Under the pieces are notes generated by a model that was not told the DNA's origin, did no database searches, and saw only the letters and a list, made by a program, of their open reading frames with translations. Positions 1 through 64,000 of a stretch of DNA of 64,000 bases are shown here, in pieces. The position numbers and the translations under genes were made by a program. The DNA comes from Nymphaea colorata (lineage: Eukaryota; Streptophyta; Magnoliopsida; Nymphaeales; Nymphaeaceae): assembly GCF_008831285.2 (NCBI RefSeq), contig NC_045151.1:10964571-11028570 (forward strand), in the 5' to 3' direction. The number at the start of each line of letters is the position of its first letter. Positions within the stretch are counted from its first letter, which is position 1.

Positions 1-1213
1 CATACGAGGAAGAACATAAATTGAATTTATAATAGTTCATCACAAAAATATAAGAATTAAAATTAGCCAGCTACTGTACGTGACCGCATTTTTTTCTTCT
101 CAATTTTGTGTCGTTAAAAACCATCGCAAAAAAGGTATATTAGCGACGGCAGTTGCTTGACTTTCATTTTTTGCGATGGAATGCACCTTGTGTGATGGTT
201 TTTGAAATTACTTGTGAGGCCATAATAAGTTTCTTTTGCAAATTGGAATTGCTATGGTTTCTTCAACTACTAGTCTTCATGGTTGGCATTAAGAGAGCGG
301 GAGCCAGACACTTCTTGATAAGAACTAACATTTAGATGTCGTGTTTGTACCACGAAATTGAAAAAATTAAGTACAATGTGCTAGATTATAAAATAAAAAA
401 AGTATAAGCCCAAGTAACCATGATAAAATATCTGAGAAAGATCACTTGGATTCATAAAAGGGGAGTCTGAATTTCTGTATAACCTAGTTTTGTCTCGAAA
501 ATGCCATTTCTTCGTTCGTCTCGGATCCACCCGCGATGGCATTTAATTTGCTCCTAAATATATGTTATATTCAATTTCTCTTGTTCCTTAAATAAGATTT
601 TTTAAAAATAGAATTATACAAGCTGAGCTACTAATAGATCGATACTCCATATTGGTGAGCAAAATAATATAATACCATTTACTAGATCGCTCCTTATAAA
701 AAAATTTAGGTTTCTGTTTCTTTTTTTGGTCGCGGCTTGGTCTCCAACCATTTTTTTTCTTTCTTTCGAGACTCGAAATATTTCGTGCTGGTAATTGGTA
801 AACAAGACAAACATGCGGAAAATGAGGGATCTCAACCTTATTCCCCATTTAGTTTCGACGTGACTTATTTGAACTCAAATGTTGGAATTAGAATAAAACC
901 TTCAAGTGACGTTCAAGATTTTGTCTTGCTTTGGATTTTGGTGGATTTACTCAACATTCTTGAACAATTTACTTAGATGTTGTGCTTGTACCGTTTAAAA
1001 CCTAATGAAACAACATGTTAAAGCGTGAAAACAACACAACAATGAAACTTTGAACCAAAGCAGCCTGAGTGCCTTATTTCTTACTGGTTGTATCAGTATC
1101 TCTAACCTCACTGGAACTGCACTTTTAATACGCATTTCAAGGTCCGAAACCACATAATAATTGTAGAAACGAATCGGGTACTAACATCCGACCCGCATTC
1201 AGGCACTCTGCCC
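1..1213. other. Intergenic DNA upstream of the SAC3-family gene
   Basis: AT-rich sequence with no supported gene; the short open frames here have no recognisable domains. A 13-bp perfect inverted repeat (CCATCGCAAAAAA at 121-133 and its complement at 167-179) close to a GCGACGG motif resembles the sub-terminal repeats of plant CACTA-type elements. Only this small part is visible, so it may be the edge of an element lying mostly outside the window. Confidence 0.4.
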
Positions 1214-1221
1214 TATAAGTA
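1214..1221 (+). promoter_or_regulatory. Putative TATA box of the SAC3-family gene
   Basis: TATAAGTA lies about 30 bp before a GA-rich, gene-leader-like stretch (about 1245-1355). That stretch ends at a good splice donor (CGCA/GTAAGT). Position and spacing suit a class II core promoter. No transcript evidence is available here. Confidence 0.45.
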
Positions 1222-1244
1222 TGGGCGTGGTCATTGTCTTCCGT

Positions 1245-1355
1245 TCTTTGTTGTCGTAGAGAGGGGGAGGGAGAACGAGCTTTCACTTCGTTCAAAGGCG
1301 AGCGGGCGAGGGAGAGATAATTTTAGCTGCTTAATCGTTCGCTTTATCCGTCGCA
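1245..1355 (+). other. Putative 5' UTR exon of the SAC3-family gene
   Basis: A GA-rich segment follows the TATA-like motif and ends at the donor GTAAGT (1356). The next convincing acceptor before the coding region is the CCTTTTGCAG ending at 5920, which gives a 4.57-kb 5' UTR intron. The transcription start is inferred from TATA spacing only. Confidence 0.4.
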
Positions 1356-4300
1356 GTAAGTTGTGCGTCTTCCCTCTTTCTTTTCTTCGTTTCTTCTTTG
1401 CTTCGTTCTTATGTGATTTCGTTTTCTCCTTTCCGATCTGCTGGTCATTCTGCTCTACGGCATCTGGATTGCTACTGTTCTCTTTGAATTTGGCGCCTTT
1501 TTCTGATCATTGGGGAAGGTTTTTGGGTTTTCTCCTCTGGGGTTTGTGACAGATTGCTGACAGCCATTGCTTCACTGCCGCTTGGAGGCCTTAGGGTTCT
1601 TCTTTGGAGGTTGGGGTGAATACCCGAATAATCTTGGGATGGTACTTAACCGGAAGTTCATAAGGTACAATCGATTCGCAAGCTGCTTTCCTTCTTCAAT
1701 GATTTTATTGTCCCTGATTCTTCATCTTCTTATTGTGTTCACAGCAACATCATTTCAGTTTTCCAATTTTGCGTGTTCTGTGATTACAAGATGACCTTAC
1801 GCCTGTTCCCGTGAGTGTTTAGAAATAATAATGTCGCTCCAGGTTTAGTATCTGTCCTTCCAAAGTGAAATACCAGTGGCTCTATGGCCTAGGATAACAA
1901 TGTCTAAAGCACATCCAGATAAAATATGTAAGCTAAATAGTTGCGTTTCAAACGTAATAGTCTAATTATCAGTGTAATTTAAGTTTAGTGTTAATAAACT
2001 GATTGTTTGGTTTTGATGATGTAATCAATTTTAGTAAGGAGGCGAGAATGACTAAAACTCATATCGTGAACACGATTATGAATATCCGTACGGGAATACT
2101 TGGAGATAGCTGCCGAACATGTATCAGTTCCCAACTGTCATAGACCAAACTGGAAAGTCAATAAGAAGTGATAAATCAAGTTCTTTTATTCTGTCAGCCT
2201 GGTGCCTTTGTATCTTTACCAGCAAATAGGTCAAAGCACTTTGGGCCTTTACATTTTCGGTTTACTGTATGTGTCAGTACTCTTTGTAACTGTACCATTA
2301 GGGTTTCTCTCTTTGTAATTCAAAATACTTTAAGCAATTCATCTTAGTAGATCCCTTTATTTTATCTAATGTTTTTGTCATCTGAGGGTGTGTATTGATG
2401 ATCTCAAGCCTCAAATCTTAGGAAGTTAGGATCTGATGTGGGAGCGTCTTGTTGCTGTGTGGCACCAAAATCAGAAATTCTGTGAAATATTATGTTGAAA
2501 TTCAAAGGTAGCTACAATTTCATCTCTCTTTTTTGTGAGATATGCAGCTGGAAGTGGCTTCAGTTAACATGCATGTTTTTTACCAAATCAAGTTTTCTTC
2601 AATGTGTCATCTAAACACTACTGTAGTAGTGATAGGCTGATAGCAATGAAGATAAAAAGTTTAACTTAACTTTAAAACATTAGACAAAAATAACGTGAAA
2701 ATAACACCAAAAAGTTGTGATAAAACTGTGAAAATATGCGTTAAATTCATTTTAACATTTTTTTTTCCAAAACATGTTTTTCCAGTTTTTTTGTCTCAAT
2801 CATCTTTAACATGAATATCGTGCATTTTGCAAAAAAGCCACGATATTTGGATGCTGGTTCAGAGGACAAGAATGCCTCTAACACCAGATCATCTTAGATT
2901 TTTGGATTATAAATCTGGTCTACATGGAAAAACGATGACATCTTTTGATGTTTGGAGTTCATCCATGCAATAAAACAGAAAAAAAAATTCTTAAAAGTTA
3001 ATCTGCTAGTTTTGGGCATCTAGATTTTAGATACAGCCAACCTCAATGTATAGCTTCAGTTATGGGTTGGGTGTCTATAAGCTTACAATGCTAGAAAGGA
3101 AGACTAAACGGTACTCTCTTTGCTTGAAAAGAAAAAAATAAAACTTGTTAACAATTGAAAGTGAAAGAAAGGTTATAGGAAACTTTGTATGAAGTACTAT
3201 ACAATGCCTGATGCGTGCTTATCTGTGTTTGAATTAGTTATGAAGCACCATATGTATTTGTATCATGCTTTTCTATTTGATTTGGTCAGTGTTTATCTAA
3301 AAAAAACGTGTTCTCTAATAGTTGGAATCTACTTAAGAAATCAAGTCCCTTGAACCCATTCATTAGGAGGGGTCCTTCGCATACTAAAGGAAAGTTGTGA
3401 TTGGGAGTGATTGAGTTGCTAGTCCTCACAATGGGAAATAATTTGTTCAAGCATTTTTCCACAAAGTGGCTTGCTGACCATGTTTCAGGCACAGGGAGGC
3501 TAGATTCTTTTTCAGGATGTTCTAGACCTCCTGAAGTGGGAGATGCCAAATTCTACTTTGTAAGTAAAGCAATTGTTTGAATATCATTCTTCAGTTGTCT
3601 TTGAAACTCTGCTGCTCAAACACAAGGTATTGCTCTTTCATAAGGATGTGCTAATCTAGTTTTGTCAACAGTGGTATGCTTTCCTTGAAGGCATATCCAT
3701 TGTTATAAAAATCTTTACCTTCATCATGAAGTTAGGCTGTTGATGAAAATGAGGGGAGAAGGGGTTGGGGGTGGATTTTTTTTTTTACATTAGCTCTTAT
3801 TAGGCTTCTTTGTCAAGTCACATGGGTATGGAGTGCGGTTTGTACCATTGCCACAAATATCGTTCTCGGCAAAATATCGGCGAGGTTTTTCTTGGGTTCT
3901 TTTTGGTGAAGCTATTTTTCTTGGAAAAATCTCTGGAAAATCTTGGTAGTTTTCTAAAAAATATAAAAAATTCACGTCACACCTTGAAAAAAAAAAAACA
4001 GAACTTGAAGTCTATTATGGAATTAGGCATAAAGCTTACGGCTCCTTTATTAAATAGTTAAAAGGTAGGACGAGGTGGGAGTGAAAGGAAATCTACAAAG
4101 AAGATTTATAAAAAAAAAAAAAACCTAGAAAAAATAAAACCTACCGCAATTTGTTTCTGCCCAAGTTCACTAAAGAGCAGCAGCACCCAATCATGGAAAA
4201 AGAGGGCTTGGAAACCCTCATCCTCTTTTCTCTTTTCCATCTTTGCCATTAAAAAAGAAGAAAAGAGTTCAAAACTGCCCTTTCGAAACTTTTTCTTTAC

Positions 4301-5920
4301 AAAAACTACCTCTAATGGAGCATGTGCAGGTTAAAGTTTTAAAAGTTTTCAAAAAATACCAAGAATGCCTTTGCTTGACCGCAGGTTTAAACAACGACCA
4401 AAAAAACAATAAAATAAAAACACGATATATATTTTTGGCAATATTTTGAAAATATTGCAGTATGTTGCTGTTGTTGTTTTTATCATAAATATTGCGATGT
4501 TTTCGAATATATCACAATATTTGTGGCTATACTTTGAGCTTTGAACATTGGAAGTTTAAAAAATGTGGATGTGGGGTACGGCGGGGTCCATGAAATTATA
4601 GCAAAACAATTCATTGATTCATACATATTTTATCAAAGAACATAGTTTAATAGTTCATACATATAATCCCATTAAATTAATGTTAAAAACAATGGCAAAA
4701 TAAAGTGAAAGGTTGAGCCTTCCAATTAAAGTTTTAAATTGAACTGGGTCTGACAGACTGGATCCAAAAGGTGCCTAAATGGTTTAGCATGCCCCTATTA
4801 AAACTGCCTTACCAACACGGGCATGCCAGCTATTCCCACATACCCATGTCACATAGTTTCCTCGTCAAAGCTATTAGCATCATTTTCCACTTGAACAAGC
4901 TCTTCATGTTATATGCTGTTTCCTTGTTCAAAATGTCATGTTTTTCAACTTTGTATTGCATTTAAGCCTTTATTATAGTTATAGAAAACATGTGAAACAC
5001 ATTTGATGACATGTGAGCCTGAAAGAGGAAGCATTTGTTTGTGTTAGTTCATATTATAGTAACATATGTTTGTGCTCCTTTGGATATATGAAGTAAACAC
5101 TTTCCTTTGTATATTTGCTCTTATGGTCTTGTGGTAGGAGCCCCTTCAAGGTATCTGTTTTTGAATAGATGTAATCTTTTTGGAGACTTTTCTGTTCAGA
5201 AGACAGATGGAAATTGTACTTTCTGTTTTCTAAAATAGAAAAACAAATTACATAATGAAGATATGCAGTAGAACTCATTAATTTGTTTTTTGGGAAAAGG
5301 TTAAAGAAAGTGAAGTGATGCTCTTTTGTGATATTTCTCAAAAATTTCGATTTGAAATTTGTGACTTTATCACTGCATATCTGATGTATAGTTCTAAATG
5401 ATTTCCAGTTTTAGGTAAAATATAATAACTTTTCATTGGATAAACAAATGTTGTAGATATACATATTTGGCACCGTATGGGTTTGATCACTTATATACGG
5501 CATATTTGCATGTCACCTTATTATTTTGATTTATTTGAATCACAAAATAATTTAAATTGATTTTAGAAAATGAAAAAAAGAATATGAACCTGCAATCTGC
5601 CTGCATCATACTGGCAAGGGGCTAGTATGGAACAATATTAATAACACTGGGATAAACACAATCTTTTACATGTTAATGCTTGGACTGTCTTCAAACTTCA
5701 GTGAATTCCATTGGAAAAATTGATGGAATACCTAGTACTACCGTAGTTCATGGTGGCCTTGAGAATAGTTACTGATGTTCTTAAGTTTTGGCATTGTGGT
5801 ATATGATATTGTTCTGTTCCAGCCTTAAGAAATGTTTTCTGTTCTGATGGGTTTTTATTTCCTTATGGGGGCCACTATGATTTGATTTGCAAATATTGGT
5901 TTTGGGGTTCCCTTTTGCAG
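1356..5920 (+). other. Long 5' UTR intron of the SAC3-family gene
   Basis: T-rich DNA without a supported gene. It contains a motif-rich repeat segment near 2640-2870, a stub of the GTAC-rich MITE family near 3815-3845 (AGTCACATGGGTATGG) and a possible inverted-repeat element at 3850-4527. A short in-frame stretch at 5704-5763 reads like a possible N-terminal piece (...VVHGGLENSY) but runs into a stop without a good donor, so I did not add it to the gene model. Confidence 0.4.
3850..4527. mobile_element. Possible MITE with 11-bp terminal inverted repeats
   Basis: GCCACAAATAT at 3850-3860 is the exact reverse complement of 4517-4527. The interior carries several ATATCG/CGATAT-like motifs and a GCTATTTTTCTTGGAAAAATC segment similar to one at about 25945-25965, which suggests a dispersed family. 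No target-site duplication is visible. Confidence 0.3.
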
Positions 5921-5924
5921 TATC

Positions 5925-5969
5925 ATGTGGTTGTTAAGGGCAATAAAGGTTGTCGGATTCGCAAGGTAG
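5925..5969 (+). promoter_or_regulatory. Possible upstream ORF in the SAC3A leader
   Basis: If the acceptor at 5920 is used, the first ATG in the exon (5925) opens a 14-codon frame (MWLLRAIKVVGFAR) that stops at 5967-5969. This is 25 bp before the main ATG at 5995 and in a different frame. It could lower translation from the main start. It is irrelevant if the true start lies in an upstream exon. Confidence 0.3.
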
Positions 5970-5994
5970 ACCAACTAAGTCACAAGTCAGACAC

Positions 5995-8900
5995 ATGGCT
6001 GCATCTTACAATTTTGTCAACAAAACCGATACTGAATCAACTGTAGGAAGTCTACCATCAATCTCTGGCTACAATCATGACCAGCTGACAGAGTCAGCTG
6101 CCTCCAGGGACCATCATGATGGTTCCAGTGCTACATGCAACACATCAACCTCAAGTTTGACTTCAGCAAATGAATCACATAATTATGCTAATTATGGCTA
6201 CTATCCAAATTCCACATATTCCTATGGTTATGGCAACACAGGCTATGAGAATTATTACTATCCTTATCAGCAGCAAGGAAATAATTCTTATTCTCAGCGA
6301 GTGGGAACATACCAAACAGGTTCATATCAGCCTCTTAACTCATTTCCGAATGCAAACACTTCTGTGGGGCCATCAAGTTACTCAGGCACTTACTACGATC
6401 CTGGTGTTTATCAGACCACTGGAGAATGTCAAAGTGGTGGCTACAGTAGTCAGAATAGCTTGTGGAGCACGGGGACTTATGGAAATTACCCTTATCCAAG
6501 CTATGTGACACCAGACTCTAATGGCACTCATACTTCTAATAGTAGTGGTGTGAGTCAGCCTCACTATCCACAGAATGCATGGCCAACAAATTATTACACT
6601 CAAACCGTACCTGAAGTTAGCTGTGCACCTGGTACTGAAAGCACAGCAGTTACTGCTGCACCTCCCTTGAGTTCAATTCCAGGTGCAGGTGGGTATGCAG
6701 GCACCAACACTCAGCCCCCACCACCTGGAACTACTATATCATGGAAATCTGAATCCAACTTCTCTGGTGCATCTGTGCAGGTTTGTGAACTCTTCTAAAT
6801 TTGTAATTGGCTGCATAAAAAGAAAGTAATGCATTACTGCTGTTTTTGCCTTGTCCTCGTTCATTTTCTCTTTCTTCTTAGGAGCATTATTATGGGTAGT
6901 CATAAAGGATAATGCACTTAGGCTTCTGTTAAATTTCATTGTTATTCTTGTTGCCATCAATAATATTTTTCATTCTCTTGTGAATTATTTGATCTTTTAC
7001 ATTCTCTTGCCTTGTATTTTTTTTTGGGGGCATCTTGCATTTTAATTTTGGAGTAATCACCTTCATTTCCTATTTTAGTTTTCCTGTAAGGTTCAGTTCT
7101 TCTTTGTGTTTTTGATTTTGTGCATGTAGTAATAGCTTTTTGTTTCAAACCTGAAATTTGTTGTTGGACTTTCTTGATGGATGAATAACAAGTAGTGAGA
7201 AGATATCCGATTTTGTAAAATTTCCTTCTTCCATAGGTCGGTTCAGTTCTTCTTTTGTGTTTTTGTTTTTTATAATGTGCATGTAGTAATGGCTTTTTGT
7301 TTCAAACCCAAAATTCATTGTTGGACTTTCCTGATCGATGAATAACAAGTAGTGAGAAGATATCTAATTTTGTAAATTTGGTTCTTCCCAAGTCACATGG
7401 GTACTTCAATAAGGTCCACGTACCTGCGTTGCCGTACCCGTACATAAAGTGGGTACTTGGATACACTTTGCATACTTTTTAGCTTTTAGCTCGAAGCTGT
7501 TTCAAACTATCTAATATTGTTTGGTTCAATTGTTTCTAACTCAGTTTTCATTCTGTTTTTAGAGGTATTGTTCATTAACATGCAATGTTTTTATTTGTGT
7601 CACTGTTTATTAAAATGTTGCTTTCATTTTGATTTTTTGTGCTACTTTGCACACACACACACACACACACATATATGTCCTGCTGTATCCCCATACCCAC
7701 ATTTGTAGATTTTCCATGTCTGTACCCATACCCAAATCGTACCCTTATCCATGTAACTTAGAGCTCAAGATTGTCGACATTGCTGAATCTTGGAGCCCGG
7801 ATGAATTTGGCCTAAGGGGTTAACAACACTAACATGGTCTATACTCTATAACAATTGGCAGCTGCCGAGGATTGGATTGTTGCCAGTTGCCGTCAGGTTG
7901 TATTGGAGTTGTCTGGTCACTAGGAGAGGGGCAGCTCAGGGTCACTTGCGCTCTCATGATTGAACCTTGAAGTGCCTTGCTGCCATAGGATTGAGGACCT
8001 TGAGTGGCAGAATCCTTCGAAGTGTGCATGGGTGCGAGTAGGGTTACCAGGATTTCATGAATGGAATTAAGATGTGTAAACAACACTGAGTTGCATTCAC
8101 AATGTCCAAAAGATTAAAATGCTTACGCCTCGATATACACAAGGAGATGCGGTGGACAAGCCAGACTGGTGGCCCCTTGTTGCCTAACTTGCCATTGGCT
8201 GGGTGAAACCCAATTTAGTTGAGCTGGAAATGACTGATTGTGGCAGTTGTATATTAAACTTGAGTTTTATTTTGATCGAAAACTAATCTAGTATGGGAAG
8301 ACATTCAAGTGGCATTTTCAATTAAAAAAGAACCTTGTAAGTTGGGATAGACACATGAAAACTTTATGACTTTGGGTGGGCTAATGTGTGTGTGTCTGTA
8401 TCAAATGTCAGCATTTTTTACTAGAAAAATAAAAATGTGGAAAATAAAAGGAAACAAAAATATGAAAAAGTTGCACTATTTTGAAAAGCATACCAAGATG
8501 AAAAAAATGCGTTTCTAATGGTTTCTTTAGCATATTGTTAAACATTTTGATTTTGAACAACGGTTTTGTAAGAAAATAAAAAAGAAAACAATGTTCATAT
8601 TTTCAGTATAATTTTAATTTTTTTGGATTCCCTAGATTTTCTCCATGGAAACAAACTCACCAAGGAAAAGCTCGCTGATTAAACTTGACAACACTATTGT
8701 GGCAATGATATACCTTTCGACACTCAAAATATATACAATACACTATGAAGCATAAGAAACAATATATAGAGCTTCACATTTTAGAGCAAAGAAAAAATAT
8801 ATATACTTAGAGGGTACACAGCACTAAGAAACAAAAAAAGTGTACAAAATTTGAGCTTCATGTGTGAGATTGTGAACAAGTATATATATATATATACACT

Positions 8901-9044
8901 ATAAAGAGCTTCACAGTTTAATGGGAGTGGGAGAATATCTGCATCTCAGTGCTCTTCTGTAACTTATTTCCCTAGGGATCCCTCAAGAAAAAATTGCCAC
9001 AGGGAGGGAGGGGGAATACCTGTAGCTTAGTGCTTTCCTGCATC

Positions 9045-9098
<54 letters not shown>

Positions 9099-12000
9099 AA
9101 ACAGTAGTTGGAGATAAAGATTTAAATAAAAGGGATGAATTCCTATCTAAAATGATGTCTATCAAGAGATCACACTTGATATTTTAGATGGTCATCCTTT
9201 TTTGGAAGGGTCGATGTAATATGTAATCATGTAGCGAGTCAGCAACTAGTTGGTGGTTAGTTGACCAAGTTGGTTGACTAATCCCTCAAATGGTCCCAGC
9301 CAACTTGGAGGTAGGGACTATTTGGCTGACTGGTGCCTTAGTTGGATCCGGCAACTAGTCAGGCTAACTAGCCTAAGCTTGATACCATAGGATAAGGGTA
9401 TATAAGCCCCTAAACGTTTCTCAAAGTCTTCAATATAAGATTATTTCTCATGTCTTCACCAGCATATAGGCGCATCTTCCAGTTTGATTCTGGTACCTTC
9501 TGCATTTTTCTTGAGAAAAAACATGTATATACACACAAGTTTGTTCAAGATTCGAGAAATGGTTTCTTAATTTCATTTATTTATAAGGAAATTTCGATAG
9601 TATGCAGTAATTCCCTTTTATGGCTGATGCATGAGTGTACAAGGCATTGTATGCTGCATGATACAACCCTGGTTTGCAATTATTCTTTGTATTTGACGTT
9701 GTCTGCCTGAGATAATGTTTTTTGCTTGAGCCTTACCTGTTGCCTGTCTTTTTGGGCTAGGTGCACATCACTAGTATCTTGCTTTGTAGGTAGTATAAGT
9801 TGATGCTCTTCTGTCCTGTTCCAGGAAAATCCTGCGGTGGGTGGGAATCATTCTGAAAGTTGGAGGCATGAAGCTATCAGTTACCAAAATCAGTTCCATG
9901 CCAATGCACCTTTGTACTTTCATAGGCCTGCTGAATCAAATCAGATTCATTATGATGGTCAAGATCAGCATAAGGCTGCCTGTGCTCCAGTACCAACTTC
10001 ACAGCATACTCCTTTACAGGAGACTGCACAGGGCCTCCTTTCACCAATACAAACAACTCCTGCAGTGGATACACGGCGGGCAAGCAAACTCCAGATTCCT
10101 ACAAATCCAAGAATCACTTCATTTTCCTTAGGCATGCCGAAATCTGAGAAGGAAACTATGACATCAGATTCGGCAACAAGGCCTGCCTATGTCAGTGTTT
10201 CATTGCCAAAGAATAGCATTGTTACACCAACACATGATGCTACAGATGCAGCACTGAAGGTCTGAATCATATATGGTTTGATTGTCGTTGTGTTGCCACT
10301 TGCCAGATGAAAAAATATTTTTCCATACATTGCAAAATCAAATATTCTGAGTGATTAATGTTAAAATTTGGAAGTTAGGGTTTCTTTTTCCTTTTTGATA
10401 AGCTTCTTTTTTTGTGTTTCTGATGACTGCAATTCTCTCTTTTGCCTTGATACAGCCTGCAACCTTTCCCCCTTCTCTTTGCTCATATGTTGAGAGGGCT
10501 TTGGCTCGTTGTAGGGATGATTCACATAAATTAGCCAGCCAAGAAATAATGAAGGAGGTTGGTAGATCCCAACTTGAATCTGCCTTTCTTTCTTTCTCAC
10601 TCTTTGGTATTGTGCGTGTGTAATGTGCATAAAGTTCGAATCTCTCATAACCTTATACTTAGATTGGCATTCCCTGCTAGGCCCTTCCTAGTCCAATTTG
10701 GAACCTAAAAAACTCGGCATTAATGGCTTTCGAGGGATATTTTTGTCTATATTAATTGTTTTAAAAAAATATTAAAAAATTGGAAACAGGAGAGTTAGTG
10801 AATAGGTTGTTCATGAATAGATTGGTCAGCCTGGGCATTTCTAAGAATCTAGGTTGCGTGGATAGTGGCAAAACTTGAGTGGGATGGTTATGCATTGAGT
10901 GATTGTTGCAGTCGTATGTCTTTGTCATGTAGCTTTTTATGGATAGTTCTGATCTCATTTCATGTTTCTGAGTGAATTTGGGTGTTGATATGATCATTAA
11001 TGAGCAAAAGGAATTTGATTTTCTTGGGTTGCTAACTGGGGCAAAAGAAAGTACCTTTACTTCTGCATGTTCTTGTTGTAGCCTGGACCTGCTTCTTGCA
11101 CTTTCTTTGAGTAGGTTGGAATTTTGATAGTTAAGTACCACTTCTCTTAGGGTTTCATTTTTCCCAATTTTCCTTTTTTGTTTTTGCAGATGATCACAAA
11201 AGCTTCAGCTGATGGAACTCTTTTTACAAGGAACTGGGATCTGGAACCACTTTTTTCTCTTCCAAATGTAACAAACGTCACAGAAAAGGAGTAAGAAGTG
11301 TTTCTTTCTTTTTTCCTTTTCTCCTTCTTAAGATCTCAAATGTGTCCTGGAGTGGCTTTCTTTTCTTAGAACAGGGTCAAGAGCTTCTAGAGCTGTTCCT
11401 TTGCCATCAGTTGGCTTGTTTCGATGGTATGGAGGCAAGACTTTGTTGTTATGTTTTGAGAACTGGCTCGTGTGAAGAACATACATATTTCTGAGAGGGT
11501 GATAGTTTTTGATGATAAGGTTCATATAGGCAAAATTCTAAAAGTTGAGAATGTTTATTATATTAATGATGAAGTTCATGTTGGCGCAAGTTGTTGAAGT
11601 TGAGAATTTTTATTGGTCTAGGTGTCCACCAATGGTTTGGACCAGAAAATTTTCCTTTATTGTCTTCCATTTGGTATATTTAGTCAAAGCCTTGAATTGA
11701 ATGTTCTTCCCACATTAATGTAATCTAAAATACAGAAAAATAAGAAAGGCATGTATTTCATGAGGATGTACAAGAACCACAAATAAATAATATAACAAAC
11801 AGCAATATGGTATTCTGGTGCTTCTGTAACAGTTTCTTCTCTAATAATACGCATGACACTATATTTGTATGTATTTTAGTGCGTTCTGACATTTTGGGTT
11901 CATTTAAGGTTGCCCTTTATTGTCCATCATGTCACCTTAGTAACATATGTAGCTCTCTATTGATGAATATTGAGTCAAAATTAGAGAAAATTGTACACTT

Positions 12001-12454
12001 TAACCTTATTATGATGTAGTAAACAATGAATAGGAAAATTTGAAATTGTAGTTGTAAATTTCAGTGGAGGTAGGGTCTGGTTTGCTAAAAACCTGCATTT
12101 TTGGCTGTCTGGATACCAAAACTAAGGCACCTATTTTTGGCTAATAGAAAAAGGTAAAATATAAAATTTTCTTTGACAAGCCATTGTGAGGAGATATTTG
12201 GATTCAAAAACAAAAAATAAAGGGTTGGGAAATTTGCTGAAATTGGAAAATTGATAGTTGGTCAAGTGATTTCATGGGAACCTAAATAAGTTGAGCAGTC
12301 AGCCAACAAGGGCACCCCATTATGCTGTTGCTTGGTTGAGAAGTAGTTAGAATGAAAAATTTAGAAGAAAAACTGATAGGCAAACTAAGTGGATCTAATT
12401 TTCTGAATATGGTGACGTTGGATGATACTGTTGTTCCTTTGTTAATCTTTCTCG

Positions 12455-12517
<63 letters not shown>

Positions 12518-15500
12518 TGTGTGTGTGTGTGTGTGTGCGTGTGTGTATCAAAACAATATTCCTTTATAAGATTGTGCAAAACATGCCATACGATGTTTTT
12601 GATTTTTTTTCATTCTTCAGCAACTTGCAGTGCTCTCTCAATCTTTCTACAATATCAAATCTCAAAAAAAGCCCTACAAGACGCTCAAAAAGTAGGTGGG
12701 AGCCCCTTTCAGAGGAAAAACTAGTAGAAAAGCTTGCACAAGCAAATCATGACCAAAAGAAAGCTGTCTGGAATGGTTTTAAGGAAAGGGAGGCATTGGT
12801 AATCTTTTGGCTACTACTTCCCCCCATACTTGTATTTTATGCTACTTGTAACTGGATATTAAATGAATAGGCAGTCCGGTGCATGTAATTCTGTTTTATG
12901 CATTACATCATGTAGGTCCTTGTCAAACTTATTGCTTTTTCAGAAACCTTGTTGCTACTGTTGACAGTATGGTCTCAGCTCAGCTAAATTTCTAAAATCT
13001 CATGAATTTATCATGAGATGTTGAGAAAATAACATTAAAGGTAAAATATTGCAAGACACTGAGAGAACAGGAAATCATAGATCAACAGGCAAATAATATC
13101 ACCGAAGTTCGATTTTGTTTGCTTTTAGAAATAGCTTTCCCCATTTTTGCATTTCTTTTCAAATTTTCTGAGTCTTTCTAATGTGTGAGATCTTGCTAGG
13201 ATTTATTATAAGACCATTGCTGTCCAACATTTTCCTGCCTGAGATATAGCCAATGCCAACATTTGTGGCTATTGTTACTAGCGAATGATCTAGCTGGTGT
13301 TTTTTTCCTCATCCCCCTCTTGTTTAATTTGGCTGCAGGCTCCTACAGCTAAATATGATCCCAGGGAGAATGCTTGGGGTGGTACAAAGTCCTCAACTGA
13401 GCAGCAAAGCCTTCAACAGAAAAGCTTACGAAGGCCAGAAAAGAAGCAACGTGTCTTTGAAAATACAAACTCTGCTGAGAATGGGGATAATTCAAGTGAT
13501 AGTGACAAGGAGTCTGGTTTAACTGCGTATTACTCAGGTGCTGTTGCTTTGGCAAATTCACCTGAGGAAAAGAAGCGGCGTGAAAATCGCTTCAAGCGCT
13601 TTGAAGCTGTTCATGAACATGGGCATGTAAACAAGCAATATAAGCCGAAAGCTATTGGGGCTGGAAATTCTATTAGCAGAAGGGCTAGTGCCCTTTTGCT
13701 TGCCAAAGGTCATGAAGCTAGTTGTAGCAGGGCAGTGGAGGATTTTGATTGGGATGCACTCACTGTGAAAGGGACCTGCCAGGAGATTGAGAAACGCTAC
13801 TTGCGTCTTACTTCTGCACCTGATCCTGCCACTGTAATTGCTTGAAGCTCAAGATTCACTATTTCTTTTGGTGTCCTTAAGTTACTTTGAGTATTTTATT
13901 AGGCCTATGCACACAATAATGTAGTTCTGCAGGCAATTCGCATTTTGCATTAGATGTGAGTCTAACATGGTTGTTTTTCTGTCTTTGAAGGTAAGGCCTG
14001 AAGAGGTGCTAGTGAAAGCTCTTGAAATGGTTCAAAGCTCTCAAAAAAATTATCTATACAAGTGCGATCAATTGAAATCCATCCGTCAGGATCTCACTGT
14101 GCAGAGAATACGAAATGAGCTAACTGTAAAGGTGTGAAATGGATGGTGTGTTGTGGTGAAATGGATGGTGTGTTGTGGATCTTCCTGTTAGATTTGGATC
14201 AAAGTTCTTTCCTTGGTTCTCTTTCCTTTTCAAGCCTACTATGTTTCTTAAAGTTTTAGGTTATTCATGTTGTGAATGTGATTTAATTTTGGGTTTATTC
14301 TTTGTTCTTACTAATAGTGTTTGGACTAAGCTGGTTCTTGAAATTGCAAAGGCTTTTCCCTTTTTGGGTTTTTGTCCTCTTCTGCTTGTGCCTAACAGCA
14401 ATATTTCTTTGTCAGGTGTATGAGACTCATGCACGATTAGCACTTGAAGCTGGTGATCTGCCTGAGTTTAATCAGGTTGGAACCTTATTGACCTCACCTG
14501 GACTCTGTTGTTTTTTCCATGTTCAACGTTTTATGGTTGTGCATTATACAAAGTTACAAACACAAAAGGAATCACAAATTGTTCCTCTTTCCATGGGAAG
14601 AAAATTAGTGGAACTGATTCAGGATGCATGATAGTCAATGGTTTACCAATGATATTCAGTAAAGAATACTGGAGCACCAAAAGATTTTAGGAAGAAGCAG
14701 AATTGCGAAGTTTATTGGTTATCAAATGTCTCAATAGACAGGCCAAACTTGCCATTGGCTTTTTGTAGTTATATGGGAACAACCAATACTTTAACAGGCA
14801 TTTCATCTGGAATAACAATTTCCGACTTGAGGTGTCACTCCTATGTGGTTCTTAGAACATTGATCCAAGCTATACCTTTAGGCTTTAGTTACAATAGTCA
14901 CATTAGCATAGAAATGCAGAACATAATGCTCTGTTTAAGCTGTGAGGAGACAAATTCCCTATGTTTTTTATATTGGATGGACTTCATAGACCTTTGTGCC
15001 ACATGGGCTTCAGCCTAGCCTGCTTGCTACGTTTGAGTTTATTTTGTAAGAAGTAATGTGAATGTGGGTTTCTTTATCTTGCTCGTAACATTGGCAAAAG
15101 ATTAGAAGCTACTTGATCGGGGAAAGCTTTCTTTATTTATAAAAGCTATGAAATTGGGCTAATGAATTGGGTTGGAATATTGCTACCAAAAATGCAGTGT
15201 GATCTCTCCCGTCTTGATCTTCTTGATTCTTCATCACAAGCTTAGAACTATTTTAGGCTAGGCAAACATAAAATATGTGGTCCGTTATCCTTAAAAGTAT
15301 CTTTTCTTGGTTGTAGACTTGTAGTATAACCAACAATCAAGGGTTAGAAATTCCTGGCCAAGGGTTCACATGTGGATTCTTGGATCTACAAAGGAAAAAA
15401 AAAACTCTAATATGCTTGGTACTAACTGTGAGACCCTAGTAACAAATACAATGTATACCCTGATCACAATTTTAGCCTTCATTTTTCATCTTTCTTGTGC

Positions 15501-18500
15501 TCATCATATTAGGTAGGATATGAAAGTCATTTTGTGTTCAATGCTTTGTTTGTATAAAATCTTAAGTAATCATGAGATCAGCATTTTTTATCCCCTTTAT
15601 CGGTTGCAAAAGTGCTGGGCATGATAGGTGAGCGTGACTTATGGCTGTAATGTTGTTGTCAGTCTCAGGCTGAATCAGCTGATTACATATTATACTGGCC
15701 TGTCATTGGAACATGATAGCTGATGCCCTATGTCACATAGGTATCGGTGTGGGTACGTGTATGGACCATTTTAAAAAAACTTGGGTGCGGGGGTATGGAT
15801 TTTATATATATATATATATAACAACATAAAAATATCTATGACAAGTAAACAACATAGAACATATTTATCAACATAAACAAGTAACAACACAAAAGAAATA
15901 TACCAACGGCTCTTGCAGCAGTGTGTTTAAGAAACCTATGAAAAACTTTAAGCATATGGACAAAATGCATATCAATCTCAAAGTCATCTGCTACATATAT
16001 TGCAAAGTTGCAATGAAATGAGGAAAATCATCTACCAAACAACTGAGCAGCCCATTAGACGGTCAAATACGAACCACAACTCAACATTGTGGAATTGGAA
16101 TCTAAGTGCTAAATGTTGAAATGGAATGGGTCAGTTAAGAAAATAACATAGGAGCATGCACAGACACACGGTTATATGAAAAAAAAAATGATTACATATA
16201 AATGTAAAAGAGAAAGGGCGGACAATATGATTTTCGAAGACGAATGGTTGATGCAGGTCATAGAAGAAGGGCAGACGATTCTACACTTGCCGGTAGAAGT
16301 AAACGAATAGATTGCTGGACAACGGGAGACTGCCGGAAAAAAAAAGAAGCTTAAATATGAAGCTTTAACAAAAAATGCCCAAATCAGTCAATGGAGAAGT
16401 TGATGAACAACAGCAACTGCATTGCCCTTCACCGGCGACATTGCTTCTCGCTAGAAACTGACTGACACCAGTCAATAGAGCAGTCAATGTTGCCGGAGAA
16501 CTCCACATGCGCTGCTGGTGTCGGTCATACATAGAATCCTTGACCAAAGTTGAGGGTTTGTGTTTTGTTTAAAAGTAAAAAAAAGCCCTAATTTATAGAT
16601 AGTTTTGGACTCGGTCAACTTTGACCGAGTCTGAAAAATGCTAGGTACGTACCTGGGTACGTTGATCGTACCCGGTATGGTCAAACACGTACCCAAGCCG
16701 CACCCAAGTGCATACCGATATCATACCGGTACGGTACTGGTACTGCTCCTTAAGAGCAGTACCCGTGTGACACAGCTGATGCCGATTTTTGATATTTTCA
16801 TATTCAAAATTTTTAGCTACGTTCATTTAGTTCTCATTTTCTTCAAATGTATCAATAGTGGCCCTTATTTATGGCCAATGTTGGCTATTTGTATGATATT
16901 TTAAAACAATTCACCCTCTATACTGGTCTAACAACATTGACAGTAAGTGGAGGACTAGATTGTGTGGCACATTGTTGTGCCTGAATTTTCTCACAGCGCT
17001 TCATCCTTGTTGACTTCTTGGAAAGTCATTCATCATTTTTTCCTTTATTGATCACAAGCTAATTGATTTCTTTGGAGATAATTCTGTGGTATAAGCTATA
17101 AATATGGATGTAAAGTTTTTAAGTTTTGGTATGATGTGGATGCTACTAAATCTGATTAAGCAGATATAGTGTCACCGGTCTTGTTTTATATTCAGGCTTG
17201 AATGAGAAAAAGCTCAACTTAATTTGAGTTTAATTGTGAACAGAAGATTGATTCTGAGTTCGAATTGAGATTTTATCAACTCAATCCTGTAAATTGGAAT
17301 AAAATTGACTAGGTTTCACCTTATTTCATGTGCTTGTGAAGCAGGTGGTTGATGGTTGATACCATTCAGCATCAGATAGGATTCATGTTCTCAACCAAAT
17401 CAGCGTCCAAATTCAAAATTTAAAATGTCCCACTCTAATGTACTTCATGTTTCCCAAGTCGTTTGAATATCTCCCAAAACCAGAACTATTGGCATCCCTG
17501 GTTGGGGACTCGTCTGTTTCAATGTTACACAGAATCTTACGTCATTAGCTGATTTTGCCTATGGATTTTGGAACATTTGGGTATTTTATGCAATTGTTCG
17601 TGTTGCTTCCATGAACAGATAACTCATGGTGTATATATGAGATAACCATCTGTTTTTAAGTTGGATACTTTCCAGGTGATTAAGTACAGGCTAAAACTTG
17701 ATGAATTGATTAATAGGTTTCTTAAAAAAGAATGTAGTATCTTCAGAACTTAGAAAAAACAAAACAAAATAATTTGCACTTTGAAACATGGTGAAATATT
17801 AAAATAAGTTTTAACTAGGGAGTTTACTTTATTGATGCTTGGAGGTTATTAATGGAAATTTTAACTAATTTAGTGGACGTGTTATCTGCTTTCTTCAATC
17901 AAGTGTCATGCAAAATTTAAGATCGAGAACCTATGTTTTTTTCAGTAACTACCATCTGAAGCTTTTGTTTTCATAGCTGATCACATTCTTCTTCTTTGTT
18001 CTTTTTATATTTTGGTGATTTGCAGTGCCAATCGCAACTTAAAGGCTTGTACGCTGAAGGAAATTATGGGTGCCATCTGGAGTTTGCTGCTTATAATTTG
18101 CTTTGTGTTATTTTGCATTCAAACAACAATAGAGACCTTTCATCTTTGATGTCAAGGTTTGTCTACTCTTGCATGACATGCTCTTCAAGCTTGTGTTTGT
18201 GATATCATCTTATTTGATTATCATTCAGTGGCCTGATATGCTTACTTGTCATACAAATTTTATGTTATTAATGACGTATGGTTGAATTTGAAAAGTAACA
18301 GACGAGGCCTACCATTTGTGCATAAGGTATCAATTCAAAATTTCGATTATACAATCTGGTAGTGACTATCAGACTAGGTTTACCATTTGAAGCAGCTGTG
18401 GCTGTGAGATGCATGTATGTGCATCAATCTCCCATGGGAAAGGGAGATGAGTAGTGCAGGATAAAATATGTGTGCTATTTCTTTGAATGAGGCCATCCTG

Positions 18501-21171
18501 TGGGCATAGACACATTCAGAATTTTTAGCACACATAAGTAAACCCCAAGTGTCATCTTAAGTACAACTCTTGAACAACAAATCCTGAATCATTACATGAT
18601 TAAAAAAGTCATCAGTATGGTGGGAATGCGGTATCATGTCTTCCTTTATAGTGAGCTTCTTAATGTTTTGAGAATGGGGCACCACGTTCCTCCATCTGCA
18701 TTAATGCATTCAACATCTTTTATAAGTCCTAAATTTTCAATTATATATGCTCTTTGCCCTTTTTCAATTTTCCAAGCATTTTGGTCTGTGAATGATGGAA
18801 AATGATTTTAAAGACCTGAAATGTAATTGAGGTCTTTTCAAGAAACTTAAATGACGCATACACGTCATGCCCTTTTAAGTTAAAAAATAACAAAAACATC
18901 TGAGTACCAATACAAAAAATTGGAGCACTAATAGTTACTTTGTGTCCTATGAGGCACTTACTACAAACTGTAAATATTTGCACAAGCAACATGAAGGTTT
19001 TGCCTGTTATTTTTGTCTTTGGTAATTCAAAGGAAGCACCTGTAAGCATAATACTAAAAATCTGTAAGCTTAGATAAATCTGGTTTATTTTATCAATTGC
19101 ACATGTTTGGGGTTCACTTCTATTTTTTACACTTTTTATTCTTTTAGTAACTCAACTTCTTAGTTTTTGTAATTACTTTGTATCTCAATGGTCAATTATC
19201 TGGTTGAGCTTAGGCACTGAGAGATGCTGAGAAACTATGTTACTTTTGCCACTGAGTAGTATTTAATAGGTGGTAAATAATTAAAGTTTGTCTTCAGATT
19301 TTAGTTATTGTAGTATTGAAGCCTATTTTCTTGTATATAGTTGTTCATTTATTTCCAGTTAATTCACCAAACCTATTTAGGCAAAGCTTAAGCCTCTGGA
19401 CAGAAGAAACTGTGGGGTATGAAAGGTGGAAGCCTTTTAAGTTTTTAACCCTCACAGATAGTTTTCAATCACCATAATGCTGGGTTAGCAGTTCATTGTA
19501 TTTTGGAGTTCCATTCTTTTACTTCTTAATAACTCATCACCTTGCTGTACTTTTGTGACAGGTTATCACCAGAAGCGAAGAATGATAAGGCTGTCAAACA
19601 TGCCTTAGCAGTTCGCGCAGCTGTAGCATCTGGAAATTATGTTATGTTTTTTAGGCTGTACAAGACAGCACCAAATTTGAATAGTTGCCTTATGGGTACT
19701 CAAGTGTTCACTTGATGCTATAATTTTTGTCATTATCATTATTTATTAATTATTCTTCTATTTGTTTTAGGCCTTTACATGGAGAAAATGCGGTTTGAAG
19801 CTGTGAGGTGCATGTCACGGGCATATCGTCCTGCAGTGCCAGTAGCATTTGTGGCTCGAGTTCTGGGATTTGTGGATATAGTGCCTGTGAAAGGTGAGGA
19901 TGCAGATGGTTTATCAGAATGTGAGGAATGGTTGAGGGCTCATGGTGCGAGCCTTCATGACGACCAGGGTGGGGAACTAGTGTTGGACACCAAGGTATGT
20001 TCGCTATATCTGAAGACTGAAGATTTTTTTTTTTAAAGCTAACCTGGCACTAACAAGGTAGATGAGTTCATTACAAGACTCGGGATACTTCACCACTGTC
20101 TGCATAAATTAGCCAGCAATAGAGACATGTCATGTTATTTCAATTACCGAGTAAATGTCCAAGCAAACATGAAGATGACTTCTGTGGGATCAGGGGTGAA
20201 TTGTTGATACTCGCAGGAGCTACTATCGACTTAACGGGAAGCATAGAAACCCAAAACCTTTCTGTGTACTTTTTGTCTTAATTTGCAATTTTGCATAAAT
20301 GATATCCCACCTTTTCCCTCTAAGTGATAGATGCTTTCTATGTTAAAGAAGAGTTTGATTTAATTTGTTTTTTTTTCTTCCAGTCGAAATTTATTCAACA
20401 TTAAAAACTGAAATTTTATCTATGAAATGTGATATTTTCTTCATTTGGAGTATTTGGTCCTTGTGTCTGTGGGAGATCCACATGCCTGATGGGGTTGACT
20501 TGAGTTAGTCGCACCAATTCTGGTGGAATTAAATTGACATCTTATGGTTTTCCTTTGTGAGGGAAGGTTCAGGCGTATTCCTATTCTATAAGGGATAAAT
20601 TTGGTATTCTCATTGTCATCAAGTTCCCACACAATTTCCATATAAAGGTACCTCAATCACTGCTGTCTTGTCTCCTTTGCACACCATGGAAGTGGCAACA
20701 TATCAAATGCAAAATCCTTCCCACAATTAAGGAAATGCTTGAGTGTCTTTCATTTATCAGAAATGAAGGGCATCTAAAAGAGTGATCGGATAGACTTTAT
20801 AGTTCCTTTCCCAACAGGGAAGCAAAAGGATGTAAACGAGTTGGTCACAACCAGAACTGATGAATTTTAGATACAAACAGAATTGCAATTTGATAAGGTG
20901 GTTTTTCCCACTATTCCTAACAAGAGAGAAGTTTTCTGCTTTCTGGAGAGTGTTGCATGTAGTTATCGGGTGTGACTTTTGCTATATTAGTGATTTATGT
21001 TTGCCTTATGATTTGAAATTGTTTAAGAGACTGTCTTCAGCTTTAAGAAACTGTCTTCATCGTGAAAATTTTCAGGCAACAGCATCCAGCCTTTACATGC
21101 CAGACCCAGATGACGCAGTTGCACATGGTGATGCAAATCTTGCTGTGAATGACTTCCTCACAAGGACGTAG
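5995..21171 (+). CDS. SAC3A: SAC3/GANP family protein, plant SAC3A type (12 coding exons, about 960 aa)
   Basis: Predicted mRNA-export or mRNA-processing factor related to the TREX-2 subunit SAC3, yeast Thp3 and animal LENG8. Exons: 5995-6780, 9825-10259, 10456-10557, 11190-11290, 12621-12798, 13339-13833, 13991-14131, 14416-14475, 18026-18156, 19562-19695, 19771-19994, 21076-21171. All junctions are GT/AG and keep frame. Residues 1-262 form a low-complexity Tyr/Ser/Asn/Gly/Gln-rich region. Basic motif SPTRRSKSRWEPL lies near 490-503, a Lys/Arg-rich segment follows, then DWDALTVKGTCQEIEKRYL near 668-686. The SAC3/GANP helical domain covers about 697-905 (KNYLYKCDQLKSIRQDLTVQ; VYETHARLALEAGDLPEFNQ; VRAAVASGNYVMFFRLYKTAP). 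The C-terminus ends VNDFLTRT. Length is near the Arabidopsis homologue's roughly 1,000 residues, so 30-45 N-terminal residues may be missing. The ATG at 5995 is the first in-frame one after the acceptor at 5920; in-frame stops lie at 5935 and 5944. Family assignment is sure; the start and the 'A' paralogue label are less so. Confidence 0.9.
7091..7389. repeat. Direct tandem duplication, period about 148 bp
   Basis: Two diverged copies stand head to tail. Copy 1 begins GTTCAGTTCTTC near 7091 and copy 2 begins with the same motif near 7240. Both contain the landmarks GTGCATGTAGTAAT, CTTTTTGTTTCAAACC and GAATAACAAGTAGTGAGAAG. Substitutions and small indels show that the duplication is not very recent. 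Confidence 0.75.
7390..7760. mobile_element. GTAC-rich MITE-like element
   Basis: The left end (AAGTCACATGGGTAC) and the reverse complement of the right end (AAGTTACATGGATAAGGGTAC) form imperfect terminal inverted repeats, followed by GTACC/GGTAC-rich sub-terminal DNA. Similar ends occur at 15728-16773 and about 30710-30930. It includes a CA repeat at about 7650-7671. Confidence 0.45.
9051..9093. repeat. GA dinucleotide microsatellite
   Basis: An uninterrupted run of about 21 GA units inside a SAC3A intron. Confidence 0.95.
9215..9461 (+). mobile_element. Possible solo LTR (Ty1/copia-like)
   Basis: The segment starts TGTAAT and ends ACCA. It contains a TATA-like GGTATATAAGCC near 9397-9408, followed by a TCTTCAATATAAGATT-type tail. 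This layout is typical of short plant copia LTRs. No primer-binding site, second LTR or target duplication is visible, so the call rests on layout alone. Confidence 0.3.
12455..12546. repeat. Compound microsatellite (CT, TA, GTAT, GT)
   Basis: Four adjoining simple-repeat blocks: CT (about 12455-12472), TA (about 12472-12490), GTAT (about 12491-12520) and GT (about 12520-12546). They end about 75 bp before the acceptor of the SAC3A exon starting at 12621. Confidence 0.95.
14136..14179. repeat. 22-bp tandem duplication at the start of a SAC3A intron
   Basis: GAAATGGATGGTGTGTTGTG occurs twice head to tail, just after the donor at 14132. It differs in the last base of the unit (T versus A). Confidence 0.85.
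14476..18025 (+). other. Long SAC3A intron (3.55 kb)
   Basis: The intron separates the exon ending ...GDLPEFNQ from the one starting CQSQLKGLYAEG. Its main recognisable content is the MITE at 15728-16773. The open frames inside it have no domain signature. Confidence 0.7.
15728..16773. mobile_element. 1.05-kb non-autonomous DNA transposon (MITE, Mutator-like?)
   Basis: The element is flanked by an exact 10-bp direct repeat AGCTGATGCC (15718-15727 and 16774-16783). Its ends are imperfect inverted repeats: ATGTCACATAGGTA at the left against GTGTCACACGGGTA from the right. Sub-terminal DNA is full of GGTACG/CGTACC motifs. No transposase frame is present. A 9-10-bp duplication points to a Mutator-like mobiliser, but that superfamily assignment is inference. 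Confidence 0.75.
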
Positions 21172-22400
21172 TGGTATGTGCTTATATTCTCTTTTCTTCC
21201 TTCTCATAAGTAAAATTCTTTGTGATTGCTGGTCTCTTAGCACTTCTTTTCTGCTTAAATTAAGCCAGCATTTGCCTTTGCCGGGGTAGCTTTAGCAAGT
21301 GGAAGGTAATCTTTTTGTTGACTGTTCTTGTTCCATGTGGTTAAATGTACAGGAGGGTGTGGTATAAATGCTTTGTTTGCTTGGGGGGAGAGCATTAATA
21401 CATTCATTGTTATCCTTGTTATCAGGTGGTTACGCTACAGAACCACAACGTTAGCCTTTCTCCTCAGCAATCATGGTTGCTGATTTCCATATTGTTCATC
21501 TCTTGTAAATGACAATGCTATAGAATATATGACAGTTAATGAAATTTTTGCCTCCAGCAAATCCTGCTTAAACTCTGTAGCGTGTGGTATACTTTTTTAT
21601 GATGTGAGGACCATGTTTCATACTATTAAAATTACTCAAGGGCTCAGAAGAATAGGAAGCTTTTAGAACTTGGAAGGCATGCCCCTTGCAATCTTGCCTC
21701 GAGAATAAACTTATCAAATATATGTTTCTGGTTTCAGCTATTAAGAATGAGGCTTAAGCATATCTGCAGGAGAAGCGGAAGATGCAGTTATATGGTCGTG
21801 GCTGACAATTCTTTTTATGGTTCATTTTATTGTTATAGTCCCTCTTTGCAATGCATCTCATGCCCTGATGCTAGTGCACTTTCTTGTTCTGGCAATTATG
21901 GCTCGGATGAACCTTTGGGCTGACTTGTTGCCATTGATTGCAAATTGATGGAAATTGCAGTGCTCAAGGTCCCTTTTCTATCTGATTCTTGCAGGCACTT
22001 TCTATGAAGATTGATACATCAAAACAAATTGGTTTCACCGTCTTAACCCAGGTAGCGGGTGAAAGGTGCAAGTCTGCTAGTCGTTGGCGCATAAGATACT
22101 AAGCACGCGGTGAATTTGCAGTACGCAGGTGGATGAAGCAATTCCGGAAAATGGAAACTGTACTCATTCTTGGAGACCATGCAGCATGCTCATATTATAT
22201 GATTTTTCATTGGTGAAGCCGTTCATCACAAACAGATGGTTGGCCCTTCGAGAATCTCATAATTTCAGAAAGGAAGGCTTGTAAGATAGCGAGAGGCCGA
22301 CATTTGTAACAAACAAGTGTACAAATAAATAAGATTTGGTTGGATTCCCATTTGTATCCAGCCAATTTTTGGATATCTATCGTAAGATACTATTGATGTA
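21172..22400 (+). other. Putative 3' UTR region of SAC3A
   Basis: After the TAG there is a possible 3' UTR donor (TG/GTATGT, 21174). The best polyadenylation-type signal is AATAAATAAG at about 22324-22333. No further conserved coding sequence is visible. The exact 3' end and any UTR splicing cannot be set from sequence alone. Confidence 0.4.
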
Positions 22401-24160
22401 TCCAGATCAGCTGTATTTGCTTAACTGGTTATCTTTCCTTGGTTGTTCTAGTATAATTCAATGTTGGTGCTTGTCCGCCAATGGGTTTTAGCTATTTAAT
22501 TTATTTGTCTCATGTTGGACAAAATATCTTGTTTGGTCATGGTAGCCGGAATCCGCAGGTTCTGCCCTTTGAAGTCATCCTGTTCCAATTAAATTTGGAA
22601 CACGGGAAGTCAAGTAGGTTATAAATCTTTTCAGCCAATGCTTGTCCTGAACTTAGGGGTGACAATTCTTTGTTTGTATTTTTTTTAGTTTAGATATATT
22701 TCTTTGTTTGTTTTTTCCTTTTTGTAGGATGAGAAGTTTGATGTTCAAGAGGAACGTTATCCAATCAATCTGTCGCCCGTATCAGCCCTCGTAAATGCAC
22801 CAGGCTGCAAAGTCCCTGGTTTTGTTCTGGCGTGATTTTCTGAGTCAGAGCATTATTTGCCATTGAGTTTTGAATCCCCAGAATAACCTAGATACACAGA
22901 ATTCTCGTAAGATACTATAAAGCAAATCTTCATCAAACAACCCATGATGCAGTGTTGAGGCACTGAAATGGGATCAGATCTTAACGTTAAGAAAGAGGAA
23001 GGTTTTGCAGCTCATCTCAATGATAAAGGAAGCCAGCGTCGGAAGGTTTTGCAGCTCATCTCAATGATAAAGGAAGCCAGCGTCCGGGGATTATTGAAAG
23101 CAGAAGGCCCAGGCCTGACAGATCTGGCCAACGAGGCACCAAAATGCTAGCTGGGAGGGGGAAATTCTAATGTATGAAGATAGATTGATCAAGCAAAGTG
23201 TGGACTAGATACTCAACAGGCTGAATCGCACAGAGCGGGGTTCATCGCCCCTGCATCCTTTTTTGTTTTCACAGAGAGCGGGTTGTTTGCTCTCTTGTTT
23301 TTTGGATCTTGTCTAATGATCAGCATTCCACCTCCCTGTATATCATTTTGTTCTGTACATACCCATAGTTTGACAACAAAGGATGGGAGCCTACCTTCCA
23401 GCAAAACTTGTCCATTGGGCCTGGCGATTATACTCTTTGAAAGGTTGGATTTAGAAGAAGTGAAAACAAAAATCTAACCAAGGATTTAGAGAAAGTGAAC
23501 AAAAATCTAACCCAACTGCACATATAAATATTTACAGAGTGGATGTACACGCAAGCATACATGCACGTTTTCCCCAATGAGGGAATCGGAATTTCACAAA
23601 ATTACGGTTCACCCAAAGTATCCCCCACCAAGGGAGAGCTTTGACAAGTACTTGTTTTCTCCATAGCCGCAACGAAATTACAATTTACTCAGAGGACCCC
23701 ATCAAGGGAGAGTTTCGTCAAATACCTGTTTTCCTGGAGCTCCAATTCATTAGTCACCTCCTCCTCGTAGAGGACCCTAAATTTAAAAGAGTGAGGAAAA
23801 AGAGACTAAATTGCCATTGACACTAACACACCCTCACATTGGAAAAACTGAGGCTACAAGGATGTCCAGTAGCATTCACGAAGTTCATGTCGCGGTGCTA
23901 TTCTTGGATAAGTTTTCAAAATGGAGTTTGTTATAAAATAAGTACAAGATTAAGGATGAGACTGAAACATAAGGAATAGGATGGGACTCTAACCATGGAC
24001 TACAACTGGATTGGAAACATATGGAATAGAATGGGACTATAACCATGTACTACAACAACTGGATTGGGTATATCTTCTGAAAATTGGGCTATACATTGCT
24101 CTAGTGATCAAGGCAACACCAAAAAAAAAAAAAAGGGTTGCCTGTAAGTACAACTGATTT
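22400..24160. other. Intergenic DNA between the convergent genes
   Basis: Holds a 44-bp tandem duplication (22998-23085) and otherwise no recognised element or gene. The 60-codon frame at 22968-23150 owes much of its length to the duplication and has no family signature. Confidence 0.5.
22998..23085. repeat. 44-bp perfect tandem duplication
   Basis: Two head-to-tail copies (22998-23041 and 23042-23085), each starting GAAGGTTTTGCAGCTCATCT. They are identical except for the last base. The unit is not a multiple of three. Confidence 0.95.
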
Positions 24161-25642
24161 CTAAGTCTCAGGGTCTGAGAAATAAACTGGACTTCCGTTT
24201 TCTTCCATGGTAGCAGATGCAAATGACTCGGCAGAATGAACACTCGAACTTATACTAATGTTATCTGAATCAGAGTTTTCCAGGATATGTATGTGCTCAT
24301 CAAGTTCTGATAGCTCAAACGAACCCATCAGAAGCTTGTTCATTGCTGACTTAGCAGCTTCAATGAACCACTCATCTTCAGGAAGTGCACTGTATAATAA
24401 TTCCACGTCAGGAAAAAACAAATCTGAAGAATTAAAAGTGACATGAAGTAACATACCTTTGAGGATCTATTCCTTTTGTTGAAAAAGTGCCTATAGCCCT
24501 ATCCATGATAGTTAAGGCAATCTGGTGTACATTTCGGGAAGGGTAGCCTCCACACACAGATATTTGGACAATGAAATGCATGTCAAAGATAAACTGAAAG
24601 GAAAAATTCAAGTTCACACAGGTCAAGAAGCTGCAAGAATTTGAGCCAAACAAGCACAATAAAGTTCAACTATAGTGGAGGAAATATGACCCCATAAGAA
24701 AGTAGGAAATAAATTTAAAGTTACTATTGGACAAAACATGGTGCAGTGGTTAAACAATCAAAGTATCATATAAGCAGTTCTTTTGGTAAGAACGGAAGAG
24801 AAAACAATGACGAACATATGAGCGAAAATTGACTGCACATTTCAGGATAACATATGAATAACCTGCTTAGTGCTTATATATCCATTGAACGTAAGTTGTC
24901 AAAGTTGAATATGACTGAGACCAGATGCAGTGGTTCAACCCAAAACTGACTCAAACATCAACTCCAGCAAATCCAACACATGTTATAGTTTTCTTCAGTT
25001 GGTACATAAAAGTATTACGAACCAAAACACAAAATAATAGATACCATTAATCACAGATAGTAGATACTCAACTATTCCCAGTCATTCTCACACATTGGAT
25101 GCAAATCGACTCCTTAAGGAACACGTCAAAATGGTTCTGAAAATTAATTGTCCAGCCAAAAATTAAGTTGAACACCCAGTTTGATAGACTACAATTTGTT
25201 CTATTGCTTCAACAGCAAGCCAAAGAGTCTGTGTGGTGTTCTTTTGGTTCCGCAGTGTTAGTTTTTCTGCTTTTCCTCCTTGTGGTTGGTTATTTCAAGT
25301 TAGTCTACCATTCTTCTGGCGAGAATGTCAAAATGCCTTCTCGAGGTCGGTCAGAGATCGCGAGGTCAGAGTGCACTTCTCCGAGAATAGCTTGTCCATC
25401 CTGCTCTTGAGCCAGCTTCTCATTTGCAACAACATTCAAACCCCCTTACCATCCATGGTGCTGTGACAGACCCAAATAGAAGAGGGTGTTGCCTCCAGTG
25501 AAACCTGCTCTCTTCATTAGACTCACAGATGTTCCTTACCACAGGTTTTTCTTGCTCAACATGAAATATAGGATAGGATTTCCCATAGACTTGACATGTT
25601 CTGCATACGTACAAGGCAACAAATCTCCCGGCTGCCGAATGT

Positions 25643-25685
<43 letters not shown>

Positions 25686-28600
25686 CCACATAAACATAGT
25701 TTATACAATATGATATATATGGGACCATCTTTAGTCAATCCCACTCGTCCAAGTTGTAAAACATGTGCATTTTAGACAGATGAGAAATTAATGCCCTAAT
25801 TTGTACTAGAACATAGAATACTTAAATATTTTTAATAATGAGGAAAAAAATCAACTCACACACATAACGCATGTCACGGCCAAAAATATCTTACTTGGAT
25901 TTCTAACAGCAACAATTTTCTCGGATATTCTTTCGGCAAAGTTGTTTTTCTTGGGAAAATCTCAGCAATTATTTAAAAAATGAAAAAAAAAATATCAGGT
26001 AAAGATAAAATAAATGAGACACCAATAAGAGGACATAAGTAATAACTAGATAAAATTATCAAAATGATAATCTACCAATGATAAACTTGACAGTAAATAA
26101 ATTTACAGCTTGAACAATGACAGCTAAAACTAACATTTAACAATCACAACATCATGAAGGATATGTAATACAGCAAAGTAGAAAATCACAAATGAAAATT
26201 GGAAAACATAAACTGGCGAATACATAGATAATGACAGTTTGTAGCCCTCATGGCTTTACCAACATAAATCAAGCATATATACATATAGTGCTCAGCGAGA
26301 GGAATAAAAGGCACAAACAACAAGCATGAAAATAACACATTAAATTTATTTTCATGTTTTTCCAAAAAACAGTTTTTTTTTCAGTTCTCTATTTTTTAAT
26401 CTCAATATCAGATTTTTCTCGAGAAAATGCAATATCCAAGGCTCTGAATTAGAATATGATAGATATGGGACTATTTTTAGTCAATATCAGAGATAGAACA
26501 TTTTCTTTTTAACAAGATGAGAAATCAATGCCCTAATTTATGCTAGAACTTAGTGATGAAAATTGAAATACTAAAGGTTTTTCACTAATGAGAAGAAAAC
26601 TCACAGCATAGTTCATGCATAGGAAAAAGATGTCTAGTGGCTTACATCAAGCAAAAAAACCACAAGACTCGAACCCATTTTCTATGGAAAATGGAACATC
26701 GTAGTTGTTTTGCTAAAGGAATTTGATGCAGAGGGTGTAATTGAGTAAATACACAAGGTAGTTCTCTCTGCTGGTCTACATCAAGCATAAACATGGTCTA
26801 GGAAACCCACTTACCACGTAATGTGTGTGCATGCTTGTATCCATATGCCCATGTGTCTGTCCATGTGCACACGCATGTCCACATGCCTTTATGTGAGTGT
26901 GTGCAGAATTTCTTTGCATATGTCAAATACACGAATGTCATCCTTATGCATAGCTTGACACACAAATGGTGGTGCAAAAGAACATACTTGCTGTAGTCCA
27001 AATGGCCGTAGCTGAGCAGAATCATCCTCAAAGACTTCCCAGAATTCTTGTTCATCTGACAGCCACATCACGAGAGTCTCTACTAACCTAGCAAGCAAAT
27101 TTTTCTGCACCTTTTCTTTTCCAACTAATATAAGTCCTGCAATACTTGCTAACTGCTGTAGTTTTGCAAATAGATCCTGTTGCAACAAACGGCAAAAGAA
27201 ACTTAATAACCAGATGGGGGTTTGTGCAGATATAACCACTTTCAGAGGTATTGTCATTAAAGTTCCATTCTGGATTTCACTGACAGTGCATTTAGAAACA
27301 CATCCATATTCAAAGGAAATATTACCATATGGAGCAGCATTTAGAATGCCTTTCTGTATCTTTAGAAATGAAAACTTTACTCTACTATGATGCCATCATG
27401 AAGATGTCTCCTAATTTTGTAATCTAAAAATTAAACAAAAACTTGCTCCTATAGCAAAATCTCCACAGATGACTGCAGTTTCTTTCTTCTTTTACTTTTT
27501 GTTTTCATTTTGCTGAAATTGCTAAACTTCCAGGCCTTTCCTAGAGAGAAAATTATTTCTACTGTGTAAACTTTTGCACGTTTTGAAGTTCTAATAACAC
27601 TCATCTCTATTGAAAGAACACTACAAAGCTGTATGGATACGTCTGTGGCTATGTACTCAGTCAATTCTTTTTATCATGTTGGCCAAGTAATGATAAATTA
27701 CAAATGATCACTTCCCAAAATGTTTCAAGAGAGGCTAAGAAAACTTGAAACCTCAAACCTTATATACTTAAAGAAGGAAGCCTATGCTCTGCTCAATTTA
27801 CATGCATCAATTCATAATATCCTTTTTGACAAAATCAAAGTGCAAATTGCAAACTTATACACATGCTTCAAATTATTCCACATTTTAACTGAAAATGGTG
27901 AGATTTTGTTCTGTCATATTTAATGTTGCATTGCATATGAGATCCAGTAAAAGAAACCTTAGTTCTTTACAGACTAACATTATCACATGGACACTTCAAT
28001 CAGCACGTGTATCAACATACATGATGCCTGGAAACAATTATGGCACTTCCTGTGACACCCAGACCACTCTAGACCTTATTTTTCTACCTATTTCCTTTTA
28101 TGATCTTGATTGATTTCCTTCCTAAAATTTGCAAGCAACTAATTAGATTTTGTCATCAAAACAACTTCACTGTTTGCAGTTTCTAGCTAAAATTGCTATT
28201 CAAGAGTGCACTGAAAAATTGTGTACATTTTGTGTTTTGTATGATTGGTCTGGATCTGGATCCAAACCATGTCCACACATTACCTTAATCCTATTCTGCA
28301 TATGCAAAGTGGCAGGATTGATAATTTATATCCTATCGTATGCCATATAGTCCATGTAAAATCAGTGCTTATATTAATGACATTAGGGGCATGCCTTGTA
28401 TCTTTGAGGCTGCCATCACAATATTGAGGAAATCCCCTTTCTCTCTTGTCTTCAATTCTTTCTCAAGGTGAAGAAATCTGGACAAGATCTAACATGCTGT
28501 CAAAGCCATAGATCAAAGGACAGTTTCCTTCCAAAGGTGTCTCAACATCGAGCTTTTAAGTTATTTTTCTCTTCTCAATCTGTTTGTGTTCATCTTTTTC

Positions 28601-31260
28601 AAAATATTATTTATATTTATTTTCCTTATATTTTTTACGTTTCCTTCTGGCTGGTGCTCACTTTTATTCCTATTCTCCTTGACATTGTCCTCCCTCTTAA
28701 TTTGTTATTTCTTATTATCAATTTCTTGTTTGTCCTTCCCATTCTGTTTTCTTTTTCTCTTTTGCCATTTGTATGCCTCCAACCTTAATCAGCGTCAATT
28801 GATTTCTACCATAGACATGTCTACATTGCTTTCTGTTGTTTTCTATTCACTCTTGTGTCCTGTTACAAAACATCAGTTTTGTTTCTGCTATAAGTTCTTC
28901 AATCATCCTTGTTTGCCCAGTTCTTACTTCCTCCCACTTCCCTAACACACAACAAAAATCTGAGATGTAACATCTGAAATCTGATCAGACATCTAAAACT
29001 CTGATCAAATCAGACATCTTCAATCAGATAGTTTGTATATTTGAGTGTATAACAGCTCTCTTCTTTACCCTAATTTTTCTGTACAATGTAAAAATTTGAA
29101 AACTAATTAAAAAATGTTGTCCCTGTCAAAGAGCACTTTCACGCACCAGAAAGTCACCTGCACCAAGGACTTCTTTGACACAAAATGAAAGTTGATTGCC
29201 TGATTGAGACTCAAAGAATTGATTAAGGTGAGAAAGCACTGAAAATTCATCTAATGGAAGAAAATAGCCACAACATAAAAAGAAAGCATCAAATTCCATA
29301 TTTACCTGGAACGGGAGAGATGGCAATGGTTCTGAATCCCAGAAAAGATCCTCCTTTTTCCCATGTAAGTACATTCGTGCATCTAATTGTGCTTTATCCC
29401 CTCTAGAATAAATGAAGTTCAGCATATATTGGCGACAGAAATAATCTCTAAATTTGTCTAAAGAATGTTGTAGGTGGCGTCTCCAGTCTTTAAGTTCTAC
29501 AGCTTTACTAGGAATAGGACCAGTGCTCTCCGAAGATAAACTTTCATTACCCGTAAGTTCTTTCTCTTCGCTGCAAATTTTTGAGAGAGCCATAGGTAAT
29601 AATTCGTCTAAAACAGCATATGCATTTCCTAGAAGAGCAAGCTGCTGAGAATCAGTTTCTGCCTTGAACTTGGTAGAGCCTTTATGCTCCATGAGGGTAT
29701 CCTCTTCAGAAAGACCTGGTAGACTCTTCATTAACCCATCTATGTACATATCAAACAGCTGAGAGATCCTACTTAAAATGGTCCCACCAAAATGCAGAAT
29801 GACATCTGATGTTAAATGATCAACAATATCCTGTGAACAAAATTAGCATAGAAAATCTGTCAAGCAACCATAAGATAGAGTAGGTGACATGATAAATAAT
29901 GAAAAATTACTATTAAGAGTGGCAAAAAACTGTACAATTGTCTTATATATATTAAGCATACGTAATATTTCTCTCAATATACATGATTTCAAAAAGTGTA
30001 TGTTAGTGCCACAAGTATTAATTCAAGCATCATTAATCACTTCAAAAATCTGAATCTGTTATTATGCAGAAACCATTATTTCAGAATGTGTGACCAAACG
30101 AGCCGTCCTGCAGCTAGCCTCGACAAGTGAAGGGTACTTTAATATTTCTTTCTTAACAGTCAAACAAAGAAGCAAGCTGCTATTGATTGCTCAAGTAAAC
30201 GTAACTAAAGGGAAATTGGCAGACAAAAGGGAGTTGCCTCACAGTATTAAAAATATGGTATAAATGAGCATATAAGGTAATTTACAATTCGACCCTATAC
30301 AGTATACATACACTGAGGAGGTTGCCATCACATGTTGATACATACTGGGTGCCGGTGCAGCTCTTAACTGCCAAATTCAAGGGTCATCAATAATGCGCAA
30401 AGGCAGTCAAATGGCCCCACTTCAAAGCTGTCCACATTTAGGTGCCTACTGGGCCTTAGTGGGGTCTAAGTATAATGAGTGTATAGGTTTGTCCAGAAAA
30501 CCAGCCATATTCACAGGTTCAGTTTTGTCTCGGCAATAAAGCGGCTTCAATCTCTTCTCCCTTAAAATATTGACAAAAAGTTATTGCTTATTTTGTGCCA
30601 TAAAATTCTCAGACTTCTTTTATTTAATGAATACTTTGTCTGTGAGCACACACACACATTCCATAAGCTTGCAACCAAATTTCATGAAAATGTCACATGG
30701 AAACAGGTGAAAAGCCAAGTACTTGTGTCGGTACGTGGGTATGGTGACACAGGTACATGGGATATGGCTGGGTATGATTGTATTTTGAAACTGAAAAACG
30801 TTTTCAAACTTGACTTTTGCTTTAATTTTGATTTTATGTGGATTACCCGTAGTTCTCAAAAATGGTCTGCCTATACCCGCACTACTGTACCGGTACCATA
30901 CCCGTATCTGCACCCATGTAACATAGTGTCACATCCATACTTTTAGTCATGTCCTTACTCTTCTCCCGGACCTACACAATACCGCCTGTAAACTTGGAGA
31001 CTAAGCCACATGAACTTGCCAAGAAAATTGTGACACCTAGATCGATATGATTTTAGTGCAAGTGTGGCAACCAACAATTTGCCTTCCTTTATTATGAATT
31101 ATTGATGAAATGATAACTTGTGATTTGTTAATTCTTTTTGTTTGTGTATATGTGTGTGTGTGTGCATGTGCGGTGTATATGTGTGGCAACCAACAATTTG
31201 CTTTTCTTTATTTTGAATCATTGATAAATGATAACTTGTGATTTGTTAATTCTTTTTGTT

Positions 31261-31296
<36 letters not shown>

Positions 31297-34200
31297 TGTG
31301 CTGTGTATATGTGAAGGTGAATTGATGTGTTTTGATCAAATTTGATTTTGCTACAAATGTTTTGACAACGCAGAGCATAGTGAAACAAATAAATACTTCA
31401 AGAAATATGCCTTCAAGTGGTCGATGGGTTACGTATCGACATAATCATAAGAGAAAATCAAGAGAAGTTGTGGATACTGTATTGGACAAATCAATTTTCG
31501 AAATCATGTGTCAAGTTATTCAAATCAACATACCTTTGGCTAAAGTCCTCAAATTGGTTGACAATAAAGGTAGGTTTGCCATAGGGTACTTCTATGAAAC
31601 TATCTTTCTTTGATAAGTCAACCTTGAAAACAACAAGGAATTGACTTGAGCAATACCTGTTAAAGAGAACCTCAAGGGAAAAAGAAGTTGTACATGCCCG
31701 TATGGAGGATTATAAATAAGAGGTAGATCAGGCAACTTCATAATCTCTTTCATGCAGTAGTGTATTACTTAAATCTTGCATTAAGATATTTCCTAACATT
31801 TAAAATTGATAGAAATTGAAGAGTTTCTCGGGCTACATTGGTGTTAGTCAATGAGCTTGAGACACAAGACCTTATTCATCATGAGATGGAAATATATGAT
31901 AATTTTCAAGGTGATGCAGGAAAAAATGCAACCACTTGGAACACTAATCCATCTAGATACTACACTCAAAAGTCAACGTATCTTTTAATTGTAATTTAGT
32001 AATTTCATTTGTTTAATCTTCTAGTGTCGTACTTGTGTTTAGATATGCGGCTGATTAGGTATCAGAGTGACTATCCAAACTTTAAAACTTTGCAATTAAA
32101 ATCCTCAGTTAGACATGCACTGCACGTTGATGCAAAACAATATTAGAATATTTTCCAATAAAAGGAGAAATATACTAGAATATAAACTATCGAATAACCT
32201 TGTCTATGTTCAATATAATATGTAATCAAGGCAACAGTAATAAGCTGATGTAGACTTGTTTTATAGGTCGACCCATTATTCCATCAATATACACTTGTTT
32301 TGTAAAATATATTAACAAATTTCTCTTATTTCTTTTACACGATTAGGAAAAACTTCAACAAGAAAGCATAGAGCACAAGCTGATCCTATCAGCTTGGAAC
32401 ACTTTGATGCACTAGTTTTATGGGTTGAGGAAGAACCAGCCACCATATTCTAAAAGGAAGTTCTTGAGTAGTTTAACATCAAAGGGGTAGAACATGTCGA
32501 TGATGAGGAACTCATATACATCAAGAAGGATGCTGAATGCAACCGATGATAAGAATGACGACGAATATGATGAATTATCTATTTTCATTTATTATTTGTA
32601 TTGATTAAATTCATTTTGTGATGTATAAGAATTTAAACTTATTTTTTGATGTGTAAGGACATTATATTATGTTAAATTGATGAATGTTCATTGGCAAATT
32701 CATGTGTAACATAAAAGAGCAAATTTCTTGATTTTCCTCTTATTTCGTGTAATCATTCCTTTTAAAAAAATTTCAAAAACAAATTTACAATTTTTTATGT
32801 TATGTTATCTAATTAACTATTGGCCCGGTCTATACATGTTACATTACACATTTTAGAACATGGGTTTCAATATGCGCCTATGTTTTTATTTGGCTAAACC
32901 ATTTCATTGAGATGTTTAAGAGCATGATTTTTTATGTAATATTCCTTTTTCTTCAATACAAGTTATAAATTCCTTTGAGATATTCTACTTTTGAATCACT
33001 CCTAAAAATCTTAATGGAGGTATTAGATTGATTTTTATCATATTCTAAAGGGTTTGAAATGAGCAGAAACATCAAATAAAGTAAATTTAACCTATGTTAT
33101 CAAAGTTGCTAGGCGCAGTCTGGGCAACAGGATGTGCCCAGCGCTTGGGCACAACTAGGCCCACTTAGGCAACCATTTAACTAATTATGGCTGTACGCAC
33201 TACATACATTCCATACTATATAATATATAATATTGTCATACATAACTTAACATATATATTCAAAAGTGTGGAAAACAACTATTATTTATATTAAATTAGT
33301 AACTGTTAAGTATTAAGTTATGTGATATGACTAATAGTGATATAGTCATCATATAACAATAATGCACAACAGACAATATTATACAATTTATATTATCTGT
33401 ATATTGAAAGCAAACTAAAGTTTATAGCATTGATATTCGAGAAACTGAAAATTAATACAAAGTTCCTATACTCAAATATTCATTAAATAACCATTTCTAC
33501 ATTGAAGGAAGAGTGGAAGGAAGACCATCCATTCTGCTTCCACAACTTAAAAATGTGCACTGCACTTGTCTCCGACACTACTTAATCCTTCTTAAAGAGT
33601 CTTTAAGAACCCCACTGAGTCATTGAGTGTCATTTGACTTCTATGGTCTAGGTGCAGACACGCCTAGGTGCAATTTGGCATGACCCTAGGCTCACCAACA
33701 CATTGCATCACCTAAGTGATGGAGTTAGGCGATGTAGGTGAAGTAGCACCTAGGTGTTGCCTAGGCACATGCCTAGGTGATGCCTCAAGTTCAACAACAT
33801 AGAATCTAATATATGTAATAAAACCATGAATAAACACAACATAATAAGAGAGACCACATTTGGAGATGAAGGAGTGGGTTCCATGCTCCTAGAATCCAAA
33901 ATATCTTATTCAAAGGGAGATTTTGATATAAATTATAATTTATAAACATGCTATTTCCAGAAGATAGGGATTTCATTTTTCTCATGATACAATAGAGAGG
34001 GCCTTTATAAGAGAGAAGAGATAGTCGTTGGCCCACTGACTAGAAAGCCAACAGCTAACCCAACAACAAGTATCAGGGAGATATCAATAAATTACTGCTG
34101 TATAATGCACAACAAATTCCAAAAGAGGACAAGGATAAACCCTTCAGCAAAACCCTTAAACCATCTGACACAAGGTTCCCCAAAAAACCCAAAAGTTCAG

Positions 34201-37200
34201 AGAAAGGTGTGTTGGTGCATTTACAAAGAGGTCCATAACATGCCTAACATTCCAAATACTACAACTATTGGGTTAAGAAATATTGTTCCAATTGCTGCTC
34301 CAGCAATATTAGGTGAATTTTACCCTTCCACACTAAAATCATCAAATCTCTCTGTCCCATTTGATTGGGTAAGAGAAATCACCACGAAGTACTAACCTTT
34401 CATCCTTTTCATCAAAATAGATGGGCACCAAAAGCGAAACCACTTGCCTCGGATTAGCCATAAACTGATCAATAACAACACCAGATAATGGCCATCAGGC
34501 CATGGAAAGGTTCATCTACGTCACTCAGTTGCAAAATTGTGGGTCAAAAGGAAATCATCATAGAAAGCTATTTGTAAAAAAAGGTCATGGACCCAGCAAA
34601 CATGTCATGTTATTTCCTTTATCGCCTCATAGGCACTCCATACTATTTTCATGATAACAACTAACTTTGACGTCCTTAGTTCCTTACTGTGATTTCAGCT
34701 CTTATACAGTTAATTCATGAAATAAAAAGTAACAACATATCTATTGATGAGACGTTATTATTCTCAACTAAGAAAAATAAAACTTAGAAACAATTTTGAA
34801 ATCTATTTTTATTTCTAGTGCTCATAGAAGTTGGTCTAAATGCCAAAAAAGGGATAAGCTGCAACACAATGGGTGAAGAATTAGTAGTAAGATGTTTTGT
34901 CTTACTTGAACAACAGACATAAACTGCTTTCCACTGCTAGTAAGCATAGAACACGCATCAGCAGAATACGAGGACAAATACCGAGTTGATGAAATCACAA
35001 TCTCATCATTTGCCAGCTGGTCAACCAACTTTCTTGCACGCCGAAAATTCATCTCTAAGATCTCGTCCACATATGGCCGTAAAAGCATAAAAAGCAACTG
35101 AGAAAATGCCAGTCCTTGTTCTTCCAACATTGCACAGTGACTAAGACTGGCTTTCACACAAACAGCAACAGCACGTAAAGCAGAGGCGCTCTCCGATGAA
35201 GGTGCATTTTCCTTCATCAGCTTAACAAGGGATTCTAGTTCACACTCAATCCATTGCTCAAGTCTACCGGTATATATCGCTGTGTTGCCAAATATTGATG
35301 AAGATTCTCTTGCTGCAGACAAGATAGTTGAAAATACATACTTTGACAGAGTTGCTGAGTTTGTTTCTGGGTATATTACACACAATGGTAGAAAATTCTC
35401 AATGTTCTTCTGAAGGCGAGATCTGTATGATTTCAATAATAAATTATGTGCAGATGGACCATTCCCAAGTTTGAGAAGCCTCATTAGAGCACTTTTCAGT
35501 TCCAAAACACCAACTGATGGCCGCTCTGCGACCTCAATAAGCTGCTCCACAAGCATTGCCTTCCGTTTCAAAAATGCTGATTTATAAGTAGAAACCTCCT
35601 CAGAGGTATTATCCCCAGAATCCAGTAAATCAGGATTGTTCTTCTCCTCTTCCTCAATGGCTAATAGAGCTTCTTCCATTTTATGCTCTGCCAATAAAAC
35701 ATCCACTGATTCCAGAAAAGCAGCTTTTGGATCACCTATACAATTAGGTATTGAGTCAAACTCATGGATATTATTTTCCTTGTGCTCCACTGGCTCGGGT
35801 TTATTCAACTTCCACACCTCAAGCTCTCGGCAAACACCGGTCATCAGATCCTGCACAAGTATGCCTTGGGCAGAGACATGCTTCTGCAGCTCAATCAATT
35901 CTTGCTCAAGCTCAATAACCTCTTCTGTTATTCTTCAAGATGAAAGAAATAACACGAGCAAAGTCAGAGTGCTTCAGCTAATTCTAGATCTAAACAATGA
36001 AAAGCATCCATTTTATGCTCACAGATACAATTTCACATAGGGATACATGGTACAGGAAGTGCTTCATATCAGATATGGATACCACAGCACATGCACACAC
36101 GCACACACAAAACAAATAAAGTAGAAAATACACATGGTCCATTGTGAATGATACATTACATTTTCCAGAGCAGCAAAATCACATCAATGCAAAAACCACA
36201 AGGCTAAAGAAATTGCAAGTCCCCAAGAGAATAAAATTCATTAGTAATCAGAGAAGGAGATTGCAGATAGTACACAATAACAATTCTGTTAAAGCAGATG
36301 TCACCATATGATTTCTCTCTCAATATATTTATCACTTATATAATTACACTCAGTTGTTTGCCCTAGATTTTTATGTACAGTGCATAATATGCAATAGGTT
36401 ACATTACTTAACTTTAAAAGATTTACCTGTATTGTTCGCTACAGTACATTAAGTGATTAAACTTTAAAGCCAGCATAGTATGATATGGGCCTGTCAGAAA
36501 AAACAGGGCAACAGAACATTATTCTTTTGTTTTTGGGGATGAAAATCCTCATATAACTGACTCCTACACACTATTAGGAGTTGTGCGAGGGAACTTTTGC
36601 TGCTTTCAGAAGGAAGACATCTAATTTGTGGTGTGCGGTGAACAAATTGCACCAAAGAAAGAGGGCTTTCACTGATGATCAGGAGCTGATATATACTGGG
36701 GAGGATATTGAGTCTGAAGGAGATGCAGAAGCTGAAGATGATGAATGAACATTTTATTTTTCATCTGTGAGAAACAAGTTTGTTAGATGACTGAAAGCCC
36801 ATGAACAATAATTTGACTGGATTACTCACTGTATGCACTCCGCATATAAAGAAATCCACATGCAAGCTTCAAGTTGCTCCCTTTACATAGTTTCAGAATG
36901 GCAAAACCATTTGAGAGATTAGGTGGATTTTCCAGAGCTTATGTTATGTTCTTAAAGGACATTTGAGAATGATCAAGGAGGGTAGACTTGAAGGGAGCAA
37001 GCACATCAGCATCCTAGGAAACCGCAGATGAAGTTGCACACGATATACCTGGAACATGTTCGGTAAGAACTAATTGGTATGCACACTGAATCTTACTGGA
37101 ACAGGGTCAAAAACAGAGGATTAAGGATGAAGGGGTCGAATCTATGGTACGTGTTGAATTGGAAGAGTTTATGTTTCTAGGTGGCTCTTTGTAATATTAA

Positions 37201-40200
37201 AGATTTACAAGATCTCTTTAATATTTTCTTTATTTCTGTTTGATGTAATCTCTAAATCTCCTTTCTACCCTAATCTCTTTATGATGGAGATTAAGGTTAG
37301 TGAATAATTAAGTTTTCTTTCTCCAAGTCTTACGGCTGCTACTCTCTCTCTCCACATCTCACGACCTACCATCTCCAAACCTCACGGCTGCAACATGGTA
37401 TCAGAGTCATCGTGACTGGCGACGTGAAGAAAGCAGTGGCTGGGTCGTGAATCAGGCTGGTGACATGAAGAAAACTGCCGTCGGCTTCTCCTCCTCAGGC
37501 TATCTCTTTCACCATCTCCTCCTTCTCCCTCTTCTTCTCCTGCTCCACACGTTTAGTTCAAGTTGACCGTTTTCCAGCAACTGAACCGTGTGGAGGAGTC
37601 TATTCACGCTATGAAATCTGCGTGAATAGACTCCAGCTGTGGGTCTTTAAACATATATATCTTATCGTAGCTGGGTGGGAATTTATGTTGAATGTTTCTT
37701 GCTGTTGCTATTCATGATTAGTGGAAAATAATATCTGGTACAACAAAGTTAGATGCATAAATAGATAAGTTGTTGTTTGCGAAAGACAGTGCAAGCAGTG
37801 TGGAATTTTTTTTTGGTCGTTGGATTGCTGATACGAGCCTACCTAGAACTCGTACTTCCCATGTTGGTACCTCCGCCGAAGGCGCCCTTTCTTATTGTGA
37901 GGCTAACTTTTGTTCTTATGAGATTTGCGGAAAACAGGTGAGAGTGACTACGGGAGCATGTCAAATGCTTAGGGAGGTTAACTTCCCTAGTTCCTCCTTG
38001 GCGTTTTCGGGAGATGACAGACTTTTTCCTTGTGAGGTTAATCCCTCAAATATAGCGTGGAGCGGATGGGAGCAAAGTGAAGGGCGCGTGCAAGTCCTTG
38101 TGAGGCTAAGGGAGCAAGGCTTATGGAAGACCTAGGTGATCTTGACCTAGGAGACCTAGACCCACCCGGTCTAGGTGAGGAAGACCTAGGTGCACCTAGC
38201 CTAGATGAGGAAGACCGGGACTCACCTAGTCCAGAAGGGGAAGACCTAGGCACGTTTGGCCTAAATGAAGGTGGGCTCGGCATGGCGAGGAGAACACATT
38301 GGGCTCGAGCCCATTTCACGGATCGGATTGGCGAAGCTCAGGCGGACCTGGGCGAGGTGGGGCCTTTGGCCCAAATCAGATTAGAACAATTACTTAGAAT
38401 GATTTGATTCATTTGCTTTTGTACCATTTTCTTGTTTGATTCGGTTTGTTTTACGTCTCATCTCGAGACAGTGTTTTGAACCGGTTTGGCACTTGTATAT
38501 AAGCCAAAACTGAGACGTTTTATTCATTCTTGCTTAATGAAATTGGAGTTTTTCTCTTTCCTCCATGCGTGGAGAGTTCTTGGTGCTTAGGGCGTGGCTT
38601 CCTAGGAAGCACTACACTGAAATACTCACCAAGCTGTGAGATTATTGGAGGTCTTCCATCCATTAATGGCTGCCGGTAGCCATTAACGAAGAAGATGAAC
38701 ATCGTACTCGAACCAAGGAATCCTTGGATAGGCAGCCGTGCCTTCAACTTGATCACGAAGGAGTTGAAAGGCGACTGTACTAGACGGTGTTGAAGAAGGT
38801 GCCGCCTGTGATTCTGGCCCATCGTCTTCAACCTTGACCGCTGGCGAGATCTCAGCCATAACCAAGCTTTCCGACTTCCTAACGCTTGGTGGATGAGCTC
38901 TCAGATGATCCTTACTCACGACATCAACGCCCCCTCGAGCCTTGCATTCGAGCTTGCTTGTCCAACTGGGATTGAAGAGGCGGTATCAAGTGAAGAAGAA
39001 GATTCCATTGTAGGTAGATCGAGGAGAAGAAGGGAGCATCCGATTAATCCCAAGATCAATCCGCCTAAATTCGGGACTTTCCTCGAGGTATTTACGGTGG
39101 GGTATGGCGTTCCATGATCAACCCTAAGATCTGAGTCACGAAGCCAATTCGTGGAGCGAGGAAGGAGAAGAAGAAAGGAAACCGCGAAGGGGAAGAGGCG
39201 AAAACGAGTGGAGACGAAAAGACACGGTTCTCGGTTTCTGAAAATAGCTTCAGAACACACTTCCGATCAGAAAAGTGATTTCCGGAGATCTACTGGGAGT
39301 TTTGAGGCGTTCTATGGCTCGTTGGAAAGCTCTCGTCATCCCCTACAACCTACTAAAATTTCAGGCAGATCGGACCACGGGAAGGTAGTCACATCCACGA
39401 CGGGCCGCTTGCAGAGGCTGTTTCCGACGATTCCCTTGGAGTATTCAGGCGAGCCATATACCATTGGATTCGTAATTAAAAGATCTACAACATATCCAAA
39501 AATCAAGGTATTTGGAGCTGATTTGACCGTCGAATCATCGTCTGCAAGTTTTGGAAGCATGTTGGCCTGTTCGCCGGTTTTCATGGTGTAACTCAGATTT
39601 CCGGCCAGATCCGGCGACCTCCGGCCAGTTCCGACAATTGGGTGACTAATTCCCATCCTACCCCTGCTATGCACTACATTTACTTGGATTAATAATTATT
39701 AGCATGGGTAATTTCGTCCAAGAAGGTATCGGAAACCCTAGCGCATAAGGGTATTTAAAAAGGCAACCCTTGGCGCCGTCAACACTTTCCAAATATTTTG
39801 CCGATGCTTCCGAAAGGTGAGATCCGCAGCTGATCTCAGGAGGCCAGGTGGCACCATGTGGAGGAGGGCGCCAGCAGCTAGGCCGACAATTTTGGGAGGC
39901 ACCGCAAGAAGCCAAGAGGGCGCGCCAAGTGTCCTTCCGTTCCAAAAAGGAAGGCGCATCTTGCTCAGTCGTCCCTATTCTTTTGGAAAGAAGATCTCCC
40001 GCGCTAGGAGATTCATTGCATCTGGACGACCACCAAAAAGGAAGGAGCTAGGTGGCAGCTGGACGCGAGGACAAGTGGAAGAGGGCAGCTCGTTCCCACT
40101 TTGGCGAGATCTCCTGTCCTATTTTTGCCTCAACGAAATAGAAAAGGGCTTGACTTGCGGCTAGGTGCATTGTACCTAGATGCCTTTCACCTAAGGCAAG

Positions 40201-43200
40201 AATCTCGCCAACTCCTTGGGGATCCTTCGGGGATCTTGATCATACACGTGGCGGGGGGACAGCCTGCTTCCAACCTTGCGAGATCCCCTTCCCTATTTCC
40301 TCTCCAGCGAAATAGGAAAGGGCTCGATTCGTGAGGCTGGATTAATTGAATCGGGACATCATCCGCGAAAGGCAACAAATCAGTGAGATCCACTCCAACA
40401 ATCTGGTAAGATCCACCACGATCTTAGGAGGGTGACTCACCTTCACGGTAGGGAAGTTTCTAGCCCTAGCTCGTGTGAGGAGAAGGACGGCCAGCCTTGG
40501 AGATCTCGAGGAGCCGCGGTGAGCAATGAGGGAGTTGATCCACCGGAGTTCGATCAACATTCCTCGCCGGAATCTCAACCTTCACCGGAAAAGGAGGAAG
40601 ACACGCGTGTGTTGGCGCTTCCAACACTTGCTTCCCCCAATCGACTTGTCTTACTCTTGGGGTGTACCATCGATCCGGTGAAGTGCATTGTCTCTATGAC
40701 TCTTCTTTCGAGTTTGATTTGAAATTCATTGTTTCTATTACTTCCTTGGAGATTCGGCTAATATACTTGTCCGTGAGATCGTGGGGAGAGACGGTGCCGG
40801 AGCCCTTGTTATCTTGGAGGACTCCTCCTTCAACCCGAGAGGCACTAAGTGGAGAGAAGAAACTGCATCCGCCAAGCGACATTGGCGATTGCTTCCCCCT
40901 ACATACTACAATTCAACTAGGGGTCAATTCTCGATCGGGTGACTAGATCCACACATCCTTCTCTCATTTGTTAATTCGAATAGAACTTGATCTCCCTTGT
41001 TGGTTGGAGCCGATTTTACAAAATTGGGTTTGGGTTTGGAGGAAAACCCTGGTTTGTAGGCCTTCTTTCTTGCCTCTCTTCGTTTGAGTTGCTCCTCAAT
41101 TGTTTTTGCCAAAGAAGCAAAACATCTCCTCAACTCGGTTGGAGGATCCCTGAGCAACTCGATTTGGATATCTTCATCGAGACCGCCTATGAAATGGGCT
41201 ATCTTGGACTCTTCTGGACGGTTCTTTACCATACTAGACAACCTCTCAAACTTGCCTTGGTAATCTTGGACTGAAGATGTTTGTTTGAGATTTCACAATT
41301 CAATCTCATGGTTGACATACGATGTTTCTCCAAACCACAATAAAAGCTCTTCTTTGAAGAGGTCCCAAGTAGCATTCAGATAATCCTCCTCCCAAAAGCA
41401 ATACCATTGAATAGCATCCTCTTCTAAGTACATCTTTGCCAATCGGACTTTGTGCTCCTCTACTATGTTTTGGCAAATAAAGTATTGCTCGGCCTTGTAG
41501 ACCCACTCTTTTGGCCTTTTCCCATTGAATTTTGGAAAGTCCATTTTTTGCATAGGGAGCCTTGGTTCATCATTATTTCGGCCTCTTCGTCCATGGTTGA
41601 AACCAGCATGGTGCTGGCCTCTCCCTTGGCCTTGCATCATCTCAATCTCCCTATCTAACTCATCTTCAAATTCTCCAAAAGTCATAGATTGCATTGACCG
41701 ATTCTCATTGTTCCTTCTTGGTGCCTCATGGTGCGGACCCATATTTTGATAAAGCTCATCGTGGAGTTGCCTTTGATGATTTTGCCTTTGTTCAATGAAA
41801 GCTCTCCTTATCTCCTCTGGTGTGGGTCGCTCACCCTCTCGTCTGGCCCTTTTCCCCACGTGTAATGTTGCCCCGGGTTGGTTTGTCCCATTGGTAAGTT
41901 GAGGATGGACAATTTGTCGGTGGATAGGGGGTGGAATAGGCTCATTTTAGGGAACATGAGTGTGAGCTCTAGGTGGCTGCTCTATCCCTTGGCCCCTTAG
42001 GCTAGCTCGCTTAGCATCAACCAAGAATGCCTCACTCACCACTCCTATGAGATCATTCCTACGGTAATAGGAAGAAGTGTGAGAATGGGGTGGGACTCTC
42101 CTTTGCTCTAGGGTGTTCAACCGGCCGTCTATATTGGCAATGGTCTGGTTTACACCAGCTAGTTGGCTAAGGATTAGATCTAGCTTCGAGTTGGTGCCCG
42201 AGGACTCCCCTCTCTCAACAATATGAGTCTCTTCTACCACGACTTGCTCACCCTCCACCACATGGGTTTCAGGTTCTATGGTCTTAGCTTTACGCGGAGG
42301 CATGCTTCTCAACTCAAGCAAATGTGGACCAAAACAAAAACTGCCCAAAAATTGCACTTGAACTACTGTAAATCTGAAGCAAACTGAGATATAAAATCTG
42401 TCAAGGCTGCCGGAAAACCGGGTGCAAACTGTCCACCGACTACTAAAAAAACCACGTCCAAAAACTGTCAAAATTCTACCCTATCAAGTCCTTTTGCTGG
42501 CCGAATTTAGCAAGCTGAATTCCGGTCACCTCCAATGATCTCCAAGCAGCAAGAACAGCAGCAAAATGTCCTCCCACGGCTCTGATACCAACTGGTAGGG
42601 TCTGCCCGAATGCGGCCAAGAAATCCTCAAGATGTCGTCGAAGACCCTCTCCAAGATCTAGGAGGAGGTTGCCGTTCAATGGGTTTAAAAGTTAATTACA
42701 CAGTTAGGCTCCCGCCGGACAGTCACCCCGGCTCAAAGTAGGTCAAGAAAGTACAAGAAGGGCTTCCCCAATCCCGGCTTGATCCTACTACAAAAGGACT
42801 AGAATAGGTGCGAGGCTTAATACAAATCGCAACGATACAATATATCACTCTCATCACTCAACATTCATCAAACCATTCAATCCACCCTGTCATACAATCC
42901 CTATTCGGAACAAACCACGCCCTTGCCCTAGGTGGTCCACAACCCGGGAATCGTGTCCTTGGCAAGGTGCCTTGGAGGGATCCCAGTCGGTTGCTATTGC
43001 CAATGGCTGGATTAGAAAGCAAAGAACTCCCTTCCCACGGATCTATAGGGTGATCCGATGTTACCTCCCAAGGCCTCGCTTGGGGACTCCTCGAGCTTCA
43101 CCAAAGGTAATAACCGGCAGCAATAGATGGCTGCCTCCTTCGGTATTTCCAGCAACTTCCACCTTAGGCCACGCCAATTCTCCTCCTTGGACGGAATAAG

Positions 43201-46200
43201 AACAAGAGAGATCAAGTTCTATTCGAATTAACAAATGAGAGAAGGATGTGTGGATCTAGTCACCCGATCGAGAATTGACCCCTAGTTGAATTGTAGTATG
43301 TAGGGAGAAGCAATCGCCAATGTCGCTTGGCGGATGCGGTTTCTTCTCTCCACTTAGTGCCTCTCGGGTTGAAGGAGGAGTCCTCCAAGATAACAAGGGC
43401 TCCGGCACCTTCTCTCCCCACGATCTCACGGACAAGTATATGAGCCGAATCTCCAAGGAAGTAATAGAAACAATGAATTTCAAATCAAACTCGAAAGAAG
43501 AGTCATAAAGACAATGCACTTCACCGGATCGATGGTACACCCCAAGAGTAAGACAAGTCGATTGGGGGAAGCAAGTGTTGGAAGCGCCAACACACGCGTG
43601 TCTTCCTCCTTTTCCGGTGAAGGTTGAGATTCCGGCGAGGAATGTTGATCGAACTCCTGTGGATCAACTCCCTCATTGCTCACCGCGGCTCCTCGAGATC
43701 TCCAAGGCTGGCCGTCCTTCTCCTCACACGAGCTAGGGCTAGAAACTTCCCTACCGTGAAGGTGAGTCACCCTCCTAAGATCGTGGTGGATCTTACCAGA
43801 TTGCTGGAGTGGATCTCCAAGGATCTCACTGATTTGTTGCCTTTCGCGGATGATGTCCCGATTCAATTAATCCACCCTTTCCTATTTCGCTGGAGAGGAA
43901 ATAGGGAAGGGGATCTCGCAAGGTTGGAAGCAGGCTGTCCCCCGCCACGTGTATGATCAAGATCCCCGAAGGATCCCCAAGGAGTTGGCGAGATTCTTGC
44001 CTTAGGTGAAAGGCATCTAGGTACAATGCACCTAGCCGCAAGTCAAGCCCTTTTCTATTTCGTTGAGGCGAAAATAGGAAAGGAGATCTCGCCAAAGTGG
44101 GAACGAGCTGCCCTCTTCCACTTGTCCTCGCGTCCAGCTGCCACCTAGCTCCTTCCTTTTTGGTGGCCGTCCAGATGCAATGAATGTCCTAGCGCGGGAG
44201 ATCTTCTTTCCAAAAGAATAGGGACGGCTGAGCAAGATGCGCCTTCCTTTTTGGAACGGAAGGACACTTGGCGCGCCCTCTTGGCTTCTTGCGGCGCCTC
44301 CCAAAATTGTCGGCCTAGCTGCTGGCGCCCTCCTCCACATGGTGCCACCTGGCCTCCCGAGATCAGCTGCGGATCTCACCTTTCGAAAGCATCGGCAAAA
44401 TATTTGGAAAGTGTTGACGGCGCCAAGAGTTGCCTTTTTAAATACCCTTATGCGCTAGGGTTTCCGATACCTTCTTGGACGAAATTACCCATGCTAATAA
44501 TTATTAATCCAAGTAAATGTAGTGCATAGCAGGGGTAGGATGGGAATTAGTCACCCAATTGTCGGAACTGGCCGGAGGTCGCCGGATCTGGCCGGAATGG
44601 TGGCCGGAAATCTGAGTTACACCATGAAAACCGGCGAACAGGCCAACATGCTTCCAAAACTTGCAGACGATGATTCGACGGTCAAATCAGCTCCAAATAC
44701 CTTGATTTTTGGATATGTTGTAGATCTTTTAATTACGAATCCAATGGTATATGGCTCGCCTGAATACTCCAAGGGAATCGTCGGAAACAGCCTCTGCAAG
44801 CGGCGGATCTGCGGCTGCTGCGCCTGAGCGGCGGCGGCGGAAACAGTGAACTTCCGTCGTGGATGTGACTACCTTCCCGTGGTCCGATCTGCCTGAAATT
44901 TTAGTAGGTTGTAGGGGATGACGAGAGCTTTCCAACGAGCCATAGAACGCCTCAAAACTCCCAGTAGATCTCCGGAAATCACTTTCTGATCGGAAGTGTG
45001 TTCTGAAGCTATTTTCAGAAACCGAGAACCGTGTCTTTTCGTCTCCACTCGTTTTCGCCTCTTCCCCTTCGCGGTTTCCTTTCTTCTCCTTCCTCGCTCC
45101 ACGAATTGGCTTCGTGACTCAGATCTTAGGGTTGATCATGGAACGCCATACCCCACCGTAAATACCTCGAGGAAAGTCCCGAATTTAGGCGGATTGATCT
45201 TGGGATTAATCGGATGCTCCCTTCTTCTCCTCGATCTACCTACAATGGAATCTTCTTCTTCACTTGATACCGCCTCTTCAATCCCAGTTGGACAAGCAAG
45301 CTCGAATGCAAGGCTCGAGGGGGCGTTGATGTCGTGAGTAAGGATCATCCGAGAGCTCATCCACCAAGCGTTAGGAAGTCGGAAAGCTTGGTTATGGCTG
45401 AGATCTCGCCGGCGGTCAAGGTTGAAGACGATGGGCCAGAATCACAGGCGGCACCTTCTTCAACACCGTCTAGTACAGTCGCCTTTCAACTCCTTTGTGA
45501 TCAAGTTGAAGGCACGGCTACCTATCCAAGGATTCCTTGGTTCGAGTACGATGTTCATCTTCTTCGTTAATGGCTACCGGCAGCCATTAATGGATGGAAG
45601 ACCTCCAATAATCTCACAGCTTGGTGAGTATTTCAGTGTAGTGCTTCCTAGGAAGCCACGCCCTAAGCACCAAGAACTCTCCACGCATGGAGGAAAGAGA
45701 AAAACTCCAATTTCATTAAGCAAGAATGAATAAAACGTCTCAGTTTTGGCTTATATACAAGTGCCAAACCGGTTCAAAGCACTGTCTCGAGATGAGACGT
45801 AAAACAAACCGAATCAAACAAGAAAATGGTACAAAAGCAAATGAATCAAATCATTCTAAGTAATTGTTCTAATCTGATTTGGGCCAAAGGCCCCACCTCG
45901 CCCAGGTCCGCCTGAGCTTCGCCAATCCGATCCGTGAAATGGGCTCGAGCCCAATGTGTTCTCCTCGCCATGCCGAGCCCACCTTCATTTAGGCCAAACG
46001 TGCCTAGGTCTTCCCCTTCTGGACTAGGTGAGTCCCGGTCTTCCTCATCTAGGCTAGGTGCACCTAGGTCTTCCTCACCTAGACCGGGTGGGTCTAGGTC
46101 TCCTAGGTCAAGATCACCTAGGTCTTCCATAAGCCTTGCTCCCTTAGCCTCACAAGGACTTGCACGCGCCCTTCACTTTGCTCTCATCCGCTCCACGCTA

Positions 46201-49200
46201 TATTTGAGGGATTAACCTCACAAGGAAAAAGTCCGTCATCTCCCGAAAACGCAAAGGAGGAACTTGGGAAGTTAACCTCCCTAAGCATTTGACCCACTCC
46301 CGTAGTCGCTCCCACCTGTTTTCCGCAAATCTCATAAAAACAAAAGTTAGCCTCACAATAAGAAAGGGCGCCTTCGGCGGAAGTACCAACGTGGGAAGTA
46401 CGAGTTCTAGGTAGGCTCGTATCCATATTTCTCTAATGTCACCTCTCACCCTAGTACTAACTCCAACTACTCTCTTCCACTTCCTATTCCTCCATTTCCA
46501 TTGGAGTCTACTTCTATACCATTGTCCTCCTCGCTTGAAGTGCCACATTTTAGGATCCACCACTTGTCTATTCTCATCATCATGTCTTTGAACATGGACC
46601 TTCCACATCTCCTCCTGAGGTAAGTATTACTGATTCACTTGAGGCTCCCATGTCTCTGCAGGATAATGCTCCAGATATTCCAATCCCAGATGATGATCTC
46701 CCTATTGCCCTCCGAAAAGGTAAAAGACAGTGCACCGTGCATCCTATTTCTAAGTTTGTCACAGTAGAGAGACTGTGCAAGGGTATGCAAGAGTTTATCT
46801 CTGTCTCTTATGCACCATTACTGTTCCCATAAATCATCAGCAAGCCTTTTTAGATCCTAAGTAGAGACAGGCCATGCAGGAAAGATCGAGGCACTGATAT
46901 CTAGAGGCACATGGAACCTTGTCTCTCACCCTTCTGATGCAGATATTGTTGGCTGCAAATGGGTCTTCACAATCAACTATCAATCTGACGACACCATTGA
47001 GAGATATAAAGCCCGCTTAGTAGCAAAGGGGTATACTCAGACTTGTGGGGTCGACTTCTTTGAGACTTTTCTCCAGTTGTTAGACTCGGTACTATTCAAT
47101 TGGTCGTCGCTGTGGCGGTACATTATGATTGGCAACCTAGTTATGAAAGACAAGGACAGTGTGGGAAAGTATGTAAATTAAGAAAATAAGCATATGGACC
47201 CAAGCAGAGTCCTAGGGCATGGTTTCAGAAATTATATGAAGTTGTATCGATATTTGGACTCCAACGATCAGTTCATTCTCTCTTTATTAAGAGAAGTTCA
47301 AAAGGTATAGTGGTAATGGTAATATATGTTGATGACATTATATTAATTGGCAGTTGTGAAAAAGAAATTATTGAAACAAAGGAGTACCTACAAAAACACT
47401 TTGTTACCAAGGATCTTGATCCTCTTAGGTACTTCTTAGGAATAGAAGTTGCGAGGAGTAGAGAAGGCCTTGTGCAAAAGGAAATATGTTATTGATTTGC
47501 TTCATGAGACAAGGATGCTTGGCGCTAAACCTGCAAATATTCCTATGAATCCTCGATTCTATTTATATGATGAGGATTCTAAACAGGTAGACAACAAATC
47601 ATATTGTTCATTGATTGGAAAACTCCTTTATGTTACTGTGACACACCCTGATATATCTATTGTTGTGGGAAAGCTAAGCCAATTTATGGAAACCAAGAAA
47701 GGTTCATTGGGAAGTTGCACTGATGATTCTCAAATGCCTCAAATCTGCTCCAGGGAAAGGACTATCATTTCAGAAAAGTGATTCTCTTGACGTGATGGCC
47801 TGCACAGATGCTTGTTATGCTAGATCAGTTGAGGATAGAAAATCCACCACTGGATTCTGCATTTTTGTTGGAAGGAACCTGATAACTTGGAGAAGTAAAA
47901 AACCAACCTGAGGTGGCCACTGGCCAGGTCGAGTGCAGAATCAGAGTACAGAGCTATAACTCAAACTACTGCGAGATGATTTGTGCAAAGCTGATTCTTG
48001 CTAGCTTGGGAGTTCAAATCTCTCTTTCAACGATGATGCTATGTAACAACAAAGCTGTTACCTACATTGCCAATAATCGTCTTCCATGAAAGGAAAAAAC
48101 ATATTGAGATAGATTTTCATTACATCAGAGATATGGTGCAAGTTGGAAATATATTTCTACTACTCATGTCCCTAGCGAAGATCAAGTTGCTGATGTATTT
48201 ACCAAGCCCTTACCGATCACCAGATTTACACAATATTGTGACAAATTGAGTATGTTTGATATATATGCTCCAGCTTGAAGGGGAGTGTCGTTAGTAAAGA
48301 AATAAAACAACATGGGTAGTATCTTGCAATTTTATTAAATAGGGAGGTTCACTTATTATTTCTTACACATTTGATGTAAATGTTATTTCCCTAAATCTCA
48401 ATTTAAGTGAGAAGAAGGGATAATCTAAGATATGGTTTTCGCCTCTCTCCTCTCTCTATCGTGTTCAACAGAAACAAATACGTCAAATTTATAAAAGAAA
48501 AGGAAACAACCCCTGTTTTGATATGTGTTTCCCCATCCATCTACTTCTTCATCGTTGTTGTACTAAAAAGGTATTGGATTTGACAGATTCTTCCTTTTTT
48601 CCAATTCCAGCATTAAATAAATTTGAGATTCAAAAGAAAAGATAAAACATATTAAAAATAACGAAAGAATGAAAAGGAAAAGAAGGAGGTGCTTAGATCT
48701 CCAGATCCATGCATTTCACATTGCTATGATCTGTTGTAGCTTGTCAATGGAACATGATTACATAGACAAAGAAGTGGCTATTTGCAGCCTGGCTCTTTAC
48801 ATATCAATTATCTTATAACATAGCCAAAAGTTTTTCATAATATGATCAACACCATCCTCATTATCCATAGGTGTGACATACACCCATCAAGAAAGGAAAA
48901 AGGAAGAATTTAACAAGCATATGTCCAAAACTTTAACCTGCTACCCATGTGATATTATCATATTGTAATGTTGTCCAAAGAAACACTAGATAATTAGCAG
49001 ATTACCTTAGAAAAGCTGTGTATTTTGCACGTTTATTTCCACATAGATTATCTACTGCATCCTTCAACTCCAAAAGCTCTGTGCACAATTTCCTAATTCC
49101 CTAAAGAAAATATAAATAAATATTACATTTTTCAATAATAGGATGAATGCCAGAAGAAACAAAATTTAATTATCAATTAAATAAAAACTACATGTGCTAA

Positions 49201-52200
49201 GAAAAGCGAACAAAAGATGACAGTTTACTTAACAATAAATGCTAATAGAAACCATGAAATACAAAAGGAACATCTTAGTTGGTCAAGTGCTACAAATCAA
49301 TCTTAGCAAATGGCTTTGTAAGGGAAAACCTCTTGATGAAAACCTATTCAGTCCAGCATCTATCACTTAGTTGAATTCCTCAAACATGGATAAATAATAC
49401 CTAATAGAACAACAATGATATGGGTGCCCTTCACTAAATTGAAGGATCACACAGAAACGAGATCAATCATTATCAATACAAGAAAACCAAATGCCACATC
49501 CTGAAGCCTCACTAAGTTCCTAGTCTGGTACTCACTCATCTGGATCAATTTCCCTAACAAAGAAAAAAAAAAAAAACAAAAAAAACAAAATAAAGAGAAC
49601 AAAATGCTGCAATCTGAAGTCTCACTAAGTTCATAGTCCGTACACCCCAGATCAGAATCCATCATATGTCAATCCTTGGAGAACTTGAAATCCTTAACAA
49701 TGACCAAAGTGATCCTTTCCATTATCCAAAATGTCTAAATTCTTTAGGTTATAGTTTCAGTTTTAAACCTTAACAAAGCAATTTCAGATGCCTATTCCAA
49801 AGTTACCATGCTCTAGTCGATGATTCCATACATGTTCACTATGTAATACGGAAGTGATCACATCAGATATCAGCCAATGGTGGATACAAAACATCAAACT
49901 TAGTAATTAAAAAACAATGTTTCAGTATCTACCAACTATTGCAATGTTTGTTACATGTGAGAACTAAAATCTGGTATGTGATACAGCAAGACACTTGTTT
50001 GCATTACTAAATGGAACACATGCATGAAACAAAACCAACTGAACCAGTGTAAGATGCAGAGAATTGAACTTATGAAGACTCACCAAGCGACAAAAGAGTA
50101 ACGATTTAAAATTAAGTTGTTTTGCTAAATCTATTCAAACAAAAGTATTGGTTCATGACAGTAAGCATTGAAAAATGCATCAATTGATTTAGATTAAGTC
50201 AAGTACATGCTAAACTATGTTTCTTCAGCATGTCTGGATCTGTCTGAGATATAAACTGCCTGGCTTACAAACAAACAACCACACACATACAAAAATATAG
50301 ATATTATGTCTTTGCATGTGTTTGTAACTGTGTATATGCACATAGTTATGCAGATACTTGTCTATGTATACATAATTGTATACATGCATATATCAGAATC
50401 TCAGACTCCAGTCTTTGTATTGCTGCTCCGATGTGTCAACAAAACCAATAATTTCCCATGCCATACTCAGTGCTCAAATGCCAAATTGTTCCTTGCAGAG
50501 CATGAAACCAGGAGGCACGACACATGTGGATTAATCCAGCTAATCGTGAGGTATCCAGGAAACAGTTTTAGATCAGGCGTATACGTATTCTTGTGTTCCA
50601 TATTTGGATTACATATGAAACAAGAAGCTCATAAACTAATATCAGTTTCTGATCGCCAATCATTGTTCCTATTACTGAAGTAACCCAATTATATGATGGT
50701 TGCATGATAGTTGTAACATAACTCAAACTCACACAAGAAGATGATTAAACCACAGAATATAGAAACTTTGCATTGACAAAGTGCTTTATTTCAGTCCTCT
50801 TCCGCCTGTGGACTGGAGGAAGAAGGGATGCAGGATAAGCCAGATCGATAATTCAAGAGACATGTCATAAACCATGAAAACACTTAACACAGGATAGGAA
50901 CTAAAGTATTCTGTATTCACTACACTCCATTAATGACCAACTAGAAACAGCAAATTAGTGAAGCCAATTGGGTCTGGATGGAAACAAAAGTTGTTCAGTA
51001 AACAATCCAGCAGAGAAATGCTTGTGTTGTTTATCCTCATAAAACTTATTGATAAGAACCACAAATAAGCATAAAACTTGCTCTTCTACAGCTATTTCAT
51101 CTAACCAAAGGTTAAGCCGGCTCTTCCTCTTAAAAGCATGAAAACTATCAGCTTCAAAGGACAAAAAAAAAAAAAAAAAACAATGGGCCACTTTTGGCCT
51201 TTGGGTACCAATGATCCACAGAAAACTCAGAATTAGGTGCAAATAAATTGTATTTCCCATTTCAGGCTTAAGATACTGTATGATATACGAGAGACTTTAT
51301 TTTCTTCCTTGTTTTATTTTTCTTGAAGTCAAAAGAGAAAATCCGGTCTTCTGGTAGCAGCGGTAATACCCTAGATATTCTCAATGACAGCAGAAGGTAT
51401 AACCAGTTTCTACCTGCGGAAGGCTGATTCTTATGAAAGCCTAACTGTGACTGCCTATATAACAGCTTGCCAACCCCACTTCGCAAATCCTCTCGGTTTC
51501 TAGTTTCTTCGGTTCTTCCATCAGAAAGAGAAGATCAAACATGTAATTCCATTGGAACGAAATCATAACCAAGACAACTTAACGAGCATTTTTAGCTTCT
51601 TCTTACTCAGAAACAGCAAAAAGGTAACCTGAGCATTAAAAGAAGAAAAAAGCCACAAATCGTCTTCTTTTTTGCTACGAATGTTACCAAATCAGCGGCA
51701 TCAACTTGTTATGAATCTTGCAGACAGTGAGATATCAATCACCTACGAGTCCCACCAGCATCCCCCATCCTTTCCTTTCTCTTCCAACGTTTACACTGCA
51801 AGCTGTCTCGCTTTCGGCATCGGAATGGCATAAAATGTCCGTACTTTAGAAAAATGTTATCAAATTCAAGACCTGAGCAGAAGTAGTTTGCTAATACGTT
51901 CCTCAGGTTTTCCCTTTGCAACATTTTCGACATATTCTTAGTAGTCAAGTTACCTGGTAGGGACCATCGTTTGCCCCTGGTAAGTAGGTGGGAAACTAAC
52001 CAGTGCAGACAACCTCCTACCCAAGCTCTATAGCTTTCCACAATATTCACACCCATATTTGGTTCGACTTGCCATTAAACATAAGAAAAACGAAAAATGA
52101 AATGCAGGGATTCTCAATGGAAAGATAAGCAAATGCGGGATACTCCCAGCTTCTTCAGCTAATTAGATATTTAGAGAGAGAGAGAGAGAGATCTATAATG

Positions 52201-52307
52201 TGGGTACCAACCTTTTCTGTTACAGATTGGTAGACGGAGTTGATTTTCGACTGAGGGGTAACCCACTCGTGTGAAGGAAAATCCGGTTCTTCTTCACTGC
52301 TGTCCAT
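24161..52307 (-). CDS. EXO84C: Exocyst complex component EXO84C-like (7 coding exons, 765 aa)
   Basis: Subunit of the exocyst, the octameric complex that tethers secretory vesicles to the plasma membrane. Exons in transcription order: 52307-52212, 49100-49006, 35932-34906, 29830-29306, 27176-26988, 24593-24457, 24389-24161. Every donor and acceptor is GT/AG and all phases join. The product starts [21 protein letters not shown]. Residues about 33-110 form the heptad-rich N-terminal region ([36 protein letters not shown]). Next come [36 protein letters not shown] and FNFRRAR-type [14 protein letters not shown] near 370-390. The C-terminal part has [33 protein letters not shown] and [19 protein letters not shown]. 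An acidic Ser-rich tail ends FSDPET. Length matches plant EXO84C (about 750-770 aa). The coding sequence of about 2.3 kb spans 28 kb because of introns of 13.1, 5.1, 3.1, 2.4 and 2.1 kb; the last intron is only 67 bp. Confidence 0.93.
24594..26987 (-). other. EXO84C intron 5
   Basis: A 2.4-kb AT-rich intron holding a TA microsatellite (25643-25682) and, around 25870-26450, segments similar to the repeat motifs in the SAC3A 5' UTR intron (2640-2870 and 3850-4000). No coding sequence is supported. Confidence 0.6.
25643..25682. repeat. TA dinucleotide microsatellite
   Basis: About 20 uninterrupted TA units in EXO84C intron 5. The open frames crossing it are simple-repeat artefacts. Confidence 0.95.
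27177..29305 (-). other. EXO84C intron 4
   Basis: A 2.1-kb intron, T-rich on the plus strand between about 28550 and 28950. I see no element or gene in it. Confidence 0.6.
30710..30930. mobile_element. GTAC-rich MITE-like fragment
   Basis: The left part (TACGTGGGTATGGTGACACAG) and the right part (CCGGTACCATACCC, CACCCATGTAACATAG) are imperfect inverted repeats. They share the ACATGGGT/GTAC motif set with 7390-7760 and 15728-16773. Boundaries are approximate. Confidence 0.4.
31062..31310. repeat. Tandem duplication, period about 120 bp, with GT tract
   Basis: Two copies each begin GTGTGGCAACCAACAATTTG and contain GATAACTTGTGATTTGTTAA and a GT run. The second copy has a longer GT tract, which explains most of the length difference. 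Confidence 0.8.
31332..32580 (+). pseudogene. hAT-family transposase fossil
   Basis: A frame at 31332-31613 contains [36 protein letters not shown] (shown in two parts: [20 protein letters not shown] and [16 protein letters not shown]), which follows the pattern 'W..C..I......PL..VLR.VD....PAMGY.YE' of plant hAT transposases with DUF659/dimerisation domains. Further broken frames downstream resemble the later parts: a CMQ-like 'SYYLNP' region near 31740-31790, NHLEH near 31935 and [20 protein letters not shown] near 32375-32435. Stops and frameshifts are frequent. It is antisense to EXO84C. Terminal inverted repeats were not found. Confidence 0.5.
33093..33801. mobile_element. Fold-back/MITE-like element rich in GCCTAGGTG motifs
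   Basis: The left end (TATGTTATCAAAGTTGCTAGGC) matches, imperfectly, the reverse complement of the right end (TATGTTGTTGAACTTGAGGC). Sub-terminal DNA on both sides carries multiple CCTAGG, TAGGCG and TAGGTG motifs. The middle is very AT-rich. No coding capacity or clear target duplication. Confidence 0.45.
36600..36750 (+). pseudogene. Possible hAT transposase C-terminal scrap
   Basis: A short frame reads [19 protein letters not shown] followed by an acidic tail ([15 protein letters not shown]). Its [13 protein letters not shown] resembles [13 protein letters not shown] in the fossil at about 32500. This suggests the end of a related element. Very short, so tentative. Confidence 0.25.
37152..37395 (+). 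mobile_element. Putative 5' LTR of a Ty1/copia element
   Basis: The segment starts TGTTGAATTGG, ends GGCTGCAACA and is directly followed by TGGTATCAGAG, the usual plant copia primer-binding site complementary to initiator tRNA-Met. It shares TTGATGTAA, CTAAATCTC and a CT-rich end with the segment at 48286-48470, though overall similarity is low. Confidence 0.55.
37396..37406 (+). other. Primer-binding site of the copia element
   Basis: TGGTATCAGAG follows the CA end of the putative LTR. It is complementary to the 3' end of initiator methionine tRNA. Confidence 0.7.
37595..37634. repeat. Perfect 15-bp hairpin with 10-nt loop
   Basis: GGAGTCTATTCACGC (37595-37609) and its exact reverse complement (37620-37634) flank the loop TATGAAATCT. 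It lies in the leader of the copia element between the primer-binding site and the point where the gypsy element interrupts it. Confidence 0.9.
37829..40996 (+). repeat. Left arm: inverted, 3'-truncated gypsy LTR copy
   Basis: Begins TGATACGAGCCTACC and ends at GATCTCCCTTG, where it meets truncated gag. It carries a TATA-like TATATAAG at 38496-38503 and GACCTAGG-type sub-repeats at about 38125-38260. Compared with the other arm it lacks 49 bp near 39401 and 12 bp near 39605, and has 15 extra bp at about 40323-40337. Confidence 0.9.
38123..38407 (+). repeat. GACCTAGG-type sub-repeats in the LTR U3, with an acidic open frame
   Basis: Imperfect short repeats built on GACCTAGG and GAGGAAGACC give an open frame of 94 residues starting [20 protein letters not shown]. 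The same frame is intact in the other arm (45846-46130, minus strand). It lies upstream of the LTR TATA-like motif, so it is more likely a U3 sub-repeat array than a gene. Confidence 0.6.
40997..42303 (-). pseudogene. Ty3/gypsy gag, two in-frame stops, 3'-truncated
   Basis: The frame opens with ATG at 42303 ([20 protein letters not shown]). It continues in one register through [20 protein letters not shown], a basic Arg/Asn-rich stretch, and the retrotransposon gag domain: [40 protein letters not shown] and, further on, [19 protein letters not shown] at 41949-41947 and a TGA at about 41292-41290 interrupt it without shifting the frame. The coding sequence ends in SAPTNKGDQ, where the inverted LTR begins, so zinc knuckle and all of pol are missing. 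It is in the sense direction of EXO84C transcription. Confidence 0.8.
42579..42590 (-). other. Primer-binding site of the gypsy element
   Basis: TGGTATCAGAGC on the minus strand, complementary to initiator tRNA-Met, two bases after the LTR end (CCCTACCA). It fixes the orientation and the LTR boundary. Confidence 0.85.
42593..46425 (-). repeat. Right arm: full-length 3.8-kb gypsy LTR
   Basis: Read on the minus strand it begins near TGGATACGAGCC (46425) and ends CCCTACCA (42593), two bases before the primer-binding site. TATA-like TATATAAG lies at 45757-45750. The outer 3.2 kb (46423-43206) pairs with the left arm; the last ~610 bp (43205-42593) has no partner. Open frames along it are non-coding shadows, duplicated in the two arms. 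Confidence 0.85.
46640..48280 (+). pseudogene. Ty1/copia pol remnant (integrase end, reverse transcriptase, RNase H)
   Basis: Broken frames follow the copia pol order. [20 protein letters not shown] (about 46700-46760) is the integrase/RT linker. [20 protein letters not shown] and [20 protein letters not shown] (about 46905-47065) are the RT start. [13 protein letters not shown] and [12 protein letters not shown] (47207-47351) carry the catalytic [23 protein letters not shown] and [18 protein letters not shown] follow. RNase H pieces are [20 protein letters not shown] (about 47795) and [11 protein letters not shown] (about 48183-48213). Several frameshifts and stops are present, including one near 47070-47160. 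It belongs with the primer-binding site at 37396; gag, protease and most of integrase are missing. Confidence 0.8.
48275..48285 (+). other. Polypurine tract of the copia element
   Basis: GAAGGGGAG directly precedes the TG that opens the putative 3' LTR, as expected for plus-strand priming in copia elements. Confidence 0.6.
48286..48470 (+). mobile_element. Putative 3' LTR of the Ty1/copia element
   Basis: Starts TGTCGTTAGTAAAG right after the polypurine tract and ends GTGTTCAACA. It is 185 bp against 244 bp for the putative 5' LTR and only weakly similar (shared TTGATGTAA, CTAAATCTC, CT-rich end). Either the LTRs are old and diverged, or the two halves come from different insertions. Confidence 0.5.
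49101..52211 (-). other. EXO84C intron 1
   Basis: A 3.1-kb AT-rich intron with a GA microsatellite (52173-52190) close to the donor. The longest open frame inside it (50306-50683, plus strand) has no domain-like sequence. Confidence 0.65.
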
Positions 52308-52460
52308 CCCCTCCGACCGTCCTTCTCCTCCTCCTCGTTCTTCCTCTCTCTCTCTCTCTCTCTAGGATGCTCCCAGAGAGAAAAAGGCCTCCACAGACAG
52401 TGCCACTCCTGCAGAAGACAAAATGCCTCCTGGCTGTCCGCCCGGCGTCTTTGGTGCACC
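52308..52460 (-). promoter_or_regulatory. EXO84C 5' UTR with CT/GA microsatellite
   Basis: Immediately upstream of the ATG (52307) the transcribed strand is GA-rich, including a run of about ten GA units (52363-52344 on the minus strand) and GGAGGAGGAGAAGG. GA tracts are common in plant leaders and core promoters. The exact transcription start is not defined. Confidence 0.5.
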
Positions 52461-55400
52461 GCAAGGCGGTGACAAAGGTATTACAAGCAACAAAGGAAGC
52501 TTATGTCGCGAAGGTACCCATTTCATCCGCCGGCCAAGGTGCCCAAATTACATGTGAAGATGGCAACTTTTGAAGGGATCAACAAGACAATGCAATATAA
52601 CAAAGACGCGCCTAATTTTTAAGTGCTTTTCATCTGACTGCCTAACATTTAAAATATGTCACAAACACGTTCTTTTGTTTTGATCACCGTCCTTTGAATG
52701 AAGGAGAATAGAAAAAAATGACCCCATCGGGCTGACTGCACAGCAATACTTGGTAGAGAGGTCTATCTTATTGACAAGCATTGAATGGTACAGCAATACT
52801 TGATAGAGAGAGGCTCATTCTTATTGACAAAAATTGAATAGCAGTTGTTTAAAAGAGGGTACCATAGTTGGTCAGACCAAGGGTGTGTAGTTGGTGCATT
52901 CTTGTTTCAATTAAGTGAGTTCTATTCTCCTAAGCCGTTGAAGGTGGGGTGCACTCTGTCCAGCTGAAGACGGCCTGCAACCCACTCAGTTTCTGACATT
53001 GACCAAGATACTAGAGGCAGAATGATTGGGAGAGAGTCATCAACTAAGGATTTGACTACCGCTTTTTCATTAACCGACGATCAATCATGTCCAATAAATC
53101 CAAAGTAGGCTTGGGCATCGGGCCAGCCCAATGCTCGAAACCTAAGCCCGACCCGACCCGGCTTGATTAAAATAATTTTTTTAAATATAAAATAATTTTT
53201 TTTGAATAAAAATATATTTTTAATAATAATATATATTATTATTAATTAAAATAATATAAACAATTAATCATGCCCGATTTGGCCGAGTATGTGGGCCCGA
53301 TGCCCAGGCTTATCCAAAACTGGGCAAAATAGAAAAAGATGTGATCCAATAACCATTTCGATCTCCATGCCATATGTTTGGAGCTCAGAAAGGTAGAAAT
53401 GCCATTTTCTTTAAAGAGAAGACCCATTTGTTATAGAAGGTATTTGGTAATAAGAACGATGTTTTTTGAATGTTTTATAAGGAGGTGTTTGACAACATGA
53501 ACATTGACACAGTGTTTTATAAATTTATCTTTAAGATTGGAACAAATACCTAATATTATTAATCGATCTCAATCTTTCGGACAAATGCATAGAAAGATTG
53601 TATCATTGCTTCCCAAACGCCTTCTAAATGTGTCTTTTTCTTGAAACTCATTAATAAAATAATAGGTTCTAAAAAACACAGTGGTTCCTCTCACCAAATG
53701 CCTTCATAAGTACAAAAAATGGCACTAACTTTTTGAAAAAAAAAAACCGAAATTCCTCTCACACAGTCTTTCATCTGAAGCGACGATTGCGCCTTTTGTG
53801 AACGGTTTTGGTAACCGAACAGCTAAATGAAAAATTGAGAAGCGTGAGGGTGCTGTCAATATATATTCATTTTTTAAGCGTTCTTTCAAACATTTTTCGA
53901 AAGTTAAACCACAACCCTGTTACGGGCAGTCCCATTGTGACTTCATGTTAATTTCCCAAAGTAGCCTCCCTACAATCACTGGCACCGTGCTACAAATCAG
54001 AGCCATCTTGTTGTGACTTGTGAACTTTTCCTATTTTATCAGATGACCCGTTTGTTTCACATCTTTCTCTTTCCCTGTCAAAATTGGTCCTTGTGTCATA
54101 ATGACATTAAATTTCTTTGGCCAAGTATTTCAAATGCCACACTTAAAAATTGAATAAAACCCAATGAGGAGCAAAGCCTAAAAATTTAGGGTACTAGCTA
54201 TTAAAATTTTTAAAAATACTAATATGCGAACGAGAAAAATTAACCTAAAATATCGATATATAAAAGTAAAGGTTTTTTTTTTTCCTGTTTGTGCGAACAA
54301 TTGACCACACAGGGCTGCACCCCTGAACCACCCAATTTTAAAAGATGATAATTTGTTTCATAGTTCGCTGCTTTCGTGGTGACATTGCATTTTGACGTCA
54401 AAACTCAGTCTGACAAAAACATTTTGAGGTTGAACTGAACCAGTTCTTTTATAAAGGTTTGAAAATTTTAACTGCCTTCCCACATTAAATTTGTCATTTT
54501 TTAAAAAAAATCATGATCAGTTTCAAGGGAAATCTCTTGAAAATGTAAAACCTGCAATTTTTTTTTTGATAGCACTTGGGTGAAAAAATTTTGCTATTGC
54601 CTTCCTTTCCATATTACTTGAAATGTTCTTGTATCTTGTCTGACATGCAGCAGACATCTCCACATGTATTCCATGTTTTTTCCCTTGCACAATCATGTGA
54701 AAAGTTTTTTGGTCATTCTCATGAACGTGGACTACCTAAATTGGTTGGAGCGTTCCTTTTATCATAAAAGAATTTGAAAGTTCTTTCTTTTTCACAGGGA
54801 TAGAGCTAGAATTTTTTTTCATGGGCCACTATATATATGGTAAGCAAATTTTCAATTGACCATAGGACAGTGACCCACATCGCATGGAGCTACCCCATGA
54901 TATAACTGGACCCAAGTTTACCCAAATTTCAACATTGAACTAAGGTTTCAAAGAGTGGGCTCCTTAGAGCATATGATCCACTGAGACCCACCTATCTCCG
55001 CCCATGTTTTTTCATGATTCATTTGGCAAGAATTTACCGTGGTTAAACTTTGAGCCTCCACTTACAAGTGGTTAATTCCTAAAGATATCATGACCAGAAG
55101 CGGAGGTGTCATATCAAGTCTGCTCTTCATGAGGGGTTAAAAACAAATTTTCAGATTGAGGGTGTCATCCAAATCGGGACCTAGTGGTCTTACCTGCACA
55201 TGTCACTGTTTGGGTCTAGAGGAATAATGCTTATGATAATCAAACTGATAACAACACTGATCAACTATGTTATGCCCCTCGGAGTAGTAGTTATGAGTTT
55301 AGAGTGACAAAGAAATAAGAACTAAACCATCTACAAGGGAGCTGGGATTTAATAATCTTAGTTCACCTGCCTTCCATTCGTTGGTAGAAATTACAATCTT

Positions 55401-58400
55401 CCTTCTTTTATGAAGTCATATTTTCCAAAATATTTGACGAAAATTATTCACACAGTATTGGTAGAGCCAGCATTTTCTAGCATAGGGGCAGGACCCTCAA
55501 AAATCAATGTTAGAGGGGCTGTATCACGTAAATGGGCAATGATTAAACAAATAACTACGAAACACTAATATGTAAATAAATAATTTGTGTTCATCTAGCT
55601 AAGTGGTCATTTGCTCACAAGCACTCGGTCTTATTAGTGTAACCCCTTCCTGTTGGGACGGAAATTGCTCTAATATACTTGATAGTGTAACTTTTTTTTT
55701 GAAAGGACATTTAACACAATGTTCTGTGAACATGCTTTAATCTTTAAAACAACTTTATGGAATACTAACAGATTGTTCTCATTGTCAAATGCAATGCCCC
55801 CTAAGAAATACAACATTCATATCCTTCCTTGCCATGCCTTTTGCGTATTGGACAAACCCAAGTCCACTTATTTGGTCAATACCAAGTAGGCACCGGGCTG
55901 GGCTGGGCTTGGCCGACTTGATAACCAAGTGGGTCAAGCCTGGGCAGCCAGCACAAGCTTTGGGCCTACCTGAGCCCCTGCTTTGTCAAGTCTCGGGCTA
56001 GCCTGGTCTACTTGATACATAGCCTTAGTCAATAATATCTTTTTCATAACTATGTAGCTGCATGAAAATGCGTGTTTTGAGATAATAGTATGGATTCATA
56101 TATTAAAAACTATGAATTTAGTGGTCTGATCTAGGATCTCAAATCAATGCAGATTTCATTATGAAACAAACATAACCAGCATTAGGTTTAACAGCAGCAC
56201 CAACAACAGTATGTTACTGTTTGTTGTCAGACGCCGCCCTTTAAGTGCCAAATCAAAAGAAATTGGTGACATTGGGTCTTTTCAATTTCGTTAGAAAGTG
56301 ACGCGTGCTAGGGAAAGGCTACAAGATACACAACACTCTCGGAGGTACTTCTAACTCATGAGAGTTGTTACTCAGTTCATATCACGTCAACCCACAAGAG
56401 TTGTTTCTTCAATTTATACCACTGTCACTTTGAAAGTGTATATTTCTTACAATATTTTACGTTAACAAGTATTACCACTTATATATATAAATTAACAATT
56501 ATTTTAGTTTTTCCTAAGATTATAAATAGTATTGTCACTAAGGAATTTTCAGCTCAGCGCACATATTAAAATAAAAAGAAAAAAATTAAACATAAATAAG
56601 GTAAATGACAACTGGCTATAATTAAGGGAGAGAATGCCTTAAAAGTCTATCTCCACATCAAAAGTTTGAGAGAGACAGAGAGAGATACAATGAAACGTTT
56701 CGTTTATAAATCAATTATTTTTATGAATGAATTTTCACCAAGCTATTCGCATTTTTTGCAGAATTCTATATAGATGACATGTAGGTCGCAAGAAAATCAT
56801 GGTGCATATGCCCTCATACAATGTCAAAAGTCACTAACATATAATTAATGAGCAACTGATGACACATTTGAAAAGGTTAGAAACAAAAATTAGCATTGCA
56901 AACTGTGCCACTAAAATCTATAAGGTGCACATATAACACCTTTTGCTTCTTGAATGGAGGGGCACTGTTGGCATATATATATATATATATTCACTTAACA
57001 CGTATATTTAAAACAGATGGATGGTAGATAAAAAACAAGAAACAAAAAGTATAAACTCATTTTAAATGACGAAAATGCTCATCACTTTTTTCTCTTTGTT
57101 TTCATCTTAACTGTCCATCATATAGTCCTTCTTGATTATATGACTAGGTGAATCTAAAAATCCACACTCACCATTCAATGTTATTATATATATAAATATA
57201 AACACACCTTTGTGATAAGATAGCTATTTTTTTATTTTATGTCGCTATAAGCTGTCGCAAAAAAATGTGTTTTGTTGTAACCAACAACAGGGCGTTGCGT
57301 TATAAATACATACTTTGGGGCCGTCTTTAACAACATTAAATATCTGAATGGCTACCGAATTAGCCGGTTGATTTCAATATATATATATATATATTCATAA
57401 TTTTACTAAAAGAAACATTATTTGTTTCCAATTTTTGCCCTTACATGAGCAGATGATCTCCTTTTCAATCGCACGACCATTTTATGTCCTCCTGCGGTTG
57501 ATATGATGCTAACTACCAAATAAATTAAAATATTATAGCTCTACATCTGAATTATTGTTTAGTGACACGACTGGGAAGTCTCCTGAACTATATATATTAT
57601 GGGCTTTCGATGTTTAATTTCTCATCCCAGGGCTGCACAAAAGCATAACTTTCTTCTACATGAAGCAACAATTAGTCGATTCACGTGCAGCGGACCACCA
57701 TTTACGTACTAAATTTTCGTATCCCAAGAAACCCATATAAAAGATTGATGACAGGCGCAATTTGCGATGTAAAGTAAACCTTATAAAAGATGGATGGCAA
57801 AAGCAAATTTGAGTTGATGCCATATTGGTTTCAATCTCCATTCATTCACACATGGGTTTGTATTAAATGCTCTTTATACATTGTTACGCAAATGTATACA
57901 TAATAAGAAAAAAAAAAAACAGAAACATACAACAAACGTGGCTGTTTTTATGTATTTCTATTTTTCTAATAATCAAAATCATTTTCGCACAATCATTTTT
58001 TTGTGAAAAAGTGTGGGCAATGGGAATAGCACTAAATTAACTGAAGTGCATGTGTGTGTCTCTCTCTGTACATATATAGCTCACCAAATGTGTAAATTAA
58101 ATAAAACAAAAACTATATGCATTTATTAATGAGTTAATGTCTAACCAATTCGTATTACTGTTCATAAGGTTTCGTGCAAGTTTAAAATTACATTTCAAAT
58201 TTGAAATGCTAGTTGCATTCATTGAAAAAAAGAGAGTTTTCAGTTAGGACCTTATGATGTCTCATAAATCAAGTTAATCAAAAGTTAACAATCGATAAAA
58301 GAAATATGAATTCATACTTAGGTAGTCCACATACTTCATATATTTTAATGAAAAATAGTTACTTCAAATACTATTGCTGGGGTCAGGTGAATACGTAACT

Positions 58401-58878
58401 ATGAAATAGTCATAATATTAATATATCCATTCAAATAAGACTTTAACCAAACATCGGCAACGTCGGAGTTTCATATCACAAAAAAGAAAGCTGTTCATAT
58501 GATTGCAACGGTTGCATGCATTAATCGAGGTTGATCCCTCCGAATGCTTTCATGGCACGGGATTCGCCACTTTGAGATTGAGTTCGCTTTTCTACCTGCC
58601 TTAAAACCTACTAATTGAAGAACTTCCGCTGCAATAGGGCTTCAAGTTCGAGCATCTGCAGTGCCCTCCGCCCAACATTTTGCATGCAAGTATGCAACCA
58701 CGCTTCTTATACAGAAAGGAAAGAAGGCGTATTACCATTTATGGTCGTTCTTGACTCTTATAAATGCCGGGAAAGGTCATTTCGCCCACAAAAAGTCCCT
58801 TTTAAAACATTCAACCAACCCTACTAGAGCAGTACCCAGCTGTTGTGGGTGTAGGCAGCATTATATATATATAGTGAT
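52460..58878. other. Intergenic, AT-rich, no supported gene
   Basis: Contains the small MITE at 53105-53311, a GC-rich inverted-repeat patch at about 55885-56020 (AAGTAGGCACCGGGCTGGGC against TCAAGTAGACCAGGCTAGCC on the reverse) and short TA tracts near 56976 and 57381. Open frames are short and lack recognisable domains. Confidence 0.5.
53105..53311. mobile_element. 207-bp MITE with GC-rich inverted repeats and 7-bp target duplication
   Basis: GGCTTGGGCATCGGGCC at 53108-53124 pairs with 53294-53311, whose reverse complement reads AAGCCTGGGCATCGGGCC. Exact direct repeats ATCCAAA flank it (53098-53104 and 53312-53318). The centre is almost pure A/T. The duplication may be 8 bp with one mismatch, which would suit a hAT mobiliser. 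Confidence 0.65.
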
Positions 58879-59249
58879 TTGGTAGAAACCAGACATTTAG
58901 GTCAGGGATAAAAACCAGACCCTTTGATTTTTAAAATGTTTTTTTTTTGCAATCTAATCTTATTGCTATGATCTTAACAAGTGGTTCGATTCAAAACATA
59001 TACCAAATTGATCAGTTGTTAGACTTTCAAGGTGTTTTTATATTAAGAAAAAATGAACGCCCCCCATGATATGGTAATAAAAAAACCAACACTTCTCATT
59101 AAAACAACTTGAAATCAAAGCATGTTTTATATCAAAGTAGTCTTTATAAACATGTTAAGATGTTTATATTTTATTTAAAATAGTTTTTTTTTAACAAAAA
59201 ATTAACGAGTCTGGTTTTTATCCCTGACCTAGGTGTTTGGCTTTTACCA

Positions 59250-59250
<1 letters not shown>
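58879..59250. mobile_element. 372-bp MITE with 42-bp terminal inverted repeats
   Basis: The left terminal 42 bp (58879-58920, containing AGGTCAGGGATAAAAACCAG) and the right terminal 42 bp (59209-59250) are reverse complements with about five mismatches. The interior is AT-rich and non-coding. A CA microsatellite starts a few bases beyond the right end, and no clear target duplication is left. Confidence 0.8.

Positions 59251-59256
<6 letters not shown>

Positions 59257-59291
<35 letters not shown>
59257..59291. repeat. CA dinucleotide microsatellite
   Basis: About 17 CA units directly beside the right end of the 372-bp MITE. Confidence 0.95.
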
Positions 59292-59294
<3 letters not shown>

Positions 59295-59511
59295 TTATTA
59301 TAAGCTATCTGTTGAACATATTGTAGAGGAAAAAAGGGAAATTGCATTAAATGATAGAACTGCAAGAAAAATCCTGTAGCAAGAAAGACAAATTAGAAAG
59401 CATTAAAGACATGAGGCTACCAGTTTACTATAGCGGGCAGCCAATGCTTGTTGCCACTAAGGTTATAGGTCTCCACAGCCATTGATAGTCATGAGCTGCT
59501 GGCCATATAGA

Positions 59512-59605
59512 TTACTTTGTTTTTCCCTGATGTTAACACCTCTTATCCTCAGATTTGATACTTTGTTTTTTCCTGATGTTAACACCTCTTATCCTCAGAT
59601 TTGAA
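59512..59605. repeat. 47-bp tandem duplication
   Basis: Two head-to-tail copies with CTGATGTTAACACCTCTTAT and CCTCAGATTTG in each. They are nearly identical (one C/T difference in the T-rich part). Confidence 0.9.
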
Positions 59606-60289
59606 GATACAAAATAATCAAGAAAATAGAATCAAGGTAATTGTCATTACAATAACAAGATATCTGGTAAAATATAAAACATAATACCATTCAAAATCAA
59701 TCAGGTGAAATGATATTTTTACTCTAATTGCTACTAGGAATCCACTACTAGTTAACAAAAATTTAATTGACAAGTTGAACTCTTCTATCCAAATGCAAAA
59801 ATCCTAAAAGTATGGCCTAATATAAGAAAGAAGTAACTAATTTTAAATCATACAATTAATGGATTACAGAAATCTAATATGCGTGTCAAACAATTGTTAA
59901 ACAAAAAATACCCACTCACTAACAATACAAAAATCTCTCTCCAACTGAAAGATACATTCAGTAGCTAAGGTCAGTATTAAGAAGGACAAAAAACAACAGC
60001 AAACATTGGAAGTTGTCTCTCAAAGAAAGAAGAAAATGCAAATGAGAGATTCTTCATTATCATTTGAATCCAATAGAAATAATGAAAATTGACAGGAAAT
60101 GCATAGTTAAAAAAAAAACAGTGCCACTAGTTCATACATTGAGAAACCATTTAATGAATGATGTGGGCTTGACATGGAACCTACCAAAAAAATAAGCAGG
60201 CTCCGACATTTTTGGATGCATAAAAATGTAGAACAAACTGCAGGCTTGAATCAGTTATTTTTCTGGAGAAACAAATAAAACTTAAATGG

Positions 60290-60720
60290 ACGTTGAGATA
60301 CTCAATAGGATTACTATTTTCTCCAGTGACTGCAATACCATACGATAATGAAGATCCAACCACTTCCTCCTTTCTGTGGTCCTTTTGCTCAAGCAATTGA
60401 TCCTACCTTAGCGAGCAAAATACAACAACATAACATACAATAAGGAAGGATGGGCAGGTAGAAAAAATGGAATTGACAAGTATTTGAAATAACAATAAAT
60501 TCAAACATCTAACAACAAAATAGAACATAGAAGAGCCCATTAGAATATTCATCATGCCAACAATACATTTGACTTTCCTTTCTCACAACAAACTTAAAGA
60601 AAGCAAATATGAAAAAAATTGTAATTAATTAGAATGATGGAGGGATATCACCTGCTTCTCAAGCTCACAAGCTCTAGCTTCTACCTCCTGTCATCTATGA
60701 GCAAGCTGAAGCTAATCATG
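60290..60720 (-). pseudogene. Unidentified gene fragment with two exon-like blocks
   Basis: On the minus strand, a block (about 60698-60650) bounded by an AG and a GT reads LQLAHR-stop-QEVEARACELEKQ, a coiled-coil-like sequence with one TGA. A second block (about 60405-60308) reads DQLLEQKDHRKEEVVGSSLS and continues YGIAVTGENSNPIE before a possible GTATCT donor. The phases join. I do not recognise the family. The stop and the absence of further exons nearby suggest a decayed gene copy, but chance is not excluded. Confidence 0.25.
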
Positions 60721-61068
60721 AGAGAGTTATTAGAACAAAATCATATAATTCTATGTCCCCATTTTTGCCCCTCAAGGGGCCAACACAGCATAGTGTGTTT
60801 GACCCTAGAACACACACCATGAGCTAACAAGAAGTCATACTGCAGAGTTTTTAGCACATCCTCAAAGCACAGCTGAAACTACTGATCTAACTATCATCTC
60901 TAGATCGCTTCTCAAAGAGACTTGTAAAAAAGAATAGATCTGTTTAAAAGATCATATAGTTATGTTATCAAGACACGATGAGAATGTCGAGGAAAAATGC
61001 AGTGAAGTTGCCAACAAGACTTCATGGCTGAGGAATATGTTTTTAGATCCTTCAAGGTCTACTGAGGG

Positions 61069-61369
61069 TGTCTTGTTAGAATCTGTAATCTATAAGGGTT
61101 ATTTATGTCTGTCTTTTATATTTTCTTCTCCTTTTATATGTACTTTTATTTTTTATTTTTCTCCTTTATTTTGATTAGCTATAAATAACACAGCTGTTGA
61201 GAGACTAGCCCTTGGATTCTCCATGACTCACTCTCTCTTCTACTTATTCTTTGTATTTCATTTGTATTGAGTGCTTTTTGAGTGTGCAGCTTTGTAAGCT
61301 GTTTTATTAACAAATTACTGTTCTAAGCAAGTGATGAGAACAATGTGAGAGATTTCTGGTTTGTTTACA
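61069..61369 (+). mobile_element. 5' LTR of a second Ty1/copia element
   Basis: Starts TGTCTTGTTAGAATCTG and ends TTGTTTACA. It has a clear TATA box (TATAAATA, 61180-61187) followed by the typical short copia R/U5. It is directly followed by TGGTACCATAGC, a corrupted tRNA-Met primer-binding site. The partner LTR would lie beyond the window. Confidence 0.65.
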
Positions 61370-61381
61370 TGGTACCATAGC
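61370..61381 (+). other. Degraded primer-binding site
   Basis: TGGTACCATAGC stands where TGGTATCAGAGC is expected after a copia LTR, with several substitutions. Confidence 0.5.
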
Positions 61382-61639
61382 TAGGCTTTGTGTGAGAGGT
61401 TCTGTCCGAAGAGCAGCATGTTGGAATTTTTTCCACTAACTGGGTGTTGATCATCATTTATTCAAGTCACCTAACATCCTTATTGGCTGATCATCATTCA
61501 TTCAGTCCAGGAGTCATGTGTTCCCAATAATATAGAACATTGCTACTATCCTTTTAAGGAGATTCCCCTTATATGCTACTGAATATCAAACAACCTGTTG
61601 TTCTTAGGAAAATATATTAAGCATCATCCTTTTTTGCTT

Positions 61640-63720
61640 TTTATAGTATTTCTTACCTTTTGTATAATGGAAGGAAAGAAATATCTCTTACTTCAGCATT
61701 TCTTCAAGTTTATTCTTACAAATTACGTTATATGGGTTTAATTATGAAACCTCATATCGAAAGAAAAAGTTTATGGGGCTACATAGATGAATGTGAAATA
61801 GAACTAATGTTAAGTCATACTAAGATTATGGATGAAAAGAGTAAAGAATTGGAAGGAGCAGAAAAAGATAAGGATGTCAAACATTTTGAGAAAAAGTGGA
61901 AGGAATGGAAGACAAATCACCATAAAGTAATGCCTTGGCTGCTTAACAACATTGATATTTTTGTTAATGCTCAATTGGCCAAGTTTGATTTGGTTAATCA
62001 AGCATGAGATTTTTTATAAGATACACATAGCACGAAGTACATGACTCATAAATGAAACATTCAAGTCAAAATTTCAAAATCACAGCAAAGGTGATAGAAT
62101 TATAAAAGAATATTATGCTGAGTTTTCTCAATTATGGGAAGAGCTCTCCATATTTGAGCAAAAATTTAGAGATTCTTATGACATTCTGTTAAGGGAATAA
62201 CAAATCCAAAGGATAAATTTTACGCTTTTCATATGGGAATAAGATCAGATTTTCATATTTTTACAACCTCCCTCTTGCATATATCTACTGTCCCCACTAT
62301 GAATGAAATTTTAATTGAATTGATTATGGAAGAAAACAGGCTGTTGCACTTCAAAAAGACAAATGACAATGTTTTAGCAGTTTTCAAGTTAGGAAATCAT
62401 GTGAAGACATATGAACACCTCATTTTGGAAAAAACTATGAATAACCAAGCAAGAAAATTATATGTCATGAACCACAACACATTAAACCTAGGTGTCCCAA
62501 ATGAAGGCAGTTTGAAAGAAAAGCTGTATTTTGCAAAAAATCCGCATAGAAAAGAAGAGAAGTCAGTTGAAAATATGTCAATTGATCAATTTGCTCACAC
62601 ATTACAAACTTATTTGAAGGGAAGCTTGCCATCAATTGGAGCCATAATTCCAACTGTTGAAGCACTTTCAATTTGCCTTTTGGATTTCAGAGCTTCTTTG
62701 TATATGACTCCACACGAAAATGTCTTTCAAACTCTAGAACTGCCCATTTTTTTATTTTGTTTCAACTACTGATGAGACTTCTTTAAAAATTAAGAATATT
62801 GGAGACTTTGAAAAACAAAACCAAAATGACGAAAGTATTAAAATCCCAAATGTGCATGCATGCCAAACTGAATTTAAATATTTTGTCGGTATCTCAAATT
62901 GCTGATCACAAGTGTGGGATTACTTTCTTACGAGAAAAATGTTTTGTATAGAATCAAACATCAGAGAAGATGATTGAGGAAGGAATTAGAAGATGACATT
63001 TCTATTGTATGGAATTTTTGGATTTAGCAAGTTTTTTTTTGTTTTTTTGGTAATACTGTAAAGAAAATGACATTGTTGTTTGGCATCAAAGGCTGAGACA
63101 TACTAGTCTTGAAAAAATGTTGTATGTACAATTTTTTAAAAAGAATATGTAATGAAAAATTTACATGTAATAAATGCATCTATGGAAATATGAAGTCCCT
63201 ACCATTTGGAGAGAGATTTTTTGTAAGCAAAGCATCCTTTGAACTTGTTCATTCTGATATGCCGGGTCCAGCTCTAGTGATATCCAAAGGTGGTTATTCT
63301 TATTATGATATATTTATTGATGATTATAATAGATATGTCTGGATCTACTTTCTTAGACATAAATATGAAGTCTTCTTAAATTTCAAAGTTTTTTAATCAT
63401 ATACTAGTTTCAAACAAATATTAAAACTCCAATAACTGATTCTAGTGAAGAATATGTTTCAAATCTATTTAAAAAGTTATTTAAAAGAAAATGGAATTGA
63501 ACATCAAAATTCTTGTCCAAAAATGCCACAAAAAATGGGATTTTAAAAAGAAAACAGCGGTACCTAAAATTTTTTGGGCTAAGACAGTTCTTACCTCAGT
63601 TTATCTTATAAACAAAATGCCATTCGAGGTTCTAAACAATAATACTCTATTCCAAACTCTTTATAACGTTGAACCTAATTATGATAGACTAAAAGTGTTT
63701 GGGCAAATGCTTTATCTTAA
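61640..63720 (+). pseudogene. Ty1/copia gag-pol remnant (gag, protease, integrase)
   Basis: Frames in copia order, broken by stops and shifts. Gag is at 61660-62007 and 62180-62580 (NHHKVMPWLLNNIDIFVNAQ; FHIFTTSLLHISTVPTMNEI). The protease site is near 62680-62720, reading LDFRASLYMTP where LD(S/T)GAS.HMTP is usual. The GAG-pre-integrase zinc finger is at 63079-63190 (WHQRLRHTSLEKM ... CNKCIYGNMKSLPF). The integrase core is at 63190-63396 (FELVHSDMPGP and YDIFIDDYNRYVWIYFLRHK with its two Asp residues) and 63491-63724 (KTVLTSVYLINKMPFEVLNN). The protease DSG motif is destroyed, so the copy is inactive. RT and RNase H would follow beyond the window. Confidence 0.75.
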
Positions 63721-64000
63721 ATAACTGAGGGAATAAACTTTCACATCAAGCCATCCCTTTGAATGCAAGTAAGAAAATGCAAGAGAGGGAAGGAGAATAG
63801 TTGGTGCATTTAGTGAAAGAGTTTTAAAGGAATATTTCAGTAAAATTAGTGAGAAACCATGCACTAAATATAAATAACTGTTTTGTGGGAATCAAAGTTG
63901 AACATAGAGAACATGCTTAAAACACTGAGAATTAACCAAACAAAGCACATTTTTATTACCTCAATAAATTGATAAAATCTAATAAATAGAAACAAAGCTA

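Follow-up and report, generated by a model that had tools for sequence, protein, structure and literature searches.

The 64,000-nt window of Nymphaea colorata DNA analysed here carries a minus-strand EXO84C gene, the second intron of which (~13 kb) encloses a complete inverted repeat. Exon 1 (52307–52212, minus strand) and exon 2 (49100–49005, minus strand) lie to the right of the repeat and exon 3 to its left, all three having been located by tblastn with an Arabidopsis EXO84C N-terminus as the query. The open reading frame of exon 3 matches Exo84_C (PF16528, E 4e-12), and the splice signals of intron 2 (35933–49005, minus strand, 13.07 kb) were read directly, with AAG/GTAATC at the donor and TTGAAG/AATAAC at the acceptor. 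Exon order, splice signals and domain match together bear out the first-pass annotation, which had set the repeat in an EXO84C intron. The window gave no matches in tRNA and Rfam scans, and a plasmid collection search returned none either.

The two arms of the repeat (37829–40996 and 43206–46424, ~3.17 kb each) share 98.9% identity across an alignment of 3146 bases, far above a chance match, and differ by 34 substitutions and 7 indels of 1–49 bp. The outer ends of both arms are the 5′ (U3) end of a long terminal repeat (LTR), and between the arms runs gag on the minus strand. This alignment confirms an inverted LTR pair with gypsy gag between its members. The fuller description given earlier, of two LTR copies facing each other over 2.2 kb of gag and leader, stands as to the inverted pair and the gag, but the copies are unequal.

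Gypsy sequences, joint and copia flanks

The left arm (37829–40996, plus strand) comprises the initial 3.17 kb of a gypsy LTR, U3 end outward, and belongs to an element that we call Y; its LTR is without its last ~613 bp, the element being broken inside it. The right arm is part of the full-length 3.83-kb 5′ LTR (42593–46424, minus strand) of a second element, X. The inner border of this LTR, at ~42593, was placed using 42560–43200 as the query, along which the start of many genomic LTR matches falls at positions 29–34 (40 of 309 candidates scored). Because the right LTR ends there, 613 bp of the 2.2-kb spacer (42593–43205) are LTR, absent from the left copy, and neither gag nor leader, so that gag and leader do not make up the whole spacer as first described. 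At its other end X departs from the family LTR start, TGATAC, in its terminal U3 base, the T being lost or changed.

The untranslated leader and primer-binding site (PBS) of X were read directly (42304–42592, minus strand), the PBS, TGGTATCAGAG, being reverse-complemented at 42580–42590 and adjoining the LTR end. Next to them is the gag fragment of X (41002–42303, minus strand), a single frame with two in-frame stops and its 3′ part missing. One of its three open reading frame pieces, the innermost, matches Retrotrans_gag (E 2.7e-5), and the interval 41100–41700 has genomic matches at 67–94%, self excluded. A relative of the family (L030) carries gag, RVP_2, RVT_1, RT_RNaseH_2, Integrase_H2C2, rve (a match below its cut-off) and SH3_Tf2-1 in gypsy order; the TG-start LTR, adjacent PBS and gag at the locus, with the PR-RT-RNaseH-INT order in relatives, place the elements in Ty3/gypsy. 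In three family copies (L039, L047 and L048) the 3′ LTR is preceded by a polypurine tract reading GAGGAGGGTGGGGT or nearly so. The left LTR, that of Y, lacks this tract, and copia A sequence sits there instead. Inversion of the left half of a normal element was rejected because the left LTR is without this preceding family tract.

The joint between the LTR interior of Y and the gag of X, defined by comparison with the right arm and three family copies (L029, L030 and L031), is a 6-bp microhomology at 40996–41001, reading AACAAG on the minus strand. It lies 613 bp inside the LTR, away from the LTR terminus.

On the left, the repeat abuts a copia element, A, on the plus strand. Its 245-bp 5′ LTR (37152–37396), to which LTR-only genomic copies match at query 12–257, aligns over 250 columns, at 90.8% identity, with the 3′ LTR of a copy at C2:12.114 Mb, and is followed by a PBS (TGGTATCAGAG) and leader (37397–37828) that end at the gypsy LTR. 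Among the matches listed, 18 other copies of copia A extend from the LTR start to query 687–689 (37826–37828). In the two copies that were read, GTCGTTGGATTGC or a close variant is followed by further A sequence, and this continuation past the cut was not found in the window. Copia A is thus cut exactly at the first base of the gypsy LTR.

On the right lies a decayed copia pol on the plus strand, copia B (46425–48285), which runs from the integrase/RT linker onward (RVT_2) and is likewise cut at the gypsy LTR. Its 185-bp 3′ LTR (48286–48470) is delimited by LTR-only matches at query 537–721, for example at C11:12772800. Copia B is 66% identical to copia A in nucleotides and 80–88% identical to its relatives on C11, C5 and C2, and comparison of the A and B LTRs gave no similarity beyond that of shuffles. 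A single copia element holding the palindrome was rejected because its two parts would be only 66% alike with unrelated LTRs. A right-hand empty site was sought through the C11 relative of copia B but did not emerge, as its homology ends 94 bp before the joint, with other repeats upstream. The first-pass annotation was silent on the flanks being two different copia fragments. No target-site duplication (TSD) was seen, the flanking 5-mers being ATTGC on the left and CATAT or ATATT on the right.

Distribution of differences between the arms

Differences between the arms are clustered in the outer 241 bp, where 13 of 241 positions differ (5.4%) against 21 of 2905 (0.7%) in the rest, a ratio of 7.5 over the whole arm; within the first 600 bp alone the counts are 13/241 and 0/359. 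The binomial P is 6e-7 for a border picked after seeing the data, and none of 20,000 random placements put 13 differences in any 241-bp stretch. This clustering suggests later gene conversion between the arms, which has probably homogenised their inner ~2.9 kb, and the contrast between 5.4% and 0.7% makes a separate origin of the arms likely, though not proven.

We compared these values with other members of the family, of whose LTR 38 other copies were scored. Each arm against 16 other LTR copies gave outer/inner ratios of 0.81–2.59 (32 comparisons), the highest belonging to C13_2878 (2.33 and 2.59). As controls, the direct LTR pairs of L030 (12/241 outer, 22/452 inner) and C13 (14/221 and 32/399) have no outer excess. 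The direct pair of C10 has 37/241 and 19/399, a ratio of 3.2, which becomes 1.6 (16/211 and 19/399) once the poorly aligned 30 bases at its start (differing at 21 of 30) are removed. The outer part is thus somewhat faster in several family comparisons, which weakens the argument for conversion a little.

The arms are mutual closest relatives at 98.9%, the 16 other copies standing at 81–92%. Even in the outer 241 bp the 13 differences between the arms compare with at least 24 to each of the other copies.

Origin of the inverted repeat

The locus is probably the product of two gypsy insertions in opposite orientation, in copia A and copia B respectively, fused by one microhomology deletion. Element Y (plus strand) would have entered copia A and X (minus strand) copia B, as independent insertions of one gypsy subfamily, both within the EXO84C intron, and one large deletion would then have joined the interior of the Y 5′ LTR to the X gag at the 6-bp microhomology, in the manner of end joining. 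Such a deletion would remove all that remained of Y, copia A from the cut to its 3′ end, anything between, and the 5′ part of copia B, and would strip X of its 3′ gag, pol and 3′ LTR. Left over would be head-to-head 5′ LTR parts forming a 3.17-kb palindrome around 2.2 kb of spacer, and gene conversion would later have evened out the inner ~2.9 kb of the arms.

One microhomology deletion explains together the joint, the missing TSD and the differing copia flanks; the single event and its repair pathway are our inference. At each outer end an LTR 5′ end meets foreign DNA, consistent with two insertions. The lack of a flanking TSD marks recombination between two insertions, whereas a single template-switched insertion keeps its TSDs (Sabot and Schulman 2007, PMC1950507). 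Recombinant complex LTR-retrotransposons (Devos et al. 2002, as cited in PMC1950507; Sabot and Schulman 2007) are likewise two insertions merged after integration, with the intervening DNA lost and no flanking TSD. Those complexes join same-strand elements by LTR-LTR recombination, whereas here the elements are inverted, and the interior of an LTR meets gag at 6 bp of microhomology. No TSD is seen here either; in such a complex the outermost LTRs should also stem from separate reverse transcriptions, and here the arms combine a 5.4% diverged outer 241 bp with a 0.7% diverged remainder. Against two insertions, the arms group together even in the outer 241 bp when compared with the 16 other copies, and it would be coincidental for two so closely related elements to insert independently and near one another, unless a single burst produced both and conversion followed.

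Arm identity, U3 ends on both sides and microhomology at the joint would also be accounted for by a palindromic cDNA that arose when reverse transcription switched template and that integrated once through its two U3 ends, the plus-strand strong-stop DNA jumping at AACAAG to a second molecule at gag. Template-switched LTR complexes have been reported in grasses (PMC1950507). We nevertheless regard this origin as unlikely: it predicts a 5-bp TSD, and none is seen; it needs a pre-existing A/B copia junction as the exact target, or a deletion at insertion; and it leaves the clustered outer differences unexplained. The differing 5-mers and the copia A and copia B flanks do not fit a single insertion, whether normal or template-switched.

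Less probable again is template switching during DNA repair (MMBIR or SDSA), in which a break in copia A was mended by copying 3.17 kb of the X LTR, from a shared TG to AACAAG. Copies of copia A, like the LTR, do have TG immediately past the joint, and near-identical arms would arise without a second insertion. A start exactly at the first base of the LTR is, however, unlikely unless set by integrase, and a fresh copy would not be expected to be 5.4% diverged in its outer 241 bp.

The first-pass annotation had proposed autointegration of the cDNA of one element, and an inverted LTR beside gag does superficially resemble an autointegration inversion. Autointegration necessarily connects an LTR terminus with an internal site. 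We reject this reading, which we consider very improbable, on account of a joint placed 613 bp from the end of the LTR, in its interior, and with 6 bp of microhomology; in addition a U3 end borders host DNA on either side, where an autointegrated circle has used its ends, and the locus has no TSD and two copia flanks. Long inverted repeats are prone to misassembly, but a false fold-back is hardly credible, since it would give identical arms, against which the 34 substituted positions and 7 indels of up to 49 bp argue, and the flanks differ and are internally consistent.

Hairpin potential and comparison with silencing loci

The earlier claim that the palindrome could form a long hairpin holds: counted from the alignment of the arms rather than from an energy fold, there are 3113 paired bases in 40 perfect runs, of which the longest is 404 and ten are of at least 100. 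A transcript of the locus could fold into a roughly 3.1-kb hairpin, and any such RNA, from the gene promoter or from the LTR of X itself, may be a by-product.

The maize locus Mu killer, a rearranged inverted MuDR copy, is similarly a truncated inverted transposon duplication with potential for hairpin RNA, and is reported to produce siRNAs by which its family is silenced (PMC10760457). The arm alignment here predicts the same structural property, an inverted copy able to form long dsRNA. Unlike Mu killer, the present locus is an LTR retrotransposon and is intronic. It is conceivable, if a long shot, that it is a natural counterpart of Mu killer that arose through deletion, hairpin-derived small RNAs silencing the gypsy family while conversion maintains the arms; the 3.1-kb hairpin would then come from EXO84C pre-mRNA or from the X LTR promoter reading through gag and on into the inverted LTR.

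In Arabidopsis, IBM2 and EDM2 handle intronic transposable elements. Elements of this kind are the subject of PMC4417168 and PMC10241880. The gypsy sequences here resemble the targets of IBM2/EDM2 in being a normally silenced kind of element inside a transcribed gene.

Deletions between nested retrotransposons are a plain route by which long intragenic inverted repeats can be created, and such repeats are the raw material for a possible emergence of silencing loci based on hairpins. The present case offers a concrete setting for asking whether Dicer-like enzymes process so large an intronic hairpin or splicing simply discards it, and is also suited to asking whether its arms undergo gene conversion. 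In a comparison that left aside 11 more divergent or overlapping LTR-start loci, the predicted hairpin has exact 21-mers in common with all 19 of the 19 family loci compared, which indicates only a potential for silencing of the family.

Inverted LTR arms in an EXO84C intron

Self-comparison of the window (C14:10964571-11028570 in the 407.8-Mb genome) recovered a single large inverted repeat (37830-41001 with 43201-46423), bearing out the inverted LTR pair described in the first-pass annotation. In a global alignment taken up to 40994, the two arms are 98.9% identical across 3146 aligned positions (25 transitions and 9 transversions), with seven indels of 3, 1, 49, 12, 1, 15 and 10 bp. In another genomic copy of the family, L029, 49 extra bases likewise stand at the site of the 49-bp gap, so these were probably lost from the left arm.

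The right arm belongs to a minus-oriented gypsy element (X), and the first bases of the gypsy LTR are TGATACGAGCC. Genomic matches to 42560-43200 often start at query positions 29-34 (about 42593), a border adjoined by the primer-binding site TGGTATCAGAG at 42580-42590; the right LTR is therefore taken as full length, 42593-46424 on the minus strand. The gag of X runs leftward from 42303, also on the minus strand, in one frame with two stops. The left arm, from a plus-oriented element (Y), comprises the initial 3.17 kb of the same kind of LTR. In L030, a normal copy, the LTR starts lie at C2:24801035 and 24810208 and point the same way, and the domains follow gypsy order (gag, protease, RT, RNase H and integrase).

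Using an Arabidopsis EXO84C N-terminus for the query, we located three exons on the minus strand (52307-52212, 49100-49005 and 35949-35812), and the ORF holding the third matched Exo84_C. With the splice signals, these exons place the palindrome in intron 2 of EXO84C (35933-49005, 13.07 kb, minus strand), as had been proposed, and about 11.3 kb of this intron is occupied by the palindrome and two copia fragments. The gag remnant and the gene share one orientation. To the left of EXO84C, plus-strand ORFs at 5947-6795 and 13294-13842 resemble exons of one or more other genes by eye; a Pfam search at 0.001 gave no match for either.

Joints and origin of the palindrome

The left flank is the 5′ LTR, primer-binding site and leader of one copia element (copia A, 37152-37828), and the window changes from copia A to the gypsy LTR at the first base of the latter. 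A copia A search (48 matches listed, from the best 40 of 426 candidates scored) gave at least 18 copies, the window itself excluded, that extend from the start of the LTR as far as query 687-689, which is the joint. Two fetched copies read through it, with 477 of 539 aligned positions agreeing beyond, and a search for this continuation in the rest of the window returned matches of 16-17 bases only. The right joint opens into the middle of the pol (RVT_2) of copia B, whose 3′ LTR lies at 48286-48470. Against a copia A copy, copia B is 66.3% identical in 2006 alignment columns, and the LTRs of the two are no more alike than shuffles (local score 20, reached in 36% of 300 shuffles); the best relatives of copia B, on C11, C5 and C2, are 80-88% identical. 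The 5-mers flanking the gypsy ends are ATTGC (left) and CATAT or ATATT (right, the choice hinging on whether one counts the altered last base), and no target-site duplication was found in them. A right-hand empty site was sought in the C11 relative of copia B (L066 and L062; C11:12773400-12783600), where homology ends 94 bp short of the joint. Upstream, these loci contain further repeats, among them a copia-like stretch on the opposite strand and an inverted repeat of ~0.9 kb.

We treat the palindrome as a recombination relic. Y would have sat in copia A and X in copia B, and a single deletion, from the interior of Y's LTR to X's gag, would have cost A and X their 3′ parts, B its 5′ part and Y everything beyond the break in its LTR. 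The missing halves of the four elements, the lack of a duplication, the outer U3 ends and the microhomology at the inner joint would all follow. A palindromic cDNA inserted once would account for the arms, but leaves the two different copia halves and the missing duplication unexplained; it is by a missing duplication that recombinant complexes have been told apart from template-switch complexes (Sabot and Schulman 2007, PMC1950507), of which about 7 Mb of Triticeae sequence held 20 and 2, respectively (Table 1, Sabot and Schulman 2007, PMC1950507).

At the inner joint, gag in relatives continues beyond a sequence resembling CCAACCAACAAG, the family LTR on the minus strand reads AAGAACAAGAGAGATC and the window reads CCAACCAACAAGGGAGATC; AACAAG (40996-41001) is shared microhomology, and one further base differs. 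Integrase works at LTR ends, and here the LTR breaks off 613 bp short of its end, at this microhomology, so the joint would not be integrase-made and the autointegration earlier suggested falls away.

Divergence between the arms

Arm differences number 13 in the first 241 positions (37829-38069 against 46184-46424) and 21 in the other 2905 (binomial P 6e-7, the border being set after looking), and none of 20000 random placements put 13 within any 241-bp stretch. At several outer sites both states are present among other family copies, and each arm has states found in none or one of 16 other copies. Direct LTR pairs differ at 12/241 outer positions against 22/452 (L030), 14/221 against 32/399 (C13) and 37/241 against 19/399 (C10; 16/211 against 19/399 when trimmed). 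The outer/inner ratio is 0.81-2.59 for each arm against the 16 other copies and 7.5-fold between the arms; from this excess we read the inner part as homogenised by gene conversion, with the outermost 241 bp its probable edge. At substitution rates of 6.5e-9 to 1.3e-8 per site and year, the outer part would be 2.2-4.3 My old and the inner part 0.3-0.6 My old.

In the outer part, the arms differ from one another at 13 positions and from each of the 16 other copies at 24 or more. That the arms are mutually closest even here counts most heavily against the two-insertion model, and suggests one burst, or partial conversion in the outer part as well.

Genomic rarity and hairpin potential

A census of LTR starts, which is a lower bound (best 40 of 73 candidates scored; 61 matches listed, merged to 40 starts), gave at least nine neighbouring pairs ≤20 kb apart, eight direct and one inverted; the sole inverted pair among the matches listed is that in the window.

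X's own 5′ LTR is directed through gag into the inverted LTR, and a transcript could offer 3113 paired bases, with 40 perfect runs, the longest of 404, as counted from the arm alignment rather than an energy fold. Exact arm 21-mers occur at 13 to 310 positions in each of 19 family loci compared, some of which overlap or share one element; of the 28 LTR-start loci L034-L061, this set omitted 11, for the most part those of greater divergence. PMC10760457 offers Mu killer as a precedent for hairpin silencing, and assigns to maize introns 76% of one kind of predicted gene hairpins. Silencing of the family by a hairpin from the palindrome, raised in the first-pass annotation, is possible, with a low probability.

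Elsewhere in the window, 61621-63393 (plus strand) resembles a further copia fragment by eye, with gag-like and integrase-like ORFs and no Pfam match at 0.001, and 7090-7388 and 31062-31305 each contain a short direct duplication (about 125-150 bp).
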